Translations under genes and position numbers: made by a program | The notes under the pieces: model-generated | Databases searched by the model: none | Told to the model about the DNA's origin: nothing | What the model saw: the letters and a program-made list of their open reading frames with translations, nothing else | Assembly (NCBI RefSeq): GCF_028368935.1 | Contig: NZ_JAQNDK010000001.1 | Location: 2,170,001 to 2,234,000, forward strand | DNA from: Sorangium aterium | Lineage (GTDB): Bacteria > Myxococcota_A > Polyangia > Polyangiales > Polyangiaceae | DNA: 64,000 nucleotides | Direction of reading: 5' to 3' | In this document: positions 1 to 64,000 of the stretch, in pieces | How positions within the stretch are numbered: position 1 is the first letter of the stretch | Layout of the letters: each line of letters starts with the position of its first letter

Positions 1-1068
1 GGCATCGAGACGAACCCCGACGGGCCGCGCGCGGCGCAGCTCCGGGAGCGCGACGTCGCGGTGCACATGCTGCCGAAGCGCTCCGGCTTCGACCTCAAGC
101 TCCCCGGGAAGCTCGCGGCGTTCTTCGCCAAGCACGGTGTCTCGATCGTGCACTCGCACAACCAGCTGCCGCTCATCTACGCCACGGCCGCGGGCCGGCT
201 GCACCGTGTACCTGTGTGCCACACGCTGCACGGCGCCATGTTCGATCAGGGACGCAGGGCGTGGCTGCGGCACATGGCCGCCAGGCTCGCCGACGCGCAC
301 GTGGCCGTGTCGCAGTCCACGGCCGACTTCATGCTGAAGCACAAAGAGGTGCCGAGCTCGAAGCTCCATGTGGTCTTGAATGGAATCGACCTCTCCCGGT
401 TCAGGCCGGACGCCGCGGCGCGGCACCGCATCCGAGCCGAGCTCGGGATCCCCCAGGACGCGTGGGTCGCCGGGGCGGTCGGGCGCCTGTCGCAGGTCAA
501 GAACCACGCGCTCTTGCTCCGCGCGGCCGCCGCCGCGGGGATCCTGTCGGGCGACTCGGACGACGCGCGCCTCCTCCTGGTCGGAGACGGGCCCGAAGCC
601 GCCGCGCTGCGCGCCCTCGCCGAAGAGCTGGGCATCAGCGACCGCGTGGTCTTCGCAGGCGAGCGGCACGACGTACCGGGGCTCCTCTCCGCCAGCGACG
701 TCTTCGTCCTGTCGTCGAAGTCCGAGGGTCTGCCGCTCTCCATGGTGGAAGCCATGGCCACGGGGCTGCCGGTGATCTCGACCGCCGTGGGCGGCATCCC
801 TGCCCTGATCGCCGACGGGGAGACGGGCTTCCTCGTGCCGTCGGACGACGAGGGCGCGCTCGCCGCCAAGCTCGCCGCGCTCAAGGGGGATCCCACGCAG
901 TCCGCGGCGATGGGCAAGCGCGGGAGGAAGCTCGCGCTGCGGCGCTACTCGGCCGAACGCATGATGGCGAGCTACATGGATATCTACGAGACCCTCCTCG
1001 CCCGGCGCGAGTCGGAGCGGCGAGGCGTGCTGCGGCCTAGCGAGCTGCTCGCTGGCCTGAACGCATAA
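1..1068 (+). CDS. Glycosyltransferase family 4 (GT-B fold), 5' partial
   Basis: The reading frame is open from the first base, so the gene starts upstream of the window; 355 residues are visible, ending at TAA. The C-terminal half is a typical GT4 domain: a GRLSQVKNH strand-loop (about nt 481-507), then EGLPLSMVEAMATGLPVIS (nt 724-780), which holds the E-x7-E nucleotide-sugar donor site, followed by GGIPALIADGETGFLV. The N-terminal part has the acceptor-side motif HTLHGAMFD. The family transfers a sugar from an activated donor to a lipid-linked or saccharide acceptor at the cytoplasmic face of the membrane. The acceptor cannot be told from the sequence. Two tandem small hairpins follow the stop. 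Confidence 0.93.
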   Translation, partial: GIETNPDGPRAAQLRERDVAVHMLPKRSGFDLKLPGKLAAFFAKHGVSIVHSHNQLPLIYATAAGRLHRVPVCHTLHGAMFDQGRRAWLRHMAARLADAHVAVSQSTADFMLKHKEVPSSKLHVVLNGIDLSRFRPDAAARHRIRAELGIPQDAWVAGAVGRLSQVKNHALLLRAAAAAGILSGDSDDARLLLVGDGPEAAALRALAEELGISDRVVFAGERHDVPGLLSASDVFVLSSKSEGLPLSMVEAMATGLPVISTAVGGIPALIADGETGFLVPSDDEGALAAKLAALKGDPTQSAAMGKRGRKLALRRYSAERMMASYMDIYETLLARRESERRGVLRPSELLAGLNA

Positions 1069-1129
1069 CCCAGCGAGCGGCCCGCAGGCTCGCCCCCGTC
1101 ACCCAGCGAGCGGCTCGCAGGCTCGCCTC
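1068..1129 (+). terminator. Two tandem 33-bp-spaced hairpin repeats after the glycosyltransferase
   Basis: A ~29-bp unit at 1068-1096 is repeated with two or three changes at 1101-1129, exactly 33 bp on. Each copy can fold GCGAGC (1073-1078; 1106-1111) against GCTCGC (1088-1093; 1121-1126). The first copy overlaps the final base of the TAA stop. It lies between convergent genes, so a bidirectional transcription end is plausible. There is no T-run, so this is inference. Confidence 0.4.
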
Positions 1130-1216
1130 CACGATCCACACCCAGGCGAACCGCGAACGGCGCGGCAAGCGCGTCGCCAGGCTCCGGGGGCAGGCTGTCG
1201 CTGCCTCACGCTCGCT

Positions 1217-2371
1217 TCAAGGCGCGCGGGGGATCGTCGAGCGCGCACGCCGGCTCGTCGCGAGCGACGGCGGCGACGAGAGCGCCGCCGTCCGGGAAAG
1301 CCGCGCCTGGGGACGACCCGAAGGCGGCCGTTCGTCCAGCGCGCCGAGGTCGCGCGGGTCCGTCGCTGGCGCGAGCGTGCTCCGGGGCGGCGGCGCGAGC
1401 GTGCTCCGGGGTGGCGGCACCAGTGTGCTCCGGGGCGGCGGCACCAGTGTGCTCCGGGGTGGCGGCACCAGCGTGCTCCGGGGTGGCGCGAGCGCGAGCG
1501 CGACGTGCGCCTCGCGCAAAGCTGCCAGCATCGACCGCGCATCCGGCCAGCGATCCGCCTGCGCGAACTCGAGCGCGCGGTCCACCACCCGCACCACGGC
1601 CGGAAACATCGACGGCGCGACCCGCGCGAGCGACGGAATCGGGCAGGTCATCCTCAGGAAGAAGAGCTCGTTGACGGTAGGCGCCTCCTGGACGTAGCGG
1701 TCCGTCAGCAGCGAGAACATCGTCGCCCCCAGCGCCCAGAGGTCCGTCCGCGCGTCGACGAGATCCCAGCGCGCGCGGGCCTGCTCGGGCGGCATGTACG
1801 CCGGCGTGCCCATCGCGCGGAGCCCCACGAGGGAGGTTTGCCCCGAGGGGACCCGCAGGCGCGCGATGCCGAAGTCGAGGATCTTCACCCCGCGCTCTCG
1901 CGTGAGGAAGATGTTGTCAGGCTTCAGATCCCGGTGAACGACGCCCCTCGCGTGCGCTGCCGCGAGCACCTCCAGGATCTGCTCGCTCACGGAGAGGACC
2001 TCGGCCGGCGGGAGCGGGCCCCTCTGCGCCTTCCAGCGCTGGAGAAGGCTCTCTCCCTCGAGGAGCTCCATCACGAGGAACGGCGAGCCGTCCTCGGTCA
2101 CGTCGTCCGCGATCACCGCCGCGACCCCCGGGTGATCGACCGTCTGCGCGATGGCCTTCTCTCGGAGAAACCGCGCGCGATCGCCCCGGTCCCTCGCCCT
2201 CTCGGGGTGCAGCAGCTTGATCGCGACCCGCTGGCCCTTCCGGTGCGTCGCGGCATACACGGCCGCCATCCCGCCGAGGCCGATCAGCGCGTCCAGCCGC
2301 CATGCGCCGTTGAGCGACGTTCCCACCCGCGCCTGCGCTCTCTGGGCGTTCGTGACATTCTCGAACTCCAT
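1217..2371 (-). CDS. Eukaryotic-type Ser/Thr protein kinase with repeat tail
   Basis: 384 residues from the ATG at 2371, chosen because GGAGAGG lies about 8 bases upstream; the frame is open further upstream but without kinase homology. Kinase landmarks: Gly-rich loop IGLGGMAAVYAA (30-41), ATP-binding Lys in VAIKLL (Lys52), catalytic HRDLKPDN (146-153) and DFG (166-168), all intact, followed by GTPAYMPPEQ. After the kinase domain (ending near 290) come five copies of an 8-residue [VA]PPPRSTL unit (about 294-334; 24-bp DNA repeat at 1370-1492), then a basic Ser/Arg-rich end. No transmembrane segment is visible, so the protein is probably cytoplasmic. The tail offers several Ser/Thr sites. The substrate is unknown. 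Confidence 0.92.
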   Translation of the reverse strand: MEFENVTNAQRAQARVGTSLNGAWRLDALIGLGGMAAVYAATHRKGQRVAIKLLHPERARDRGDRARFLREKAIAQTVDHPGVAAVIADDVTEDGSPFLVMELLEGESLLQRWKAQRGPLPPAEVLSVSEQILEVLAAAHARGVVHRDLKPDNIFLTRERGVKILDFGIARLRVPSGQTSLVGLRAMGTPAYMPPEQARARWDLVDARTDLWALGATMFSLLTDRYVQEAPTVNELFFLRMTCPIPSLARVAPSMFPAVVRVVDRALEFAQADRWPDARSMLAALREAHVALALAPPRSTLVPPPRSTLVPPPRSTLVPPPRSTLAPPPRSTLAPATDPRDLGALDERPPSGRPQARLSRTAALSSPPSLATSRRARSTIPRAP

Positions 2372-2815
2372 CGCTGGTCCTCTCCGTACCTCGACCCAAC
2401 GGCCCTCCCGGCGCAGGAGAGCCTCTCTGCTCTGCGTTTCCCGTGTCCCGGCGACGGCGCTACGGTCGAATCGGCGCTCCACGACGGAAGACCGGGGTTG
2501 CAGCTCGTCGGCACCGCGACCCGCCCGGCCGTCCCGCGTCACCGACACGAGAGCCGCAGGGGGTGGGCGATATCCAACAACACGTCATTTCATGGAAAAG
2601 TTCAGCAAAACCCGAGCCACGCCGGCGCGCCTGGAGCGCCGCGGCGAACGCGCGACCGCGTGGGGCGAATCGCCCCATGCGGCAAGATGCCCCGACCATT
2701 GTGGCCTCGCCGGGGCCTCCGCCTCGTCAATCGTGAGGCTGCCAAGGATGTGCTCGGATGTGCTCTGAGTCGTGGGGCCGCAATCGGACAGGATCGGATG
2801 TGCTCGCGCGTGGGC
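2372..2815. other. Intergenic region upstream of the kinase
   Basis: 444 bases between two minus-strand genes; it should hold the kinase promoter. Less GC-rich patches occur around 2570-2610. The ten-mer GGATGTGCTC is present at 2747-2756 and 2756-2765 and recurs close to 2797-2806. I see no convincing small gene here. Confidence 0.5.
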
Positions 2816-5800
2816 TCAGTGGAGGCCCTTCATCGTCGGATCACCCAGCTTGAACGCCGCCAGCGCTTGCCGGATGAAGGCGGGCACCGAGAGGTAGCTC
2901 TCGAGCGCGCCGCAAGCGCGGTTCGAGGAGCACGTGCACTTGTAGAAATCGCTGAAGTCGTCGTCGTCCGCGTCGGCGTCCGCCTTGCAGCCGTCCACGC
3001 CTTCCCGCAGGACCTCGCCGTCGTCCGCGATGGCGGCGATCGTCGGATCCCACCGCACGATCGGCTGACCGGTCTCCGGGTTCGGCTTCACCTTGTACCA
3101 GTCCGCCTTGCCGTCGCCGTCGAGGTCGGGTCCAGGCTCCGTGACATACGCCTTTGCCAGGAGCTCATTCCCGTACTCCAGGACGCGCGCGCCGATGCCC
3201 TTCTGCACGACCTTGCCAAAGACGGTCTCGGTCCCGTAGGCCTTCGCCACGAACACCTTCCCGGACGGGTGGTGGAGCTCGATCCGGTCCGGGAAGGCGG
3301 GATCTGTGTCTGCCCCGGCCTCCCAGACGTGCATCATGTCCAGCCACTTCTGCTTCTGGTTCTCCGGCAGATAGAGGAGGGTCCACGCGATGAGGAACTT
3401 CTGCTGTTCCCAGCCGATCTGCGGGTCGAGGATGGCGACCTTGGCCGGGGCCCGCGGGTTCCACGGCGCGCTGTCGGGCGCGCCGTAGGAGCTGCAGACG
3501 ATGCTCCCGGCCCCGGGGAAGCAGCTCTCCGGCCCGCTCTCGGCCCACCACGAGGTCCAGCCGAGCGCGCCGGCGGGGTACCCGCTCGAGTCCCGGACCG
3601 GCCGCCCGCGCTGGTCGGCCTCGACGCGCACGCCCTTCAAGGCGTCGTCGCCCGTCAGGTTGTTGGCGAGCCAGCGGCGGTACCCTTCCGGGAAGACGTC
3701 GGCGAGCGAGACCGCGCGGTAGCGCGCGTCGAGGAAGTCGTGCCGCGAGTCGCTGATGAAGTTGTCGACCGACTCGGTCATCAGCATCGACACCCACGCC
3801 TTGTCGTAATAGGCCCCGGCGTTCATCGTGTACGACGAGTCGTACTCGCCCTTGTCCTCCGCGAGCGCGTTCTCGAGCGGCTTGCCCCCGATGGCGATGT
3901 CGCCGAAATAGCCCGTCGCGCCGTTCGGCACGACCACCAGCGGCTCCCCGGGATCGCCGAAGACATCGCTCGATGACCGGAGGACGGTATCCCCGTCCGG
4001 CAGGAAGTGCTCACCCGGCTGCGGGCGCGCCATCTGGAGCGAGAAGTGATCGAACGCGATCCCGGCCGCGAGGGTGTTCTCCTTGAAGAGGCTGTTCGCG
4101 GCCTGGACCCAGAACGTGTCGAAATCGTAGCCGCGGCCCAGCGCGAACTCGCGGTAGATGTTCATGATGAGCCCGAGGCCCTTCGCGCCGTCGCGCATCT
4201 TCGCGTTGTACCGGTTCAGGGTCCGCTCCGACGCCGCGCGCACGCTGAACGCCTGCCGGCCGCGGCGGTAGTTGTCGAAGATGTGGTTCACCTCCTGCTG
4301 CGTGACGAAGAAATTGAAGAGCTCGTAGGCGTCCGCGCCGTTGTCGTGCCGGTACACGCTCAGGTTGCCGAGGTCGGCCCACCGGTCGCTCGCGAAGCCG
4401 TAAGGCAGGCGGGTCCGCCCCGCCGGGTCCACCGAGGGCCCCTTCACGTCCTTCGGCGTCGCCAGCGCGCGCCAGGTGACATAATCGACCTTCTGCTGCC
4501 GGCACCGCGTGTATTTGCCGCCGATCGACACGATCTGGCCGTCGAGCAAGGGGTGCCAGGCGCCGTTCCGCTCCTCGTCCCAGTCCGAGGGCACGTACGC
4601 GCTCGGGTCGACCTCGACGCAGCTGCGCGGCTTGATCAGCTCGTACTTGCTCTGCAGCTCGGAGTAATGGATGTCCTCGTCGTCGTACTCGGGCTGGATG
4701 CCCAGGATGCCGCCGAAATCGTCGATCTTCGCGAGCATGCCCTTGCCGCGCGGGGTGGTCGCCTTGTAGCTCGGGTCGGCGTGCACGGCGACGGCATCGC
4801 CGTAGAACATGCGGGCCGCGGCGAAATCGTACGCGCCGAGCCCGATGAGGTCCTGCGTGGGCTCGCCGGCGTAGTCCATCGTCGACGACTGCATGAACAT
4901 CCAGATCAGGTTCTTCTGCTCGTTCTCGGTGACGGGGTCGTAGTACCTCGGCCCGACGCAGGCCTCGCCGTCCTCCGAGAGCGTCTCGCACCGCGTCTTC
5001 ACCCGTCCATCGTTCGTGCGAAGCTGCCAGTACTGCGGCCGGTAGCCCCAGGCGTCGGAAGAGCTCACGAAGTTGTGCCGCAGCCCGACGGAGTGGCCCA
5101 TCTCGTGGAGGATCACCGAGGTGTGCGCCCGCTGCGCGAGGTAGCGCCGCATGGCCTCGGCGCGCCGCGCCTTCTGCGCGTCGTCCCCCTCGCCGAAGCG
5201 CCCGAGCTTGCTCGCGAATTTCTCCTCGAGGAGGTCCGCCAGGTTGGCGGTCGCGAGCGGCGCCGGCGCCTCGTGCATCACGCACGCGCCGCGCTCGGCG
5301 AGCGCGAGCTCCTTCAGGTTCCCGAGCTCGCGCCGCACGCTCGGGTTCGCCCCTCGGAGCGGCGAGGCGAAGCGCATCACCTCGTCCGTGAGCGGCAGCC
5401 CCTCGACGCCGGTGAGCTCCTGGATCGCCTTCGTCGTGAGCTCGGCCTCGAGCTCGGTACCCACGGCGGCCCTGCGGCGCGCCTCGTAGACCCCGCGCAT
5501 GCTGTCGGGCGCCGTGGCGTCGGCCGCGATGCCGCGCACCTCCTTCGAGAGCCGCCGGAGGCTCTCGCGCAGCGCCGGGTTCTGCGGCATCTGGCCGGCG
5601 CCCTCGGAGACGGCCGCCTCGTCCACCCCGGCGGACCGGGCGATCCGCCGCGCCAGCTCCTCCCGCGTGAGCCGCGGCAGCGCGCCGCTGCGCGACGCGC
5701 CCTCGCTCGCCTGCGCCCAGTCCCGGACGTAGCCGCCGTCGGTCACGTCCTCGGTCTTGAGCTCTCCCTTGATGTAGCGGGCCGTGTCCACGACGCCCTG

Positions 5801-7681
5801 GCTCCAGATGTCGCTGACGTGCGTCCAGACATTGATGCTCGCCGCGACCTTCTCGCCGGTGAGCGGGTCTTCCGAGTCGCTGTAGATGCCCCAGGCGGAG
5901 GGCGATTGCGGCGCCTCGAAGTTGTTGATCTGGTGGTAGCGCAGGTCGCCGATCCGCGCGTTCAGCGCATTGCCGCACGACTTCATCAGCTCGGGATCCC
6001 GCCCTGTCTCCTTGCGGCGCTCGTCGCTGCACATCCTGGCGGTCACGCCCGCCGGCAGCCGCGGACCGCCGCACGCCTCGGGGTCGGCCGCCTCGACGGG
6101 GCTGTGACAGAGCACGATCATCTCGGGCATCTTCGCGAGCGCGATGACGCCCCTCGAGGTCCCGCGCCGCGCGCCGATCTCGTCGGCGAGCGCCTCGCAG
6201 CGCTGCCCCTCGGGCGCCGCGCCGCGCCGGCACGCGTCGACCTCGCGCGCGAGCGCGACGGCGTCGGCGTCATCGTCCATCTGCCCGTCGTAGACAGGGA
6301 ACGCCTCGCCGCAGCGCGCCGCGTCCCCTTTCGTCCGGACGCACTCGGCGTACTTGGCGGTGACGACGGCGCTGCGCAGGGCGACGTCCCACTCGTGGGC
6401 TGCCATGTCCGTGGCGGCGAAATAGTCGGGGTTGCTGTCCGAGGTCACGTACCACGCCTGCGGCACGGCCTCGCGCCGCTGGTACGGCAGGGTGCACCGT
6501 TGCTTGAAGGTATCGCACCGCGAGCCGGGCCCCACCGCCTCCATCCCTCCATCCCGGGCCATCAAGGCCCCGGTGACGGCCTCGCACTCGTCCTCGGTCC
6601 CGTTCCGGTCCTGGTCGCGGTGCGGATCTGCGCCGGGGGGGGTGGTCTCGGGCGTGAAGCACGGGATCTCGCCCGTCATGCTCTCCGGATCATCGTAGTA
6701 GTGGCTGCGTTCCCAGATGTTGTAACGGGAGATCATGCGGTGCCACTTGGCGTCGCTCATGCCGTAGTTGCGGGCGTAGCCGAAGCGCTCTCGCACGAAG
6801 GCGCCGAAGGCCCGGAACCGGTAGCCGTCCCACTCGGCCGGCTCGTAGTCCCGATCGACGACGCGCCGGAACGACTGCCGGAGGGTGATCTCGACCGGGT
6901 TGCACGAGCCGACCGGCGCGGTGCCGCCCGCGAAGTCCGTGTCGAGCATGCAGGCCGGGAAGCTGTCGATGCCCCACCCGAGGTGGCTGAGATCGACGAG
7001 CTGCGGCACCGCGAAGGCCTTGTTGGTGACGTCGAAATACCCCTCCTCGGGGTCGAAATGGGGCGCGTCGGGGTGGCTCGGGTCGCTGACGTAGTAGGAG
7101 AGCGGCTCGTACTGCACGCCGCCGTAGACGCCGATGAGCGACAGCGTGTCGAAGTCGTAGGAGTCGACGTTCAGGTTCTTCGACCAATCGACCCGCATGT
7201 ACTCGCGCTCATACCATGGACGGTCGGTCGTATTTTCGACGACGACGTTGCTCTCTTCCCCCGTCGCCCGGTTGTAGTCGCGCTGGATGTCGAAGTGCGA
7301 GAGGATCTTGTAGGCGACGACCACGACGCCATCGTCCGTGGCGGCGCCGGCGCCCTTGCCGTCGCTGTCTTTCACGCGCTCGTAGGTGAGGCGCCCCAGC
7401 AGGAGGTCTTCCTGGATGATCCACTTGATGCGCGCGACTTCGGCCTGAGCGTACGAGGAGGAGAAGAGCCCGTCCTGCGAGGCGCCGTAGCCCACGTCGA
7501 CCACCGTGGTCCGCGCCCAGAACTCCGGATCGTCCTCCTTGCTCTGCAGATCCGCGCCGACGAAGAACGATTTCGCCAGCGCGTTCGCCTGAACCTGGCG
7601 GATGGCCGGCCGCTCCTCGGCGCAGCCCGCGATCGAGCACACCGCCGCCGCGAGCAATGCCTGTCTCACAATCCAACTCAT
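2816..7681 (-). CDS. Very large zinc-dependent metalloprotease-like lipoprotein (metzincin motif)
   Basis: 1,621 residues from the ATG at 7681, preceded by AGAGGAGG. The start is supported by a lipoprotein signal: hydrophobic stretch then SIAGC within the first 20 residues. Near residues 859-869 is HEMGHSVGLRH followed by N, matching the metzincin signature HExxHxxGxxH: three zinc-binding His and a catalytic Glu. The rest has many aromatic and Asp/Gly-rich segments and several Cys. A CxCxxxxxC cluster near the C-terminus (residues about 1,580-1,595) could form disulfides. Family knowledge: long zinc-dependent metalloproteases of this type are common in myxobacterial envelopes. The substrate is unknown. 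An outer-membrane, surface-exposed predatory or nutritional protease is inference. Confidence 0.88.
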   Translation of the reverse strand: MSWIVRQALLAAAVCSIAGCAEERPAIRQVQANALAKSFFVGADLQSKEDDPEFWARTTVVDVGYGASQDGLFSSSYAQAEVARIKWIIQEDLLLGRLTYERVKDSDGKGAGAATDDGVVVVAYKILSHFDIQRDYNRATGEESNVVVENTTDRPWYEREYMRVDWSKNLNVDSYDFDTLSLIGVYGGVQYEPLSYYVSDPSHPDAPHFDPEEGYFDVTNKAFAVPQLVDLSHLGWGIDSFPACMLDTDFAGGTAPVGSCNPVEITLRQSFRRVVDRDYEPAEWDGYRFRAFGAFVRERFGYARNYGMSDAKWHRMISRYNIWERSHYYDDPESMTGEIPCFTPETTPPGADPHRDQDRNGTEDECEAVTGALMARDGGMEAVGPGSRCDTFKQRCTLPYQRREAVPQAWYVTSDSNPDYFAATDMAAHEWDVALRSAVVTAKYAECVRTKGDAARCGEAFPVYDGQMDDDADAVALAREVDACRRGAAPEGQRCEALADEIGARRGTSRGVIALAKMPEMIVLCHSPVEAADPEACGGPRLPAGVTARMCSDERRKETGRDPELMKSCGNALNARIGDLRYHQINNFEAPQSPSAWGIYSDSEDPLTGEKVAASINVWTHVSDIWSQGVVDTARYIKGELKTEDVTDGGYVRDWAQASEGASRSGALPRLTREELARRIARSAGVDEAAVSEGAGQMPQNPALRESLRRLSKEVRGIAADATAPDSMRGVYEARRRAAVGTELEAELTTKAIQELTGVEGLPLTDEVMRFASPLRGANPSVRRELGNLKELALAERGACVMHEAPAPLATANLADLLEEKFASKLGRFGEGDDAQKARRAEAMRRYLAQRAHTSVILHEMGHSVGLRHNFVSSSDAWGYRPQYWQLRTNDGRVKTRCETLSEDGEACVGPRYYDPVTENEQKNLIWMFMQSSTMDYAGEPTQDLIGLGAYDFAAARMFYGDAVAVHADPSYKATTPRGKGMLAKIDDFGGILGIQPEYDDEDIHYSELQSKYELIKPRSCVEVDPSAYVPSDWDEERNGAWHPLLDGQIVSIGGKYTRCRQQKVDYVTWRALATPKDVKGPSVDPAGRTRLPYGFASDRWADLGNLSVYRHDNGADAYELFNFFVTQQEVNHIFDNYRRGRQAFSVRAASERTLNRYNAKMRDGAKGLGLIMNIYREFALGRGYDFDTFWVQAANSLFKENTLAAGIAFDHFSLQMARPQPGEHFLPDGDTVLRSSSDVFGDPGEPLVVVPNGATGYFGDIAIGGKPLENALAEDKGEYDSSYTMNAGAYYDKAWVSMLMTESVDNFISDSRHDFLDARYRAVSLADVFPEGYRRWLANNLTGDDALKGVRVEADQRGRPVRDSSGYPAGALGWTSWWAESGPESCFPGAGSIVCSSYGAPDSAPWNPRAPAKVAILDPQIGWEQQKFLIAWTLLYLPENQKQKWLDMMHVWEAGADTDPAFPDRIELHHPSGKVFVAKAYGTETVFGKVVQKGIGARVLEYGNELLAKAYVTEPGPDLDGDGKADWYKVKPNPETGQPIVRWDPTIAAIADDGEVLREGVDGCKADADADDDDFSDFYKCTCSSNRACGALESYLSVPAFIRQALAAFKLGDPTMKGLH

Positions 7682-8447
<766 letters not shown>

Positions 8448-8969
8448 GTGCCTGACGGAGACGTCCTGCTCTCGAACACCGACGGCACCATCCTGGCGCA
8501 AGGCCCCGCCGTGCTCGTCTGCGAGTGCCGTGGCGACGGCCTGGACCTCGCCGTCCATCGCGTCGCCACGTTCGCGCTCGTCGCCTCGCTCGTCGTGGCG
8601 GGCATCGTGACGGCGCGCGCGGCCCCCTTTCCCATCCTCTTCATCGCGGGGACCTGGACCGCCGGAGCCACCGCCGCGCTGCTCGCCGTCCGCCGGCGCC
8701 GCCGGCTCCACGGGCTGTTCCGCCTCGACTTCGAGCGGCACGAGCTCATCCAGGACGGCCGTGGCTTCCGGCGGACCCTGCCGATCCAGGCGATCGTCGG
8801 CGTCTCGACCCCGCCCGCCTCGGACACGGACGTCGACGAGCCGGGCCTCGCGCCGCGCTGGCTGCTCCTCCACCTGTCGACCGGGGAGCAGCTGCGCCTG
8901 GGCAGGGCGCCCGCCTACGCGCTCGGACCGGCGCTCGCCTTCCTCAGGCGGGCCGGCGTCGAGCCGTGA
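8448..8969 (+). CDS. Small membrane protein with two transmembrane helices
   Basis: 173 residues. The GTG at 8448 is chosen because GGGAGGA lies six bases upstream. Residues ~38-60 and ~63-82 form two hydrophobic helices separated by a short loop. They are followed by an RRRRR stop-transfer patch and a soluble C-terminal part (~90-173) with alternating strands that reads like a small PH-like or membrane-proximal beta domain. I do not recognise a named family. It stands alone between the repeat array and the convergent MopE-like gene. The function is unknown. Confidence 0.72.
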   Translation: MPDGDVLLSNTDGTILAQGPAVLVCECRGDGLDLAVHRVATFALVASLVVAGIVTARAAPFPILFIAGTWTAGATAALLAVRRRRRLHGLFRLDFERHELIQDGRGFRRTLPIQAIVGVSTPPASDTDVDEPGLAPRWLLLHLSTGEQLRLGRAPAYALGPALAFLRRAGVEP

Positions 8970-9002
8970 GGGGCGCGCCCGCCGCCGGCCAGCTCCGCGC
9001 CG

Positions 9003-10565
9003 TCAGGGCCTCGGCAGGCTGGGGTAGGCCGGACCGAAGTCGTTGCGCATGTCGCGGACCGTCGAGAGGAACGGCGTCTTCACGGCCTCGTCCCGGTAGA
9101 TCGGCCTGACGACGCACGTGTCGTCTCCGCACTCCCCTGCCTCGGGGAAGATCACGTCGGCGACGAGCCAGAACCTGTCGCCTGAGTCCTCCGGAACGAA
9201 GGCGACGGGCACCTCGGGGTCGTAGAAGCCGGTGGGCCCGAGGTCGGCCCCGAGCTCGCCGTTGCAGTAGATCTTGACCCGCGGGTGCACGTCGAACGAC
9301 ACGCTGCCGCCGAAGTAGTGCACGGCGATGCGCATCCAGCTGGCCTTGGGCGGGAAATCGACGTTGATGTTCTCGGGCGCGCAGAAGGTCGGGTCGTCCG
9401 GATCCGTGGTGCGGTGGGCGCAGGAGATGTTGTCGAGATCGAGCCGCGGGCTGTGGCACCCCCTGCCGTGTTCGCGCCATTCCTCCCCCACCCCGCGAGG
9501 CGCGTAGAAGCAGCTGTTGTTGGTCTCCTCCGGATCCAGGTACCAGTTCACCGGCTCGGGGGGCGTCGCCGCGTCGCTGAACCACGTGATGGCCGAGCCG
9601 CCCGAGAGGCTGTCGAGCGTGCAGTTCCCGTAGCCGCACGCGGCGCTGGAGCCGCCGACCGTCCAGGGCTGCATGTTGCTCGGCTTGTGGAGATAGAGAT
9701 CCATATCGACGCTGGCCGGCTCGTGCTCCCACTCGAGCTCGACGCGGAGGCCGCGGGCGCCGACGAACAGCGGGTAAACGCAGGTCGCGGTCTCGCCGCC
9801 CGCCAGGCTCTTCGTGTACGTGACCGTGTACTCGCCCGACTGGAGCGGCTTGAAGTCGTCCGCCGGCCCCTGCCCCCCCACCGAGGGGCACGGGTTCACG
9901 CCCGGCGGGCACGTCACCGTCCACACCTCGGAGCCCGGCTGCGCGTCCTCGCTGAACGTGCCGGTGCCCTCCTTCAGATCGACGGTGGTGAACGGCGCCG
10001 CCTGGAGCGGGTGGCAGCCCGCCACGTCGTTCCGGTGGCAGTCCTGGTCCGCGTGCACGCCGCCGACGCACGGGCCCCACGTGCCCGTCTCGTCGCAGAT
10101 CTGGGTCCCGGGGAAGCACCCCGGGCTGCGCCGGTACGACGGATCGCCCCGGAAGCAGGAGTGCGCCTGCCCGGCGATGCACCCGCAGCTCTCGTCGATC
10201 ATCCCGTTGCAGTCGTCGTCCAGCCCGGCGTGATCCACGCCGAGCTCATCCACGCCGCACAGCTCCGTCGGACCGCAGGCGCTCCCGCACGGGTTGACCG
10301 TCACCGGCAAGCCCTCGTGCGTCCCATCATCGATATCGCCGAGGAAGCCGCCATAACCTTCCGAGTCGCCGGGCTGGGCGGTCGCCACGCCGGCGCCGCC
10401 CGCCCCGCCGGCGCTGCCGGCCTCGTCGGCGCGCGAGCCGCCGCCCGTCGTCGGATCGAACGTGAGCCGCTTTCCCTCGGCGCTGCAGCCGGCCGCGGAA
10501 CCGGCGCCCGACGCCGCGATCGCGATCGCGACGGGGAGCACGGAGGAGACACGAAGACGAGACAT
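9003..10565 (-). CDS. MopE-like secreted lipoprotein (paralogue A)
   Basis: 520 residues from the ATG at 10565, with GTGGAGGT just upstream. The signal ends at the lipobox AAGC (Cys27). A Gly/Ala-rich linker leads to a Cys-rich region with DDDCNGMIDE (116-125), the Asp-rich metal-binding motif found in MopE-like and many myxobacterial proteins. Next is CFPGTQICDETGTWGPC, then a beta-rich domain containing WEHEPASVDMDLYLHKP and APENINVDFPPK, similar to extracellular beta-sandwich (pre-peptidase-like) modules. It probably sits in the outer membrane or on the surface, with disulfides and Ca2+ binding. Its paralogue lies immediately upstream in the same orientation. The ligand is unknown. Confidence 0.85.
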   Translation of the reverse strand: MSRLRVSSVLPVAIAIAASGAGSAAGCSAEGKRLTFDPTTGGGSRADEAGSAGGAGGAGVATAQPGDSEGYGGFLGDIDDGTHEGLPVTVNPCGSACGPTELCGVDELGVDHAGLDDDCNGMIDESCGCIAGQAHSCFRGDPSYRRSPGCFPGTQICDETGTWGPCVGGVHADQDCHRNDVAGCHPLQAAPFTTVDLKEGTGTFSEDAQPGSEVWTVTCPPGVNPCPSVGGQGPADDFKPLQSGEYTVTYTKSLAGGETATCVYPLFVGARGLRVELEWEHEPASVDMDLYLHKPSNMQPWTVGGSSAACGYGNCTLDSLSGGSAITWFSDAATPPEPVNWYLDPEETNNSCFYAPRGVGEEWREHGRGCHSPRLDLDNISCAHRTTDPDDPTFCAPENINVDFPPKASWMRIAVHYFGGSVSFDVHPRVKIYCNGELGADLGPTGFYDPEVPVAFVPEDSGDRFWLVADVIFPEAGECGDDTCVVRPIYRDEAVKTPFLSTVRDMRNDFGPAYPSLPRP

Positions 10566-11112
10566 GATACCTCCACTTGGAGACCTAGACGCGGTGTCGC
10601 GGCGGCCTGCGCCCGCTCCGCGCGACGGCGAAGCGCGCCGTGCACCAGGCACTACGGCGTGAAGCAAAGCGGATACCGGTGTCCCCAGCGCGCGCGGACG
10701 CGCGGCTCGGGACGCCAGATCACGAAGCCCCGACCCTCGTCGAGTAACAAGAACCACTGTCATGCAGACTCAGCAGGGTGAGTCGCAGGAGGAGGACTCC
10801 CTAGCACGGACTCCGTCCGGCGATGGACACAATGAGCCGCCTTCAGCCGGCGAGACGCGCCCTCGCCAGAGGCAGAGTCAGGCGAATCACCAGCTCAGCC
10901 AAGGAGCCAGACAAATCATCCTCAGACAGATCGCCACGTAGCTTGCCTTGCTGGCCGGTGTGGCGTTGCGCCTCACCGCTCCTCTGCGTGGGGCAAGGCG
11001 GCGCCGGCAGAGCTCGCGCGCTCGCGACGGCGCGCTCGTGCGCGCTGACGTCGCGAGGCCTTGCCGGTGAGCTGGATGGGATACGGTTCAGGGCGCGCGG
11101 CGCGCGCTCTCT
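10566..11112. other. Intergenic region between the two MopE-like genes
   Basis: 547 bases. Short open frames on the plus strand (for example 10823-11131) show no protein-like composition or ribosome-binding site. The stretch should carry the promoter of paralogue A. I see no RNA gene or strong hairpin. Confidence 0.45.
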
Positions 11113-12618
11113 TCAGGGCAGCGTGGGGTAGGCGGGACCGAAGCTCGCCTCGACGTCGTTCCGCGTGGTGAGCAGCGGCGTCATCGCGCTGGCGTCCTCA
11201 TAGAGTGGCTGCACGATGCAGGCCGCCTGGCCGCACTCGTCCGGCTCGGGGAAGAGCACGTCGGCGACGAGCCAGAACCTCTTGTGTCCGTCCGTGGGCT
11301 TGAACGCGACGGGCCGCTCCGGGCTGTAGAACCCCGTGTGCCCCAGATCGGCCCCGAGCGCGCTGTCGCAGAAGATCTTGACCCGAGGGTGGATATCGTG
11401 CTTCGCGCTGCCCTGACCATAGTAATACACGCCGATGCGCATCCACTGACCCTTCGGCGGATAGTCGAGGTTGATGTTCTCCGGCGCGCAGAAGTCTACG
11501 CCGTTGGGGTCCGTCTCGGTGGGGTCGCATTTCCAGTTGTCGAGGTCGAGCCGCGGGTTGTGGCAGCCAAGACCGTTGGCCTCCCATTGTTTCCCCACGC
11601 CCCGAGGGGCGTTGAAGCAGCCATTGTTGCCCGGCACCGGGTCGAGGTACCAGTTCACGGGATCCGGGAGCCTCGCGCTGTTCAAGAACCAGCGGATATC
11701 CGAGCCCTTTGACGAGAAGTGGTCGATGGTGCAGTTGTAAAAGCCGCAGTCCACCGACGAGCCCGACATGCTCCAGGGTTGCGTGTTGTTCGGCTTGTGG
11801 AGGTGTAGATCGAGATCGATGTCGCCGACGTCGTGCTCCCACTCGAGCTCGACGCGCAGGCCGCCCGCGCTGACGAAGAGCGGGTACTGGCAGCTCTGGG
11901 TAGCGCCGCTCGCGACGCGCTTCGTGTACGTGACAGTGTACTCGCCCGACTGCAGAGGCTTGAAATCGTCCGCTGGATCGGTGCCGGCCACTCCGGGGCA
12001 CGGGTCGACGCCGTCGGGGCAATCCACCGTCCACAGCTCGGAGCCCGCGACCGCATCCGCGCCGAACGCGCCGGTGCCCGCCTTGAGGTTCACATCGGCG
12101 AAGGGCGACGCCTGCATCGGGCGGCACGGAGCGCCGCTATCCATATGGCAGTTCTCGTCGGCGTGCACGCCGCCGACGCACGGGCCCCAGGTGCCGGTCT
12201 CGTCGCAGATCTGGGTGCCAGGAAAGCACCCCTCGCTGTTCCGGAACGACGGATCGCCGCGGAAGCAGGAGTGCGCCTGACCGGGGATGCAGGCGCACGT
12301 CTCGTCGATTGAACCATCGCAGTCGTCGTCCAGGCCGAGGGTCGCGCCGGTACATAGCTCCCTGTCGCCGCACGCGCTCCCACAAGAGTTCACCACCACA
12401 TCGCCCTGCGGCTCGCGCCCTCCATCGATGTCGAGGAGCCCACCCAGCCCGTCGACTCCGCCGGTCGTGCCGCCCCCTCCCACCCCTGTATCGTGAGCTC
12501 CGCTCGAGTCGAGCTGGTTGGACGGACCCGTCGCGCTACAGCTGGCCGCGAGGCCAGCGCTGGACACGGCAGCGCCAACCACGATGAGGAGCGAGAAGGA
12601 GAACCGACGTCGACCCAT
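11113..12618 (-). CDS. MopE-like secreted lipoprotein (paralogue B)
   Basis: 501 residues from the ATG at 12618, with GCGGAGGTG upstream. The lipobox is AASC (Cys27). Domain order is the same as the neighbouring paralogue: Gly-rich linker, DDDCDGSIDE metal-binding motif (a closer match to the D-x-D-x-DG type loop), the Cys-rich CFPGTQICDETGTWGPC segment, then the beta domain with DIDLDLHLHKP. The two proteins align along their whole length, so this is a tandem gene duplication that has since diverged. Probably an exported Ca2+-binding surface protein; no partner or substrate can be inferred. Confidence 0.85.
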   Translation of the reverse strand: MGRRRFSFSLLIVVGAAVSSAGLAASCSATGPSNQLDSSGAHDTGVGGGGTTGGVDGLGGLLDIDGGREPQGDVVVNSCGSACGDRELCTGATLGLDDDCDGSIDETCACIPGQAHSCFRGDPSFRNSEGCFPGTQICDETGTWGPCVGGVHADENCHMDSGAPCRPMQASPFADVNLKAGTGAFGADAVAGSELWTVDCPDGVDPCPGVAGTDPADDFKPLQSGEYTVTYTKRVASGATQSCQYPLFVSAGGLRVELEWEHDVGDIDLDLHLHKPNNTQPWSMSGSSVDCGFYNCTIDHFSSKGSDIRWFLNSARLPDPVNWYLDPVPGNNGCFNAPRGVGKQWEANGLGCHNPRLDLDNWKCDPTETDPNGVDFCAPENINLDYPPKGQWMRIGVYYYGQGSAKHDIHPRVKIFCDSALGADLGHTGFYSPERPVAFKPTDGHKRFWLVADVLFPEPDECGQAACIVQPLYEDASAMTPLLTTRNDVEASFGPAYPTLP

Positions 12619-13040
12619 GACACCTCCGCTTGAGGGATGCTCGATGCCGCGACAAAGCGGGCTCACACCCCGCTCGATACGCCGGCATTCCAGGAGCTCA
12701 CGCGAGTGTAGCAAAATCAGCAAGCGACAATCGCACTGCAAGCGCGACAGAAGAATGTCGCTCGCTCACCGTATGCTGCTGTCAATCCGGGAGCGGTCGA
12801 TTGCCCACATCCACCGATGCGCCGCGGGCGCTCCGCGAGCCGCGGAGCGCCCGGCCTGCGCGGGCGCCAGAGCGGCCGAGGCGCGGCGTCCTCTGGCGCC
12901 CCATAACGCAGCGCCAGGGCGCCGCCTCATTACCGGCGAGCGGAGCGCGGCGCCATTGCGCCGCGGCGTACCATTGCGCCGCAGCGTGCAGGACGGCGCC
13001 CACGCACGCACAGGGCGCGAAGCTGGCGCCAGGGGATCGC
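12619..13040. other. Intergenic region with two strong hairpins
   Basis: 422 bases between the end of the radical SAM gene and the start of the MopE-like gene. Two inverted repeats are present: 12825-12837 with 12841-12853 (13-bp stem, 3-base loop), and 12862-12872 with 12891-12901 (11-bp stem). CATTGCGCCGC is present twice near 12950-12980. The hairpins lie downstream of the radical SAM gene and may end its transcript, but no T-run follows. Confidence 0.55.
12825..12853 (-). terminator. 13-bp hairpin, putative terminator of the radical SAM gene
   Basis: CGGGCGCTCCGCG pairs perfectly with CGCGGAGCGCCCG around an AGC loop. It lies about 190 bases past the radical SAM stop codon. No T-run follows, so it could act only as an RNA 3' end or a Rho-assisted stop. 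Confidence 0.4.
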
Positions 13041-14450
13041 CTATCCGATGATCGGGAGCTGCCGAGCGCCCTTGGCCCCCGCGGGCCGCGGCTCCGGCTG
13101 CGGCTGCGGCTGCGCCACGGACGAAGCGGCCGTCTCCTCGATGTGCACGCCGGAGCGGAAGCGCTGCTCGCCGCCCGCGATCTTGCGGTGCGCCAGCGTG
13201 TGCTGCATGAAATTCAGCGGGAAGAAGCCCGCCAGCTGGATCCAGCTCGACTGCCGCGTGAGGGTGAACCTGCGCCATATCGAGGACGGCGAGTAGAATT
13301 TCGTCCACGCGGACACCCACCCCTCCCGGAGCCGCTCCCGCGACATCTGCTTGGGAACGAAATAGGGCGAGCCGGCGTCGTGGTCGCGGCGCAGCCACCA
13401 GCGCTCGTCCGTGAGGCGCCCCTCCGCCTTGAGGCGGCGGTACAGCTGCGTCGCGGGGTACGGGGTGAGGATGGCATACAGCGCCATCGTCAGCTTCATG
13501 TCGATGCCGAACTCCACGGTGCGATCGAACACCTCGGGATCGTCCGTATCGAAGCCGAAGACGAAGCTCCCCCAGACGGAGATGCCGTGATCGTGGAGCA
13601 TCGCCATCGTGTCCTTGTACTGGGAGGGCCGGTTCTGCCGCTTTCCGGTGAACTTCACCGTCTCCTCGTCGATGCTCTCGAAGCCGATGAAGAGCGCCTT
13701 GCACCCGCTCTCGGCCATGAGCTTCACGTTCTCGAGGCGCTTGACCGCGGCGAGCGAGCACTGCCCTATCCAGTGCTTCTTCAGCGGGACCATCCGGGTG
13801 AAGAGCTCTTTCGAGTAAGCCCGGTGGATCATCACGTTGTCGTCCGCGAACATGATGAGCTTGCCGAGCGACCGGAGCTCGCTCAGCACCTCGTCGGTCG
13901 GGCGGAACCGCATCGTGGTGCCGTTCGCCGTCGACACGCTGCAGAACTCGCACGGATACGGGCAGCCGCGCATCGTCTGCACGACCTGGAACGGGATGTA
14001 CTTCTTGGAGGTGAACAGGTCGCGCCGCGGCGGGGGCCTGCCCGCGAGGCTCGGCAGCTCCGGGCGGTAGATCGGCTTGAGCTCGCCGCGCTTCACGTCC
14101 GCGAGCAGGGCGGGCCAGGCGTCCTCCGCCTCGCCGACCACGACGGCATCCGCGTGCTGCAGGGCCTCGTCGGGGCAGGCCGTCGGGTGGATGCCGCCGA
14201 GCACCACCTTCACGCCGCGCCTGCGGTAAGCGGCGGCGATATCGTAGCTGCGGCGGGCGGTCTTGCTGTCGACGCTGATCCCGACGAGGTCGACGTCCTT
14301 GACGTCGCGCTGGAGATCGAAGGGCTGTACGACGTCATCGGTGTAGATGATCTCATCCTCGGGGGGCGTGAGCGCCGCGAGGGTGCCGAGCCCCACCCGG
14401 GGCAGGTACGCGGAATCTTCGCTTGCCGTGGCGATGAGCTCGATCTGCAT
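13041..14450 (-). CDS. B12-binding-type radical SAM protein
   Basis: 469 residues from the ATG at 14450. Residues 1-~130 form a Rossmann-like domain of the B12-binding kind, with VDLVGISVDSKTARRSYDI and VVLGGIHPTACPDEAL; the classic DxHxxG cobalamin motif is absent. The radical SAM core follows with CPYPCEFC (CxxxCxxC, around 164-171), which holds the 4Fe-4S cluster, then the GFESIDEETV segment and the SFVFGFDTDDPE strand. The C-terminal ~130 residues resemble the extension seen in lipid- and cofactor-modifying members (BchE/HpnJ-like group). The substrate is not predictable. It is divergently transcribed from the Kef-type antiporter, only 44 bases apart. Confidence 0.88.
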   Translation of the reverse strand: MQIELIATASEDSAYLPRVGLGTLAALTPPEDEIIYTDDVVQPFDLQRDVKDVDLVGISVDSKTARRSYDIAAAYRRRGVKVVLGGIHPTACPDEALQHADAVVVGEAEDAWPALLADVKRGELKPIYRPELPSLAGRPPPRRDLFTSKKYIPFQVVQTMRGCPYPCEFCSVSTANGTTMRFRPTDEVLSELRSLGKLIMFADDNVMIHRAYSKELFTRMVPLKKHWIGQCSLAAVKRLENVKLMAESGCKALFIGFESIDEETVKFTGKRQNRPSQYKDTMAMLHDHGISVWGSFVFGFDTDDPEVFDRTVEFGIDMKLTMALYAILTPYPATQLYRRLKAEGRLTDERWWLRRDHDAGSPYFVPKQMSRERLREGWVSAWTKFYSPSSIWRRFTLTRQSSWIQLAGFFPLNFMQHTLAHRKIAGGEQRFRSGVHIEETAASSVAQPQPQPEPRPAGAKGARQLPIIG

Positions 14451-14494
14451 GGCCGATCGTGCTTATCACGGAGCCCCAAGGAGACCCACGACGA

Positions 14495-16297
14495 ATGAGC
14501 TTGCTCTCTGACGCCGCAGTCTTTCTCGGCGCGGCCGTGGTCGCCGTGCCGCTGTTCAAGCGGATCGGCCTCGGCGCGGTGCTCGGCTACCTCGTCGCGG
14601 GCGCGCTGCTCGGCCCGTGGGGGCTGCGGATCATCACCAACGTCGAAGACATCCTCCACTTCTCGGAGCTCGGCGTGGTGCTGCTGCTCTTCCTCATCGG
14701 CCTCGAGCTCCAGCCGTCGCGGCTCTGGGTGCTCCGCCGCGCCGTGTTCGGCCTCGGCGGCGCGCAGGTCGCCGTCACGGGCGCGCTCATCGGGCTGACC
14801 GGCGCCGCGCTCGGCCTGCGCGCCGACACGGCGGCCATCGCGGGCGTCGGGCTCTCGCTCTCGTCGACGGCGTTCGTCCTGCAGATCCTGGCCGAGAAGG
14901 GCCAGATGCAGTCGCAGCACGGCCGCTCCGCGTTCGGCATCCTGCTCTTCCAGGACCTCGCCGTGATCCCGCTGCTCGCGGTGCTCCCCCTGCTCAGCCA
15001 CGGGGGCGGGGCCCCCGCCGAGGGGAGCGCCGTCGCCTCGTCGCTCAAGGCGGTGGCCGTGCTGCTCGCGGTCGTCGCCGGCGGCCGCTACCTCGTGCGC
15101 CCCGTCTTCCGGGCCATCGCCGCCACCCACGCCCACGAGATCTTCACCGCGGCGGCCCTGCTCGTCGTGCTCGGCACGGCGCTCCTCATGGTGCAGGTGG
15201 GCCTGTCCATGTCGCTCGGCGCTTTCATGGCGGGCGTGCTGCTCGCCGACTCGGAGTACCGCCACGAGCTCGAGGCGGACATCGAGCCGTTCAAGGGCCT
15301 GCTCATGGGGCTCTTCTTCATCGCCGTCGGCATGTCGGCGAACATCGGCCTCGTCGTCGCGCGGCCGCTGCTCGTCCTCGGGCTCGTCCTCGGCGTGATG
15401 GCGCTCAAGGCCGCCGTCCTGTTCGTCCTGGGCAGGGCGACCGGCCACGCGCGGGGCTCCGCGCGCGACCTCGCGCTCGCGCTCCCGCAGGGGGGCGAGT
15501 TCGCCTTCGTCCTCTTCGGGATGGCCGCGGGACAGGGCATCATGGACAGGCTCCTCACCGACCTCCTGGTCGTCGTGGTCACCCTGTCGATGGCGCTCAC
15601 GCCGCTCGTCATCGCGCTCGGCGACGCGATCGTGAAGCGATGGCGGCGGGGCGCGCCAGAGCGCGAGTTCGACGCGATCGACGACAACGACCCCAGGGTC
15701 ATCATCGCCGGATACGGCCGCTTCGGGCAGATCGTCTCTCGCGTCCTCCGCACGAGGAAGATCCCCTTCACCGCGCTCGACGCGAGCGCGACGCAGGTCG
15801 ACTTCGTCCGCAGGTACGGCAACAAGATCTACTACGGGGACGCCTCCCGGCTCGACCTGCTCCGCGCCGCGCGCGCCGACAAGGCGAAGATCTTCGTGCT
15901 GGCGATCGACGACGTCGCGTCGTCGGTGAAGACGGCGGAGGTGGTGAAGCAGCACTTCCCGGACATCCGGATCTACGCGCGCGCCAGGAACCGCCAGCAC
16001 GCGTATCAGCTCATGGATATCGGCGTGACGGTGCTGGAGCGGGAGACGTTCCTGTCGTCGCTCGAGGTGGCGGCGCGCGTGCTCGAGGGCCTCGGGATGC
16101 GGGAGCGGGACGCCCGCGCGACCATCGAGCGGTTCAGGGCCCACGACGAGAAGGTGCTCCTCCGCGGGCACGCTGTGCACAACGACGAGGTCAAGCTCAT
16201 CGAGGCGGCGAAGCAGGCGGCGCAGGAGCTCGAAGGGCTGTTCGAGTCCGACGAGATCGCGCCGTCCGGCAGGGACGACAAGGCCGCGGCGGTGTGA
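14495..16297 (+). CDS. Kef-type cation:proton antiporter (CPA2) with RCK/TrkA-N domain
   Basis: 600 residues. The ATG at 14495 is preferred over an earlier in-frame GTG because AAGGAG precedes it. Residues 1-~385 contain about twelve transmembrane helices, including the CPA2 signature region FSELGVVLLLFLIGLELQ and FGILLFQDLAVIP, with the ion-binding Gln-Asp pair (QD). A cytoplasmic RCK domain follows: VIIAGYGRFGQIV (GxGxxG nucleotide site) and DASRLDLLRAA. The family exports K+ or Na+ in exchange for protons, gated by NAD(H) or glutathione adducts in some members. The last ~60 residues are charged. It shares a short divergent promoter region with the radical SAM gene. Confidence 0.93.
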   Translation: MSLLSDAAVFLGAAVVAVPLFKRIGLGAVLGYLVAGALLGPWGLRIITNVEDILHFSELGVVLLLFLIGLELQPSRLWVLRRAVFGLGGAQVAVTGALIGLTGAALGLRADTAAIAGVGLSLSSTAFVLQILAEKGQMQSQHGRSAFGILLFQDLAVIPLLAVLPLLSHGGGAPAEGSAVASSLKAVAVLLAVVAGGRYLVRPVFRAIAATHAHEIFTAAALLVVLGTALLMVQVGLSMSLGAFMAGVLLADSEYRHELEADIEPFKGLLMGLFFIAVGMSANIGLVVARPLLVLGLVLGVMALKAAVLFVLGRATGHARGSARDLALALPQGGEFAFVLFGMAAGQGIMDRLLTDLLVVVVTLSMALTPLVIALGDAIVKRWRRGAPEREFDAIDDNDPRVIIAGYGRFGQIVSRVLRTRKIPFTALDASATQVDFVRRYGNKIYYGDASRLDLLRAARADKAKIFVLAIDDVASSVKTAEVVKQHFPDIRIYARARNRQHAYQLMDIGVTVLERETFLSSLEVAARVLEGLGMRERDARATIERFRAHDEKVLLRGHAVHNDEVKLIEAAKQAAQELEGLFESDEIAPSGRDDKAAAV

Positions 16298-16328
16298 CGC
16301 GAGGCGAGCGAGCCGCCGTCGCGCCCGC

Positions 16329-17723
<1,395 letters not shown>

Positions 17724-17724
17724 C

Positions 17725-19218
17725 TCAGTGCCTCTCTGTCTTGCGGCGCGAAGGGGGTCCCTCCGGCCGGGGAATCTCTGCGCCCCCGCCCCTGCTCGGC
17801 GGTGGCGGCGGCGCGCCCGCGCCCGCCCTGCTCGGCGGTGGCGGCGGCGCGCCCGCGCCCGCCCTGCTCGGCGGTGGCGGCGGCGCGCCCGCGCCCGCCC
17901 TGCTCGGCGGTGGCGGCGGCGCGCCTGCGCCCGCCCTGCTCGGCGGCGCCGGCGGCGCGCCCGCGCCCGCCCTGCTCGGCGGTGGCGGCGGCGCGCCCAC
18001 GCCCGCCCTGCTCGGCGGTGGCGGCGGCGCGCCCGCGCCCGCCCTGCTCGGCGGCGCCGGCGGCGCGCCCACGCCGGTCCTGCTCGGCGGCGCCGGCGGC
18101 GCGCCCACGCCCGTCCTGCTCGGCGACGCCGGCGGCGCAGCGGCCCTGCTCGGCGGCGGCGGCGGCACGGTGCTCCCGGCCCTGGGAGGGGCGAGCGGAG
18201 CAGGGGGCGGCGAGCTGTGGCCGGCGTCGGTGAAGCCGCCGTTCTCCGTCATCGTCGGGGGGCCGTCGACGACCGTGGGGTTGTCTTCCAGGAACGCGTC
18301 GGGCAGCTCGGAGGGATACCTGCTCCGCTGCGAGCGGCGCGTCGCGCGGGTGATGTTCGCCGGCTGGATGGCGCGCCAGCTCGACAGCGCCTCTCCCGCG
18401 GAGCCGAAGCGCCCTTCGCGCCGGCGATCGAGCGCCCGCTCGAGGAAGCGCTCGATGCCCACCGGCCATTTCTCGCCGGTCGCCTCGGCGAGCGACGGCG
18501 CCGGGCGGTCGAGCTTCATCGCGACGAGCACCGCGGCGTTCGCCCCCTCGAACGGCAGCCGCCCGGACAGGGCCCGGAAGGCCACCGCGCCGACCGCGTA
18601 GATGTCGGCCCGCTCGTCGGCCCGCGCGGCGCCCCGCACCTGCTCCGGCGCCATGTACGCGAACGATCCCAGCGTCGCGTCGAAGGCGGTGAGCGTCGGC
18701 TCTTCCTTCTCGCGCCGCGTGAGCTTCGAGATGCCGAAATCGAGGATCTTCGCGCGCTCGCGCCGGTCCGGCAGGCCGAGGTGCTCGAGGTAGATGTTGC
18801 CCGGCTTCAGATCGCGGTGGATGACGCCCGCGGCGTGCGCGGCCACGAGCCCCTGGAGCACGTCGTCGATGATCGGCCCGACCTCGCTGAACGGCAGGTA
18901 CTGCTCGCGCTTCAGCCGGTCCGCCAGCGACTCGCCGTCGAGCTGCTCGAACACGAGCAGGTGCTCGCCCTCGTCCGTCTGGCCGACCTCGAGCAGCTGG
19001 CAGACGTACGGGCTCTGGATGGCCGAGGCGATCTTCGCCTCGCGGTCGAAGCGCCGCACGAGATCCGGCTTCATCGCGGCGCGCGCCAGCAGGACCTTGA
19101 TCGCAACCTGCTGATTGTCCGATTCCCGTGTTGCTGCCCAGACTTCGCCCATGCCGCCCCGCCCGAGCAGGCGGGTGACACGGTAGCCAGCAACGACGTC
19201 GCCCGGGTGGATCGCCAC
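17725..19218 (-). CDS. Ser/Thr protein kinase with long 12-residue-repeat tail
   Basis: 497 residues from a GTG at 19218 (weak AGG site upstream). The kinase domain (~10-290) is complete: GRGGMGEVW (19-27), Lys41, HRDLKPGN (134-141) and DFG (160-162). A linker follows, containing [13 protein letters not shown], with Thr residues resembling FHA-recognised phospho-sites. Then come nine copies of a 12-residue unit, [12 protein letters not shown] with A/V/T/P variants (about 365-472; 36-bp DNA repeat at 17803-18126). No transmembrane segment. It is first in a two-gene unit with the FHA/sigma-54 activator, its likely phosphorylation partner. Confidence 0.93.
17803..18126 (-). repeat. 36-bp in-frame tandem repeat in the kinase tail
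   Basis: Nine contiguous 36-bp units, each encoding a 12-residue Pro/Ala/Gly/Ser/Arg block. Copies differ by a few bases, for example GGTGGCGGC versus GGCGCCGGC. The repeat stays in frame with the kinase, so copy-number changes would lengthen or shorten the tail without breaking the gene. Confidence 0.9.
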
Positions 19219-19601
19219 GTAACCTGGATCGGGACCGTACCACCGCCACTCTCGGACAGGTGAGAAAAAAGCGAGCGTCCGGGGAAAGGCGGTGATTCCC
19301 GGAGCGAGCAGAACCGATCACGGAGCGGCGCGCAATCCAGGCGCGCGGCGCGCGGCGGGCCTGGATTGCGCGCTCGTGACGTGACAGCGCGCCGATGCGA
19401 TCGGAGCACGAACCCAACGAAGGGGGCGCCATGGTTCGGAGGACCACGGCGAGCCGCGCGGGCTCGATGAACGATCGTCGCGGCGTCGTCGCCGCGGCCC
19501 GCGGCCCGCAGCCCGCAGCCCGCAGCCCGCGGAATCCCGGGAAGAATCCGAGGGACGCGGCACTAGCCCGAGGCGACATGATTCTGTAGGCTCGGCGCGC
19601 C
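19219..19601. other. Divergent intergenic region with a 15-bp inverted repeat
   Basis: 383 bases between the kinase (minus) and the YbjN-like gene (plus), so promoters for both should be here. A perfect inverted repeat pairs 19328-19342 with 19359-19373 (core GCGCGCAATCCAGG). A short tandem run of GCAGCCC-type heptamers lies near 19500-19535. No gene recognised. Confidence 0.55.
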
Positions 19602-19991
19602 ATGCCGCGCACAGCCGAGGATGTCGAAACCTACCTCCTGCAGCTCGATCGCCGGTTCGAGAACGACGCCGGTACCTACCTCGTCTCGGGGGGCGCGGGA
19701 GCGCCGCCGATCGCGATCCGCATCGACCCGCCGATCGTGGCGGTGCGCGTCTCGATCGGCCCTGTCCCCGGAGACGACGCACACCAGACCAAGCTCTTCC
19801 GCCGCCTGCTCGAGTACAACGCGACCGATCTGATGCATGCTTCGTATGGGATCGAGGCGGGCACCGTCGTCCTGTCGGCGGCGCTGGAGCTCGAGAACCT
19901 CGACATGAACGAGCTCGAGGCGATCCTGAGCGACATCGATCTCGCGCTCGCCCGCCACGTCCCCGTGCTGCACGATCTCGCACTCAGCTGA
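19602..19991 (+). CDS. YbjN/CesT-like small protein
   Basis: 129 residues from the ATG at 19602. Composition and strand/helix pattern fit the YbjN or type-III-chaperone-like fold: an N-terminal helix (AEDVETYLLQLDRRF), central strands (IAIRIDPPIVAVRVSIG), FRRLLEYNATDLMHASYGIE, and a C-terminal helix (MNELEAILSDIDLALARHVP). Cytoplasmic. It is followed 52 bases on by PspA/IM30, a pairing I know from other bacteria, where the small protein is thought to accompany the membrane-stress protein. A partner or chaperone role for PspA is inference. Confidence 0.75.
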   Translation: MPRTAEDVETYLLQLDRRFENDAGTYLVSGGAGAPPIAIRIDPPIVAVRVSIGPVPGDDAHQTKLFRRLLEYNATDLMHASYGIEAGTVVLSAALELENLDMNELEAILSDIDLALARHVPVLHDLALS

Positions 19992-20043
19992 GCAGACCCG
20001 CCGCGCCTTTCGACCCTGCGCACCCGAGAGTTGGAGCTGATCT

Positions 20044-20880
20044 ATGGGAATTTTCGCGCGCCTTGCGACCCTCATCAAGTCGAACCTGAACGACCTCATC
20101 AGCCGCTCGGAGGACCCCGAGAAGATGCTGAACCAGGTCGTCATCGACATGGCAAACCAGCTGATCGAGGCGAAGAAGCAGGTCGCCGTCTCGATCGCCG
20201 ACGAGAAGCGGCTGGCCAAGCAGGCCGAGCAGGAGGCCGCGCACGCCGCGGAGTGGGAGCGCAGGGCGATGCTCGCGATCAAGGCGGGCGACGACGCGCT
20301 GGCCAAGGAGGCGCTGAACCGCAAGAAGGAGCACGACCAGCTCGCCACCTCCTACAAGGACCAGTGGCAGAAGCAGAAGCAGGCCGTCGACCAGCTGAAG
20401 ACGGCGCTGCGCCTCCTGAACAACAAGATCGAGGAGGCGAAGCGCAAGAAGAACGTGCTCATCGCCCGGAAGAAGCGGGCCGAGGCGCAGAAGGCCATCC
20501 AGGAGACGATGAGCGGCCTGAACAACGCCTCCGCCTTCGAGACGTTCGACCGGATGGCGAACAAGATCGACCAGATCGAGGCCGAGGCCGAGGCCGCCGG
20601 GGAGATCGCCGAGCAGTACACGGGCGACACGCTGGCGCACCGATTCGGGCAGCTCGAGGCGACGGCGGGCGCGGACGACGAGCTGCTCGCGCTCAAGCGG
20701 AAGATGGGCGTGCTCCCGCCCGAGCCGCCGCCCGCCGCGGCGCCGCCGCCTCAGGTGCGCGTGGCCGGCGCGGGCGGCGCGCCGGCCGCCGCGCCCCAGG
20801 CCGAGCAGGACGAGCTCGCGGCGGCGATCGCGGAGCTCGAGGCCGAAGAACAACGTGAACAAGCCAGGATGAAGCGCTAG
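20044..20880 (+). CDS. pspA: PspA/IM30 family membrane-stress protein
   Basis: 278 residues from the ATG at 20044 (TTGGAG upstream). The N-terminal amphipathic helix MGIFARLATLIKSNLNDLI is the membrane-binding element. SEDPEKMLNQVVIDM and the long charged coiled coil (~25-215) are typical of PspA/Vipp1/IM30, which form ESCRT-III-like rods or rings on stressed inner membranes. After the coiled coil there is a Pro/Ala-rich linker (~230-258) and an acidic-basic C-terminal helix (~262-278), an extension absent from E. coli PspA. It lies between the YbjN-like gene and a P-type ATPase 13 bases downstream, probably one operon. Confidence 0.93.
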   Translation: MGIFARLATLIKSNLNDLISRSEDPEKMLNQVVIDMANQLIEAKKQVAVSIADEKRLAKQAEQEAAHAAEWERRAMLAIKAGDDALAKEALNRKKEHDQLATSYKDQWQKQKQAVDQLKTALRLLNNKIEEAKRKKNVLIARKKRAEAQKAIQETMSGLNNASAFETFDRMANKIDQIEAEAEAAGEIAEQYTGDTLAHRFGQLEATAGADDELLALKRKMGVLPPEPPPAAAPPPQVRVAGAGGAPAAAPQAEQDELAAAIAELEAEEQREQARMKR

Positions 20881-20893
20881 AGCACGCCTGCCC

Positions 20894-23716
20894 ATGAGCC
20901 AAGCCGCCACGGCGCTCCGCACGGCCGGACCGAACGCCTCTCCCGCCGCTCCCATCCCAGTCCACGCCGAGGAGGTCGGCGCCTTCCTCGAGCGCATCGG
21001 GGTCAGCTCGTCCGGCGGGCTCTCCGACGCCGAGGCGCAGAGGCGCCTCGCGGAGCACGGCAAGAACCGGCTGCCCGAGACGAAGAAGAAGAGCGCGCTC
21101 GTCCGCATCCTCGAGCAGTTCGCGAACCCGCTCGTGCTCACGCTCCTCGCCGCGGCGGCGATCGCCGTGGTCGTCGGCTTCACGGCCGACCAGGACGAGA
21201 GCTTCCTCCACCGGTTCGGCGACGCGATCGCGATCCTGCTCATCGTGATCCTGAACGCCTTCCTCGGCTACTACCAGGAGCGGCGCGCGGAGGCGGCCCT
21301 GGAGGCCCTCCAGAAGCTCAGCGCGCCGAACGCGCGCGTCCGCCGCGGCGGCAAGACCGTTGTCATCGCGGCCGAGGACGTCGCGCCCGGCGACATCCTC
21401 GAGCTCGAGGCGGGCGACTCGGTCCCGGCCGACGCGCGGCTCGTGCAGACGATCAGCTTCGCGACCGAGGAGGCGGCGCTGACGGGCGAGAGCGCGGCCG
21501 CGGTCAAGGACGCGCTCGCCCCGGTCGCGCGCGACGCGCCGCTCGGCGACCGGGTCACGATGGTCTTCACCGGCACGAGCGTCGTGCGCGGCAAGGGGCG
21601 CGCGGTGGTGACCGCGACCGGCGTGGGCACCGAGCTCGGCCGGATCGGCGAGATGATCCGCTCGGTCGGCGAGCAGAAGACGCCCCTCGAAGAGCGCCTC
21701 GATCGCTTCGGCTCGGTGATCCTGCGGGTGTGCCTGGCGCTCTCCGCGGTGCTGCTCGGCTGGGGGTTCATCCGGGGCGGCCGGCCGTGGCACGAGCTCC
21801 TGCTCGAGGGCGTGAGCCTCGCCGTGGCCGCCATCCCCGAGGGGCTGCCCGCGATCACGACGATCACGCTCGCGCTGGGGATGCAGCGCATGGCGCGGCG
21901 CGGGGCGATCGTGCGCAAGCTGCCCGCTGTCGAGACGCTCGGCGCCGCGACGATCATCGCGTCGGACAAGACGGGCACGCTCACCCAGAACGAGATGACC
22001 GTCCGCCACGTGTACGCGGGCGGCCGCCGCTACACGGTGACCGGCGAGGGGTACAACCCGGCGGGCGCGCTGCGGGACGAGCACGGCGCGGAGGTCGTGG
22101 ACCACGCGGCGCCCCTCACGTACCTGTTCGCGACGGTCGCGCTCTGCAACAACGCGTCGCTGGACGAGGACCGGGCGACGGGCCGCTGGAACATCGTCGG
22201 CGATCCGACCGAGGGGGCGCTGCTGACGCTGGCCGCGAAGGGCAACTACTCGCGCGAGTCGGTCGCGCCGTCGCACGCGTTCGTGCACGAGCTGCCGTTC
22301 GACAGCGACCGCAAGCGGATGACGGTGATCACGCGGGACGAGCGCGGCCGCGAGATCGCGCACGTGAAGGGGAGCGTCGACGTGCTCCTCCCCCTCTGCG
22401 TGAAGTTCGCCGACGACAAGGGCGTGCGGGCGCTGACCGAGGACGACCGCGTCGCGATCGTCGCCGAGGCCGATCGCATGAGCGCGGCCGCGCTGCGCGT
22501 GCTCGCGATCTGCCGCCGGGTGCGGCTCAGCCGCGACGAGGACGACGTCGAGCGCGAGCTCACGTTCCTCGGCCTGGTCGGGATGATGGACCCGCCGCGG
22601 CAGGGGGTGAAGGAGGCGGTGGCCGAGTGCCGCCGCGCCGGCATCCGCGCCGTCATGATCACCGGCGACCACCGGCTCACCGCGACGGCGATCGCCAAGG
22701 AGATCGGGCTCTGGGACGAGGGCGACGAGGCGCTCAGCGGCGCGGAGCTCGCGGCGATGGGCGACGAGGAGCTGGCGCGGCGGATCATGCACCTGCGCGT
22801 CTTCGCCCGGACGACGGCGGAGCAGAAGCTCCGGCTCGTGCGGGCGTTCAAGGCGCACGGCCACATCGTCGCGATGACGGGCGACGGCGTGAACGACGCG
22901 CCCGCGCTCCGGGAGGCGCACATCGGCGTGGCGATGGGGCGCGGGGGCACCGACGTGGCGCGGCAGGCGGCGGACCTCGTGCTGGCGGACGACAACTTCG
23001 CGACCATCGTCGAGGCGGTGCGCGAGGGGCGCGCCATCTACCGCAACATCCAGAAGTTCATCTTCTTCCTGCTCTCGTCGAACATGGGCCTCCTCGTGGC
23101 CGTGTTCGTCGTCTCGTTCTTCGGCAAGTGGCCGCCGCTGACGCCGCTCATGATCCTCTGGATCAACCTCGTCACGAACGGCCTGCCGGCGCTCGCGCTC
23201 GGCATCGATCCGCCGGATCCGCAGCTCATGTCCGAGGCGCCGCGGCCGCGCGACGAGGGCCTGCTCGTCAAGCGCGACTACCTCGGGATCCTGTACGTCG
23301 GCGCGATCATGGGGCTCGCCGCCGTCGCGCTCTACGCGACGTCGGACCAGACCGAGGAGGCGCTGCTCCGCACGCGCGCCGTCGCCTTCTCGCTGCTGGC
23401 GCTGTCGCCGCTCTTCCACGCCTGGAGCTGCCGGAGCCCGGTCATCTCGCTCTTCGCGTCGAAGCCGCTCATCAGCCTCCCGCTCCTCCTGGCGGTCGCG
23501 GCGAGCGCGGCGATCCACCTGATCGCGCTGCTCGTGCCCGCATTGCGCCCGGTCTTCCGCACGTACGCGATGTCGTCGAGCGAGTGGATGCTCCTGCTCG
23601 TCCTCTCGGCGCTCATCGTGCCGGCCGTCGAGATCGCAAAGCTCGTGTACCGCCGGATCCGCCCCGAAGGCGCCGGCCCCGCCCGCCTCACGCCCTCTCC
23701 CGGGCCCCACGGATGA
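20894..23716 (+). CDS. P-type cation-transporting ATPase (type II, Ca2+-ATPase-like)
   Basis: 940 residues. All core motifs are present: TGES in the actuator domain, PEGLP (in VAAIPEGLPAITT) in M4, the phosphorylated Asp in DKTGTLT (about Asp358), the KGA-like KGS nucleotide-domain motif, TGDGVNDAPAL, and six C-terminal helices starting NMGLLVAVFVVSFF. The N-terminal cation ATPase domain (SDAEAQRRLAEHGKNRLPE) and PEGLP fit the SERCA/PMCA-like bacterial Ca2+ pumps better than heavy-metal pumps (CPC motif absent). It acts in the inner membrane, probably exporting Ca2+. Start ATG at 20894, 13 bases after pspA, suggesting co-transcription. Cation choice is inferred. Confidence 0.92.
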   Translation: MSQAATALRTAGPNASPAAPIPVHAEEVGAFLERIGVSSSGGLSDAEAQRRLAEHGKNRLPETKKKSALVRILEQFANPLVLTLLAAAAIAVVVGFTADQDESFLHRFGDAIAILLIVILNAFLGYYQERRAEAALEALQKLSAPNARVRRGGKTVVIAAEDVAPGDILELEAGDSVPADARLVQTISFATEEAALTGESAAAVKDALAPVARDAPLGDRVTMVFTGTSVVRGKGRAVVTATGVGTELGRIGEMIRSVGEQKTPLEERLDRFGSVILRVCLALSAVLLGWGFIRGGRPWHELLLEGVSLAVAAIPEGLPAITTITLALGMQRMARRGAIVRKLPAVETLGAATIIASDKTGTLTQNEMTVRHVYAGGRRYTVTGEGYNPAGALRDEHGAEVVDHAAPLTYLFATVALCNNASLDEDRATGRWNIVGDPTEGALLTLAAKGNYSRESVAPSHAFVHELPFDSDRKRMTVITRDERGREIAHVKGSVDVLLPLCVKFADDKGVRALTEDDRVAIVAEADRMSAAALRVLAICRRVRLSRDEDDVERELTFLGLVGMMDPPRQGVKEAVAECRRAGIRAVMITGDHRLTATAIAKEIGLWDEGDEALSGAELAAMGDEELARRIMHLRVFARTTAEQKLRLVRAFKAHGHIVAMTGDGVNDAPALREAHIGVAMGRGGTDVARQAADLVLADDNFATIVEAVREGRAIYRNIQKFIFFLLSSNMGLLVAVFVVSFFGKWPPLTPLMILWINLVTNGLPALALGIDPPDPQLMSEAPRPRDEGLLVKRDYLGILYVGAIMGLAAVALYATSDQTEEALLRTRAVAFSLLALSPLFHAWSCRSPVISLFASKPLISLPLLLAVAASAAIHLIALLVPALRPVFRTYAMSSSEWMLLLVLSALIVPAVEIAKLVYRRIRPEGAGPARLTPSPGPHG

Positions 23717-23892
23717 CAGCGGGTGAGGGCCTCGGCACCGCCGGGTCCCCTCGCCTGCCACGTCGAGATCGCCGCCTCGCGGCGTCCAGGGTGCCGCGTC
23801 GGGTGGGCGACGTGGGCGACGCGGAGCGATCCGGAAAGAAAGTGCTCGTGGTAAGAACAAGCGGGCGCGGAGAAGCGTCCAAACCCGAGCTT

Positions 23893-25854
23893 ATGAGACG
23901 TAAAACACACTCGCACCGTGCGCCGGGGGCGCAAACCTCCGGCTCCCGCCTCGCCGCGCTCGCGCCGGTCGCACTGGCGGCGCTGACCACCGCCGCCCCC
24001 TCCCCCGCCCTCGCCGCCGGCACGCCGATCGCGGCGCCGCTCGTCGAGTCGAAATGGCTCAAGCTCGACGGGGTCCCGAAGGAGTGGCCGGTGGCGTTCA
24101 CCTCCCTCGGCCTCAAGCTCAAGGGCAAGCCCAGCAAGGCCGATCTCGCCGCCCAGGTGGCCATCGCCTACGACGACGCGCGGATCTACGTGGCGGCCGA
24201 CGTGACCGACGACACGCTGCGAGGCGGCGCCGATCACGTGAAGGTCGTGATCGGGTTCCCGGGCGGAAAGGTGCAGGAGGTCGCGCTCTACCCGGGGCAG
24301 CCGGGCAAGACAGCGGGGAGCGTCAAGGTCCCGGGCGGCAAGGCGGTGGCCGGGGCGAGGGTCGTCGAGGCCCCCCGCAGCGGCGGGTACACGCTGGAGG
24401 CGAGCGTCCCCTGGGCGGCGTTCCCCGAGGCGGCGACGACCCGGGTCGGGCTGCGGGCGGGGCTCTTTGTCCACGACGACGACGGCGGAGGGGTCGACGC
24501 CGTCGTCGGCAGCGCCGCCTCGGAGGCGTACGCGTCGCTGTCGCCGCTCGCGACCGAGCCGGAGCTCGCGCTCACCGACGGCCTCCTCCGGAGCAAGGGC
24601 ATCCAGGGCCGCGCGAGCTACGACCTCGTCGCCGACGTGGCCGGCGATGCGATGCGGGAGCGGGTGCTCGTCTACGAGCGGTTCATGATCGTCCTCGGCC
24701 CCGGGTTCCGGAAGGGCGCGCAGTACTACTTCGAGGACCTCGGGGTCGACGCCAAGGACGGGATGCTGCCGTCGCTCACGGCGCGCGACCTGACGGGCGA
24801 CGGCCAGGCGGAGCTCATCCTGCGGAAGCGCTCCGGCAGCGGCGCGAAGTACCGCGAGGTGATGCACGTGCTCCAGTTCGGCGCCGGCGACACGCCGAAG
24901 CCGATCTTCCAGCACGAGATCGCGATCGCGACGGACAAGGGCTCGGTCGTCAACGACGTCGACTTCGTGGCGGACGGCGACAAGGTGGCGATCCGCGTGG
25001 AGCCGGGCAAGGCGACCCGGTACGACGCGAGCAACTACGCGGAGGGGGTCGAGACGACGTACGACCCGCTGCTGTTGCCGTGGGGGTCGATCAAGTCGCA
25101 GCTCTACAAGCTGACCGGCGGGGTGTTCACCAAGGCGAGCGAGCAGCGGCAGGCGGGCGCCGCGGGGCCGCGCCCGGCGCCGGCGAGGGCCGAGGAGGCG
25201 CGGGCCGCGCCGAAGCCGGCCGGCCTCTCGCCGGCCGAGATGCTCGACAAGGTGTACGCCCTCTACCGGCGCGACCGGAGCGCCTCTGCGAGCAAGCCGC
25301 AGTTCGACCTCGGCGCCGACGTGGCCGGCGGCAAGGAGCCCGAGCGGGTGCTCCTGCACGACCGCGACATCGTGGTGTTCGGCAAGGGGTTCCGTGGCGG
25401 CGCGGGGTACGCGTTCATGACGCTCGCGCAGTTCGCCTCTCCGGCCGACATCCGCTCGGTGCGCGCGCTCGATCTCACCGGCGACGGCAAGGCGGAGATC
25501 ATCGTCCACGGCACCGTCCGCGCGGCGGCGCCCAAGGAGGCGGGCGGCGGGACCGTGGACCGCGACGTCGTGATGATCTTCCGGGTCGACGGCGAGAGTA
25601 TCCAGCGGATCTTCGCGGCCGAGATCGCGCGCAGCGTGGGCGGCAAGAAGATCGCCGGCGAGCTCAAGTTCGTGCGCGTGGGCGACAAGATGGGGATCGA
25701 GCTCGCCCCGGGGAAGGCCGTCGAGTGGACGGAGCAGACGTACCCCTTCAACCAGGACAAGGCGCCCGTCGGCGGCTTCGAGCCGCTGCTGCTGCCGTGG
25801 GGCGGAGCGCAGCCGGCGCGGTACGTCTGGAACGGGTCGATCTTTGCCAAGTAG
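23893..25854 (+). CDS. Secreted protein with CBM9-like and FG-GAP-like segments
   Basis: 653 residues from the ATG at 23893, chosen because a signal peptide follows (Arg-rich start, hydrophobic core, cut near SPALA-AG). The frame is open further upstream inside the ATPase gene, but that part is a shadow. Residues ~50-210 resemble carbohydrate-binding family-9-like beta sandwiches (LDGVPKEWP, VAIAYDDARIYVAADVTDD). Two later regions carry D-x-TGDG-x-(A)E motifs, ARDLTGDGQAELILRK and ALDLTGDGKAEIIVHG, as in FG-GAP/VCBS propeller blades, each followed by LLPWG. The linker near 420-450 is Ala/Pro-rich. Probably periplasmic or surface-exposed, ligand unknown. The ribosome-binding site is weak. Confidence 0.75.
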   Translation: MRRKTHSHRAPGAQTSGSRLAALAPVALAALTTAAPSPALAAGTPIAAPLVESKWLKLDGVPKEWPVAFTSLGLKLKGKPSKADLAAQVAIAYDDARIYVAADVTDDTLRGGADHVKVVIGFPGGKVQEVALYPGQPGKTAGSVKVPGGKAVAGARVVEAPRSGGYTLEASVPWAAFPEAATTRVGLRAGLFVHDDDGGGVDAVVGSAASEAYASLSPLATEPELALTDGLLRSKGIQGRASYDLVADVAGDAMRERVLVYERFMIVLGPGFRKGAQYYFEDLGVDAKDGMLPSLTARDLTGDGQAELILRKRSGSGAKYREVMHVLQFGAGDTPKPIFQHEIAIATDKGSVVNDVDFVADGDKVAIRVEPGKATRYDASNYAEGVETTYDPLLLPWGSIKSQLYKLTGGVFTKASEQRQAGAAGPRPAPARAEEARAAPKPAGLSPAEMLDKVYALYRRDRSASASKPQFDLGADVAGGKEPERVLLHDRDIVVFGKGFRGGAGYAFMTLAQFASPADIRSVRALDLTGDGKAEIIVHGTVRAAAPKEAGGGTVDRDVVMIFRVDGESIQRIFAAEIARSVGGKKIAGELKFVRVGDKMGIELAPGKAVEWTEQTYPFNQDKAPVGGFEPLLLPWGGAQPARYVWNGSIFAK

Positions 25855-25949
25855 GCGGGAAGAGGGCCTCGCGGCGTCGGAAAACGCTGGGTCTCACCGC
25901 GAGCGACGCGCGGGTGAGCCGAGGGCCCTCGCGGGCCTGAGGGGCGCAG

Positions 25950-26138
25950 GTGGCCGAGCTTCGCTTCACGACCTCGTCTGGTCCCTCCGGCGCGCCGGGG
26001 GCCACGATCGCGCTCGTGGTGCGCGGCGGCTCCGGCCAGGCGCTCGGCGAGCTCAACGCGGTCGCGGAGCGGCTCCAGGCCGAGACGCTCCGCGCGCGGG
26101 GGCTGGGGCACCTGCTGGAGGTGGTCACGCCGGAATGA
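25950..26138 (+). CDS. Small hypothetical protein (62 aa)
   Basis: A 62-residue frame from the GTG at 25950 (GAGGGG seven bases upstream) to TGA. Strong third-position GC and a plausible composition: a beta start (ELRFTTSSG), IALVVRGG, then one amphipathic helix (ALGELNAVAERLQAETLRARGLGHLLEVV). No family recognised. It sits between the secreted repeat protein and the convergent DUF6544-like gene. Confidence 0.45.
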   Translation: MAELRFTTSSGPSGAPGATIALVVRGGSGQALGELNAVAERLQAETLRARGLGHLLEVVTPE

Positions 26139-26159
26139 CGCCGCACGGAGAGGACGGGC

Positions 26160-27293
26160 TCACCCGCCGAGCCCGCTGAACGCGGGTGGGTTGTGCTCCA
26201 CGTCGAGGATCTCCCAGCGGTAGTAGCTGAAACTCCCGCTCTCGATCTTCCACAGGACCTCCCCTTGGCTCGGAATCTGGATACCCCGGAACGTGCGCCA
26301 GTCCGAGCACGACACGGACCAGGGGGTGAGCTTCGCGTCCGCGCCGCCGCCGAGATAACGCTCTGCCTGGAGCCCGACCACGCGCCCCTGCGGATCGAAC
26401 ATGAACACCGCCGACGCGACCTTCCCTGCGTGCCGCATCGTCGCCTTCGCGCTCGTCGCGTCGATAGACTCCCACGCGATGTAGGGGCGGAGCGCCGCTG
26501 ACGGGAACCAGACGATCTCGCCCAGAAATCGCAGCATGGCGCCCTGGTCGATCTTCTCGTCGGCCGCGTCGACGAGGCTGACGAGCGACGCCGCCTTGAT
26601 GAGCATCTGGCCCTTGCCAGCGGCGTACTTGTCGCGGCCCTCGATCGGGAGGATGCCCATCATCTTCGTCGTGACCTTCCAGACGAACGCGGGCTCGTCG
26701 ACCGAGAAGTACTGCTCGGCCTCCGCGGGCATCCAGGCGGCGTCTGGGCTGGTCCGGAGCTCGCCGCGCTGTCTCAGCCGGACCGTCTGAGCCCTCTCCC
26801 GGCCGACGACGCCCGAGGCCTCCAGCCAGGTGCGCACCGGCGCAGGCAGGCGCTCGAGCTCGGAGGGCTCGACGCTGGAGGCGTGCGGCTCGGCGGGGCG
26901 CGCAAGCAGCGCTCGGATCTCCGAATCGACCTCGTGGTGGAAGCGTGCGTGTTTGGCAGCGGACACGATCGCCAGGAGGATGAGCACGTTGACGAGCGTC
27001 CCGAACTTCGCCTGGGGCCACGCGAGGACGATGAGGCCCTGGGAGAGGAGCACGCCGGAGAGCGCCAGCGCCCCCCACGCGTCGCGCCGCAGGGCGCAGA
27101 GCGCTGCCGCGGCGAGCAGCACGAGCAGCGCCGCGAGCCAGAGCAGGGCGAAGACCCGACTGCCCGTGGGCGAGAGGGGCACGAGCGTGCGATCGCTCGG
27201 CTGACCCGCGGCTGCGAGCTTCGACCACTCGCGGTATCCGATGAGGTGAATCGCGCCGTGGAGCGCGATCAGGATCGCCAATCCGAGCCGCAT
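26160..27293 (-). CDS. DUF6544-like membrane protein
   Basis: 377 residues from the ATG at 27293 (AAAGAGAC upstream); the frame stays open beyond, but only from this Met is there a membrane-protein start. Residues 1-20, ~45-68, ~72-90 and ~95-115 are hydrophobic helices. The soluble C-terminal two thirds has LPAPVRTWLEASG, RLRQRGELRTSPDAAWMPAEAEQYF, the strand pattern FVWKVTTKMMGILPIEGRDKYAAG, and PYIAWESIDATSAKATM. This arrangement matches the uncharacterised DUF6544 family. The function is not known; the C-terminal beta domain could bind a lipid (inference). No operon partner. Confidence 0.75.
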   Translation of the reverse strand: MRLGLAILIALHGAIHLIGYREWSKLAAAGQPSDRTLVPLSPTGSRVFALLWLAALLVLLAAAALCALRRDAWGALALSGVLLSQGLIVLAWPQAKFGTLVNVLILLAIVSAAKHARFHHEVDSEIRALLARPAEPHASSVEPSELERLPAPVRTWLEASGVVGRERAQTVRLRQRGELRTSPDAAWMPAEAEQYFSVDEPAFVWKVTTKMMGILPIEGRDKYAAGKGQMLIKAASLVSLVDAADEKIDQGAMLRFLGEIVWFPSAALRPYIAWESIDATSAKATMRHAGKVASAVFMFDPQGRVVGLQAERYLGGGADAKLTPWSVSCSDWRTFRGIQIPSQGEVLWKIESGSFSYYRWEILDVEHNPPAFSGLGG

Positions 27294-28025
27294 GGAGTGT
27301 CTCTTTCTCGGAATCGCCTGCTGCGCCCAGCCGTCGCCTCGTCGTAGGCGGATGACTCCGTCTCTCACGTGCTCATTGTTACTTTTGCAGCACGCGTGCC
27401 AAACCACGAGCGACGCCGAGGGCGCGGTCCATTCGCGCGGAACCGAGCGCCGAGACGCGCAGCCCGACCGCCGTCCACGCAGATCTTGCGCGCCCCATTC
27501 GCCGTCGCTGCTGCTCCGGTTCCCCGAGGCGCACCAGCGCTCGCTCCCGCTGGACGTGCACGAGAAGCTCCGCGCGGTTCGGCCCCCGTCCGAAGGCATC
27601 GCTCTCAGCCACGGCTCCGACACCATCGACTCCTGACTCGTGGTCCACAGGCACGGGCTCAGCTGACTTGGGCCGCGATCCCTCCGGCCGCGTTCGGAGA
27701 GACGACGGGGACAGGGAATTCTCCACGTCCTCCAACCCCCCAATGGACACTAGATGTCCCTGCCACATGGCATCGCCCCACTCGACCGACGTGGACCGCT
27801 GCTTGCGTCGGTTGCCGATCTCATGCGAATGGTTCCCACGGTTGCCGCTATCGTCTCTCTCTATGGAGTCGCTCTATGTGTTGCATCTTGTGTCATGCAT
27901 CCATCAGAAACTTTCCCGGAGACGGAGCCCGATACGCCAACCAGCGTTCCAGAAGCCGACGACATGACACTCGACGACGAAACGGAGAACGATCCCACGA
28001 CCGAAACGGAGGGTTCACGGCCGCG
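27294..28025. other. Intergenic region, largely without a gene
   Basis: 732 bases, less GC-rich than the surroundings especially from 27700 on. Apart from a possible lipoprotein fragment (27823 onward, separate entry) I find no convincing coding frame. It lies upstream of the DUF6544-like gene and downstream of the convergent Cys-rich lipoprotein gene. Confidence 0.45.
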
Positions 28026-28239
28026 TCATCCGGCGGGCTCCGGCAGGCAGCAGACGGTGGTCGGGTACGGCTCGCCGCCGGCCGGCTCGCAGAGCCCCAG
28101 CTCGTTGACCTCCCATTCGGCGCGGATGCTGCCGAGGGCCGCACCATCCTCCTCGGGACGTAAGCAGCGATCGACCTCGCCGGCAGTCACCGTCGTCGTC
28201 CCGAGGAGCGCGCCCTCGCTGCACGCGCTATCCGAGTAG
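27823..28239 (+). pseudogene. Possible truncated lipoprotein gene
   Basis: From the ATG at 27823 the frame starts like a lipoprotein: MRMVPTVAAIVSLYGVALC, then a lipobox VASC, then a Glu/Thr/Asp-rich linker (PETEPDTPTSVPEADD). After about 65 residues it runs into the 3' end of the oppositely oriented Cys-rich gene (from 28026), where its translation is only a shadow, up to the stop at 28239. The combination suggests the 5' end of a lost lipoprotein gene, or a short real lipoprotein with a convergent overlap. No clear ribosome-binding site. Confidence 0.3.
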
Positions 28240-29141
28240 GCGCTCACCCGCGCGACGCACTCCCTCGGCGTGCGCGTGGGCACGCAGACGCATGGCGTGC
28301 AGCTCCGCTCGAGGTCCTGGTCATAGAAGGTGAGCTTGTCAGAGAACCTGGGCCGCTCCCCGGGACCGGCGGGCGGATAGCACTCGCGAGGCCCCTCGTA
28401 CCGCGAGATCATGCAGTACCGCCACCCGGGGGGCACGTTGGTCTCTTGCTGGTTGACCATGCACACCTCGCCGTTCTCCGGACACCAAGTATTCATCACG
28501 AGGCCACTGCACGCGACCGCGATCTTCGCAGGGCTCTTCGGCGGAGAGGGCTCGCCCACGGTGGACGGCGTGCACGAGCCATCCGGCCCCGGCGCGATCC
28601 AGATCGCGCTGAACTCCTCTGCCGGCACGGTCCCCGGAGACGTGCATTCGCCTTGCCAGTTCCGCGGCGGATTGAACGGCCGGAGCGTCGCCGCCGGGGT
28701 GTTCTCACACGACGCGTGCGAGTGCGCTGCAACGATCTCCGGCATGGAGCAGGACGGAACGCTACATTTGCACTTGGAACAGGGCTCGTCGCCCGGCAGC
28801 AGCGTCCGGAACCGGAAGGACCGCCTCGGGGCGATCTGCTCCGTGGTGCGACTCTGGAGGTCGAAGCCGGTGAGGTCCTCGCACGCCGGCTCGGGGTCGT
28901 CAGCGTCTCCGATCCACAGGAGCCTCGGGTCGTAAAAGCCGTCCATCGGCTGTATCACACACTTCCCGGCGCAGACGCCGTTGCTCGTGCCGTCCTCGTT
29001 GGTGATGAGGCAGGGATTCCACGGCTCACCGCACGGCGGCTCCGCGCTGCCGCAGCCACCCGCGACCAGCGCGCCGCCCAGCCCCCCCAGCGGCAGCGAG
29101 ATCAACGCGCGCAGGAGCCACCACCTTCCGTTCCAAGTCAT
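28026..29141 (-). CDS. Cys-rich secreted lipoprotein (paralogue 1)
   Basis: 371 residues from the ATG at 29141 with GAGGT upstream. The signal ends at the lipobox VAGGC (Cys30). About 25 Cys occur in short spaced groups such as CSKCKCSVPSC and CTPCVCVP, implying a disulfide-rich extracellular fold. Recurrent features shared with the next gene upstream: a DGTSNG-x-C start, a TSPGTV segment, an IAVACSGLV Cys strand, PPGWRYC, and a C-terminal TVCCLPEP. No known family recognised. Probably anchored in the outer membrane. It is the promoter-distal member of a tandem pair. Confidence 0.78.
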   Translation of the reverse strand: MTWNGRWWLLRALISLPLGGLGGALVAGGCGSAEPPCGEPWNPCLITNEDGTSNGVCAGKCVIQPMDGFYDPRLLWIGDADDPEPACEDLTGFDLQSRTTEQIAPRRSFRFRTLLPGDEPCSKCKCSVPSCSMPEIVAAHSHASCENTPAATLRPFNPPRNWQGECTSPGTVPAEEFSAIWIAPGPDGSCTPSTVGEPSPPKSPAKIAVACSGLVMNTWCPENGEVCMVNQQETNVPPGWRYCMISRYEGPRECYPPAGPGERPRFSDKLTFYDQDLERSCTPCVCVPTRTPRECVARVSAYSDSACSEGALLGTTTVTAGEVDRCLRPEEDGAALGSIRAEWEVNELGLCEPAGGEPYPTTVCCLPEPAG

Positions 29142-29256
29142 CGCGACCTCACCGCCTTCCCCGCGCGTTCCCGAGGAGCCCTTACACCCTGAACCTTCGG
29201 TTGGATCCGGCCGCGGCCGGCGCTCCTGCCGCCTGCCGGTTTTCTCGACCACGCGC

Positions 29257-30378
29257 TCACGGCGCCTCCAGCGGCTTCGGCAGACAGCAGACCGTCTTCG
29301 CCACGCCGACCACCCTGTCGTTGCTGGGATTGCCACCCGTCGGCGTGCACGTCCCGGGCTCGTTCGAGAGCCACGTTGCACTCACGCTGCCCAGGCTGGA
29401 GATCGGCTCAGGAATCAGGCAGATCCCACGCTCGGTCACATCGACGCCGACGAGGATGTCGCTGCAGGCGCCGTCCTCCCAGGCGACCACGAGCGCCTCG
29501 CACCGACTCGCCTCCGGCGCCTTGCAGGTGCACGGCGAGCACGCGGGCGCGGTCACAAGGTCCTCATAGAACACCCCCAGCCTGTCCGAGAATATCTTCT
29601 GAGGGTCCGCCCCTCCCTCGGGCTTCTGGCAGCCGAGATCCCCCTCCCCGACGATACAATGACGCCAGCCGTCGGGCAGATGGGCTGGCTGCTGCTCGAG
29701 CATGCAGAGCTCCGCGTCGTCCGGACACAGCTTCCCCTCCACCGGACCGGTGCACCCGACGGCGACCTCACCCACGCCTCCCGAGAGCGGCTGCGGAGGC
29801 TCGTCGGCCACAATCGGTGTGCACGGCTCCAAGATCGCCGGACCGATCGAGAGCGAGCCGAGCTGCTCCGGCGCCACCGTACCGGGCGACACACACGACC
29901 CGTCCCAGCCTGCCTGCAGAAGGAACGACGTCTGCGTCCCCGCGCTGCCGTCGCCGCACGCCTCGACCGACCTCGCCGTCACGGTCCGCGGGAGCGCGCA
30001 CGACGGCGCCGTGCACGCGCAGGCGGGGCAGCCGTGCGTTGCCTCGGGCATGGCCCGCGCGAAGAGCGTCCGCGTGGCGCCACCGAACGGGATCCGCTCG
30101 CCGGTCCCGGGGACGACCCGCACGAGCTCGGCGCACGACGCCGGCGCGAGCACCTCGGGCCCTGTCCAGACGAGCTTCGGCGCGCCGAAGGACTCCGGCG
30201 GCGCGTGGACGCACTGCCCCCAGCAGTACCCGTTGCTGGTGCCGTCGTCGTTCCAGATCTCGCACGTGACCGCCTCCGCGCAGTCGTACGCCCCGGCGCC
30301 GTCGCACCCGCTGGCCGCCGCCCCTCCGAAGCCGAGGAGCCAAAGCCCTGCCAGCTTTCTCTGCCGCACGCTCCGCAT
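29257..30378 (-). CDS. Cys-rich secreted lipoprotein (paralogue 2)
   Basis: 373 residues. The ATG at 30378 is chosen over a GTG six bases upstream because GGAAGGAG lies eight bases from it and only two from the GTG. Lipobox ASGC (Cys25). Collinear with the downstream paralogue: NDDGTSNGYCWGQC, CPACACTAPSC, VSPGTVAPEQL, LPDGWRHC, CSPCTCKAP, and the terminal KTVCCLPKP. The pair is separated by 115 bases with no terminator-like hairpin, so they may be co-transcribed with the TPR/PEGA gene 31 bases upstream. Function unknown. Confidence 0.78.
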   Translation of the reverse strand: MRSVRQRKLAGLWLLGFGGAAASGCDGAGAYDCAEAVTCEIWNDDGTSNGYCWGQCVHAPPESFGAPKLVWTGPEVLAPASCAELVRVVPGTGERIPFGGATRTLFARAMPEATHGCPACACTAPSCALPRTVTARSVEACGDGSAGTQTSFLLQAGWDGSCVSPGTVAPEQLGSLSIGPAILEPCTPIVADEPPQPLSGGVGEVAVGCTGPVEGKLCPDDAELCMLEQQPAHLPDGWRHCIVGEGDLGCQKPEGGADPQKIFSDRLGVFYEDLVTAPACSPCTCKAPEASRCEALVVAWEDGACSDILVGVDVTERGICLIPEPISSLGSVSATWLSNEPGTCTPTGGNPSNDRVVGVAKTVCCLPKPLEAP

Positions 30379-30409
30379 CAGCACCGCTCCTTCCGGCTCC
30401 GGCGCAGCC

Positions 30410-31468
30410 TCACCAGCTGCCGGAGAAGATCACGCCCCCGCCATGCGCCGCCGCGAGCGGCGCCGCGCGCACGGCGCGCTTTCCCGGAACCGGCGCCCAC
30501 AGGAGCGACGAAAGCGCGACCGCACCGACGACGCCGGCGCCGATGAAGCTCCCCCATGCCGCGACCTTCATTGTGTCGCGCGCGTCGCTCATCTCGAGCA
30601 GCACACCGCATGGTTCGGTGTATGCCTTGGACACGCATGCCGCCGCCCCGTTGTGCTGGCGGATCTGAGCGGCCTGCGCCTCCACCTCCTCGCCGCGCAC
30701 CGTCGCTGCCACGACGAAGCTCATGCCCAGTACAACCCCGGCCGACGCGAGCGCGAACCCGCCGATGCGGAACACCGTGCCCGGCGACGGCCCCCCGGGC
30801 GCCGCGGCCGGCGCAGGCGCAACCGGTGCCGCGACCGGCGCCGCGACCGGCGCACTCATAACCGGCGGCGGGGGCTTGGGCTCCAGGTGAAGGCCGACCA
30901 TCGACTCCCGTCCCCGCTGCGCCTCGAACGGATAAACGTCGTCGACATACCCATCGAGCTTGCCGCGCGCCTCGTGCCGCCCCGGATCGAGGTAGACGAA
31001 ATACATGCCCTGTCCGCGGCCGATCCGCCGGCCGTCGATGAACACCTCGGCCTCGGGCCGGCTCACCGCGACGGTCGCGGACGAGATCTCGCGCTCCGCC
31101 TTCTCGAGCCCCGTCCGGAACCGCCGCTGCGCCGCCGGCTGGAGCGTCTCCGGATACAGCAGGGACTCCCGCAGGTGCTCCGCCGCATCCCGGAACCGCC
31201 CCAGCGCGAGCTCCGAAAGCCCGAGCTCCCCCTCGAACTCCGGCCGCGGATCCGCCTTCCACGCCGCGCGATACGACGCCTCCGCGTCCTCCCACCGCCC
31301 CGCGCGCCGCGCCCTCTCGCCCCGCGCAAACGCCTCTTCGGGCTCGGAGCGCGTCGTGGCCGCTCCGGACGGTCCAGCAGAAGGACCTTCCCCGGCGGCC
31401 ACTGCCCCGCGACTCCACACGGCAGATGCGGCGGCCACCGCGAGGAGCAACCGTCCTGTGGACGCCAT
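30410..31468 (-). CDS. TPR- and PEGA-domain membrane protein
   Basis: 352 residues from the ATG at 31468. A signal-like N-terminus (1-25) is followed by two or three TPR helices (~42-115: AFARGERARRAGRWEDAEASYRAAWKADP). Next is a PEGA domain (~130-200) with VAVSRPEAEVFIDGRRIGRG and LDPGRHEARGKLDGY, then an Ala/Pro linker and two transmembrane helices (~235-258 and ~305-328). PEGA modules are extracytoplasmic surface-layer or peptidoglycan-associated beta domains. It is transcribed divergently from the ECF sigma factor gene, an arrangement repeated in myxobacteria, which suggests the sigma factor regulates it (inference). It heads the two Cys-rich lipoprotein genes. Confidence 0.85.
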   Translation of the reverse strand: MASTGRLLLAVAAASAVWSRGAVAAGEGPSAGPSGAATTRSEPEEAFARGERARRAGRWEDAEASYRAAWKADPRPEFEGELGLSELALGRFRDAAEHLRESLLYPETLQPAAQRRFRTGLEKAEREISSATVAVSRPEAEVFIDGRRIGRGQGMYFVYLDPGRHEARGKLDGYVDDVYPFEAQRGRESMVGLHLEPKPPPPVMSAPVAAPVAAPVAPAPAAAPGGPSPGTVFRIGGFALASAGVVLGMSFVVAATVRGEEVEAQAAQIRQHNGAAACVSKAYTEPCGVLLEMSDARDTMKVAAWGSFIGAGVVGAVALSSLLWAPVPGKRAVRAAPLAAAHGGGVIFSGSW

Positions 31469-31701
31469 CTCCGCGGCATACTACGCGGCGAGTCTCGTTT
31501 CGGTCAAGCAACCTTGGTCCGGAGAAAACGACGGAATCGGCTCTACCGTCAGGCAATTCTGGTCGCGCCGCGAGAATGCTCGCCCTGCTGCGCGGCGCGC
31601 CGAGGCGGCCGCGCGCGCTCGAACGCCGCGCGCCTGGCTCGGCTCAGCGGGGCATGTCGATTCTCAAATGTCCAACGCGGCCATTAGGTAACTATGCTGG
31701 C

Positions 31702-32916
31702 ATGAGGAAATCGTCTCGCACGCCGGACACCGCCGCCGATCAACCGCCGCTCACCATCGAGGCGATCATGGCCGAGCACCTGGATCACGTCCGCCGCTAC
31801 GTGGAGCGGCAGGGCTTCCGCGGCGCGGATCGGGACGACCTGGTCCAGGAGATCTTCCTCGGCGCCTCACGGTCGCTGCCCCGGTACGATCCCCGCCTTG
31901 CGAGCGTGCGCACCTGGCTCCTGCGGATCGCGTTCAACCACATCTCCAACGAGCGCAAGCGCGCCCATCGCCGGCACGAGGAGCCCTGGCCGGAGGAGGC
32001 GCTGGACGGGCTCTCCAGCCCAGCGCCTGACTCCGAGACACGGCTCATCGAGGCGCAGCAGCGCGAGCTCCTCGCGGATCTGCTCCTGGAGGTGCCCCCG
32101 GTGCGCCGGGAGATCCTCGTCGCGCATGACCTGGAGGAGGAGGCGGTCCAGGAAATCGCCGAGGAGCGCGCGATGCCGCGCAACACCGCATGGAATCACC
32201 TGCGGCTCGCGCGGCAGAGCCTCGTCGCCGCCGCGCGCCGCTGGCGGGCCCGGAGCCGCGGCGCCCTGATCGCGCCGCTCGCCATCGCCTTTGGCGCGCT
32301 CGAGGCGCGCGCCGCCTCGCGGCCTCTCCACGCAGGCCGTTTGCGGCGGCTGCTCGATCGGGCCTGCCGGGCCTTCCGGCGCGCGCCGGCTCGCGGCGAG
32401 GCCGGCCCCGCGGCGAGCTCGTGGCGCAGGCCGCTCCTGGCCAGGAGGGCCGGCCGACGCAGCGTGGCCAGCACCGCAACCGGCGGCGTGGCCGCCGTGG
32501 CGGGCGCGCTCGTCCTGCTGGTCCCCGGCCCGCGCGGCGAGGGCCCGCTGCCGCAAGCTCACGCCGTCGCGCTGCGCTCCCCAGCGGCCGCAGCAGAGCG
32601 CCGCGGCGCCCTGCCCTCAGACCCGGAGCTGCGCCCCGAGGAGCCGCCCGCCGGCGCCGTGAGCGGCGCCCTCGAGGCGCTGCGCCCCGACGCGACGCCT
32701 CCGCGCGCTCCGCACAGCCTTCCTCGACGCGACGCCGCCGTCTCGATGCCGGAGGACCGGTTGATGCGGCAGGCCTTCGCGGCGCTCACCTCGGGTGAAT
32801 ACGGCGCTGTTCGGCTCCTGCTCGAGCAACACCGCCGCGACTTCCCGAAGGGCTCCTACGCCGGAGATCGCGAGGTGCTCCTGCAGCGGCTACGCGCGGC
32901 GGCGCGCCGCGACTGA
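31702..32916 (+). CDS. ECF sigma factor fused to a membrane-spanning tail
   Basis: 404 residues from the ATG at 31702. Residues ~20-100 are sigma region 2 (DDLVQEIFLGASRSLPRYDP, VRTWLLRIAFNHISNERKR). Residues ~130-180 are region 4 (ILVAHDLEEEAVQEIAEERAMPRNTAWNHLRLAR). Beyond these comes a basic region, a hydrophobic helix (~260-278: GGVAAVAGALVLLVPG), an Ala/Pro-rich stretch, and a C-terminal module (~350-404) with LMRQAFAALTSGEYGAVRLL and HRRDFPKGSYAGDREVL, a repeat usually seen in separate anti-sigma- or FecR-like partners. The fusion may tether the sigma factor to the membrane until released (inference). The ribosome-binding site is weak. Confidence 0.85.
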   Translation: MRKSSRTPDTAADQPPLTIEAIMAEHLDHVRRYVERQGFRGADRDDLVQEIFLGASRSLPRYDPRLASVRTWLLRIAFNHISNERKRAHRRHEEPWPEEALDGLSSPAPDSETRLIEAQQRELLADLLLEVPPVRREILVAHDLEEEAVQEIAEERAMPRNTAWNHLRLARQSLVAAARRWRARSRGALIAPLAIAFGALEARAASRPLHAGRLRRLLDRACRAFRRAPARGEAGPAASSWRRPLLARRAGRRSVASTATGGVAAVAGALVLLVPGPRGEGPLPQAHAVALRSPAAAAERRGALPSDPELRPEEPPAGAVSGALEALRPDATPPRAPHSLPRRDAAVSMPEDRLMRQAFAALTSGEYGAVRLLLEQHRRDFPKGSYAGDREVLLQRLRAAARRD

Positions 32917-33056
32917 AACGGGACTGCGGCCAGGTCAGTCAGCCCAGCTGAGCGTCCGATTCGTGCCATTCCATGCCGATGAGGCCATGAGCCATTGCCA
33001 TGGCCCGAGGAGCTCTGCCAACATCAGCGCGTTTTGCTCAACCCAAGGAGGCGCCT

Positions 33057-33791
33057 ATGGCAGACCCCTACATCGATCCTTTCGAGACGAAGATTTACGG
33101 GAAGTTCGCGCGCGAGCAGATGGCCGCGGTCCTGATGGGCAAGGTCGCTGCCCTCGACGGCATGGTCGAGTTCGCGATGGGCAAGCAGCTCCTCGCCGAT
33201 CAGGCGATGTCCGACGTCCTCGACCGCCAGCCCAAGCCGGCGCCGGAGCTCGACACCGCCGAGGTGCTCGACGAGGCGCGCGACGTCATCGTGCGGTTCG
33301 CCTCCTACCTCGACTCGCTCAAGGGGAGGCCGGTCGATGCCCGGCTGTTCTTCCGCGGCGAGGCGCCGAGCGTCCTTGCGCGCCGGCGGCTCACGAAGCT
33401 CACCGCCGCGGTCGGGCACATCGCGGACGAGCTCGAGAGACAGCGCGACAAGGTCCGCGGCGCGGACATGTGGCTGGCCGAGCTCCGGGAGGCGCACGAG
33501 AAGCTCGGGATCATCGAGCGGCAGCAGCGCGCCACGCGCGTCGAGCGGCTCGAGCTCGGCCCCGAGGTGTCGACCGCGCGCGAGGCCTGGCTGGGTGTCT
33601 ACAACGCGAACAAGAGCCTCGTGCGCGGGCTGCTCGCCCACCTCGGCAAGCCCGAGCTCCTGCCGCTCATCTTCGACGACCTGGCCGAGATCCACCGCGC
33701 GTCCGGCGTCAGCGACGCGGTCCCGCCGGGCCAGCCGGCCGCGCCTCCGGCGCCGGCCGCCGCCCAGCCGGGGCCCTCGCCGGAGGCGTGA
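33057..33791 (+). CDS. Hypothetical helical protein
   Basis: 244 residues from the ATG at 33057, which follows a perfect AAGGAGG at the right distance; an earlier in-frame ATG lacks one. Almost wholly alpha-helical by composition, with long charged segments (LTKLTAAVGHIADELERQRDKVRGADMWLAELREAHEKL) likely to form a coiled coil, ending in a Pro/Ala-rich tail. No Cys, signal or membrane segment, so cytoplasmic. I do not recognise the family. A strong hairpin and then 42-bp repeats follow the stop. Confidence 0.7.
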   Translation: MADPYIDPFETKIYGKFAREQMAAVLMGKVAALDGMVEFAMGKQLLADQAMSDVLDRQPKPAPELDTAEVLDEARDVIVRFASYLDSLKGRPVDARLFFRGEAPSVLARRRLTKLTAAVGHIADELERQRDKVRGADMWLAELREAHEKLGIIERQQRATRVERLELGPEVSTAREAWLGVYNANKSLVRGLLAHLGKPELLPLIFDDLAEIHRASGVSDAVPPGQPAAPPAPAAAQPGPSPEA

Positions 33792-33798
33792 GCCGACG

Positions 33799-33835
33799 GC
33801 CCGCTGCAACGCTCGATGCAAGCGTTGCAGCGGGC
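33799..33835 (+). terminator. 15-bp perfect hairpin after the hypothetical gene
   Basis: 33799-33813 (GCCCGCTGCAACGCT) is fully complementary to 33821-33835 around a 7-base loop. It begins 8 bases after the stop codon. No T-run follows, but position and strength fit a transcript 3' end. Confidence 0.6.
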
Positions 33836-33857
33836 GACTCGGTCGCCGAGTTGGCCC

Positions 33858-34002
33858 TCTCAAGGCTCGAGACGGCCGACTCGGCGGCCCAGCGGGTCGT
33901 TTCAAGCCTTGAGACGGCCGACCGGGCGGCCCAGTGGGCCGTTTCAGGCCTTGAGATCGCCAACTCGGCGACCGAGTCGGGCATTTCAAGCCTTGAAGCG
34001 GG
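33858..34002. repeat. Degenerate 42-bp tandem repeat
   Basis: Three full units and one partial, each beginning TYTCAAGSCTYGAG and 42 bases long: about 33859, 33901 (TTTCAAGCCTTGAG), 33943 (TTTCAGGCCTTGAG) and 33984 (TTTCAAGCCTTGAA). Units diverge inside but keep CGGCC/CTCGGCG blocks. The core CTCAAGGC/GCCTTGAG is partly palindromic. 42 bases is four helical turns. One frame reads as 14-residue blocks (SSLETADRAAQWAV), but there is no start signal. Confidence 0.7.
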
Positions 34003-34140
34003 TGACTGTGCGCCAGGGAAGGCGATCTCACCGCAGAAGAGGGCTCACCGCCGCGCCGGCGGCGCGCGAGGCCGAGCCCTGACGGCCTCTGCGCTTCCGG
34101 GACTCTCCGGGACCGCTACGTGCCGGTACGACCGGTCTCG

Positions 34141-35647
34141 TCAGTAGACCTCGACCGCGGCGTAGATGTCGCTCCGGCCGCGTAACACGACGATTGCCCC
34201 CTGGCTGTTGGGCAGCCCCGCGACGCCCGGCGCCGAGCCGCTCGCCGCGATCAGCCGGGCATCCGCGGCCGAGACGACGCCTGATGGGTACACCATGCGG
34301 TCGAGCTGGATGCTCTCGTCGTTCAGCTGGCTGACGACGTACACATTGCCGACCGGATCGGCGTCGATCGCGCGGACGGGGTCAGGACCGTTGGCGGGAA
34401 GCCCTTTCACCTGGGTCGATGTCCCGGGCGCGGAGAGGGGGATGATGTCGATGTCCGTGCCGCCGAAGGTGCCGGTCGTGTAAAGGAGCCCGTTCGCGCT
34501 CACCCAGTCCGAGTAGAATGCTTGCCCTGGGGGGTTGGCCTCGGGGCCGAAGGTGACGCCGCCGTCCGTGCTCGTGCGGATGTGGAAAGCAGGGTCGTCC
34601 GACGACGAGATCACGGCGCCGCTGATCTTGTCGACGATCACCTCGTGGAAAGCGCTCGACTGCGCGAGGGTCGTGGAGGCCCACGCGCCGGAGTCGCCGC
34701 GCTGGTCGTTGCGCAGGATCTGGAGCTGCCCGGCGGCCGGGACGACCGAGATGTAGACGCGCTGTCCGAGCGAGTCGATGCTCACCTCCGCGTCGATGAT
34801 GGGCTCCACGAGCTCCTGTACGGCCTCCCAGCTCGCGCCGCCGTCCGTCGAGCGCGTGAAGCTGAGCTTGCCGGGGCCGCGGGTCGCCGCGACGTACGCG
34901 GTATTGCCGGCGCCGCCTTCGATCGCCGCCTCGAACACGCCGGTGAGGCCGGTCGAGATCGGCGCGCTCCAGGTCTGGCCGAAATCCCGGCTCACGACCG
35001 CAAAGGCCTCGCCCCCGCAGAGCATCACGACGTAGACGTTGCCGAACACATCGCTGGAGATCTTGCGCCCTGTGTTCGAGGATTCACTGTTCGGGCACGA
35101 GAGGGCGCCGTTGATCTTCTGGGCGGGCACGCTCGTGATGGCAAGCCACTGGCAGTTGTGACAGCTGTCGGCCGGATCGGTGTCGTCACCATCGTCACAT
35201 TGCTCCGTGGGGTAGTCGGTCAAGCCGTCCCCACAGACCTCCGGGCCCTTGCAGTCTGCGCGACAACCGTCGCCGGCGGTCTGGTTTCCATCGTCGCAGA
35301 CCTCATCAGGCGCCTCGACGAAGCCGTTGCCGCAGCCGGGCAGGACGCACGTCACGCCGTCGCCGACATATCCCTCGTTGCAGGCGCAGGTGAACGAGCC
35401 CGGCGTGTTGGTGCACGCGGCGTTCGCGTCGCAGTCTCGCGGAGCCGGTCCTGTGACAGAGCGGGACCGTCCCATTGACGTCGACGTAGTCGCACTGCTC
35501 GGGGGTGAGCGCACCATGGGCCTCGCCCGCGGCCTCGTCGTCGCCGTCGGCCGCGGAGGGGCCGGCGCTGGAGCAGTTCGCGACCGACAGCGCGGAGAAC
35601 GCCGGGATCGCCAGATAGCCGAGAAGAGAGCTCTTGAGATAGCGCAT
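34141..35647 (-). pseudogene. EGF/BNR-repeat lipoprotein gene broken by internal deletion and frameshift
   Basis: The ATG at 35647 opens a lipoprotein start ([20 protein letters not shown], lipobox VANC) nearly identical to the two genes at 39435-44231, and continues to CHRTGSA. At 35436/35437 the sequence jumps straight to [10 protein letters not shown] of the EGF repeat, skipping ~80 codons present in the paralogues. One leftover base shifts the frame, and the first frame ends at 35306. The rest of the protein lies in another frame: EGF, two CGNG-type Cys repeats (DUF4215-like), then a beta-propeller with Asp-box motifs ([24 protein letters not shown]) as in sialidase/BNR repeats. Unless a frameshift rescues it, it is not translated as one protein. 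Confidence 0.75.
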
Positions 35648-36240
35648 GGTGTGTCCCCCTGTTCGTGTTCAAGCCGGAGCGCGATGCCGAGCCTGCGCCG
35701 GCGGAAGAAACCTCGGTGCATCCAGGTCGACAGCTCAGGATCGATGCCTGTGCGAATACGCTGCTCGCGGAGATGATGTCGAGGCAGGCCCCTGCGCGTC
35801 TCTCGACGCGCCGTCGCGCGAGCTACCTGCTCCCGCGCTCAAATCGCGCCGAAATCAGGGAACACTGCCCCATCAAGCCCGTTTGCCCGGCGTCGCGCGC
35901 ACCGCGGCGCCGGGCACGAGCGGCCCCTGCCGCCAGTCGCGCTCCGCCGCTCCCCTCGCCCGAATCCCTCAGCTGCGAAGCGCGCCCCGACCATCCTGAA
36001 CGAATACGGACGCTCTGCCGCGACCGATAACAGAGCGCTGGTCTGCATATGAATGACCGGGTGAGCCATGTAAATCAGAAAATGCGCTCGCCCCATAGTT
36101 TGCCATTTTCTGGACTATTGCCGCCCGAGCACGGCTCAGGCGTCCTGCAAGCGCTCGATCTCAAGGCAAGTGCAGGCCGCCGCGAGGGTGCGCCGCACCA
36201 GCACGAGCGGCCGCGGCCGTGCTACGCCGCCGTCCCCTCT
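35648..36240. other. Leader shared with the other EGF lipoprotein genes, plus a small hairpin
   Basis: From 35648 to about 36000 the sequence resembles 41730-41965 and 44232-44575, the upstream regions of the two EGF/FG-GAP lipoprotein genes (common words such as CGAGGCAGGCCCCT, GCGAATACGC, CTCAGCTGC.GAGCGCGCCCC). After 36004 the sequence is AT-richer, with a 9-bp inverted repeat CAGAAAATG (36076-36084) / CATTTTCTG (36104-36112) downstream of the TolB/TPR gene. No gene recognised. Confidence 0.55.
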
Positions 36241-37902
36241 TCAACCGAGCCCTGCGAGCGCGAGCGCCTCCACGAGATCGTCGACAAGGGCCTGGTCCGC
36301 CGTCAGTCGGTTGACAACGGCCCGGGGATCCCGCGAGACCTGGGGCAGGACGGCGGCGAGCTGGCGGCCGGCGACGCGGGCCTCGGCGATGCGGCCGAGG
36401 CGGGCCAGGGCGACGGCGCTGTCGAGCGCGCTCCAGGCGAGGTTGGGGTGGGCGATGGCCCCGGCCTCGACGAGGGCAGCCTCGTAGTCGCCGCGGCGGC
36501 AGGCGTCGAGCGCGAGCGCGTGGTGGACGGCGCCGGGATAGCGCTTCGCCAGGCCCTGATGCTTGCGGAGGATGGCAGTGCCGCGCTCCCAGTCACCGGC
36601 GAGCGCGAGCAGGAAGCCCGTGAACATGAGCGACCCGCCGAGCTTCAGGGCGATCTCGGCCTCGGCCAGCGCCCCCGGTCCATCGCCGGCGTCGAGCAGC
36701 ACGAACGCGAGCACCTGGCGGGCATGGGTCAGCTCCGGCTCGAGCGCCACGGCCCGCCGCGCGTGGTCCGCGGCCCGGCGAGGGTCGTGATCCCTGCCGG
36801 CGGCCGTCCACGAGGAGAGCACATGAAACAACGCGGAATACCCCAGCAGCACCCCGTCATCGGGGTCGCGGTCGAGGAAACGCGCGCAGTGGTCCGCGAG
36901 CTCGGCTTGCAGGCCGCCATCGAAGGTGGCGAGCCACCGGGGGAAGCGCAGGAGCACTTCATACGCCGAGCGCGGAGGGTGGACGGAGCGCTCCTCGGAC
37001 TCGATGGCATGGACCGCGCCGAGGGGCAGCGTGACAAGCGAGGTGGTGATCTCGCGGGCGATCTCGTCCTCGACGGCGAACAGACGGCCATCGACGTCGA
37101 AGCGGTCGAACTTCTCGCCCCACACCTGGATCCCATGCGCGGTGTCGTGAAGCTTGACCGTCACGCGGAGCGCGCCGGGGATGAGGCGCACGCTCCCCTC
37201 GACCACGTAGCGCGCGCCCCGCGCCTCGGCCTCGTCCAGGGTGGCGGCGCGCGAGAGCACGCGCACGCGCGGGGCGCGAACGAAGAGGTCGCCGAGCCGG
37301 TCGGTCAGGCCGTGGGCGACGGCGCGGCTCCGCGCGCCGGTCGAGCCCGACACCGGCGGCTCGCTCTCCGGCGCGTTCGCGTTCAAGGAGGCGGAGACGG
37401 CGATGATCGAGGTGAAGGGGAGGATCGCGACGACGGGCCCTCCGGCGCTGTCCGGGACACAGCCCGATCGGGGGGACAGCGGACCCGACCCATCAGCGGG
37501 CTGCGAGTCCATCGGGGGGCGCGGGGAGGCGCCGGACGGGGCGGGGTCGGCCGCGGCCGGCCCCGTGGCGAAGACGGGGGCATAGCGGCCGCGCGGCAGC
37601 TCGATGCGCACCAGGGCGGCGGGGCTCGCGGCGTAGTAGCGCTCGAGGGCGCGCCGGAGCTTGCTCATCTCGACGCGTACGATCGAGTCCTCGACGGAGT
37701 CGAAGCCCTCGGGCCGATCGAAGACGCGGGTGGCGAGGAGAGGTGCGCGCAGATCGGCGCCGCGCCCCGCGAGGGCCTCGCCGACAAGGAAACGGAGCAG
37801 CCGGATCTGCCGCGCCGACCCACCGAACACCGGACTCGCCACCACCTGCTCCAGCTCGGCCGCGACGGCAGCGTGCTGGGCGCTCTGCGGAGAACGCTTC
37901 AT
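36241..37902 (-). CDS. Winged-helix/TolB-like/TPR regulatory protein
   Basis: 553 residues from the ATG at 37902; an ATG four codons earlier is also possible because the GGTGAGG site fits neither perfectly. Residues ~10-90 are a winged-helix-like domain common in adenylate-cyclase-like and TPR regulators (SARQIRLLRFLVGEALAG, FDSVEDSIVRVEMSKLRRALERYY, LPRGRYAPVF). Then a TolB-N-type domain (VAILPFTSI, RVRVLSRAAT, ARYVVEGSVRL, TVKLHDTAHGIQVWGEKFD) and TPR helices to the end. It probably binds DNA and senses an unknown partner through TPRs. It faces away from the small secreted protein gene at 38287, with a 384-base shared upstream region. Confidence 0.82.
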   Translation of the reverse strand: MKRSPQSAQHAAVAAELEQVVASPVFGGSARQIRLLRFLVGEALAGRGADLRAPLLATRVFDRPEGFDSVEDSIVRVEMSKLRRALERYYAASPAALVRIELPRGRYAPVFATGPAAADPAPSGASPRPPMDSQPADGSGPLSPRSGCVPDSAGGPVVAILPFTSIIAVSASLNANAPESEPPVSGSTGARSRAVAHGLTDRLGDLFVRAPRVRVLSRAATLDEAEARGARYVVEGSVRLIPGALRVTVKLHDTAHGIQVWGEKFDRFDVDGRLFAVEDEIAREITTSLVTLPLGAVHAIESEERSVHPPRSAYEVLLRFPRWLATFDGGLQAELADHCARFLDRDPDDGVLLGYSALFHVLSSWTAAGRDHDPRRAADHARRAVALEPELTHARQVLAFVLLDAGDGPGALAEAEIALKLGGSLMFTGFLLALAGDWERGTAILRKHQGLAKRYPGAVHHALALDACRRGDYEAALVEAGAIAHPNLAWSALDSAVALARLGRIAEARVAGRQLAAVLPQVSRDPRAVVNRLTADQALVDDLVEALALAGLG

Positions 37903-38286
37903 TCGTCTGCACATCCTCACCCGTGGCCCTCGTGGACGCAACAGCGTGAATCGGACCGAGCTCCCACCCGGCTGGCCTCGCCCACGCTCCGTGCGCCCGG
38001 CGGTGACGCGCTCCCATGGGAGGCGCGCGAGGCGATGGCCGAGGTGCGCGAGGCGGCCGCCGCGACGCTCGGGGCAACGGCCCGGCTCTGGCCCTCTGGG
38101 GCGCCTCTCCAATCGCGGTCTTCGATGCCGCACTCCGCGAGACACAAGCCGGGCCTCCCCCTCCCCCTCGCAGCTCGGCCAGGCCCTGATCCCGAGATCC
38201 CGGGGTCCGTGTTCCTTCACTGCCCATCGACAGCCGATGCACGGACATGATTGAATGAACATTTCAATACAAAGGAGCTTTCAGCG
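37903..38286. other. Divergent promoter region of the TolB/TPR regulator and a small secreted protein
   Basis: 384 bases. AAAGGAG at about 38272-38278 serves the plus-strand gene. The AT-rich segment 38240-38285 probably holds its promoter. The regulator may act here, given the divergent arrangement (inference). No gene recognised. Confidence 0.45.
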
Positions 38287-38793
38287 ATGCGTATCTCTCG
38301 AATCCATCTTGCAGCCACGGCGCTCGCCGCAGCGACCGGAGGGCTCTTCGCCGGCGCCGGGGGCGCTCTCGCGGAGGGCACGGACTTCGCCGGGACCTAC
38401 GTGGCGAGCCTCCCGGATCGCGCGGAGATCATGCACCTTCACCGGGACGGCACGGCCGGGATGACCCTCTCGGATCAGGTCACGTTCGGCGCCGGCGGGT
38501 TCACGTTCAGCGACAGCCTGGGCTCCTGGAGGCGCTCGGGGAACCATACGATCTCCATGCGCATGCTCAACCTCAACTTCGATCTGACCGGCGCAGCGCC
38601 CGCGTTCTCCGGGATCGCCGTCGTCGACTACGTCCTGGTGTTCGCTCCTGACAAGGAGACGTTCACGGCGAGCTGCCAGGGCAAGATCTTCGCCACGGGC
38701 GTCGACCCGCTCGATCCCGCCGCCACGCCGACCACGGCGTTCGATTGCGCGTACCTGAATGGGCATCTCTACCATCGGTCGTCCGCGCCCTAG
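38287..38793 (+). CDS. Small secreted protein (lipocalin-like size)
   Basis: 168 residues from the ATG at 38287 with AAAGGAG upstream. Signal peptide of ~29 residues cut after ALA. The mature part is beta-rich: FAGTYVASLPDRAEIMHLHRDGTAGMTLSDQ, then GSWRRSGNHTISMRMLNLNFD. The GTY start and the GSW-x-(K/R) block are shared with the protein encoded at 38942, so the two are distant paralogues. Two Cys near the C-terminus could pair. Periplasmic or secreted; function unknown. Confidence 0.75.
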   Translation: MRISRIHLAATALAAATGGLFAGAGGALAEGTDFAGTYVASLPDRAEIMHLHRDGTAGMTLSDQVTFGAGGFTFSDSLGSWRRSGNHTISMRMLNLNFDLTGAAPAFSGIAVVDYVLVFAPDKETFTASCQGKIFATGVDPLDPAATPTTAFDCAYLNGHLYHRSSAP

Positions 38794-38941
38794 CTCTCCG
38801 CACCGAAAGAGCTTCCGGCGGCGTCGCTGCCGTGAGATAAGAGAGAGTTTCTCCACGCTCGTTTAACGGACCTGTCGCGGCGCCCTGGCGCGAGGACGCG
38901 CCGAGAGCACGCGCACCGATCCGTGGAAAGGATCGAAACGT

Positions 38942-39427
38942 ATGCGAAAAAAGCTTCTATTTGCTCTCTCGTTGCTCCCGCTCGCGGCCCTCGGGCTCAC
39001 GCTCCGGCCGGCGGCGACGCTGGCCGGCGGCTTCCCTTCCAGATGCGCCGGGACCTACCTGATCTCGGAAGGGGGCGGCGCCAGGGATTTCTGGACGTTC
39101 GCGGCCGACGGGTCCTTCTTCGGGACCACCTCGACACAGCCCCTCTACAACTTCTCCAACCAGCAGGGGAGCTGGGAGAAGGTCGGCCACAACGGCGCTC
39201 GAGGCGCCCTGTTCGCCTTCGTCTACGACGAGGACAACACCCTGATGACGACGGCCCGGATCGACATCGTCCTCGACACGGTCGGCCAGAGCTGCGACGA
39301 GATCGCCGGCTCCCTCGTCGTGCGCACCTTCGAGGACGGGGAAGATCCGCTCGACCCTTCGACCGACACCGGCGATCCCATCGCCTCCGACACCTTCACC
39401 GGCCGCCGCGCGAAGGCGAGCCCATAA
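38942..39427 (+). CDS. Small secreted protein, paralogue of the preceding gene
   Basis: 161 residues from the ATG at 38942 (GAAAGGA upstream). Signal peptide cut near TLAGG. Mature part CAGTYLISEGGGARDFWTFAADGSFFGTTS then GSWEKVGHNGARGALFAFVYDEDNT: the same GTY...DG...GSW order as the gene at 38287. Two Cys (start of the mature protein and ~120) may form a disulfide. Ends seven bases before the convergent EGF lipoprotein gene. Function unknown. Confidence 0.75.
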   Translation: MRKKLLFALSLLPLAALGLTLRPAATLAGGFPSRCAGTYLISEGGGARDFWTFAADGSFFGTTSTQPLYNFSNQQGSWEKVGHNGARGALFAFVYDEDNTLMTTARIDIVLDTVGQSCDEIAGSLVVRTFEDGEDPLDPSTDTGDPIASDTFTGRRAKASP

Positions 39428-39434
39428 AGGCGGG

Positions 39435-41729
39435 TCAGAGTCCGTTGGGGATCACGGTGAGGGTGCCGGATCCCGTGTTGGTCAGGACGAGATCGTCGTA
39501 CCCATCGCCATCCAGGTCCGCGACGGCGATGGCGTTGGGGCCGGGCGAGGTGCCGGTCGGGACGACCGGGCCCGCGCTGAAGGTCCCGTTGCCGTTGCCG
39601 GTCATCGGGCGGACGCCGCCCGATGACGTGGTGACCAGGATGTAGGCGTCGAGCTTCCCATCGCCGTTGAAATCACTGGCCACGACCCCCAGCGCCGAGT
39701 TGGCGATCGCGCTGGACGACGCGGTGGACTGAACGCCGCTCGCGAACGTGCCGTCGCCGTTCCCTCTGAAGAAGAAGAGGTACCGGCCGGCCGCGCCGTT
39801 CGAGAGGATGTCGAGCTTGCCGTCCCCGTCGGCGTCGCCGAAGGCGATGCCCGCCGTCTGGCCGTTGGCGGAGTTGGTATAGGCGGCCGGCGCGGCGAAC
39901 GAGCCGTTGCCCTGGTTGAGGAGGATCGACAGGCGCGCGGAGCCGGGGCTCGTCACCACGATATCGGAAAAGCCGTCGCCGTTCAGATCGCGGCAGGCGA
40001 TGCTCGACTGCACGCCCCCGGTGGCCGCGATGGAGATGAGCGTGGGTGCGCCGAAGCTGCCCCCGCCGGTGCCCATGATCACGCTCACCTGATTCAGGGT
40101 CACGCTGGTGGTGGCGAGGTCGGCCGCCCCGTCGTGATCGAAGTCCCCGGTGCAGAGGTGGACGGAGCCCGGGATGCCGGTGGTGAAGCTCGTCGGCGCG
40201 CCGAAGGTCCCGGGCGCGCTCGGGCCCCGATTCCGGTAGACGCTGATGCTCCCGTTGCTGGTGGGCAGGTTGGTCTGGCCGTCGACGGTGACGGCGTCGA
40301 GCCACCCGTCGCCGTCCACGTCCACCGCCACGACCGCGTTGCTGGAGAGCGGGGCGCCGGTGGTGTAGAGCTCCGACTGGACGGTCGCGTCGCCGTTTCC
40401 GTGATACACGGAGAGCGACCCGGAGGGGGTCGTCGACGACCCGGATTCGGCGTTGGCCACCAGGATGTCGAGCTCACCGTCGTTATCCACATCGGCGACC
40501 GCGGGAGCCAGCGGGTTGTGGGGCGCGGAAACGCTGATCGGTGTGCCGGGGACCTGGCCGGAGGGCGGGTCCTGGCAGCCACCGTTCGAGCAGATTTGCC
40601 CCGCCGCGCACGCGTCGTCGCAGGCGTTGCAGTGGGAGGCGTCGCTCTGGAGGTTCACCTCGCAGCCGTCGGACGTGAGCCCGTTGCAGTCCGCGAGGGT
40701 GCCTTCGCACGCCTCGCAGCTGGTCCCCTCGTAGGTGGGCAAGCACTCACAGGTGTAGCTGTTGATGTCGTTGACGCAGGTCCCGCCGTTCTGGCACGGG
40801 CTTTCGGCGCACTCGTCGATGTCGGTCTCGCAGTTGTCGCCGGTGAAACCGGGCAAGCACTCACAGGTGTAGTCGTTGATGCCGTCGACGCAGGTCCCGC
40901 CGTTCTGGCATGGGCTTTCGGCGCACTCGTCGATGTTGGTGCAGGTCACACCGTCGCCCTCGTACCCCGCGTTGCAAGCGCAGGTGAAGGAGCCCGACGC
41001 ATCGATGCATGTGGCGTTCGCGTCGCAGTCGTCGGTGCCCAGGGCGCACTCGTCGACGTCGGTGCACGTCACGCCGTCGCCCTCGTACCCTGCGTTGCAA
41101 GCGCAGGTGAAGGAGCCCGCCGTGTTGGTGCACGCAGCGTTCGTGTCGCAGTCGTCGGTGCCCAGGGCGCACTCGTCGACCTCGGTGCACGTCACGCCGT
41201 CGCCCTCGTACCCTGCGTTGCAAGCGCAGGTGAAGGAGCCCGCCGTGTTGGTACACGCCGCGTTCGCGTCGCAGTCGTCGGTGCCCAGGGCGCACTCGTT
41301 CACATCGGTGCATGTGCCGCTCTGGCAGGTGAGCCCGTCGCAGCACGGCGCCGTGGCGTCGCACGGCGCGTTCACGGCCAGGCAGCCCTGGCCGCCGCAG
41401 GTCGGGTCGTACAGCGGCGAGCTCGGGTCGAGGCTGGTGACATAGTCGCCGGTGTGGGCGCTGTGCGTGTCGATGCACTCTTGCTCGCTGACGCGAAGGA
41501 TCGTGTACGGCTTCGTCGCGGAGCCGGTCCTGTGGCAGATCTGGACCGTACCGTTGACGTCGAAATCGCTGCACTGCTCGGGGGTGAGCACGTCATGGGC
41601 TCCGCCCGCGTCCCCGTCGTCATCGCCGTCGGCCGCGGAGGGGCCGGCGCTGGTGCAGCTCGCGAGCAGCAGGGCGGAGAATGCCGGGATCGCCAGACAG
41701 CTGAAAAGAGAGCTCTTGCGATAGCTCAT
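39435..41729 (-). CDS. EGF-repeat/FG-GAP-propeller lipoprotein (copy 1)
   Basis: 764 residues from the ATG at 41729 (AGAGGAC upstream). Lipobox LASC (Cys25), acidic linker, then a C-H...H-x-x-H-x-G-D module (~65-96). Next come five EGF-like repeats (~141-340). Three are nidogen/cbEGF-like ([18 protein letters not shown], then the GSFTCAC block); two are Notch-like (DECAESPCQNGGTCV, then YTCECLPGFTGDNC). Several contain the D-x-(D/N)-E-C Ca2+ site. From ~390 a seven-blade-type FG-GAP/VCBS propeller follows (DVDNDGELDILVAN, DVDGDGWLDAVTV, DFDHDGAADLATT, DLNGDGFSDIVVT, and so on). Surface-anchored adhesion or ligand binding is likely; the ligand is unknown. The propeller half is nearly identical in DNA to the adjacent copy 2. 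Confidence 0.9.
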   Translation of the reverse strand: MSYRKSSLFSCLAIPAFSALLLASCTSAGPSAADGDDDGDAGGAHDVLTPEQCSDFDVNGTVQICHRTGSATKPYTILRVSEQECIDTHSAHTGDYVTSLDPSSPLYDPTCGGQGCLAVNAPCDATAPCCDGLTCQSGTCTDVNECALGTDDCDANAACTNTAGSFTCACNAGYEGDGVTCTEVDECALGTDDCDTNAACTNTAGSFTCACNAGYEGDGVTCTDVDECALGTDDCDANATCIDASGSFTCACNAGYEGDGVTCTNIDECAESPCQNGGTCVDGINDYTCECLPGFTGDNCETDIDECAESPCQNGGTCVNDINSYTCECLPTYEGTSCEACEGTLADCNGLTSDGCEVNLQSDASHCNACDDACAAGQICSNGGCQDPPSGQVPGTPISVSAPHNPLAPAVADVDNDGELDILVANAESGSSTTPSGSLSVYHGNGDATVQSELYTTGAPLSSNAVVAVDVDGDGWLDAVTVDGQTNLPTSNGSISVYRNRGPSAPGTFGAPTSFTTGIPGSVHLCTGDFDHDGAADLATTSVTLNQVSVIMGTGGGSFGAPTLISIAATGGVQSSIACRDLNGDGFSDIVVTSPGSARLSILLNQGNGSFAAPAAYTNSANGQTAGIAFGDADGDGKLDILSNGAAGRYLFFFRGNGDGTFASGVQSTASSSAIANSALGVVASDFNGDGKLDAYILVTTSSGGVRPMTGNGNGTFSAGPVVPTGTSPGPNAIAVADLDGDGYDDLVLTNTGSGTLTVIPNGL

Positions 41730-42050
41730 GGTTTGTCCTCTGTTTTTGTTGAAGCCCGGGGGTGCCGCGCGAGCCACCGGATCCCGCGCTGAGCTCGCGC
41801 GAAAATCAGTGCACACCACCTCACCGGGCCCGTTTGCCCGGTACCGCGCACATCACGGGTTCAAGCACGAGCAGCCCCCCGGGTCAGGCGCGCTCCGCTG
41901 CTGCTGCTGCCTGAATGCCTCAGCTGCAGAGCGCGCCCCTCATCGTGCGAAACGACTCCGTACGATCCGCCGTCGATGGAGCGCTTTCAGCTCACGCAGG
42001 ATGCTTCAGCCAGGCGAGCCACGTAAAGAAAAAAAGGGCGAAAAGGCGGG
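41730..42050. other. Intergenic region between the two EGF lipoprotein genes
   Basis: 321 bases. 41730-41965 resembles the leader in front of copy 2 and of the broken gene. At 42023-42050 the minus strand reads as a T-rich tract just after the copy 2 stop codon, a possible transcript end without a clear stem. No gene recognised. Confidence 0.5.
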
Positions 42051-44231
42051 TCAGAGTCCATTGGGGACCACAGTGAGGGTACCGGATCCCCTGTTGGTCA
42101 GGACGAGATCGTCGTACCCATCGGCATCCAGGTCCGCGGCGGCGATGGCGTTGGGGCCGGGCGAGGTGCCGGTCGGGACGACCGGGCCAGCGACGAAGGT
42201 CCCGTTGCCGTTGCCGGTCATCGGGCGGACGCCGCCCGATGACGTGGTGACCAGGATGTAGGCGTCGAGCTTCCCATCGCCGTTGAAATCACTGGCCACG
42301 ACCCCCAGCGCCGAGTTGGCGATCGCGCTGGACGACGCGGTGGACTGAACGCCGCTCGCGAAGGTGCCGTTACCGTTCCCCTTGAAGAAGAAGAGGTACC
42401 GGCCGGCCGCGCCGTTCGAGAGGATGTCGAGCTTGCCGTCCCCGTCGGCGTCGCCGAAGGCGATGCCCGCCGTCTGGCCGTTGACGGCGTTGGTGTAGGC
42501 GACCGGCGCGGCGAACGAGCCGTTGCCCTGGTTGAGGAGGATCGACAGGCGTGCTGAGCCGGGGCTCGTCACCACGATATCGGAAAAGCCGTCGCCGTTC
42601 AGATCACGGCAGGCGATGCTCGACTGCACGCCGCCGGTGCCCAGGATGGGGATGAGCGTGGGCGCGCCGAAGCTGCCCGTGCCGGTGCCCATGATCACGC
42701 TCACCTGGTTCAGGGTCACGCTGGTGGTGGCGATGTCGGCCGCCCCGTCGTGATCGAAGTCCCCGGTGCAGAGGTGGACGGAGCCCGGGGTGCCGGTGGT
42801 GAAGCTCGTCGGCGCGCCGAAGGTCCCGGGCGCGCTCGGGCCCAGGTTCCGGTAGACGCTGATGGTCCCGCTGATGATGGGCAGGTTGGTCTGGCCGTCG
42901 ACGGTGACGGCGTCGAGCCACCCGTCGCCGTCCACGTCCACCGCCACGACCGCGTTGCTGGAGAGCGGGGCGCCCGTGGTGTAGAGCTCCGACTGGACGG
43001 TCGCGTCGCCGTTGCCGTGAAACACGGAGAGCGACCCGGAGGGGAGCAGCAGCGACCCGGATTCGGCGTTGGCCACCAGGACGTCGAGCTTGCCGTCGCC
43101 ATTCACATCGGCGACCGCCGGGGCCAGCGGGTTGTGGGGCACGGAGACGGTCACCGGCGTGCCGGGGACCTGGCCGGAGGGCGGGGTCTGGCAGCCACCG
43201 TTCGAGCAGATTTGACCCGCCGCGCACGCGCTGTTGCAGGCGCCGCAGTGGGAGGCGTCGCTCTGGACGTTCGCCTCGCAGCCGTCGGACGTGAGCCCGT
43301 TGCAGTCGGCGAGGGTGCCTTCACATGTCTCGCAGTTGGTCCCCTCGTAGGTGGGCGCGCACTCGCAGGTATAGCTGTTGAGACCGTCGGTGCAGGTCCC
43401 GTCGTTCTGGCACGGGTTGGGCGCGCACTCGTCGTTGTCCGTGCACGTGGCGCCGTCGCCGGAGTAGCCCAGGTTGCAGGCGCAGGTATAGGAGCCCGCC
43501 GTGTTGGTGCACGTCGCGTTCACGTCGCAGTTGGCCGTGGCGGCGGCACACTCGTCGACGTCGGTGCACGTCACGCCGTCGCCCGAGTACCCGGCGTCGC
43601 AGGCGCAGGTGAACGAGCCCGGCGTGTTGGTGCACGCCGCGTTCGCGCCGCAGTTGTCGGTGCCGAGGGCGCACTCGTCGACCTCGGTGCACGTCACGCC
43701 GTCGCCGGAGTACCCGGCGTCGCAGGCGCAGGTGAACGAGCCCGGCGTGTTGGTGCACGCCGCGTTCGCGCCGCAGTTGTCGGTGCCGAGGGCGCACTCG
43801 TCAACATCCGTGCAGGTGCCGCTCTGACAGGTGAGGCCGTCGCAGCACGGCACCGTGGGGTCGCACGGCGCGTTCACGGCCAGACAGCCCTGGCCGCCGC
43901 AGGTCGGATCGTAGGTCGGCGAGCTCGGGTCGAGGCTGGTGACGTAGTCGCCGGCATGGGCGCTGTGCGCGTTGACGCACGCCTGCTCGCTGACGCGAAT
44001 GATCGTGTACGGCTTCGTCGTCGAGCCGGTCCTGTGACAGAGCTGGACCGTACCGTTGACGTCGAAGTAGTTGCACTGCGCAGGGGTGAGCGCGCCATGG
44101 GCTTCGCCCACGACGTCGTCCTCATCGCCGTCGGCCGCGGAAGGGCCGGCGCTGGTGCAGCTCGCGAGCAGCAGGGTGGAGAACGCAGGGATCGCCAGAA
44201 AGCCGAGAAGAGAGCTCTTGGGAGAGCGCAT
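42051..44231 (-). CDS. EGF-repeat/FG-GAP-propeller lipoprotein (copy 2)
   Basis: 726 residues from the ATG at 44231, with the same AGAGGACAAACC context as copy 1. Lipobox LASC (Cys25), acidic linker, C-H...H-x-x-H-x-G-D module, four EGF-like repeats (three cbEGF-like with ECALGTDNCGANAACTN, one Notch-like CAPNPCQNDGTCTDGLNSY), then the same FG-GAP/VCBS propeller. It has one Notch-like repeat fewer than copy 1. The two 5' cbEGF repeats are almost identical DNA to each other. Same inferred role as copy 1: outer-membrane-anchored, Ca2+-dependent binding protein. Confidence 0.9.
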   Translation of the reverse strand: MRSPKSSLLGFLAIPAFSTLLLASCTSAGPSAADGDEDDVVGEAHGALTPAQCNYFDVNGTVQLCHRTGSTTKPYTIIRVSEQACVNAHSAHAGDYVTSLDPSSPTYDPTCGGQGCLAVNAPCDPTVPCCDGLTCQSGTCTDVDECALGTDNCGANAACTNTPGSFTCACDAGYSGDGVTCTEVDECALGTDNCGANAACTNTPGSFTCACDAGYSGDGVTCTDVDECAAATANCDVNATCTNTAGSYTCACNLGYSGDGATCTDNDECAPNPCQNDGTCTDGLNSYTCECAPTYEGTNCETCEGTLADCNGLTSDGCEANVQSDASHCGACNSACAAGQICSNGGCQTPPSGQVPGTPVTVSVPHNPLAPAVADVNGDGKLDVLVANAESGSLLLPSGSLSVFHGNGDATVQSELYTTGAPLSSNAVVAVDVDGDGWLDAVTVDGQTNLPIISGTISVYRNLGPSAPGTFGAPTSFTTGTPGSVHLCTGDFDHDGAADIATTSVTLNQVSVIMGTGTGSFGAPTLIPILGTGGVQSSIACRDLNGDGFSDIVVTSPGSARLSILLNQGNGSFAAPVAYTNAVNGQTAGIAFGDADGDGKLDILSNGAAGRYLFFFKGNGNGTFASGVQSTASSSAIANSALGVVASDFNGDGKLDAYILVTTSSGGVRPMTGNGNGTFVAGPVVPTGTSPGPNAIAAADLDADGYDDLVLTNRGSGTLTVVPNGL

Positions 44232-45054
44232 GGTTTGTCCTCTGTTTGGGTTCAAGCGGGGGGTGCCGCGCGATGGCGAGCCTGCGCTGGCTGAAGAAAC
44301 CTCGTGTCGTCCGGCTCAACAATTCAAGATCGATGCCAGCGCGAATACGCCGTTTGCGGAGGAGATATCGAGGCAGGCCCCTCCGCGTCTTTCGCGTTCC
44401 GCGCGCGCCACCGCACGAGCCACCGGCTCCCGTGCTGAAATCGCGCCAAGATCAGCGCACACCGCCAACTCGGGGCCGCTCGTGCCAGTCGCGCTCCGCT
44501 GCTTCCACTGCTGCTGCCTGAACGCCTCAGTCGCGGAGCGCGCCCCTCACTGTCGAGACCGACGACGGCCACGCCGTCGAGAACGACGGCAGAGTGGCCC
44601 CCGTATACTACGGACCGAGCAAGTGACGTAAATGGAAAAATGCGTCGGCGCGCGTGATTCACATCTGTGATTCACATCTGCGATTCACGTTCGTGGAGGG
44701 TCGCCATCGTTTGCATGTTGCACAGAGGGCGACGTTTGTGCATAGGCGACAGGGCTCTCAGCACATCGCTGAACCGACCCAGGTGCCCGAATGCAGCTCC
44801 GCTCCGGACGGCGCAACAGCGCAGGTCCAGCCGGCCTTCAAGGGACAGGAGCAAGCTCCGTGAGCAGATACCGCGGCGGCTCGCCTTCCCCGGCGGTTCA
44901 TGGCCCGGTTCGCACAACGCGTCGGTGAGCTCTGGGCCTCGGCGCCTTGCTCGCGGCGGCGCCGAGGTGTAGGGTGCCGCCCTGCGCTCGCAGGCGATAT
45001 GAGCTTGCACGTTTGGCGCGCTGCTCTCCCCGATCCTCACAGGAGGGATGACCT
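44232..45054. other. Intergenic region: shared leader and short direct repeats
   Basis: 823 bases. 44232-44575 resembles the leaders at 35648 and 41730. At 44655-44692 the octamer GATTCACA (last copy GATTCACG) occurs three times at 15-16-base spacing, in an AT-rich setting. The remainder to the ribosome-binding site AGGAGGGA (45040-45047) shows no convincing gene. Confidence 0.5.
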
Positions 45055-45600
45055 ATGCTCCGCAACGCGAAGATCAACACGCCGCGAATCGCCCGACTCA
45101 CCGTTGCCACCGTCGTGGTCGCCGCAGCCCCGGTGTGCTTCACCCTCGCCGCGCCCGCGCGCGCAGCGGTCATCGATGTTCAATGCGTGGGATCCTTCGA
45201 CCGATCCTTCAGCCCGGCCGTGACCGTCACCTCCCAGACGGTCACGGTGACCGAGGCCTTCGACTACGACACGTGCGTGCTCGGCCCCAGCGCCACCGGC
45301 GCCGCCTCCATCACGCTGTCGCTCGGCTGCGTGCCCGTCTCCGCTGGACCGCCGGAGACCGAGACGGTCACCTGGAACGACGCGACCGGCGGCACCAGCA
45401 CCATCACCTGGTCAGCCCCCAGCGTCGTCGGCCAGACCGCCATCTTCACCGGGACCGTCACCGCCGGGCGCTACGCGGGAGACTCTGCCACCAAGGTCAC
45501 ATCCGGGATCAGCTATCTCGGCAGCGTCGTCGGGTGCCTGCTCGGCACGCCCGTCAGCAACACGACAGGCCTGGTCGACAGCATCGTGCTCACCCAGTGA
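45055..45600 (+). CDS. Secreted hypothetical protein
   Basis: 181 residues from the ATG at 45055 with AGGAGGGATGACCT upstream. Signal peptide of ~38 residues (ARLTVATVVVAAAPVCFTLA, cut near ARA-AV). The mature part is Thr/Ser/Val-rich and beta-stranded with three Cys (VQCVGSF, DTCVLG, LGCVP, and one near the end). It looks like a small secreted beta-sandwich. No family recognised. Immediately downstream is the IS21-like remnant that borders the glycan cluster. Confidence 0.75.
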   Translation: MLRNAKINTPRIARLTVATVVVAAAPVCFTLAAPARAAVIDVQCVGSFDRSFSPAVTVTSQTVTVTEAFDYDTCVLGPSATGAASITLSLGCVPVSAGPPETETVTWNDATGGTSTITWSAPSVVGQTAIFTGTVTAGRYAGDSATKVTSGISYLGSVVGCLLGTPVSNTTGLVDSIVLTQ

Positions 45601-45615
45601 TCGCACGGGAGGAGG

Positions 45616-45762
45616 AACTCCAAACACGTCGGAGGCATCACGCGCCCATCGACGGTGCTCGTCGGCGATCACCGCCGTCCCCTTCGGACCGTAGCTGCGC
45701 ACGTGCGACGCGATGCGCACGCCGCCGTGCAACAGCTCCACGACGCGAGATTCCCTTGCCAA
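45616..45762 (-). mobile_element. Remnant of an IS21-type transposase (IstA C-terminal piece)
   Basis: A 49-codon minus-strand stretch reads RVVELLHGGVRIASHVRSY then ADEHRRWARD. This resembles the Mu-transposase-type C-terminal domain of IS21 IstA proteins (pattern VEVFHRGERVASHARS ... PEHMPKAH). No start, catalytic domain or IstB partner remains. It abuts the stop codon of the last gene of the glycan cluster, so it may mark an old insertion or recombination edge. Identification rests on motif memory only. Confidence 0.45.
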
Positions 45763-46617
45763 TCAGTAGCTCGGCGGCAGTGGGCACGCCCGCGGAGTCG
45801 TCGCGGTCGTGCGCTCCGCTGCCAAGAGCGAAAGGTTCTGCTCGATGCCAGGCAAGTGCGGATTGGCGTTGCAAGCGCGACGGTAGCTTGCCTCCGCGCT
45901 CTCGAGATTACCGAGCAGCTGTTCGACGGCGCCAAGGCTGGCGTGCGCCTCGGACAGCTCCGGAAAGAAGCCGGTGGCGCGGATGAAGGCTGCTCGCGCT
46001 TCGGTCAGCCGTAGCTGCCGGCGCCGTTCGTTGCCGACGTTGTATTCCACGACGCCCAGCACCTCGGATTGGCTGAGTGGACGCGCATATTCGCGCGCCG
46101 AGCCGCCCGGCACCGGAAAGCGCTGGCCGTACCACGCGTCCGGCATCGCCTCACCGGCGCGCAGCAGCTCCACGTTGCGCGCACCGCCCTGCTCCTGCGC
46201 CCGCACGTAGAAGTGCCCAGGCATCATCACCCCGGACGCCGAATAGCCGAGCGCGTCAGCCAGCGCGAGAAACAAGGTACCAAGGCCAACGCAGCTTCCG
46301 CGGCGGCGCTCCAGCACGCCGGGCAGGCACACGAAGGCCAGATTCGTGTCAGCCACTTCGCGCACGAAGCTCCAACGACCGAACAAGAGCTCACTCAACA
46401 CCGAAGCAGGTGAGCGCCGGGGCGACGAAGCGAGCGCGCTCTCCGCCTCGTCCACGAGACGCGAGAGCTCCGTCAGGCTCCAGGTCACCTGGCTCTCGTC
46501 GACAAAGGCGGTGTCACGGGCCAGGCCGATCAGGGCGCGGCCGAACGCAAGCTCTCGGCGCGGAGCGCGAAAGCAGCCGCTGCCCGCGAGCAAGAGCAGG
46601 AGCGCGCGGCGCTTCAT
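45763..46617 (-). CDS. SirB1/transglutaminase-like TPR lipoprotein
   Basis: 284 residues; ATG at 46617 overlaps the upstream stop by four bases (ATGA). Lipobox GSGC (Cys15). Residues ~90-160 resemble the SirB1/transglutaminase-like fold: LPGVLERRRGSCVGLGTLFLAL then SGVMMPGHFYVRA, with Cys (~108) and His (~134) in the catalytic positions and a possible third residue downstream. Two or three TPR helices complete the protein (~200-270). The family includes proteases and transamidating enzymes of the envelope as well as non-catalytic members. It is the last gene of the twelve-gene cluster; its target there is unknown. Confidence 0.8.
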   Translation of the reverse strand: MKRRALLLLLAGSGCFRAPRRELAFGRALIGLARDTAFVDESQVTWSLTELSRLVDEAESALASSPRRSPASVLSELLFGRWSFVREVADTNLAFVCLPGVLERRRGSCVGLGTLFLALADALGYSASGVMMPGHFYVRAQEQGGARNVELLRAGEAMPDAWYGQRFPVPGGSAREYARPLSQSEVLGVVEYNVGNERRRQLRLTEARAAFIRATGFFPELSEAHASLGAVEQLLGNLESAEASYRRACNANPHLPGIEQNLSLLAAERTTATTPRACPLPPSY

Positions 46618-48659
46618 GGCTTCTTCAGCGGCTCCCAGTCTTCCCAGTAGTTGTAGAGATCACGCGCCGTCATCATCCAGATGACCAGCTTCTTCGTGCC
46701 GAGCGCCTCGACGCTGCGGCGCAGCAGCTTTTGCCGCACGTTGGGGCCGCCGCCGTAGCTCATGACCAAGTCGAGCGGATACGCGATGCCACGCGCGAGG
46801 TGCGCCGAGACGCCAGCGTGCTCGGCGTCCGTCAGCTGATAAACGGCGGTGAAACTGTCGCCCAAGAGCACGACCGGGCTATCCGGGTCGTCGTCGTACG
46901 GCTTGCCGTCGGCCACGACCCGGTGCGCCACGAGCGTCTCAGGCGCGTACTTCTTCTGCTCGGCTTCCGGGAGTCGCGAATGCAGATCGCCGAAACGGGT
47001 GAAGCTGGTCTCGCGCAAGTCGTAAGCGCGCTTCTGCTTGGCGAGCTCGGCGTACCAGGGGTACTTCTTCACGCGGGTGGCCAAGAGGTCTGCGGCCAAG
47101 CGCAGCCCACGGTCGGTCCAGTGCGTGTCTTGGTGCTGGAACAGAAACGGCTCCGCCGCGCTCGTGACCTTTGCCTGCAGGAACGCCGGCAGCAGGTCCA
47201 CGATCTCCACGCCTTCCTTGCTGAGCCTTTCGATCAGCTTGCGGAACGCCGGATTGATGACCTGGCCCGAGAGCGCTGTGAAAGCGGGGTCCAACTTCTC
47301 CGGATACACCTCGAGCTTCGTCGGGACCGGCACGAACAGGAAGTCGACCCCCTGCTCGTCGAGCAGCTTCTTGAACTCGAGGATCACCGGCAGCGGGTTC
47401 TTTCCCTTGCGTTGCTGCTCGAGATCACCACCGCTGACGTATTCGAGGTCGTTGCGGTAGAACAGAAAGCCATCTCGCCCGGCCAGCGCCTTGACCTTCG
47501 GCGGCATGCCTTTGAGCCGTTTCTTCAGGGCGTCATGGGTCGGCGTGAGCTTGGCCATCCACATCGGCCAAGAGCCGCCCGCCTGGGCCAGCTCGCGCTG
47601 CACCGTCTCGAGCGCCGGCGCGGGGTTCGGCGACGGACGTGTCTTGCTCAGCCGAGGCGCCGGCTTCGCGGGCGCCGCGGCCGCGGGCGCCGCGCCTTCG
47701 CCACGCACCAGAAAGACGTTGTACGTGGCTTTGCCTTGCGGCTTGCCGCGCAGCACGATGGTCGGCGCCGGAAAAGCGCGCCCGCCCAGCTCTTGCTTGA
47801 TGTAGGGCTCGGTCTGCGCGTCCGGAAAGCTCGGTCCCGCCGGCATGAGATCGGTGTTGAAGGACGGGTACCAGTACGACGAGAGTTGGTTCGCCCAGGC
47901 CTTCACCTCGCTCGGCGACAGCACTGGCGCCACGTAGTCCTTCTGAATCGCAGCCACAAGCACGGGAGTGACGACGCCGGGCGCCACTCGGCCATAGAGC
48001 TCGGGAAAGCCGTCTCCGTCCTGATCGGCGGAGCCCGCAAAAGGCTTGAACCAAGGCTGAAACTCGACCTTGGCCCACAACTCCACTGCGCCCGACGCGG
48101 CCTGATGAACGAACACCTCGGTCAGGAGCTGGCCGGAGGTGCCGGGCGGCAACTGCAGGCCCCACCGCTCGCTGCGCACGGCTGAGCCAACCTCGGCCAG
48201 CGCTTCGGCCCCCGCGACCTTGTGCGCTTGCAAAAACTCCGACAGCGGCGCGAAAGCCAACGCTTGCTGCCGCTCGACCGGCGAGAGCGGCGTCTTCGCG
48301 AGATCGCTCGTCAGGCTGCCCTGGTCGAGCTGACCCGCGAACGCGTGCGAGGTATCGGGCGTGCCCGCAGCCGACATGGGCGTCTCTGGCTCCGGGTCGG
48401 CGATCATGAAGTTGCTGTGATAGGCGGCGTAGTCGAGCGCGGCGCGCGTCGGGACTGCCACCTCACGCACCCAGACCTGCGAGCGCGTCCGCGAATAGCC
48501 TTCGTTCAGCGTATGGACGTGAGCGTGTTCGACGCGCGTCCCGGCTCCCGCATCACCCCAGGGAAAGTTCGCGGACCCGGCGTGACAAGCAACAATGCCA
48601 GGCGCCGATGCGGCGGCGAGCAAGCCCCAGACCCCAAGTGCGCGCTTACGCTGCGTCAT
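46614..48659 (-). CDS. Large AlgX/AlgJ-like SGNH acetyltransferase-type protein
   Basis: 681 residues from the ATG at 48659, which overlaps the GT2 gene by 14 bases. A signal or lipoprotein start (SAPGIVAC) is followed by ~340 residues of unrecognised sequence, including a beta-rich part with DQDGDGFPELYGRV. After a Pro/Ala linker the C-terminal ~320 residues match the AlgX/AlgJ SGNH-like domain: DGFLFYRNDLEYVSGG, FLFVPVPTKLEVYPE, HQDTHWTDRG (catalytic Asp-His) and VVLLGDSFTAVYQ (catalytic Ser). In alginate systems this domain passes acetyl groups to the polymer in the periplasm after the MBOAT protein. All catalytic residues are visible. Confidence 0.85.
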   Translation of the reverse strand: MTQRKRALGVWGLLAAASAPGIVACHAGSANFPWGDAGAGTRVEHAHVHTLNEGYSRTRSQVWVREVAVPTRAALDYAAYHSNFMIADPEPETPMSAAGTPDTSHAFAGQLDQGSLTSDLAKTPLSPVERQQALAFAPLSEFLQAHKVAGAEALAEVGSAVRSERWGLQLPPGTSGQLLTEVFVHQAASGAVELWAKVEFQPWFKPFAGSADQDGDGFPELYGRVAPGVVTPVLVAAIQKDYVAPVLSPSEVKAWANQLSSYWYPSFNTDLMPAGPSFPDAQTEPYIKQELGGRAFPAPTIVLRGKPQGKATYNVFLVRGEGAAPAAAAPAKPAPRLSKTRPSPNPAPALETVQRELAQAGGSWPMWMAKLTPTHDALKKRLKGMPPKVKALAGRDGFLFYRNDLEYVSGGDLEQQRKGKNPLPVILEFKKLLDEQGVDFLFVPVPTKLEVYPEKLDPAFTALSGQVINPAFRKLIERLSKEGVEIVDLLPAFLQAKVTSAAEPFLFQHQDTHWTDRGLRLAADLLATRVKKYPWYAELAKQKRAYDLRETSFTRFGDLHSRLPEAEQKKYAPETLVAHRVVADGKPYDDDPDSPVVLLGDSFTAVYQLTDAEHAGVSAHLARGIAYPLDLVMSYGGGPNVRQKLLRRSVEALGTKKLVIWMMTARDLYNYWEDWEPLKKP

Positions 48660-49365
48660 AGCGACCTCGACGATAGTTCCACATCACTCGAAGCACCCGG
48701 AGCCCGTACGTCAGCGGGTTCAGGTGCGAGACCTCGTCCCCGTAGTGCGTGGGCACCGGCGCCTCGCCGACCGAAAGCCCACGCGCCCGCGCCGAGGCGA
48801 TGACCTCCAGATCGAAATCGAAGCTGTCAGACAAGTCGTGAAACGGCAGCGCTAGCGCGCGCGGCCCATAGAGAAGGTAGCCGCTGTGGTAGTCCGTCAT
48901 CGAGAGCGACAGCGTCCGGTTCTCGATGCGGTTCAGCAGCGCATTGCCGACGTACTTGTAGAGGGGCATACCCCCCTGCAAGGCCGTGCCCGCAGCGATG
49001 CGCGAGCCCTGCAGCAGATCGAGCCCGCGACGCGAAAGCTCCCCGATCAGCCCAGGCAAGGCCTCCGGCGCATACTGACCGTCGGCGTGGATACAGGCGA
49101 CCAGCTCCGGCGCATCGGCGCAAGCCCTGGCCAGACCGTCCTTCATCGCCGCACCGTAACCGCCGTTGTTGCGCCGCCGGACCAAGCTGAGGCGAAACGC
49201 CGACGAGCTGTAGCGCTCGACCCGACGGGCCGTGTCGTCGCGACTGCCGTCGTCGACGACCACCACGTGGGTGAGTCCCGACGAAGCCAAGCCGCCGACG
49301 CGCTCCAGCACCGACTCGATGTGCCGGGCAGCGTTGTACGCAGGGATGACGACCGTTACCTTCAT
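48646..49365 (-). CDS. Family-2 glycosyltransferase (polyprenyl-phosphate type)
   Basis: 239 residues. The ATG at 49365 is chosen (ATGA overlap with the upstream gene); the frame stays open upstream but without homology. The GT-A core is complete: VTVVIPAYNAARHIESVL, VVVVDDGSRDDT, GGYGAAMKDGLARA and HADGQYAPEALP (the D-x-D-type HADGQ metal site). The size, and the absence of C-terminal transmembrane helices, fit dolichyl/undecaprenyl-phosphate glycosyltransferases of the DPM1 type. Such enzymes make lipid-P-sugar donors for GT-C enzymes; a GT-C-like protein is encoded at 56264 in the same cluster. Sugar identity unknown. Confidence 0.9.
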   Translation of the reverse strand: MKVTVVIPAYNAARHIESVLERVGGLASSGLTHVVVVDDGSRDDTARRVERYSSSAFRLSLVRRRNNGGYGAAMKDGLARACADAPELVACIHADGQYAPEALPGLIGELSRRGLDLLQGSRIAAGTALQGGMPLYKYVGNALLNRIENRTLSLSMTDYHSGYLLYGPRALALPFHDLSDSFDFDLEVIASARARGLSVGEAPVPTHYGDEVSHLNPLTYGLRVLRVMWNYRRGRYDAA

Positions 49366-50441
49366 GCGGAGCTCGCGAGCTGGGAGAGCGAGGATGCCGC
49401 TGCGACGCGAGCGCCGTAGCGCTCGACGTAGTCGTGCACGATCGGCGGCAAGGAGGTGGCCAGGCGTCGCTGGGGCTTCCAACCGAGCAGTCGCTGCGCT
49501 TTCTGAACGTCCGGGATGCGTTCCTGCGTGTCGTCGTAGCCGGGGCCATAGAACTCGGCGGCCGACACCGCGCGAAACTGCGCAGGCGCGCGCTCGGGTA
49601 ACCGCTCAGCGAAAGCGTCGGCCAACAGCCGAGCGAGCTCCGCGATACTGACGTTATTGTCCGGATTGCCGATGTTGAAGATCTGACCTCTACTTTGCTT
49701 CGGCCGCTCGAGCACGCGGCACACGGCTTCGACCATGTCGCTCACGTCCATGAACGCCCGCCGTTGCGCGCCGCCGCCCACGAGCGGCAAAGGCTCCCCT
49801 CGCAGCAGCGCGCTCATGAAGCAGGCCAGTACGCGGGGTGTCCCCTCCCCGTCGATGCCGGGCAGGAAGTCCATGCGCGCGCCGATGGTGTTGAAGGGCC
49901 GAATGATCGTGAACGGCAACGCGCCGTGCTGACCGTGCGCCCAGATCACCCGCTCGAGCAGCTGCTTCGCGCACGAGTACGTCCAGCGCTCGCGCCCCAC
50001 CGGGCCGAGCAAGAAGCACGAGTCGTCCTCGTGCATACGCGCGGTCGGCAGCCCCTGCCCGTCCAGCGCGGTGCGCCCGTAAACCTCGGCGGTCGAGAAA
50101 TGGATCAAGCGCACGGCGCGCTCCGCGCAGCGCTTCACGAGCGGCAACAGGTGTGTGAAGCTGGCGTCGATGACCTCCAGCGGGATGGTCGAGTACTGGG
50201 CTGGGTTGCAAAGCGCCGTGAGCGAGATCACGACCTGACAGCGCTCGGTCACGTCCTCGACGAGCCCCGGCGCCTCGACGCGCGCCTCGATGCGCCGCAC
50301 GCGCGGGTCCCAACACTCGAGCTTGGTCAAATCCACGTCGACGGCGTCGACCTGGCAGGCAAAGCGTTCAAGCAAAGCCGGCACCAGGTGCGAGCCGATG
50401 AAGCCGCCCGCGCCGACCACGGCGATGCGCGTTTCCCTCAC
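49362..50441 (-). CDS. ArnA-type NAD-dependent epimerase/dehydratase-family protein
   Basis: 359 residues from a GTG at 50441 that overlaps the upstream stop (GTGA). Rossmann start IAVVGAGGFIGSHLVP (GxxGxxG). FSTAEVYG and the catalytic YxxxK in YSCAKQ are present. RPFNTIGARMD, GGGAQRRAFMDVSD and the C-terminal EFYGPGYDD then R-P pattern strongly resemble the C-terminal decarboxylase domain of ArnA and related UDP-glucuronate decarboxylases. Expected role: conversion of a UDP-hexuronate or similar nucleotide sugar into a 4-keto-pentose or pentose donor in the cytoplasm. The exact product needs assay. Confidence 0.87.
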   Translation of the reverse strand: MRETRIAVVGAGGFIGSHLVPALLERFACQVDAVDVDLTKLECWDPRVRRIEARVEAPGLVEDVTERCQVVISLTALCNPAQYSTIPLEVIDASFTHLLPLVKRCAERAVRLIHFSTAEVYGRTALDGQGLPTARMHEDDSCFLLGPVGRERWTYSCAKQLLERVIWAHGQHGALPFTIIRPFNTIGARMDFLPGIDGEGTPRVLACFMSALLRGEPLPLVGGGAQRRAFMDVSDMVEAVCRVLERPKQSRGQIFNIGNPDNNVSIAELARLLADAFAERLPERAPAQFRAVSAAEFYGPGYDDTQERIPDVQKAQRLLGWKPQRRLATSLPPIVHDYVERYGARVAAASSLSQLASSA

Positions 50442-51481
50442 GGTGAGCCACTCCCGGCGGACGGAATGAAGACGTCGGGCCAGCGATCATTGGCCGAGTT
50501 GTAGGTGAGGCGCGCGGCCTTCTCGGGCGGCGTGCCCACCTCCCACAGGTAAATCTCGTAGTCCGCGGTGTCGTGGTCGTGACCGCGCTGGGTGATGCCC
50601 CAGACCAGCCATTTGCCGTCGCGCGACAGCTGCGGGAAGTACTCGTGCGAGCGGCGACCCGGCAAGTCCATGAACTGGAGCTTGTCCAGGTCGACGTCCT
50701 TCGGCGGCGTGCCGTTATCGATCGGCATGCGCAGCACCCGGCTATCGCCGTTCCCGGTCGGGTGAACCCAGTAGATGGCCGTGTGATCCGGCGTCCAGTT
50801 CACCTGGCAGCCCAGCCCGGTCTGGGTCCAGGCCTTCTTGGCGATGTCCCAGATGCCGGTTTCGCGCTTCGAACCGCGCAGCGTGATGGCGAGGTACTTG
50901 CCGTCACTCGACAGCTCCGGCTGCTGCAGCAGGGCGCCGTCCAGCTCGGATACGCCCTCGCTGTCCATCAACTGCGTCTCTGCGCCGCTGCCGAGCTTGC
51001 TACGAAAGACCTTCGTGCCGCGTACGAACAGGATCTCATCCTCCGAAATCCAGCTACCCCAGCTCGCGCTCTCGACGACCTTCTTCGGCTCGGAGCCGTC
51101 CGGCTTGATCGTGTAGATGTCCCATTTGTCGCTGGCGTTGGCGTCGCGTTCGCTCACCCAGCCTTGTTTGCTGCGGCAAAACAGGATCTGCGCGCCGCTC
51201 GGGGAGAACCTCGGGAACCAGTCGACCTCGTCGCCCTTGGTGATCTGTTTGACGTCCGAGCCGTCGGTCTTCATCGTGAACAGGTCGTGATTGCCCACGC
51301 GGGAGCTGGACCAGACGATGGTGCCGTTGGCCTTCTCGCCCACCTCGCGCATCAGCGCGACGTCCTCCGCGGGCGGGGCTTCGTCGGCCCCCTTCGGGGG
51401 CTCGCCCGAAAAGGCCGAGCAGCCGAGCACAGCCGAGCAGCACAGATAACCCAATTGCCGCAGTGGGAAACGCAGGCTCAT
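50438..51481 (-). CDS. PD40/TolB-like propeller lipoprotein
   Basis: 347 residues from the ATG at 51481, which directly follows the TAG of the epimerase gene. Lipobox VLGC (Cys21). Repeats of the WD40-like PD40 type: IVWSSSRVGNHDLFTMKTDG, PRFSPSGAQILFCRSKQG, DIYTIKPDGSEPKKV, PELSSDGKYLAITL, PQLSRDGKWLVWG. These build a six-bladed beta-propeller like that of TolB. It is probably anchored to a periplasmic membrane face and may act as a scaffold for the modification machinery (inference). Known PD40 proteins bind proteins or sugars. Confidence 0.85.
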   Translation of the reverse strand: MSLRFPLRQLGYLCCSAVLGCSAFSGEPPKGADEAPPAEDVALMREVGEKANGTIVWSSSRVGNHDLFTMKTDGSDVKQITKGDEVDWFPRFSPSGAQILFCRSKQGWVSERDANASDKWDIYTIKPDGSEPKKVVESASWGSWISEDEILFVRGTKVFRSKLGSGAETQLMDSEGVSELDGALLQQPELSSDGKYLAITLRGSKRETGIWDIAKKAWTQTGLGCQVNWTPDHTAIYWVHPTGNGDSRVLRMPIDNGTPPKDVDLDKLQFMDLPGRRSHEYFPQLSRDGKWLVWGITQRGHDHDTADYEIYLWEVGTPPEKAARLTYNSANDRWPDVFIPSAGSGSP

Positions 51482-52441
51482 CTAATTTGTCCTTTCTCGA
51501 GCTTCACTCGCGCGGGGTGCGAGGGTGGCCGCCACGACGGCGGGTGAAGGGAAACAGCGACGCAACCCAGCGCGCACGCCGAGCGGCGCGTAGCCGAGGT
51601 CGTTCATGGCTTCGGTCGGGTCGAGGTCGGCGTCGTTGACGATGCCGGCTATCGCGCTCGAGGTGAGCGGGGGCCGCTTCATGAACACGGGGAGCACGGC
51701 TGCCAGCGCCCGGCACGCCCACACCGGCAGGTGCAAGAAGGGCCTAGGCCGATCGTGATGAAGCAGCAGCAGCTCCGCGAGCTCGCGCATCGAAATCACC
51801 TCCGCGCCGCTGAAGTTGTAGATTTTGCCGTGCGCGATCGGCGCATTGGCGAGCCGCACGAGGCCGTCGACGATATCCTCGGACCAAACGGGCCTTTTGA
51901 GCGCGCCCCCGGCGCCGATGAACGGCACCACCGGAAACCGCCGCAAGTAGTCGAGGAACATCAGGAGCTCCTGACCGCCGCCCTGCTCGTAAACCAGCGT
52001 GGGCCGCACGATCGTGTAGGTGAGCCCTGAGCCCTGGACGAGACGCTCGGCCTCGAGCTTGGACTCGGCATAGCGCGTGCGACGGGGGTAAACGACCGAG
52101 GCCGACGAGACGTACACGAAGTGCGGCACCCCCGCTTTTCGCGCCTCCGCAACGAGGTGCGCCGTGCCGTCGCGGTTGACGCGCTGAAACATCGTGGGGT
52201 CGTGGGTAATGATGATGGCGGCCAGGTGGTAGACGAGGTCGATGCCGCGACACACGCCGGCCAATGTGTTCGGATCGCTGATATCGCCTTCGCGCACGTC
52301 GCAGCCCAGCGCATCGATGCGCGCTCGCAACGGATCACCGGGCAGCACGAGCGCTCGCACTTGCCAGCCCGCTTTGCGCAGCCGCGCCGTCAAGCGGGCG
52401 CCCATCACGCCGGCGGCGCCAGTCACCAGGGCTGTCGGCAT
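51482..52441 (-). CDS. NAD(P)-dependent sugar epimerase/dehydratase
   Basis: 319 residues from the ATG at 52441, one base past the stop of the AlgJ/AlgX-like gene. Rossmann motif ALVTGAAGVMGARL, DLVYHLAAI, a YVSSASVVYP strand, and the active-site YAESK (Tyr-x3-Lys). IVRPTLVYE and PVWSEDIVDGLVRLA are typical of extended short-chain dehydrogenases acting on nucleotide sugars or 3-beta-hydroxysteroid-like substrates. The context favours a sugar-nucleotide substrate. It is distinct from the ArnA-type enzyme two genes downstream. Confidence 0.86.
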   Translation of the reverse strand: MPTALVTGAAGVMGARLTARLRKAGWQVRALVLPGDPLRARIDALGCDVREGDISDPNTLAGVCRGIDLVYHLAAIIITHDPTMFQRVNRDGTAHLVAEARKAGVPHFVYVSSASVVYPRRTRYAESKLEAERLVQGSGLTYTIVRPTLVYEQGGGQELLMFLDYLRRFPVVPFIGAGGALKRPVWSEDIVDGLVRLANAPIAHGKIYNFSGAEVISMRELAELLLLHHDRPRPFLHLPVWACRALAAVLPVFMKRPPLTSSAIAGIVNDADLDPTEAMNDLGYAPLGVRAGLRRCFPSPAVVAATLAPRASEARERTN

Positions 52442-52442
52442 C

Positions 52443-53750
52443 CTACGGAGCCCCCGCAGACTCGGGAGTCGGGAGATCCAGCGGAATCCAATCTCCGACC
52501 GACAGCTCGCGCGCAGCGAACTCCCAGACCACCACGCGCTTGCCCGCCAGGCGATCTTGGCCGGCCTTCAGCTCGCGCGCGAGCGCCTGGCGCGTAGCGA
52601 AGGCGCCGGAGTCGTTCTGCGCGATCACGTCGAGGGGGCGACCAAGCGCCAGGGCCAGGTGCGGGGCCAGGCCCGACGCATTGCCCCAGCCCATCCCCTC
52701 GAGCGTGAAGATGTTGGTGAAGCTGTCGCCGAGCAGGAGCACGTCGGCGCTCTCGTCAGGCTCCCAGGGGGTGCCGGCCGCGTCCTGCACCTGGTGCACG
52801 ACCACGCTCTCCGCTTGAAACAGGCTCTGATCGTCGGGCAGCTTGAGCATGTCGACCAGATCACCGACGCGCGAAGCCTGCTGCGGAACGCCGCGCATCA
52901 CGGGCTTCTCTGCCAGCTTTGGCAATACCCCAAGCCCGATCACGAGCTGGCCGAGGTCGGCGGCGATGCGCTCCATGTAGCCGGGCGTATAATGCGTATC
53001 TTGAGCGAGGAAGAGCGGCTCGGTACGGGGCTCAGGCACGCTGCGGCGCGCGTCGAGCACGGCCACGCCGGCGGCTCGAAGCTCGCTCAAGAAGCGGTCG
53101 TAGTCGACATTCTGCGCCATTTCGACGCGCCCATCACGCCCAAGAAGTGGACCAGGCTCGATCCCAGCCTTGTCCGGCATCGGCAGGACCACGAGGCGGA
53201 TCCCGCGTTGCGCGAGCGCTTGCTGGAACGCGAAGATGGCGGGTCGCGGATCCGGGTGGAGGGGCTCCTGGCCTGCGTCGAGGGCTTCCCTGGCGCGGCC
53301 CCGCAGCACCTCGGGCTCCAGGAATCCGGGCCCGCCGACGTGCAGCACACCGGGCGTGTAATAGAGCCAGCCGCCGTGTCCGACGACCGCGAGCTTGTTG
53401 CCCACACGACCTAGACGAGTGAGCAGCAGCTGCACGCGGGGCTGGACCCAGGCCTTGACGTACGAGGCATCCTCGATGCCCTTCTCGAGCTGACGCAGGT
53501 TCTCGGCCGTCGGTGGGCGGCGCACCAGATCCGCGAGAGGCGATTCCTCACCCTCGCTCTTCTCGAGGTAGGCCTGCGCGAGCGGAACAGCGTAGATCGC
53601 CCCCAGAAACAGCAGCGTGAGCAGCCAGGCCGCGCCGCGACTCACGTCGGTCGCGATGATACCGCGGCGCAGCTGCTCGTCGCCTGTGGGGTCGGTCGGA
53701 CCGCCGCTGCGTTCGATGGCGGAGGACGAGGGAGGCAAGGTACTTTGCAT
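52443..53750 (-). CDS. AlgJ/AlgX-like membrane-anchored acetyltransferase protein
   Basis: 435 residues from the ATG at 53750 (GAGG seven bases upstream). An N-terminal transmembrane anchor (~38-58: AAWLLTLLFLGAIYAVPLA) precedes a periplasmic SGNH-like domain: HGGWLYYTPGV, RLVVLPMPDKAGIEP, LFLAQDTHYTPGYM (catalytic Asp-His) and VLLLGDSFTNIFTLEG (catalytic Ser), ending VVVWEFAARELS. The family works with MBOAT proteins such as AlgI to O-acetylate exported polysaccharide. The MBOAT gene lies nine bases upstream, which makes the partnership very likely. A second, larger homologue is encoded at 46614. Confidence 0.9.
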   Translation of the reverse strand: MQSTLPPSSSAIERSGGPTDPTGDEQLRRGIIATDVSRGAAWLLTLLFLGAIYAVPLAQAYLEKSEGEESPLADLVRRPPTAENLRQLEKGIEDASYVKAWVQPRVQLLLTRLGRVGNKLAVVGHGGWLYYTPGVLHVGGPGFLEPEVLRGRAREALDAGQEPLHPDPRPAIFAFQQALAQRGIRLVVLPMPDKAGIEPGPLLGRDGRVEMAQNVDYDRFLSELRAAGVAVLDARRSVPEPRTEPLFLAQDTHYTPGYMERIAADLGQLVIGLGVLPKLAEKPVMRGVPQQASRVGDLVDMLKLPDDQSLFQAESVVVHQVQDAAGTPWEPDESADVLLLGDSFTNIFTLEGMGWGNASGLAPHLALALGRPLDVIAQNDSGAFATRQALARELKAGQDRLAGKRVVVWEFAARELSVGDWIPLDLPTPESAGAP

Positions 53751-53759
53751 CGCGCGGCC

Positions 53760-55217
53760 TCAGAACTGAAAGTACAGAAACGGGTTGATGGTCTGCGTCC
53801 ACATCACCAACGTCGCGAGCGCCATCGTGGCCGTCACGAACGCGGTACGTGGCAAGGACAAGCGCCGCGTGAGCTCCCAGCTGTTGGGCATGCCGAAGAT
53901 CACGACCGCGGCCAAAGCGAATAGCCCCACGTAGTACCGCGGGTGGAATGCGCCCGCCACGACGTCCGCCGCCGGCGAAACGGCGGCGAGCCCAAACAGT
54001 GAGCCCAGGTAGGTCACCGCCTGCTCAAGCGTCTTGGCGCGGAAGAACACCCACGACAAACACACGATCAAGAAGGTGAAGGCGACGCCGACAGCAGGTG
54101 GCAGGCGGCGCAGCGGGTGAGCTTTACCGAGCCTGCGCTCCACCCCGAGCATGCCACCGTGGATGCCGCCCCAGATGACGAAGTTCCAGCTGGCACCGTG
54201 CCAGAGCCCGCCGAGCAACATGACAGCCATCAAGTTGGCGTACGTGCGCAGGGGGCCTTTGCGGTTGCCACCGAGCGGGATGTACAAATAGTCGCGCAGC
54301 CACGTGGACAGGCTGATATGCCACCGCCGCCAGAACTCCGTGATGCTGCGCGACTTGTAGGGTGAGTCGAAGTTCTGGATCAGCACGAAGCCGAGCATCA
54401 GCGCCAAGCCCACGGCCATGTCTGAGTAGCCGGAGAAATCGAAGTAAATCTGGAACGCATAAGCTACCAGCCCGAACCACGCGTCATAGAAGTGCTTGGC
54501 GCCACCGGCGAACGCCGTATCGGCGATGTGCCCCATCGGGTTGGCCAGCAGAATCTTCTTACCCATCCCCAGCGAGAAGAACGCGACGCCGCGCGCAAAC
54601 TTCTCGAGCGTGTGCTGGCGCACGCGCATCTGCTCCTCGATCGCCGCATAACGGATGATGGGGCCCGCCACCAAGTCGGGGAAGAAGGCCTCGAAACACA
54701 TGTAGTCGGTGAAGCGCCGCATCGGTCGGGCGTCACCGCGGTACACGTCGATGGCGTAGCTCATCGCCTTGAACGTGTAAAAGGAGATGCCCACCGGCAA
54801 AACGACGTGCAAGACCGGCACGATCTGCGTCGAGCTGCCGAAGAGCGCGCCAAGCGCGTTGATGTTCTCGGCGACGAAGCCCGTGTATTTGAACGCCGCG
54901 AGCAGCCCGAGGTTGGTGACGATGGACGTCGCCAGCACCAGCTTCATCTGGCGGGTCCGCACGACCTCGGGGCCGATCACGGGCGGCAAGCCGTCGACGT
55001 CGGGCAGCCGTGACATCTTCAGAAGCAAGAGGCCGCACACGTAGTCGACGCTCGAGCCGAAGAACATGATCACGGCCCAGCTCGGGTTCGCCCAGCCGTA
55101 AAATACGTAGCTCGACACGGCGATGAGGGCCGTGCGGGCCCGGCCCGGCAGGGCGTAGTACGCGGCCAGTACCAGCGGCAAGAAGTAGAACAGGAAGATA
55201 TGGCTGGAAAAGACCAT
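53760..55217 (-). CDS. MBOAT-family O-acyltransferase (AlgI-like)
   Basis: 485 residues from the ATG at 55217. About ten transmembrane helices. Family motifs: MVFSSHIFLFYFLPL at the start, SITEFWRRWHISLSTWLRDYLYIPLGGN in the re-entrant region, and LLGGLWHGASWNF with the catalytic His. AlgI-type proteins take acetyl from a cytoplasmic donor and hand it across the inner membrane to a periplasmic SGNH protein. Two such proteins are encoded downstream in the same operon. Length is normal for the family. Confidence 0.95.
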   Translation of the reverse strand: MVFSSHIFLFYFLPLVLAAYYALPGRARTALIAVSSYVFYGWANPSWAVIMFFGSSVDYVCGLLLLKMSRLPDVDGLPPVIGPEVVRTRQMKLVLATSIVTNLGLLAAFKYTGFVAENINALGALFGSSTQIVPVLHVVLPVGISFYTFKAMSYAIDVYRGDARPMRRFTDYMCFEAFFPDLVAGPIIRYAAIEEQMRVRQHTLEKFARGVAFFSLGMGKKILLANPMGHIADTAFAGGAKHFYDAWFGLVAYAFQIYFDFSGYSDMAVGLALMLGFVLIQNFDSPYKSRSITEFWRRWHISLSTWLRDYLYIPLGGNRKGPLRTYANLMAVMLLGGLWHGASWNFVIWGGIHGGMLGVERRLGKAHPLRRLPPAVGVAFTFLIVCLSWVFFRAKTLEQAVTYLGSLFGLAAVSPAADVVAGAFHPRYYVGLFALAAVVIFGMPNSWELTRRLSLPRTAFVTATMALATLVMWTQTINPFLYFQF

Positions 55218-55226
55218 CTCAGCGAC

Positions 55227-56267
55227 TCACGGGGCCCACGGGCGCCAGCCCTTGTCCTTCATCGTCGCGAGCGCTCGTTGCACCCAGGTGCGATGGCCGT
55301 CCAGATTGAAGTGATGGTCGTCTTGCATGCCCACACCCTCGGCCGAGACGAGCGCGAAGTTCGACACCACGCTCGGGCACCTTTCGATCTCGGGACGGAT
55401 GGCGGTCGCCACGGCGCCGCCGACCACGAACTCGCCCGAGCCTTCCACCTCGTAGTCGTTCATCAATGCAGGCAGCGTGGGCTCGCCGACATCGTTGCGA
55501 ATGGCGGTCACGAGAGTATTGATGCATTCGGGAAAACCGGAGCGATCGGCGGCAGTACCGTGTCGCTCGGTGATCCCGAGATAGATGAAGATACCGCCGA
55601 AGGTCACCCGCCCCTTGATAGCCTTCGGGGCGGCGATCAGCTTGTCGTAGTAGAGGCCGCCCGGAACGAACTGGGAGCAGTAGGCCGAGGGCCACCCGAA
55701 TCCGAGCGAGATGAAGTAGTAGTCGGGCGCGAGCATCGCGGCTTCCTTGACCAGCGCCGTACCCGGCCCGCCGGCGTCGGTGTCACCCGCGGTTTTCGGC
55801 TCGATCGCGAGCTCCGGCGCCGAGCCAGGGTGGTACATGAAGGCGTGCGGATGGGTCTCCGTGAAATGGAACGGGCGTGAGCTCTGGGGCCTCGTGGCGC
55901 GACCGGCCATGTTGGAGTGACCGATGTGAATGAAGGCGATCGCGCGCTCCCTCGGGACGTCCACGCCTCCAAGGTTGATGGTCACGCCCGAAGGCGCCGG
56001 CCCACCGCCGGACCCCGCGTCGCTGGTCCCGCTGCTCCCGCCGCCGCCGCTCCCGCTCGCCGCGGTCATGACACCGCCGACCGAAGCTCCACCCGTGGTG
56101 GTCCCCGCTCCAGCGCCGCTCGAAGGCCCGAAGTCGTCCCCCGCCCCGACGGACTGCGTGTCGTGCGGATGCTCGGCGACCCCGCAGGCGAGCCCGCCGA
56201 CCAGCGCGAACAAGGAAACGAGCGCCCACCGAGACCTGGACAGGCTCACGTTGAGAAGTGGTTTCAT
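55227..56267 (-). CDS. SGNH acetylesterase-like lipoprotein
   Basis: 346 residues; ATG at 56267 overlaps the upstream stop (ATGA). Lipobox LACG/GLAC (Cys28), a long Gly/Ser/Thr-rich linker (~35-95), then an SGNH-type domain. The Ser block is IGHSNMAGRA, close to the GQSNMAG block of sialate/xylan O-acetylesterases. IFIYLGITERHG lies in the middle, and DDHHFNLDGHR near the C-terminus supplies Asp/His. Likely a periplasmic or outer-membrane de-O-acetylase acting on the same glycan that the MBOAT/AlgX-like proteins acetylate (inference). Gln-to-His in the Ser block is unusual. Confidence 0.82.
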   Translation of the reverse strand: MKPLLNVSLSRSRWALVSLFALVGGLACGVAEHPHDTQSVGAGDDFGPSSGAGAGTTTGGASVGGVMTAASGSGGGGSSGTSDAGSGGGPAPSGVTINLGGVDVPRERAIAFIHIGHSNMAGRATRPQSSRPFHFTETHPHAFMYHPGSAPELAIEPKTAGDTDAGGPGTALVKEAAMLAPDYYFISLGFGWPSAYCSQFVPGGLYYDKLIAAPKAIKGRVTFGGIFIYLGITERHGTAADRSGFPECINTLVTAIRNDVGEPTLPALMNDYEVEGSGEFVVGGAVATAIRPEIERCPSVVSNFALVSAEGVGMQDDHHFNLDGHRTWVQRALATMKDKGWRPWAP

Positions 56268-58246
56268 CGTCGACTCTCCTCCAAGTTCACCAAAATCCGC
56301 GTCGCTTCGGGGTCGAAAGGCCGGACGCGCAAGGCACGCCGTAGAAAGCCCAGGCCTTGCGCCGATTCGCCCCTTCGCAGGGCGATCAACGCCATGAGAT
56401 TCAGGCTCCCGACGTCGTCGTCCTGGGAAATCAGGCTCTGCCGGGCGAGCCGCTCGGCGGCATCGAGCTCACCCGCCGCGAAGCGAAGACGCGCTTCGAG
56501 GGCCCGGGCTTGCGGCGTGTCGAGGCTCGCGAGCGTACGCTCCGCTTGCTCGAACTGACCGAGCACGCCGTGCAACGTGGCCAGGCTCAGACGTGCCGCG
56601 GCGTGCACCTTTGGGGAATCCGCGAAGCGCTGCCCCAGCTGGACCAAGGTGCGGTCCGTCTCGCTGGCTTCACGGAACGGCTGCTCCGCGACGCCGGGCG
56701 TGAGGTCGCGGCGAGCAAACAGCACCTCCGAGCCGTCCGTGTAGAGTAGCTTCCAATCAGCGCTCGCGTAGAGGTGGCCAATCAAGCGCTGGTAGCGCTC
56801 GGGGAACATCACCGGCAAGACCACGTAGGCGAAGGAATGGCGCGCCTGAAAAGCTTCGAAACGCTCTGGCTCGTCCGCGAGCCTCAGGTATTCGGCAAAC
56901 TCGTCGGCGGTGCGCAACACGAGCCGAGTGTCAATGTACGGCCGAAACCGCGGATAGAGCCGCCAGATCAGGTAGCCTCCGTGATGATCGGCCGCAAAGA
57001 CGTCGCCCCCGGGCAGCGCGTCGAGGCGCGCAGCGCTCTCGGCCGGCACCCGGAACGGGCTCGGATCCGCCAGCGGCGGCTCGCGCGCCGCCGCCGACGC
57101 CGAGACGAGCAGCAGCGCGCTCAGGAGCACCGCGTTGAGACCCACCGCCACGCGCACGCCCGCGCGGCGAAAGCTCGAGACACAAAGCCGCCGGAGCGCC
57201 GGGGCCAGATTGACCGCGAAGATCGGCGCCACGACCCAGTACAGCAGGAGCACGTTGCGGTTGCTCATCAGCGCCAGCCCGGCGAAGCCGAGCAGCAGCA
57301 GCGCATGGCTCAGTCTCAAGCGGCGCCCGGCCAGGAGCACGGACAGAGCGAGCAGCGCCAAACACCATTTGAAGTGCCAGAACTCGCCGTCTGACAGGCG
57401 TTCGAGCTCGAAGGGCGGCAGGTTCTCCGCCACGTCGTGGGCGAAGACCTGGTGCTCGCCGGGCAACAAGCGCCCGAGCAGCAGCGCCGGCAACGCTGCG
57501 CCGCGCAAGCCAAACGGCGTGAGACACGTCGCCAGCAAACACCCCCCTAGCGTCGCGAACAGCTGCTGTACCCGCGCCCACGGTGCCAGCGCACCGGCGT
57601 GTTCGCGCGCAAACGGCCACGCACGCGTCTGGCCAAAGCTCGCCCAGCCGAGCGCCGCCACCGCGTACGCCGCGATCACCGCGGGGCCAAGCGCCGAAAG
57701 GCCCTGGAAATTCGCCCAAACCAGCTGCGCCAAGGGCAATAGCAGCAGGTGCCGGACCCGGCCGTCGCGCCGAAAGCGCTCGAGCGCGAACCAGAAGAAC
57801 GCGAGCAGGACGAGCGTGCCTATCACGGGCCGGACGAGCAAGAGCGAGCGAGCCGCCAGGAGCCCGCCGACCAGCGACGTCACGAGGAGCCCCCTCGCCC
57901 ACGAGCCGCGCCGCGCTTCGAGCGCGAAGTAGAGGAAGCCCGCGCCCAGGCCGATCAGCGCGCACTTGACCAGAACAAGCCCGACGAGGCCGACCGCCTG
58001 GTGCACCGCGTACACCGCGAGCTGAAAAAGCCAGTGCACGTCGACCCAGGCACGCCCTTGCGCGCTGACCGAGAAGGGATCGGTGAACAGGAGCCCACGC
58101 CGAGCGACCATTTCGCGACCTGCCGCGAGGTGCCACCAGATGTCACCGTCGGCCGAAGGCGCGAGCCCCGTCGAGGCCGCACCCAGGCCGAGCAACGCCG
58201 CGACGAGCGGCGTGCGATGGCGGAGCAGGGCGGCGACGGGCAACAT
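56264..58246 (-). CDS. GT-C-like polytopic membrane protein with C-terminal TPRs
   Basis: 660 residues from the ATG at 58246 (GAGAAG five bases upstream; a GTG at 58252 is the alternative). About ten transmembrane helices. The first extracytoplasmic loop has DGDIWWHLAAGREM, a DxD-type acidic motif in the position used by GT-C glycosyltransferases; the DGDxWWHLxxG block recurs in uncharacterised bacterial membrane proteins. A periplasmic part follows (YIDTRLVLRTADEFAEYLRL), then ~130 residues of TPR-like helices. It is the likely user of the lipid-P-sugar made by the cluster GT2. Acceptor unknown. Confidence 0.8.
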   Translation of the reverse strand: MLPVAALLRHRTPLVAALLGLGAASTGLAPSADGDIWWHLAAGREMVARRGLLFTDPFSVSAQGRAWVDVHWLFQLAVYAVHQAVGLVGLVLVKCALIGLGAGFLYFALEARRGSWARGLLVTSLVGGLLAARSLLLVRPVIGTLVLLAFFWFALERFRRDGRVRHLLLLPLAQLVWANFQGLSALGPAVIAAYAVAALGWASFGQTRAWPFAREHAGALAPWARVQQLFATLGGCLLATCLTPFGLRGAALPALLLGRLLPGEHQVFAHDVAENLPPFELERLSDGEFWHFKWCLALLALSVLLAGRRLRLSHALLLLGFAGLALMSNRNVLLLYWVVAPIFAVNLAPALRRLCVSSFRRAGVRVAVGLNAVLLSALLLVSASAAAREPPLADPSPFRVPAESAARLDALPGGDVFAADHHGGYLIWRLYPRFRPYIDTRLVLRTADEFAEYLRLADEPERFEAFQARHSFAYVVLPVMFPERYQRLIGHLYASADWKLLYTDGSEVLFARRDLTPGVAEQPFREASETDRTLVQLGQRFADSPKVHAAARLSLATLHGVLGQFEQAERTLASLDTPQARALEARLRFAAGELDAAERLARQSLISQDDDVGSLNLMALIALRRGESAQGLGFLRRALRVRPFDPEATRILVNLEESRR

Positions 58247-58255
58247 GACCACTTC

Positions 58256-59317
58256 TCAGAACGGTGAGACGGTGAAGCCGATGCCTGCCGTCCACGGCTG
58301 CAGGCTCGCGCCCTGGCTGCTGCTCTCGGCGCCGTCGACGACTCCGCGCTTGTCCCAGCCGAGCGGCAGCGACACGCCCCCCAGGATCGCCAGCCAGGCG
58401 TTCGACCACTCCACGGCGAGCGTGCCGGTGACTGCCCACAGCTGCACCTCCTGGTCAAGCCCACGGTCACGATCCGCACCGAAGAAATGCGACAGCGACA
58501 GGCCGAGCGACGGCACCAGCGGCCCCCAGAAATAGCCCGAGTAGCCGTAGATCGCGGCCGCCGGTGCGCGGTAGTTGCCCAGCTCGTTTTCCCCGCCGCG
58601 GTAGCCGAACGAGCCGCCCAGCACGATCAGCCCCCACGTCTTGTCGATCGTATGGTCGAGCGTCAGGCTGCCGCTCACCTTGCCAAGGCCAAGCTGCTTT
58701 TCCTGCGTGAGATAGTCGTTCTTGTACTGGGCGTCGTGCACGCCGGTCGGGACACCGACCTGCAACGTCAGGCTGGTAGAGTTGATCTCGCCGAAGCGCC
58801 GCGTGACGAACCCCGCGACGTCGCCCACGCCGGAGTTCGAGACGTCCACGGGCAGGCCGTAGTAGTCGCGGTAGTACTTGTAGAGCAGCGGAACCACGAG
58901 CCCCACATTCCATTTCTCGTTCAAATTACGCGAAACTTGAGGGCTGAGGCTGAGGTTGTAGCCGTCGTCCAGGTGAGTGTACGTGCCGAGTGTTTGCTGC
59001 TCGAATAGCCCCCCGGTCACGCTGTGGCCGATCCACTTGATTCCGCCCCCCGCGCCCGTGGAGCTACCGGCTCCGCAGCCGCCGATCGTCTCCCAGCTCG
59101 AGAGCAGGCCTTCCAGCCGTGAAACTCGTAAAGACAGCGCTGGTCCGAGCTCGGCGAGCGCGTCGCCTCGCTCGCCGAGAGTCGCCTCCAGGCGGGCCAC
59201 TCGCGCATCGTTTTGCCGAGCCGCGCGCTCGGCCGCAATGAACGGAAAGCTGGCGACCGCGGCCAAACCACATGTGACCAGCCAGGCGCCCGGGACACGT
59301 AGTCGTCTGAAGTTCAA
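58256..59317 (-). CDS. Outer-membrane beta-barrel protein
   Basis: 353 residues. The TTG at 59317 is chosen because GGGAGAAA lies five bases upstream and a signal peptide follows (VPGAWLVTCGLAAVASFPF); the frame is open to 59368. A short coiled-coil-like segment (~28-70) precedes alternating strands with aromatic girdles (GYNLSLSPQVSRNLNEKWNVGLVVPLLYKYY, SLTLQVGVPTG, LSLSHFFGADRD), and the protein ends in Phe, the outer-membrane sorting signal. It resembles the transporter/MetA-like barrels. It could export or anchor the glycan product, or sense it; direct evidence is lacking. Confidence 0.78.
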   Translation of the reverse strand: MNFRRLRVPGAWLVTCGLAAVASFPFIAAERAARQNDARVARLEATLGERGDALAELGPALSLRVSRLEGLLSSWETIGGCGAGSSTGAGGGIKWIGHSVTGGLFEQQTLGTYTHLDDGYNLSLSPQVSRNLNEKWNVGLVVPLLYKYYRDYYGLPVDVSNSGVGDVAGFVTRRFGEINSTSLTLQVGVPTGVHDAQYKNDYLTQEKQLGLGKVSGSLTLDHTIDKTWGLIVLGGSFGYRGGENELGNYRAPAAAIYGYSGYFWGPLVPSLGLSLSHFFGADRDRGLDQEVQLWAVTGTLAVEWSNAWLAILGGVSLPLGWDKRGVVDGAESSSQGASLQPWTAGIGFTVSPF

Positions 59318-59340
59318 TCGAGTTTCTCCCGAGCGCAAGG

Positions 59341-59790
59341 TCAAGCTGGGTCGACCTGGAGGCACCAATAGCGAACGCTCCCGCGATCCGTAGCGGCATA
59401 TTCGTCTACGAGTGCACCTTTCCAGATGGCTTTCAGATCAGCCGTCAACTTCATCGTGTGAACGTCGCCTTGGTTGAAGCTGCGCAGCTTGCCGCCGACC
59501 TGCTCCTTCATTTTGTCCTTGATCTTGGAGCGCGGCACGAGCGGCTTGTAGTGCGCGACAAGGATGAACTGCTTGTCGAGCGGCCCGCCCTGGACCTGGT
59601 AGCGCATCACGTAGGCGTAATCGTACAGGTCATCGGGGGGCATCTTGGAGGGAATTTCAACGAGCTTTGCCGTCAATTCCAGGGGTGCCACCCCGTCCGC
59701 CCGGGCGCTCCGCTCGACACCGGCTACGGCGAGCAGCAGCATGCTCATAAACGCTTGGCGACCAAAGTGGCGTCGGCTCGAATGCATCAT
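59341..59790 (-). CDS. Exported protein with Tat-like signal, first gene of the cluster
   Basis: 149 residues from the ATG at 59790 (a second ATG follows directly). The N-terminus MMHSSRRHFGRQAFMSMLL has a twin-arginine SRRHF motif before a hydrophobic core cut near ARA, suggesting Tat export as a folded protein. The mature part is beta/alpha mixed: APLELTAKLVEIPSKMPPDD, YDYAYVMRYQVQGG, HYKPLVPRSK, GDVHTMKLTADL. No family named. It leads the minus-strand operon, and its stop lies 23 bases before the barrel gene start. Confidence 0.7.
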   Translation of the reverse strand: MMHSSRRHFGRQAFMSMLLLAVAGVERSARADGVAPLELTAKLVEIPSKMPPDDLYDYAYVMRYQVQGGPLDKQFILVAHYKPLVPRSKIKDKMKEQVGGKLRSFNQGDVHTMKLTADLKAIWKGALVDEYAATDRGSVRYWCLQVDPA

Positions 59791-59952
59791 CGTCGAAGAA
59801 TAGGGCGAGAAAGGTCGATCTCGCAACAAGGCACGCGCCGATTCTCGAAATGAAGCAACCCACGCCGGAGATCGCTCCAGGCTGTCGGCATCTTTCCACC
59901 GTGAGGGCAGCACCACCGCTGGTAATTTACGGCGGGGTGCGCGAGAGCCGCC

Positions 59953-60096
59953 ATGGTGACCGAGCCAAGCAGCATCGCCCGCTTCCTCTCCGCGCTCGGC
60001 GAGCCGACCGACGTTCCTGGTCGCTCACCCGACCGGGGACCGCCGTACTGGAAGAACACCGTCCTGCGCCACAAGGCGCTCGGCGACGCCGCGTAG
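59953..60096 (+). mobile_element. Probable transposase 3' fragment
   Basis: A 47-codon frame reads SIARFLSALGEPTDVP then RSPDRGPPYWKNTVL and ends in TAG. It resembles the C-terminal end of IS91/IS801-like or related transposases (helical block ending LGLPT/LGEPT followed by RGPP). An in-frame stop lies nine codons before the ATG, so no upstream catalytic part remains. Identification is from motif memory and should be searched. Confidence 0.35.
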
Positions 60097-60422
60097 CGCA
60101 TCGCGACAACATCCCGGGCCAGATCAACGCCCGGAGGGCGAGGTGTGCCCGCGGCACGCCGACGCGCCCCTTATCTCGCTCTGCGCCGGCTGCCGTAGGA
60201 AGATCCTCGCGGATCAGGAGCGGCCTTAGGCCAAGGTGACCCTCATAGGGATCAACCCGATCGGTAGCTCGTTCATTGAGGCGCTGCCCGACCTCTCCGG
60301 CCGATTCCGGATCATCCAGATGGCTCACCAGAAGGACGTCAAGATCGCCGAGCTGATCATCAAAGGAGAGCAAGCGGCGAACATCCGATTCACGCATCGC
60401 GATGAGCTCATCACGGTGCGAC

Positions 60423-60659
60423 ATGAGCCCGGGCGGCAGGCGGCTCGAGCTCGTCTCCGCCGGCACCTTCGGCGCGCCCGCGCGGCAATGGGTGCCGGGA
60501 TACCCGCTCCAGTACAATCTCCTCCTGTTCTCCGGGGGGACGATGACGGTCGAGACGCGCTGCCGCGAGGAGGTGAATGGCGCGTGGCGGCACGACGCCA
60601 GGTGGCTGCAGGGGACGAGCAGAGACCCGTTGCCTCGGTATCAGATCCGGCTGGAGTGA
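60423..60659 (+). pseudogene. 3' fragment of a metallophosphoesterase gene
   Basis: A 78-codon frame from the ATG at 60423 reads GGRRLELVSAGTFGAP, YPLQYNLLLFSGGTMTVETR and W-x-DARWLQG, then a PRYQIRLE end. This pattern matches the C-terminal beta region of calcineurin-like metallophosphoesterases. The N-terminal metal-binding motifs (DxH, GDxxD, GNHE) are absent upstream in any frame, so the gene is truncated. Whether the short frame is translated is unknown. Confidence 0.5.
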
Positions 60660-60692
60660 CGCGCCGCCCGCTGCCCGGCGCGCGCCGCCGCC

Positions 60693-61667
60693 TCAGATCA
60701 CCCGGTCGACGAGCGGCTCCCCCCGCTCGAACCGCCGCAGGTTCGCCAGGAAATGCTCGACCTGCGCCATCGGCTCTTCGCGCCGCCCGCCAGCTGTGTG
60801 CGGCGTGATGGTGCAGCCCGGGGCGCGCCAGAGCGGGTGCTCCGGCGGCAGCGGCTCGGGATCCGTCACGTCGATGTACGCGCCCGCGATGCGGCGCGCC
60901 TCGAGCGCCTCGAGCAGCGCGGCCTGGTCCACCGTGACGCCCCGGCCGACGTTGTAGAACCACGCGTCCGGCCGCATCCGCCCGAGCAGCGCGGCCGAGA
61001 CCAGCCGCCGCGTGCCCTCGGCCTCGGGCAGGCTCGAGACCACGTGATCCGCCCAGGCGAAGGCGTCGCCCAGCTCCTCCCTCACGACCACGCGGAAGGG
61101 CTCGCCGCCGCGGGGGCGGGCGCGCAGGACGCGCAGATCCACATCGAACGGGGCGAGCAGCTCGGCCAGGCGGCGGCCGATGGCGCCGAAGCCGAGGAGG
61201 AGCACCCGCCGGCCGCGCAGGAGCGCGCTCCTCGACCGCACGGAGGCGTCGGGCCAGCCGCGCGGACCGAGCTGGTTCTCGAGGCACTCGGGCAGCCGCC
61301 GCGAGGCCGAGAGCAGGAACGCGAGCGCGTGCTCCGCGCAGGGATCGGCGTAGACACCGCTGCTCGTCGTCAGGGCGGCGCCGCGGGCGGCGAGCGCGGC
61401 GCGCACGGCCGCCACGTCGTAGCGGGCATACCCCGCGGTGCTGAGGTGCACCCAGCGGAGCCGCGGCGCCGCGCACACGTCGTCCGGGTGCGGCTGGCCG
61501 AAGACGACCTCGGCGCCCAGGACGAGCGGATCCGGCTCGACGACGGCGAGGTTCTTCGCCGAGCGCGCCGCGGCCAGCTCGAGCGCGTGCGGCGCGACGC
61601 CCTCCGAGAGCGAGCGCGCCGCCTCCGCCGGCAGAACAACGGTGCTCGCGATGATCAGCCGATCCAC
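60693..61667 (-). CDS. D-2-hydroxyacid dehydrogenase family protein
   Basis: 324 residues from the GTG at 61667, preceded by GGGGGAGG. The NAD-binding fold has [14 protein letters not shown] (GxGxxG), with an Arg at the usual 2' phosphate position (RARPRGG), which leaves NADP use possible. Catalytic residues: Arg in NVGRGVTVD, Glu in [12 protein letters not shown], His in TPHTAGG, all present. N-terminal half is the substrate domain. Reaction: reversible reduction of a 2-keto acid to a D-2-hydroxy acid. It lies 14 bases after the aldo/keto reductase gene and is probably co-transcribed with it. Substrate unknown. Confidence 0.9.
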
Positions 61668-61681
61668 CGACGCCTCCCCCC

Positions 61682-62467
61682 TCACCCGTGCACGGCGCGC
61701 CCGAACTCCCGCATCCACGCCTCCTCGTCGGCGGTGAGCGGGCCCTTCGCGAGCGCGTCGAGGTTCGCCTCCACCTCGGCGCGGCTCTTCGGCCCCGTCA
61801 GCGCGAGATCCACGTGCGGGCTGGAGAGCTGGAATCGATAGCAGTCGCCGGCCGTCATCGCCGGGCGATCCCAGCCCGTCGGCTGCTTCAGCAGCCGACG
61901 CCACGCCGTCGCCGTGTAGGCGAGGATGCTCGGCTTCGCGTCGCGCACGCGCGGGAAGATGTCACGCTCCGCGCCGGGGTGCGCGGCGTTGTAGCGGATC
62001 ATGAGCAGGTCGAGCGGCGACGATTCGGCCAGGCTGCCTGCCCGCGCGCGGTCGTGGATGCTCACCCCGAGCGCCCGCACCTTGCCGCTCTCGCGCAGGT
62101 GCACGAGCTCGCGCTCGGTCGCGCTCGTCCAGGCAGACCCGACGCCGAGCCAGCCGAGCAGATAGACATCGAGGTGGTCGGTCCCGAGCTCCCGGAGCAG
62201 CTTCTCGGCGCCCCGGCGCACGCCCCAGCCGAACCAGCCGGCCTGCGCGAAGCCGACCACCGCCACGCTGTCGCGGCGCCCCTTCAGCGCCTCGCGCAGC
62301 GGGTTGCCGAGCCCGCCCGAGCGCATCGTCCAGAGGAAGAGGTTGACGCCCCGGTCCATCGCCGCGCGCACCCCGCCCTCGTCGATGCCGTAGTTCGCCG
62401 CGAGCCCGAGCCGGAAGATGCGCTTGCCGCGAAAGGCGGTCGGCGCGCGGTGGAGCCAGTCGTCCAT
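61682..62467 (-). CDS. Aldo/keto reductase family protein
   Basis: 261 residues from the ATG at 62467, shorter than typical ~300-residue members. Recognisable features: [29 protein letters not shown] (N-terminal strand with the Tyr-Gly pair), [34 protein letters not shown], and C-terminal [20 protein letters not shown]-barrel NADPH-dependent carbonyl reductase is the expected role. The Asp and His of the usual Asp-Tyr-Lys-His tetrad are not obvious, so activity is uncertain. Operon with the 2-hydroxyacid dehydrogenase. Confidence 0.85.
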
Positions 62468-62569
62468 GGGCCGGATCTTACATCACCTCCGTCGATGTCA
62501 CCGGCTCCGGGGCGCCGCACATTCGCCGCCCACGGCCGCCCCGACCTGTGCGAGACTCCCGGGCCACCG

Positions 62570-64000
62570 ATGGGCCAGGACTCGCCTCCCCGGTGCGCCG
62601 GCTGCAGCGCTCCGCTCCCGGAGAACGCCCGCTTCTGCCCCTCGTGCGGCCGGCTCGTCACCGCCCCGGATCCCGGCCCGGCCCTCGCCCCGACGGCGTT
62701 CCCCGCGACGCAGCCCGGCGCCGTCGGGCTGCCGCCAACCTCCCTGCCGCTGCCGCCGGTGCGGCTCTTGCCCGGGACGGAGATCAGCGTCTATCGCATC
62801 GAGTCGACGCTCGGCGAGGGCGGCATGGGCGTCGTCTACCGCGCTTACGACCGGGCGCGCGAGCGCATCGTGGCCGTCAAATGCCTGCACTCGAACCTCT
62901 GCGGCAACCCGGAGATCCGGCGGCGGTTCGCGCGGGAAGCGCGGGTGCTCCGCTCCTGGAGCCACGACAACGTGGTCGCCGTCTACGATTTCGTCGAGCG
63001 CGATCACCTGCTCGCGATCGTCATGGAGTACGTCGACGGGTCGACGCTGGTGCGGCACCTCGAGCGGTGGCGCGGACGCATCCCCTTCCAGGAGATCCGC
63101 GCGCTGTTCGGCGGCGTCCTCGAGGCGATGGACGAGGGGCACCGCATGGGCATCATCCACCGCGACCTCAAGCCCGACAACATCCTCGTCACGACCGGGA
63201 AAGACGGCCTCTCCCCCAAGATCGTCGACTTCGGCATCGCCAAGATCCTGGAGGGGACGACGTACACGCTGAGCGGCGCGTTCCTCGGGACGTGTTGTTA
63301 CATGTCGCCCGAGCAGGTGAAGAGCCCCCACGCCGCGGATCGGCGCTCGGACATCTACTCTCTCGGCGTGACGCTCTACAAGCTGACGACAGGGCAGGTG
63401 CCGTTCGACAGCCCCAACCACTTCGCCGTGATGATGGCCCACGTCGCCGACGCCCCGGCGCCCCCCTCGTCGCTGCGCCCCGACATCCCGCCGGCCCTCG
63501 ACCGGCTCGTGCTCGACGCGCTGTCGAAGGACCCGGCAGGGCGGCCGGCGTCGTGCGCGGAGTTCCGGGCGCGGCTCGACGAGGCGCTCTCGGAGTTCTC
63601 GCCCGCCCCGTCGCGGCCCTCGTCCGATGGGCGCGAGCTCGCGCCGACGGTCCGCGAGAAGACCGGCGAGCAGATGATCCTCGTCCCCGGCGGGCCGTTC
63701 CTGAGCGGGCAGCAGCGCAGGAAGGTCCATGTCGACGCCTTCTACATGGATCGCACGCCGGTCACGAACCGCCAGTTCAAGGCGTTCCTCGACGTGACCG
63801 GGTATCGCCCCGACGACGACGACGCGAGCCGGCTCCTCGCCCATTTCAGGCGCGGCGAGATCCCCGCGGGCCTCGAGGACCACCCGGTGGTGTACGTGTC
63901 GTGGGACGACGCGCGGGCCTACGCCAACTGGGCCGGCAAGCGCCTGCCGACCGAGGCCGAGTGGGAGAAGGCCGCGCGCGGCACCGACGGCCGCAAATAC
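62570..64000 (+). CDS. Zinc-ribbon Ser/Thr kinase fused to an FGE/SUMF1-type domain, 3' partial
   Basis: The frame from the ATG at 62570 is open to the window end: 477 residues seen, incomplete. Residues 9-26 form a zinc ribbon (CAGC ... CPSC). A Pro-rich linker leads to a kinase domain with [29 protein letters not shown] and DFGIAK, complete in motifs. After ~365 comes the formylglycine-generating-enzyme (SUMF1) fold: [59 protein letters not shown]1 domains fused to kinases are usually sensors or binding modules rather than sulfatase maturases. Divergent from the aldo/keto reductase gene (102 bases). No strong ribosome-binding site. Confidence 0.92.

Follow-up and report, generated by a model that had tools for sequence, protein, structure and literature searches.

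Gene organization of the locus

Which envelope product is made by a gene group in which O-acetylation proteins stand side by side with enzymes for sugar nucleotides and lipid-linked sugars? This question is raised by positions 45763–59790 of the window, i.e., of the 64,000-nucleotide stretch of Sorangium aterium DNA analyzed here. Frames and composition revealed 12 collinear genes, all on the minus strand (g1 to g12, Table 1). From g1 to g12, the junctions measured 23, 3, -4, 9, 9, 1, 0, -4, -4, -14, and -4 bp, spanning -14 to +23 bp, with all 11 below 25 bp and 4-bp overlaps at four of them, which confirmed the tight collinear arrangement described in the original prediction. The most likely start codon of g2 is TTG 59317, which is preceded by GGGAGAA and separated from g1 by 23 bp.

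Because the same 12-gene order was found in four other genomes and dN/dS in comparison with Sorangium cellulosum So0157-2 amounted to 0.05–0.42 for 12/12 genes, the twelve-gene unit is not due to chance. Purifying selection acts on all twelve genes, and the proposed single operon was supported as one unit with conserved gene order in other myxobacteria. The expected domains (MBOAT, two ALGX, SASA, GT2, Transglut_core2, and PD40) all scored above their Pfam cut-offs, the two expected sugar-nucleotide enzymes corresponded to two epimerase-type SDRs (g7 and g9) by Pfam and NCBIfam, and, as also predicted, no Alg8/Alg44, Wzx/Wzy, or Wza-like gene exceeded the cut-offs of these databases among the twelve. 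The unit looks like a machine for making an unusual five-carbon sugar, perhaps apiose, loading it onto a lipid, attaching it outside the inner membrane, and adding acetyl.

Table 1. Position and predicted features of the operon genes and the mobile block in the window
Feature	Position	Strand	Description	Family match
g1	59341..59787	-	148-aa secreted protein, no Pfam/NCBIfam family; first operon gene; 59790 with the upstream ATG as start	
g2	58256..59317	-	N-terminal anchor/signal and about 270 residues; probable outer-membrane barrel	
g3	56264..58252	-	Multi-TM, DGDI.WHL motif after first helix, C-terminal TPR; putative GT-C transferase	
g4	55227..56267	-	Lipoprotein-type, SASA (SGNH) carbohydrate acetylesterase domain	PF03629, 45.5 bits
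g5	53760..55217	-	MBOAT O-acyltransferase, C-terminal acyl-shuttle motif FLYFQF	PF03062, 108.9 bits
g6	52443..53750	-	AlgJ/AlgX-type SGNH O-acetyltransferase, single N-terminal TM	PF16822, 87.9 bits
g7	51482..52441	-	Extended SDR, HpnA/OleD-like	
g8	50438..51481	-	Beta-propeller lipoprotein, PD40/TolB-like; one of the best-conserved members	PD40, 34.8 bits
g9	49362..50441	-	SDR of the UDP-glucuronate decarboxylase type; UDP-apiose/UDP-xylose synthases as sister group	
g10	48646..49365	-	Soluble GT2, polyprenyl-phosphate sugar synthase-like (DPMS/ArnC/PpgS)	PF00535, 84.2 bits
g11	46614..48659	-	Lipoprotein-type; N-terminal 350 residues without assignment and AlgJ/AlgX-type SGNH domain	PF16822, 102.1 bits
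g12	45763..46617	-	Lipoprotein-type, SirB1-like transglutaminase-core domain and TPR	PF13369 Transglut_core2, 62.4 bits
Mobile unit	45745..60190		Block common to So0157-2, 96.4% DNA identity (blastn, 14,447 columns)	

Acetylation genes

The acetylation half of the operon is well supported. The PF03062 score of g5 compares with a cut-off of 27 bits, residues H300, H340, H353, and Y482 were invariant in 11/11 rows of the alignment, and the C-terminus fits the acyl-shuttle hexapeptide FXYXXF in the same 11 rows. FXYXXF and a conserved His are described in the available part of PMC12148441 as features of the acyl-Tyr mechanism of PatA. In g6 and g11, the D-T-H residues and the Ser of GDS/SDS, forming the SGNH triad as given in the accessible part of PMC4148444, were kept in 10/10 rows, and g6 was assigned to the AlgJ-type class based on its conserved DTH and GDS motifs and its PF16822 match. 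Fold comparison of the C-terminal domain of g11 revealed similarity to AlgJ (4o8v; Z 24.4, rmsd 2.8, 261 aligned), AlgX (Z 22.1), and PatB1 (Z 15.5); the N-terminal part was hardly covered by the matches of this comparison. In g4, GHSNM and DDHH were invariant in 8 rows. The anticipated MBOAT and SGNH acetylation machinery was therefore supported by the MBOAT motif, the SGNH residues, and the AlgJ-like fold of g11; by domain, motif, and triad, g5, g6, and g11 represent the MBOAT-SGNH pair type, with acetyl transfer itself being predicted.

MBOAT proteins, SGNH transferases, and an esterase also make up the Pat/Ape set, and a PatA/PatB-like cluster for peptidoglycan O-acetylation with bystander genes would fit the resemblance of g11 to PatB1 as well. 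However, AlgJ and AlgX are clearly nearer to g11, and of the 14 loci, 13 have g9 and g10 together with the block, so that we regard this explanation as highly improbable.

Sugar nucleotide enzyme g9

The closest solved relative of g9 was the UDP-apiose/xylose synthase of Arabidopsis (291 bits vs. 216 for ArnA). In trees of 26 and 29 rows, g9 and UAS formed a clade with support values of 97/95 and 89/93, respectively, in which g9 was sister to the known UDP-apiose synthases, not inside them, and grouped with the bUAS-type enzymes L050–L052 and the plant enzyme. L052 was taken as the published Yangia sequence via the accession numbers of its neighbors and is not among the enzymes assayed in that paper. 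Holding g9 together with ArnA/U4kpxs gave a p-AU of 0.043; overall, the AU tests were modest (0.02–0.04), with groups named after a first tree.

At the position of the ring-opening cysteine (Cys100), all 14 g9 orthologues carried Cys, as did 7 of the 15 other rows, the remaining eight having Ala (seven, ArnA and U4kpxs among them) or Val (one); Ala is likewise given for ArnA and UXS in Table 3 of PMC12820599, as far as this source was available. At the Cys140 position, 10 of the 14 g9 rows have Cys and four, including the window copy, have Ala. Since the bUAS-type rows L050–L052 carry Ser there, this position varies, and since L044 and L055 pair Cys140 with Ala at 100, it is not diagnostic. 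The E. coli ArnA row stems from a crystal mutant and reads Ala at 140, for which the same table gives Ser. Based on the Cys at position 100 in all orthologues and the p-AU of the forced grouping, an assignment of g9 to ArnA/U4kpxs was disfavored. What is new here is that, by sequence comparison, g9 has the UDP-apiose synthases and not ArnA as its sister group and that the ring-opening cysteine is kept throughout its orthologues, which points to a predicted UDP-apiose/UDP-pentose synthase type, a sugar identity that the original prediction had left unnamed.

The product of g9 might nevertheless be UDP-xylose or UDP-4-keto-pentose and not UDP-apiose, the rest of the explanation staying the same. 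The Ala at the Cys140 position of four g9 rows and the fact that apiose enzymes make UDP-xylose too speak for such a product, whereas the invariant Cys100, the p-AU value, and the Ser at the variable position 140 of the bUAS-type enzymes speak against it; we give it almost an even chance. Elsewhere in the genome, two of three matches to UDP-glucose dehydrogenase-type genes exceeded the cut-off, which agrees with the pathway proposed below.

Predicted lipid-linked sugar step and transfer

The solved relatives of g10 were headed by DPMS and ArnC. The best NCBIfam model was PpgS (72.7 vs. a cut-off of 370, the equivalog cut-offs being missed), ArnC and PgfS also appeared far under their cut-offs, and the same held true for polymer-synthase models such as PgaC (49 of 422 bits). 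The GT2 domain of g10 is nearest to DPMS/ArnC/PpgS, and synthesis of a lipid-P-sugar is predicted for it. The neighboring g7 probably acts on a sugar nucleotide or a lipid-linked sugar.

For the membrane part of g3, no Pfam or NCBIfam family was found, and five relatives (L005–L007, L009, and L010) revealed no GT-C family in Pfam (5/5), four of them without any in NCBIfam. The structure model of g3 was weak (pLDDT 64, pTM 0.47), and the Foldseek and VIA-align matches shown were TPR and other helical-repeat proteins; since these filled the fold lists, no GT-C row was seen, which is no evidence against GT-C. In a profile comparison with the GT-C protein of L077, a locus of another myxobacterium, only the TPR part aligned. 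The position of g3 is occupied in L077 by a PMT_2 and TPR protein, next to which g9-, g10-, and g7-like genes lie together, and we regard g3 as a putative GT-C transferase. This grouping in L077 also supported the presence of lipid-P-sugar route genes in the operon, as originally proposed.

The Arn route proceeds via ArnA, ArnC, and ArnT, and the Pgf route via PgfE, PgfS, and PgfM. In such a style, a single sugar might decorate LPS or protein, with acetylation of that residue or of a neighbor, which would be one form of the best explanation. The set of g9, g10, and a GT-C protein parallels the enzymatic scheme of ArnA-DH, ArnC, and ArnT, ArnC and PgfS are among the models matched by g10, albeit far under cut-off, and no acetylation genes were found among the called ORFs of the L077 neighborhood. 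On the other hand, none of the twelve proteins matched an aminotransferase, formyltransferase, or deformylase in Pfam or NCBIfam, and a larger glycan is suggested by the two SGNH proteins together with the PD40 lipoprotein, so that we consider a single-sugar decoration plausible but short of an even chance.

Probable accessory envelope proteins

Neither Pfam nor NCBIfam yielded a match for g1; its alignment of 10 rows, including the Fibrobacteria locus, contained 37 invariant columns, and the search against solved structures gave a single match (E 0.13). The original prediction had called g1 Tat-like, but twin Arg was present in only four of the 10 rows (window, L025, L029, and L032) and missing in six, so that Tat export was rejected as a family trait. 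No Pfam or NCBIfam family, barrels included, matched g2, which is probably an outer-membrane barrel. In g12, Cys109 and His135 were invariant in 11/11 rows.

These proteins are also relevant for an alginate-like secreted polymer, for which g3 would polymerize lipid-linked pentose in the periplasm, g11, g6, and g5 would acetylate the chain in transit, and g12 and g2 would be AlgK- and AlgE-like. Emb transferases polymerize with decaprenyl-P-arabinose, and the set of roles is similar (MBOAT, two SGNH proteins, the TPR lipoprotein g12, the putative outer-membrane protein g2, and the small secreted g1). However, the Alg8/Alg44 polymerase pair is missing from the twelve genes, the anchor of g2 is followed by only about 270 residues, both a pore formed by g2 and processivity would have to be assumed, and the main domain of g12 is SirB1-like, whereas AlgK is a TPR scaffold. 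We consider this polymer unlikely, and an alginate operon as such was rejected, since Pfam and NCBIfam revealed no polymerase or mannuronan enzyme among the 12 proteins.

Distribution and mobility

Conserved order in relatives had been predicted, and this held for the close set, as So0157-2 and three Polyangiaceae-type MAGs, which are all of the other genomes in which g11 was matched (4/4), showed the same 12-gene order, but not beyond it, the block being inverted or split in L029 and L031–L036. L021–L024 and L025–L028 are the same four genomes from two collections. Two further myxobacterial MAGs carry all twelve genes in rearranged form; in total, all 12 genes were present in six of 14 named loci, four of the six being the collinear genomes. 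The unit is rare in the phylum: g8 was found in 3 of 377 sampled genomes, including its own. The scan of genome contigs used g8 as query, so that loci without g8 are undetectable in it.

The operon consists of two separable halves, one for the sugar and one for acetylation. The Fibrobacteria locus L036 keeps g1, g2, g4, g5, g6, and g8 without g3, g7, and g9–g12, and the acetyl genes can therefore act on a different glycan as well. Position 100 of the g9-like enzyme in L077 is Ala though its neighbors are alike, and therefore the sugar may differ between clusters. Based on the 96.4% block shared with So0157-2 and the comparison of its flanks, the unit is laterally mobile. For the dS control, the pair L082/L083 was excluded (wrong longest open frame, dN > dS), and two flank genes were kept (one tandem EGF/FG-GAP family, of unsure orthology, and one PF03721 pair). 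The operon shows acetylation and sugar modules recombined and moved as a block.

Proposed mechanism

From gene order, selection, domain families, active-site motifs, the phylogeny of g9, and the AlgJ-type fold of g11, we infer a two-module, laterally mobile envelope-glycan operon, which we consider moderately probable. From UDP-glucuronate, the enzyme g9 would produce a UDP-pentose, which could be UDP-apiose, UDP-xylose, or a keto-pentose (its relatives favor the apiose branch), g7 may reduce or epimerize the nucleotide- or lipid-linked sugar, and g10 would transfer the pentose to polyprenyl phosphate. After flipping of the lipid-linked pentose, g3 would transfer it to a periplasmic or surface acceptor in the envelope; no flippase or polymer-export protein was identified. 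For O-acetylation, acetyl-CoA would donate its acetyl group to Tyr482 in the C-terminal shuttle peptide of g5, membrane-anchored g6 and lipoprotein g11 would hand it to the glycan, presumably at the added sugar, and g4 could take it off again, with g1, g2, g8, and g12 as likely envelope accessory proteins. It appears possible but rather doubtful that a mobile operon of Sorangium and further myxobacteria encodes a novel kind of bacterial apiose pathway, with UDP-apiose being loaded onto polyprenyl phosphate and the GT-C protein building or attaching, outside the inner membrane, an apiosyl glycan that is O-acetylated.

Comparison with known systems

The operon shares with the alginate operon an MBOAT protein, AlgJ/X-type proteins, a TPR-bearing lipoprotein, and a putative outer-membrane protein, but differs from it in that none of the 12 proteins matched Alg8/Alg44, AlgG, AlgL, AlgD, or AlgA in Pfam or NCBIfam.

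Apiose is known above all as a sugar of plant cell walls. Like bacterial UDP-apiose synthases, g9 carries a Cys equivalent to Cys100, and in the trees it falls together with L050–L052 and the plant enzyme. The available parts of PMC5607165 and PMC6193724 report apiose in two bacteria, an apiose operon of Xanthomonas pisi with a GT90 and a GT2 using UDP-apiose and UDP-xylose, and a bUAS neighborhood or operon that is not conserved, whereas here the neighborhood is conserved across genera. Partly available literature on Sorangium O-acetylated polysaccharide and exopolysaccharide clusters on apiose in connection with myxobacteria or undecaprenyl, and on apiosyl residues in exopolysaccharide and lipopolysaccharide contained nothing recognizable as this operon. 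If the apiose pathway is true, then, judging by this partly available literature, neither lipid-linked apiose nor a conserved apiose operon would have been described before. A fixed twelve-gene unit in which a UDP-apiose-branch enzyme is coupled to lipid carrier genes, O-acetylation, and a GT-C-like protein would offer a testable route to a myxobacterial surface glycan.

With Arn, the operon shares a UDP-GlcA decarboxylase-type SDR and, with Arn, Pgf, and PpgS, a lipid-P-sugar GT2 and a GT-C-like protein, mycobacterial PpgS and its GT-C being a further lipid-P-sugar/GT-C route. It differs from these in its UDP-apiose-branch decarboxylase, the extra SDR g7, the lack of amino-sugar genes, and g3, which matches no GT-C family. 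PatA/PatB and AlgI/AlgJ/AlgX, to which WssH/WssI can be added as a further MBOAT-SGNH O-acetylation system, show the same C-terminal FXYXXF, invariant His, and SGNH D-x-H and Ser. In contrast to them, the operon has two SGNH proteins, one of them lipoprotein-type with a 350-residue N-terminal part, and its acetylation machinery is linked to a lipid-P-sugar route instead of a polymerase.

Operon organization

The genome, 13.47 Mb in size and of the same genus as Sorangium cellulosum So0157-2 (G004), carries twelve consecutive genes, numbered g1–g12 from the 5' end of the operon. Junctions from g1 to g12 measured 23, 3, −4, 9, 9, 1, 0, −4, −4, −14, and −4 bp, which confirmed the original observation of collinear minus-strand genes with short gaps and overlaps. 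Lipoprotein-type signals were predicted from sequence for g4, g8, g11, and g12.

Operon genes, borders, and compared loci
Feature	Position	Strand	Family or description
Operon	45763-59790	(-)	g1–g12
g1		(-)	none (family search of operon proteins)
g2		(-)	none (family search of operon proteins)
g3		(-)	TPR only
g4		(-)	SASA acetylesterase
g5		(-)	MBOAT
g6		(-)	ALGX
g7		(-)	SDR
g8		(-)	PD40
g9		(-)	SDR, ArnA/UDP-xylose group
g10		(-)	GT2
g11		(-)	ALGX
g12		(-)	Transglut_core2/SirB1-like + TPR
Block shared with So0157-2	45745-60190
Left (3') border	45653-45749		dispersed repeat
Right (5') border	60102-60188		another dispersed repeat, ~77-89 bp
Flank gene	42051-44255		secreted EGF-like + FG-GAP protein
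L036, Fibrobacteria MAG	4425-13654		six operon genes
L077, another myxobacterium (G274:C12)	8586-16098		sugar-gene cluster
L080, own genome (G000:C2)	7922-9409		second MBOAT

Distribution

The g11 gene was present in five of 108 family genomes: besides its own, a single one among the genus's five other members and three belonging to another genus. All twelve genes were collinear in these four. Identities to the window operon were 93–99% in So0157-2 and 48–82% in the other three. dN/dS against So0157-2 ranged between 0.05 and 0.42 across the twelve genes (0.20 overall). Matches to g3 were found in 8/97 relatives; among the matches listed, only those in its own genome and So0157-2 were full-length and close, and the three operon-bearing genomes of the other genus had none.

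When named genomes were scanned using the g8 alignment, 14 loci emerged: in So0157-2, in MAGs whose titles read Myxococcota, Myxococcales, Polyangiaceae, or Proteobacteria, and in one Fibrobacteria MAG. Using tblastn with the twelve proteins, six loci revealed all genes; the expectation that the same gene order recurs in other myxobacteria held for the four other collinear genomes and failed for loci L029 (g3 cut by a contig end) and L032, which are rearranged. Partial sets comprised ten genes in L031, nine in L034, and four or five of g8–g12 in L030, L033, L035, L037, and L038, several of which are truncated at a contig end; the region upstream of g8 holds different genes in L030, L033, and L035. 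The Fibrobacteria locus L036 possessed g1, g2, g4, g5, g6, and g8 without the sugar genes. A second PD40 protein adjoins its g2, and a 795-aa gene of no assigned family lies upstream. Where coarse ORF clustering grouped genes from outside the operon, they were shared by one of the related pairs (L026/L027 or L033/L037), duplicated inside a single locus, or antisense shadow frames. Since g8 occurred in only 3/377 genomes of an even sample of the phylum (own included), the operon unit is rare.

Mobility of the block

The operon is a mobile unit. Its block matched So0157-2 at 96.4%, where the window's flanks lie about 4 kb apart at 9.436–9.449 Mb and the operon at 1.93–1.94 Mb. Genome G005 displays the empty site: the two flanks, ending at 45609 and resuming at 60690 in the window, stand 138 bp apart on one contig, and searches of relatives found no g3 or g11 match there. 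Operon dS was low (0.065–0.126 vs. 0.18–0.31 in few control pairs), which fits an exchange that would have taken place after the lineages split. Copies of the left-border repeat were listed in G001 and G004; it weakly resembles the C-terminal part of a Mu-type (IstA-like) transposase, with a match of 16.2 bits, below the cut-off of 27. Copies of the right-border repeat occurred in all five genus genomes searched, and in So0157-2 an integrase-core gene lies upstream of g1. The flanking site harbours a repeated gene family that includes the flank gene; So0157-2 has more than one copy.

Sugar genes

The nearest solved relative of g9 was Arabidopsis UDP-apiose/UDP-xylose synthase (291 bits; ArnA 216, human UXS 87). 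Its identity of 43.7% to the Arabidopsis enzyme falls inside the 43–49% given for bacterial UDP-apiose synthase homologues against that same enzyme (PMC5607165). Cys100 distinguishes the apiose enzyme from ArnA and human UXS, which have Ala (PMC12820599, Table 3). All 14 g9 orthologues kept Cys at this position, as well as Tyr105, Thr139, Glu141, Arg182, Tyr185, Lys189, Asn214, and Arg341, while position 140 was Cys in ten and Ala in four, including the window g9; bacterial UDP-apiose synthase (bUAS)-type rows L050–L052 combined Cys100 with Ser140. In trees, g9 branched as the sister group of the UDP-apiose synthases from plants and bacteria (support 89/93; 97/95 once three distant rows were left out). 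Placements forced with ArnA/U4kpxs (p-AU 0.043) or L044/L055 (p-AU 0.023) were rejected only modestly, since these groups were picked after the first tree. Apiose is a tentative and somewhat doubtful candidate for the operon sugar. L043, L045, and L048, in G149 and G158, two other phylum genomes, have Cys at both 100 and 140 and group with bUAS; their neighbourhoods revealed no further match to the twelve proteins.

Dolichol-P-mannose synthase and ArnC are the closest relatives of the g10 product, a soluble GT2. In L077, g9-, g10-, and g7-like genes (41, 48, and 53%) are consecutive and precede genes for a TPR-bearing PMT_2 GT-C and a PD40 protein, an arrangement that shows the sugar genes as a module together with a GT-C. 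The g9-like enzyme there has Ala at the Cys100 position, and no called ORF in the 18-kb stretch matched g5, g6, or g11. Mainly because of this arrangement, we regard g3 as a putative transferase; it gave no GT-C family match, and the fold matches listed for its weak model (pLDDT 64) were TPR and other helical-repeat proteins.

Acetyl module

In g5, His 300, 340, and 353 are kept, the C-terminal end is FLYFQF, and Tyr482 is invariant in 11/11 rows, including the second MBOAT of the genome. PatA acetylates the corresponding Tyr and then hands the group to its SGNH partner (PMC12148441). Both g6 and g11 kept D-T-H and the Ser of GDS/SDS (10/10 rows), and g4 its GHSNM block and DDHH (8 rows). The C-terminal part of g11 matched AlgJ (Z 24.4, rmsd 2.8, 261 residues), AlgX (22.1, 3.4, 273), and PatB1 (15.5, 3.4, 242). 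Because of these motifs and this fold, we infer that g5, g6, and g11 may relay acetyl groups and that g4 may remove them. A SirB1-like gene (31% to g12) lies about 1.8 kb from the second MBOAT, which ends in FVYFQF and has no ALGX-type matches among its called neighbours.

Proposed function and comparison with known systems

The twelve genes are most parsimoniously explained as an envelope-glycan operon with O-acetylation. UDP-GlcA would be converted to UDP-pentose, transferred to give polyprenyl-P-pentose, and passed to an acceptor, to which g3 would add either single residues or a chain, with O-acetylation accompanying this route; UDP-glucose dehydrogenase-type genes are located elsewhere in the genome. 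The individual parts are of known kinds. Literature searches listed nothing matching their fixed combination: in a single mobile unit, an enzyme of the UDP-apiose branch occurs together with a lipid-P-sugar synthase, a GT-C-like protein, and MBOAT/SGNH machinery.
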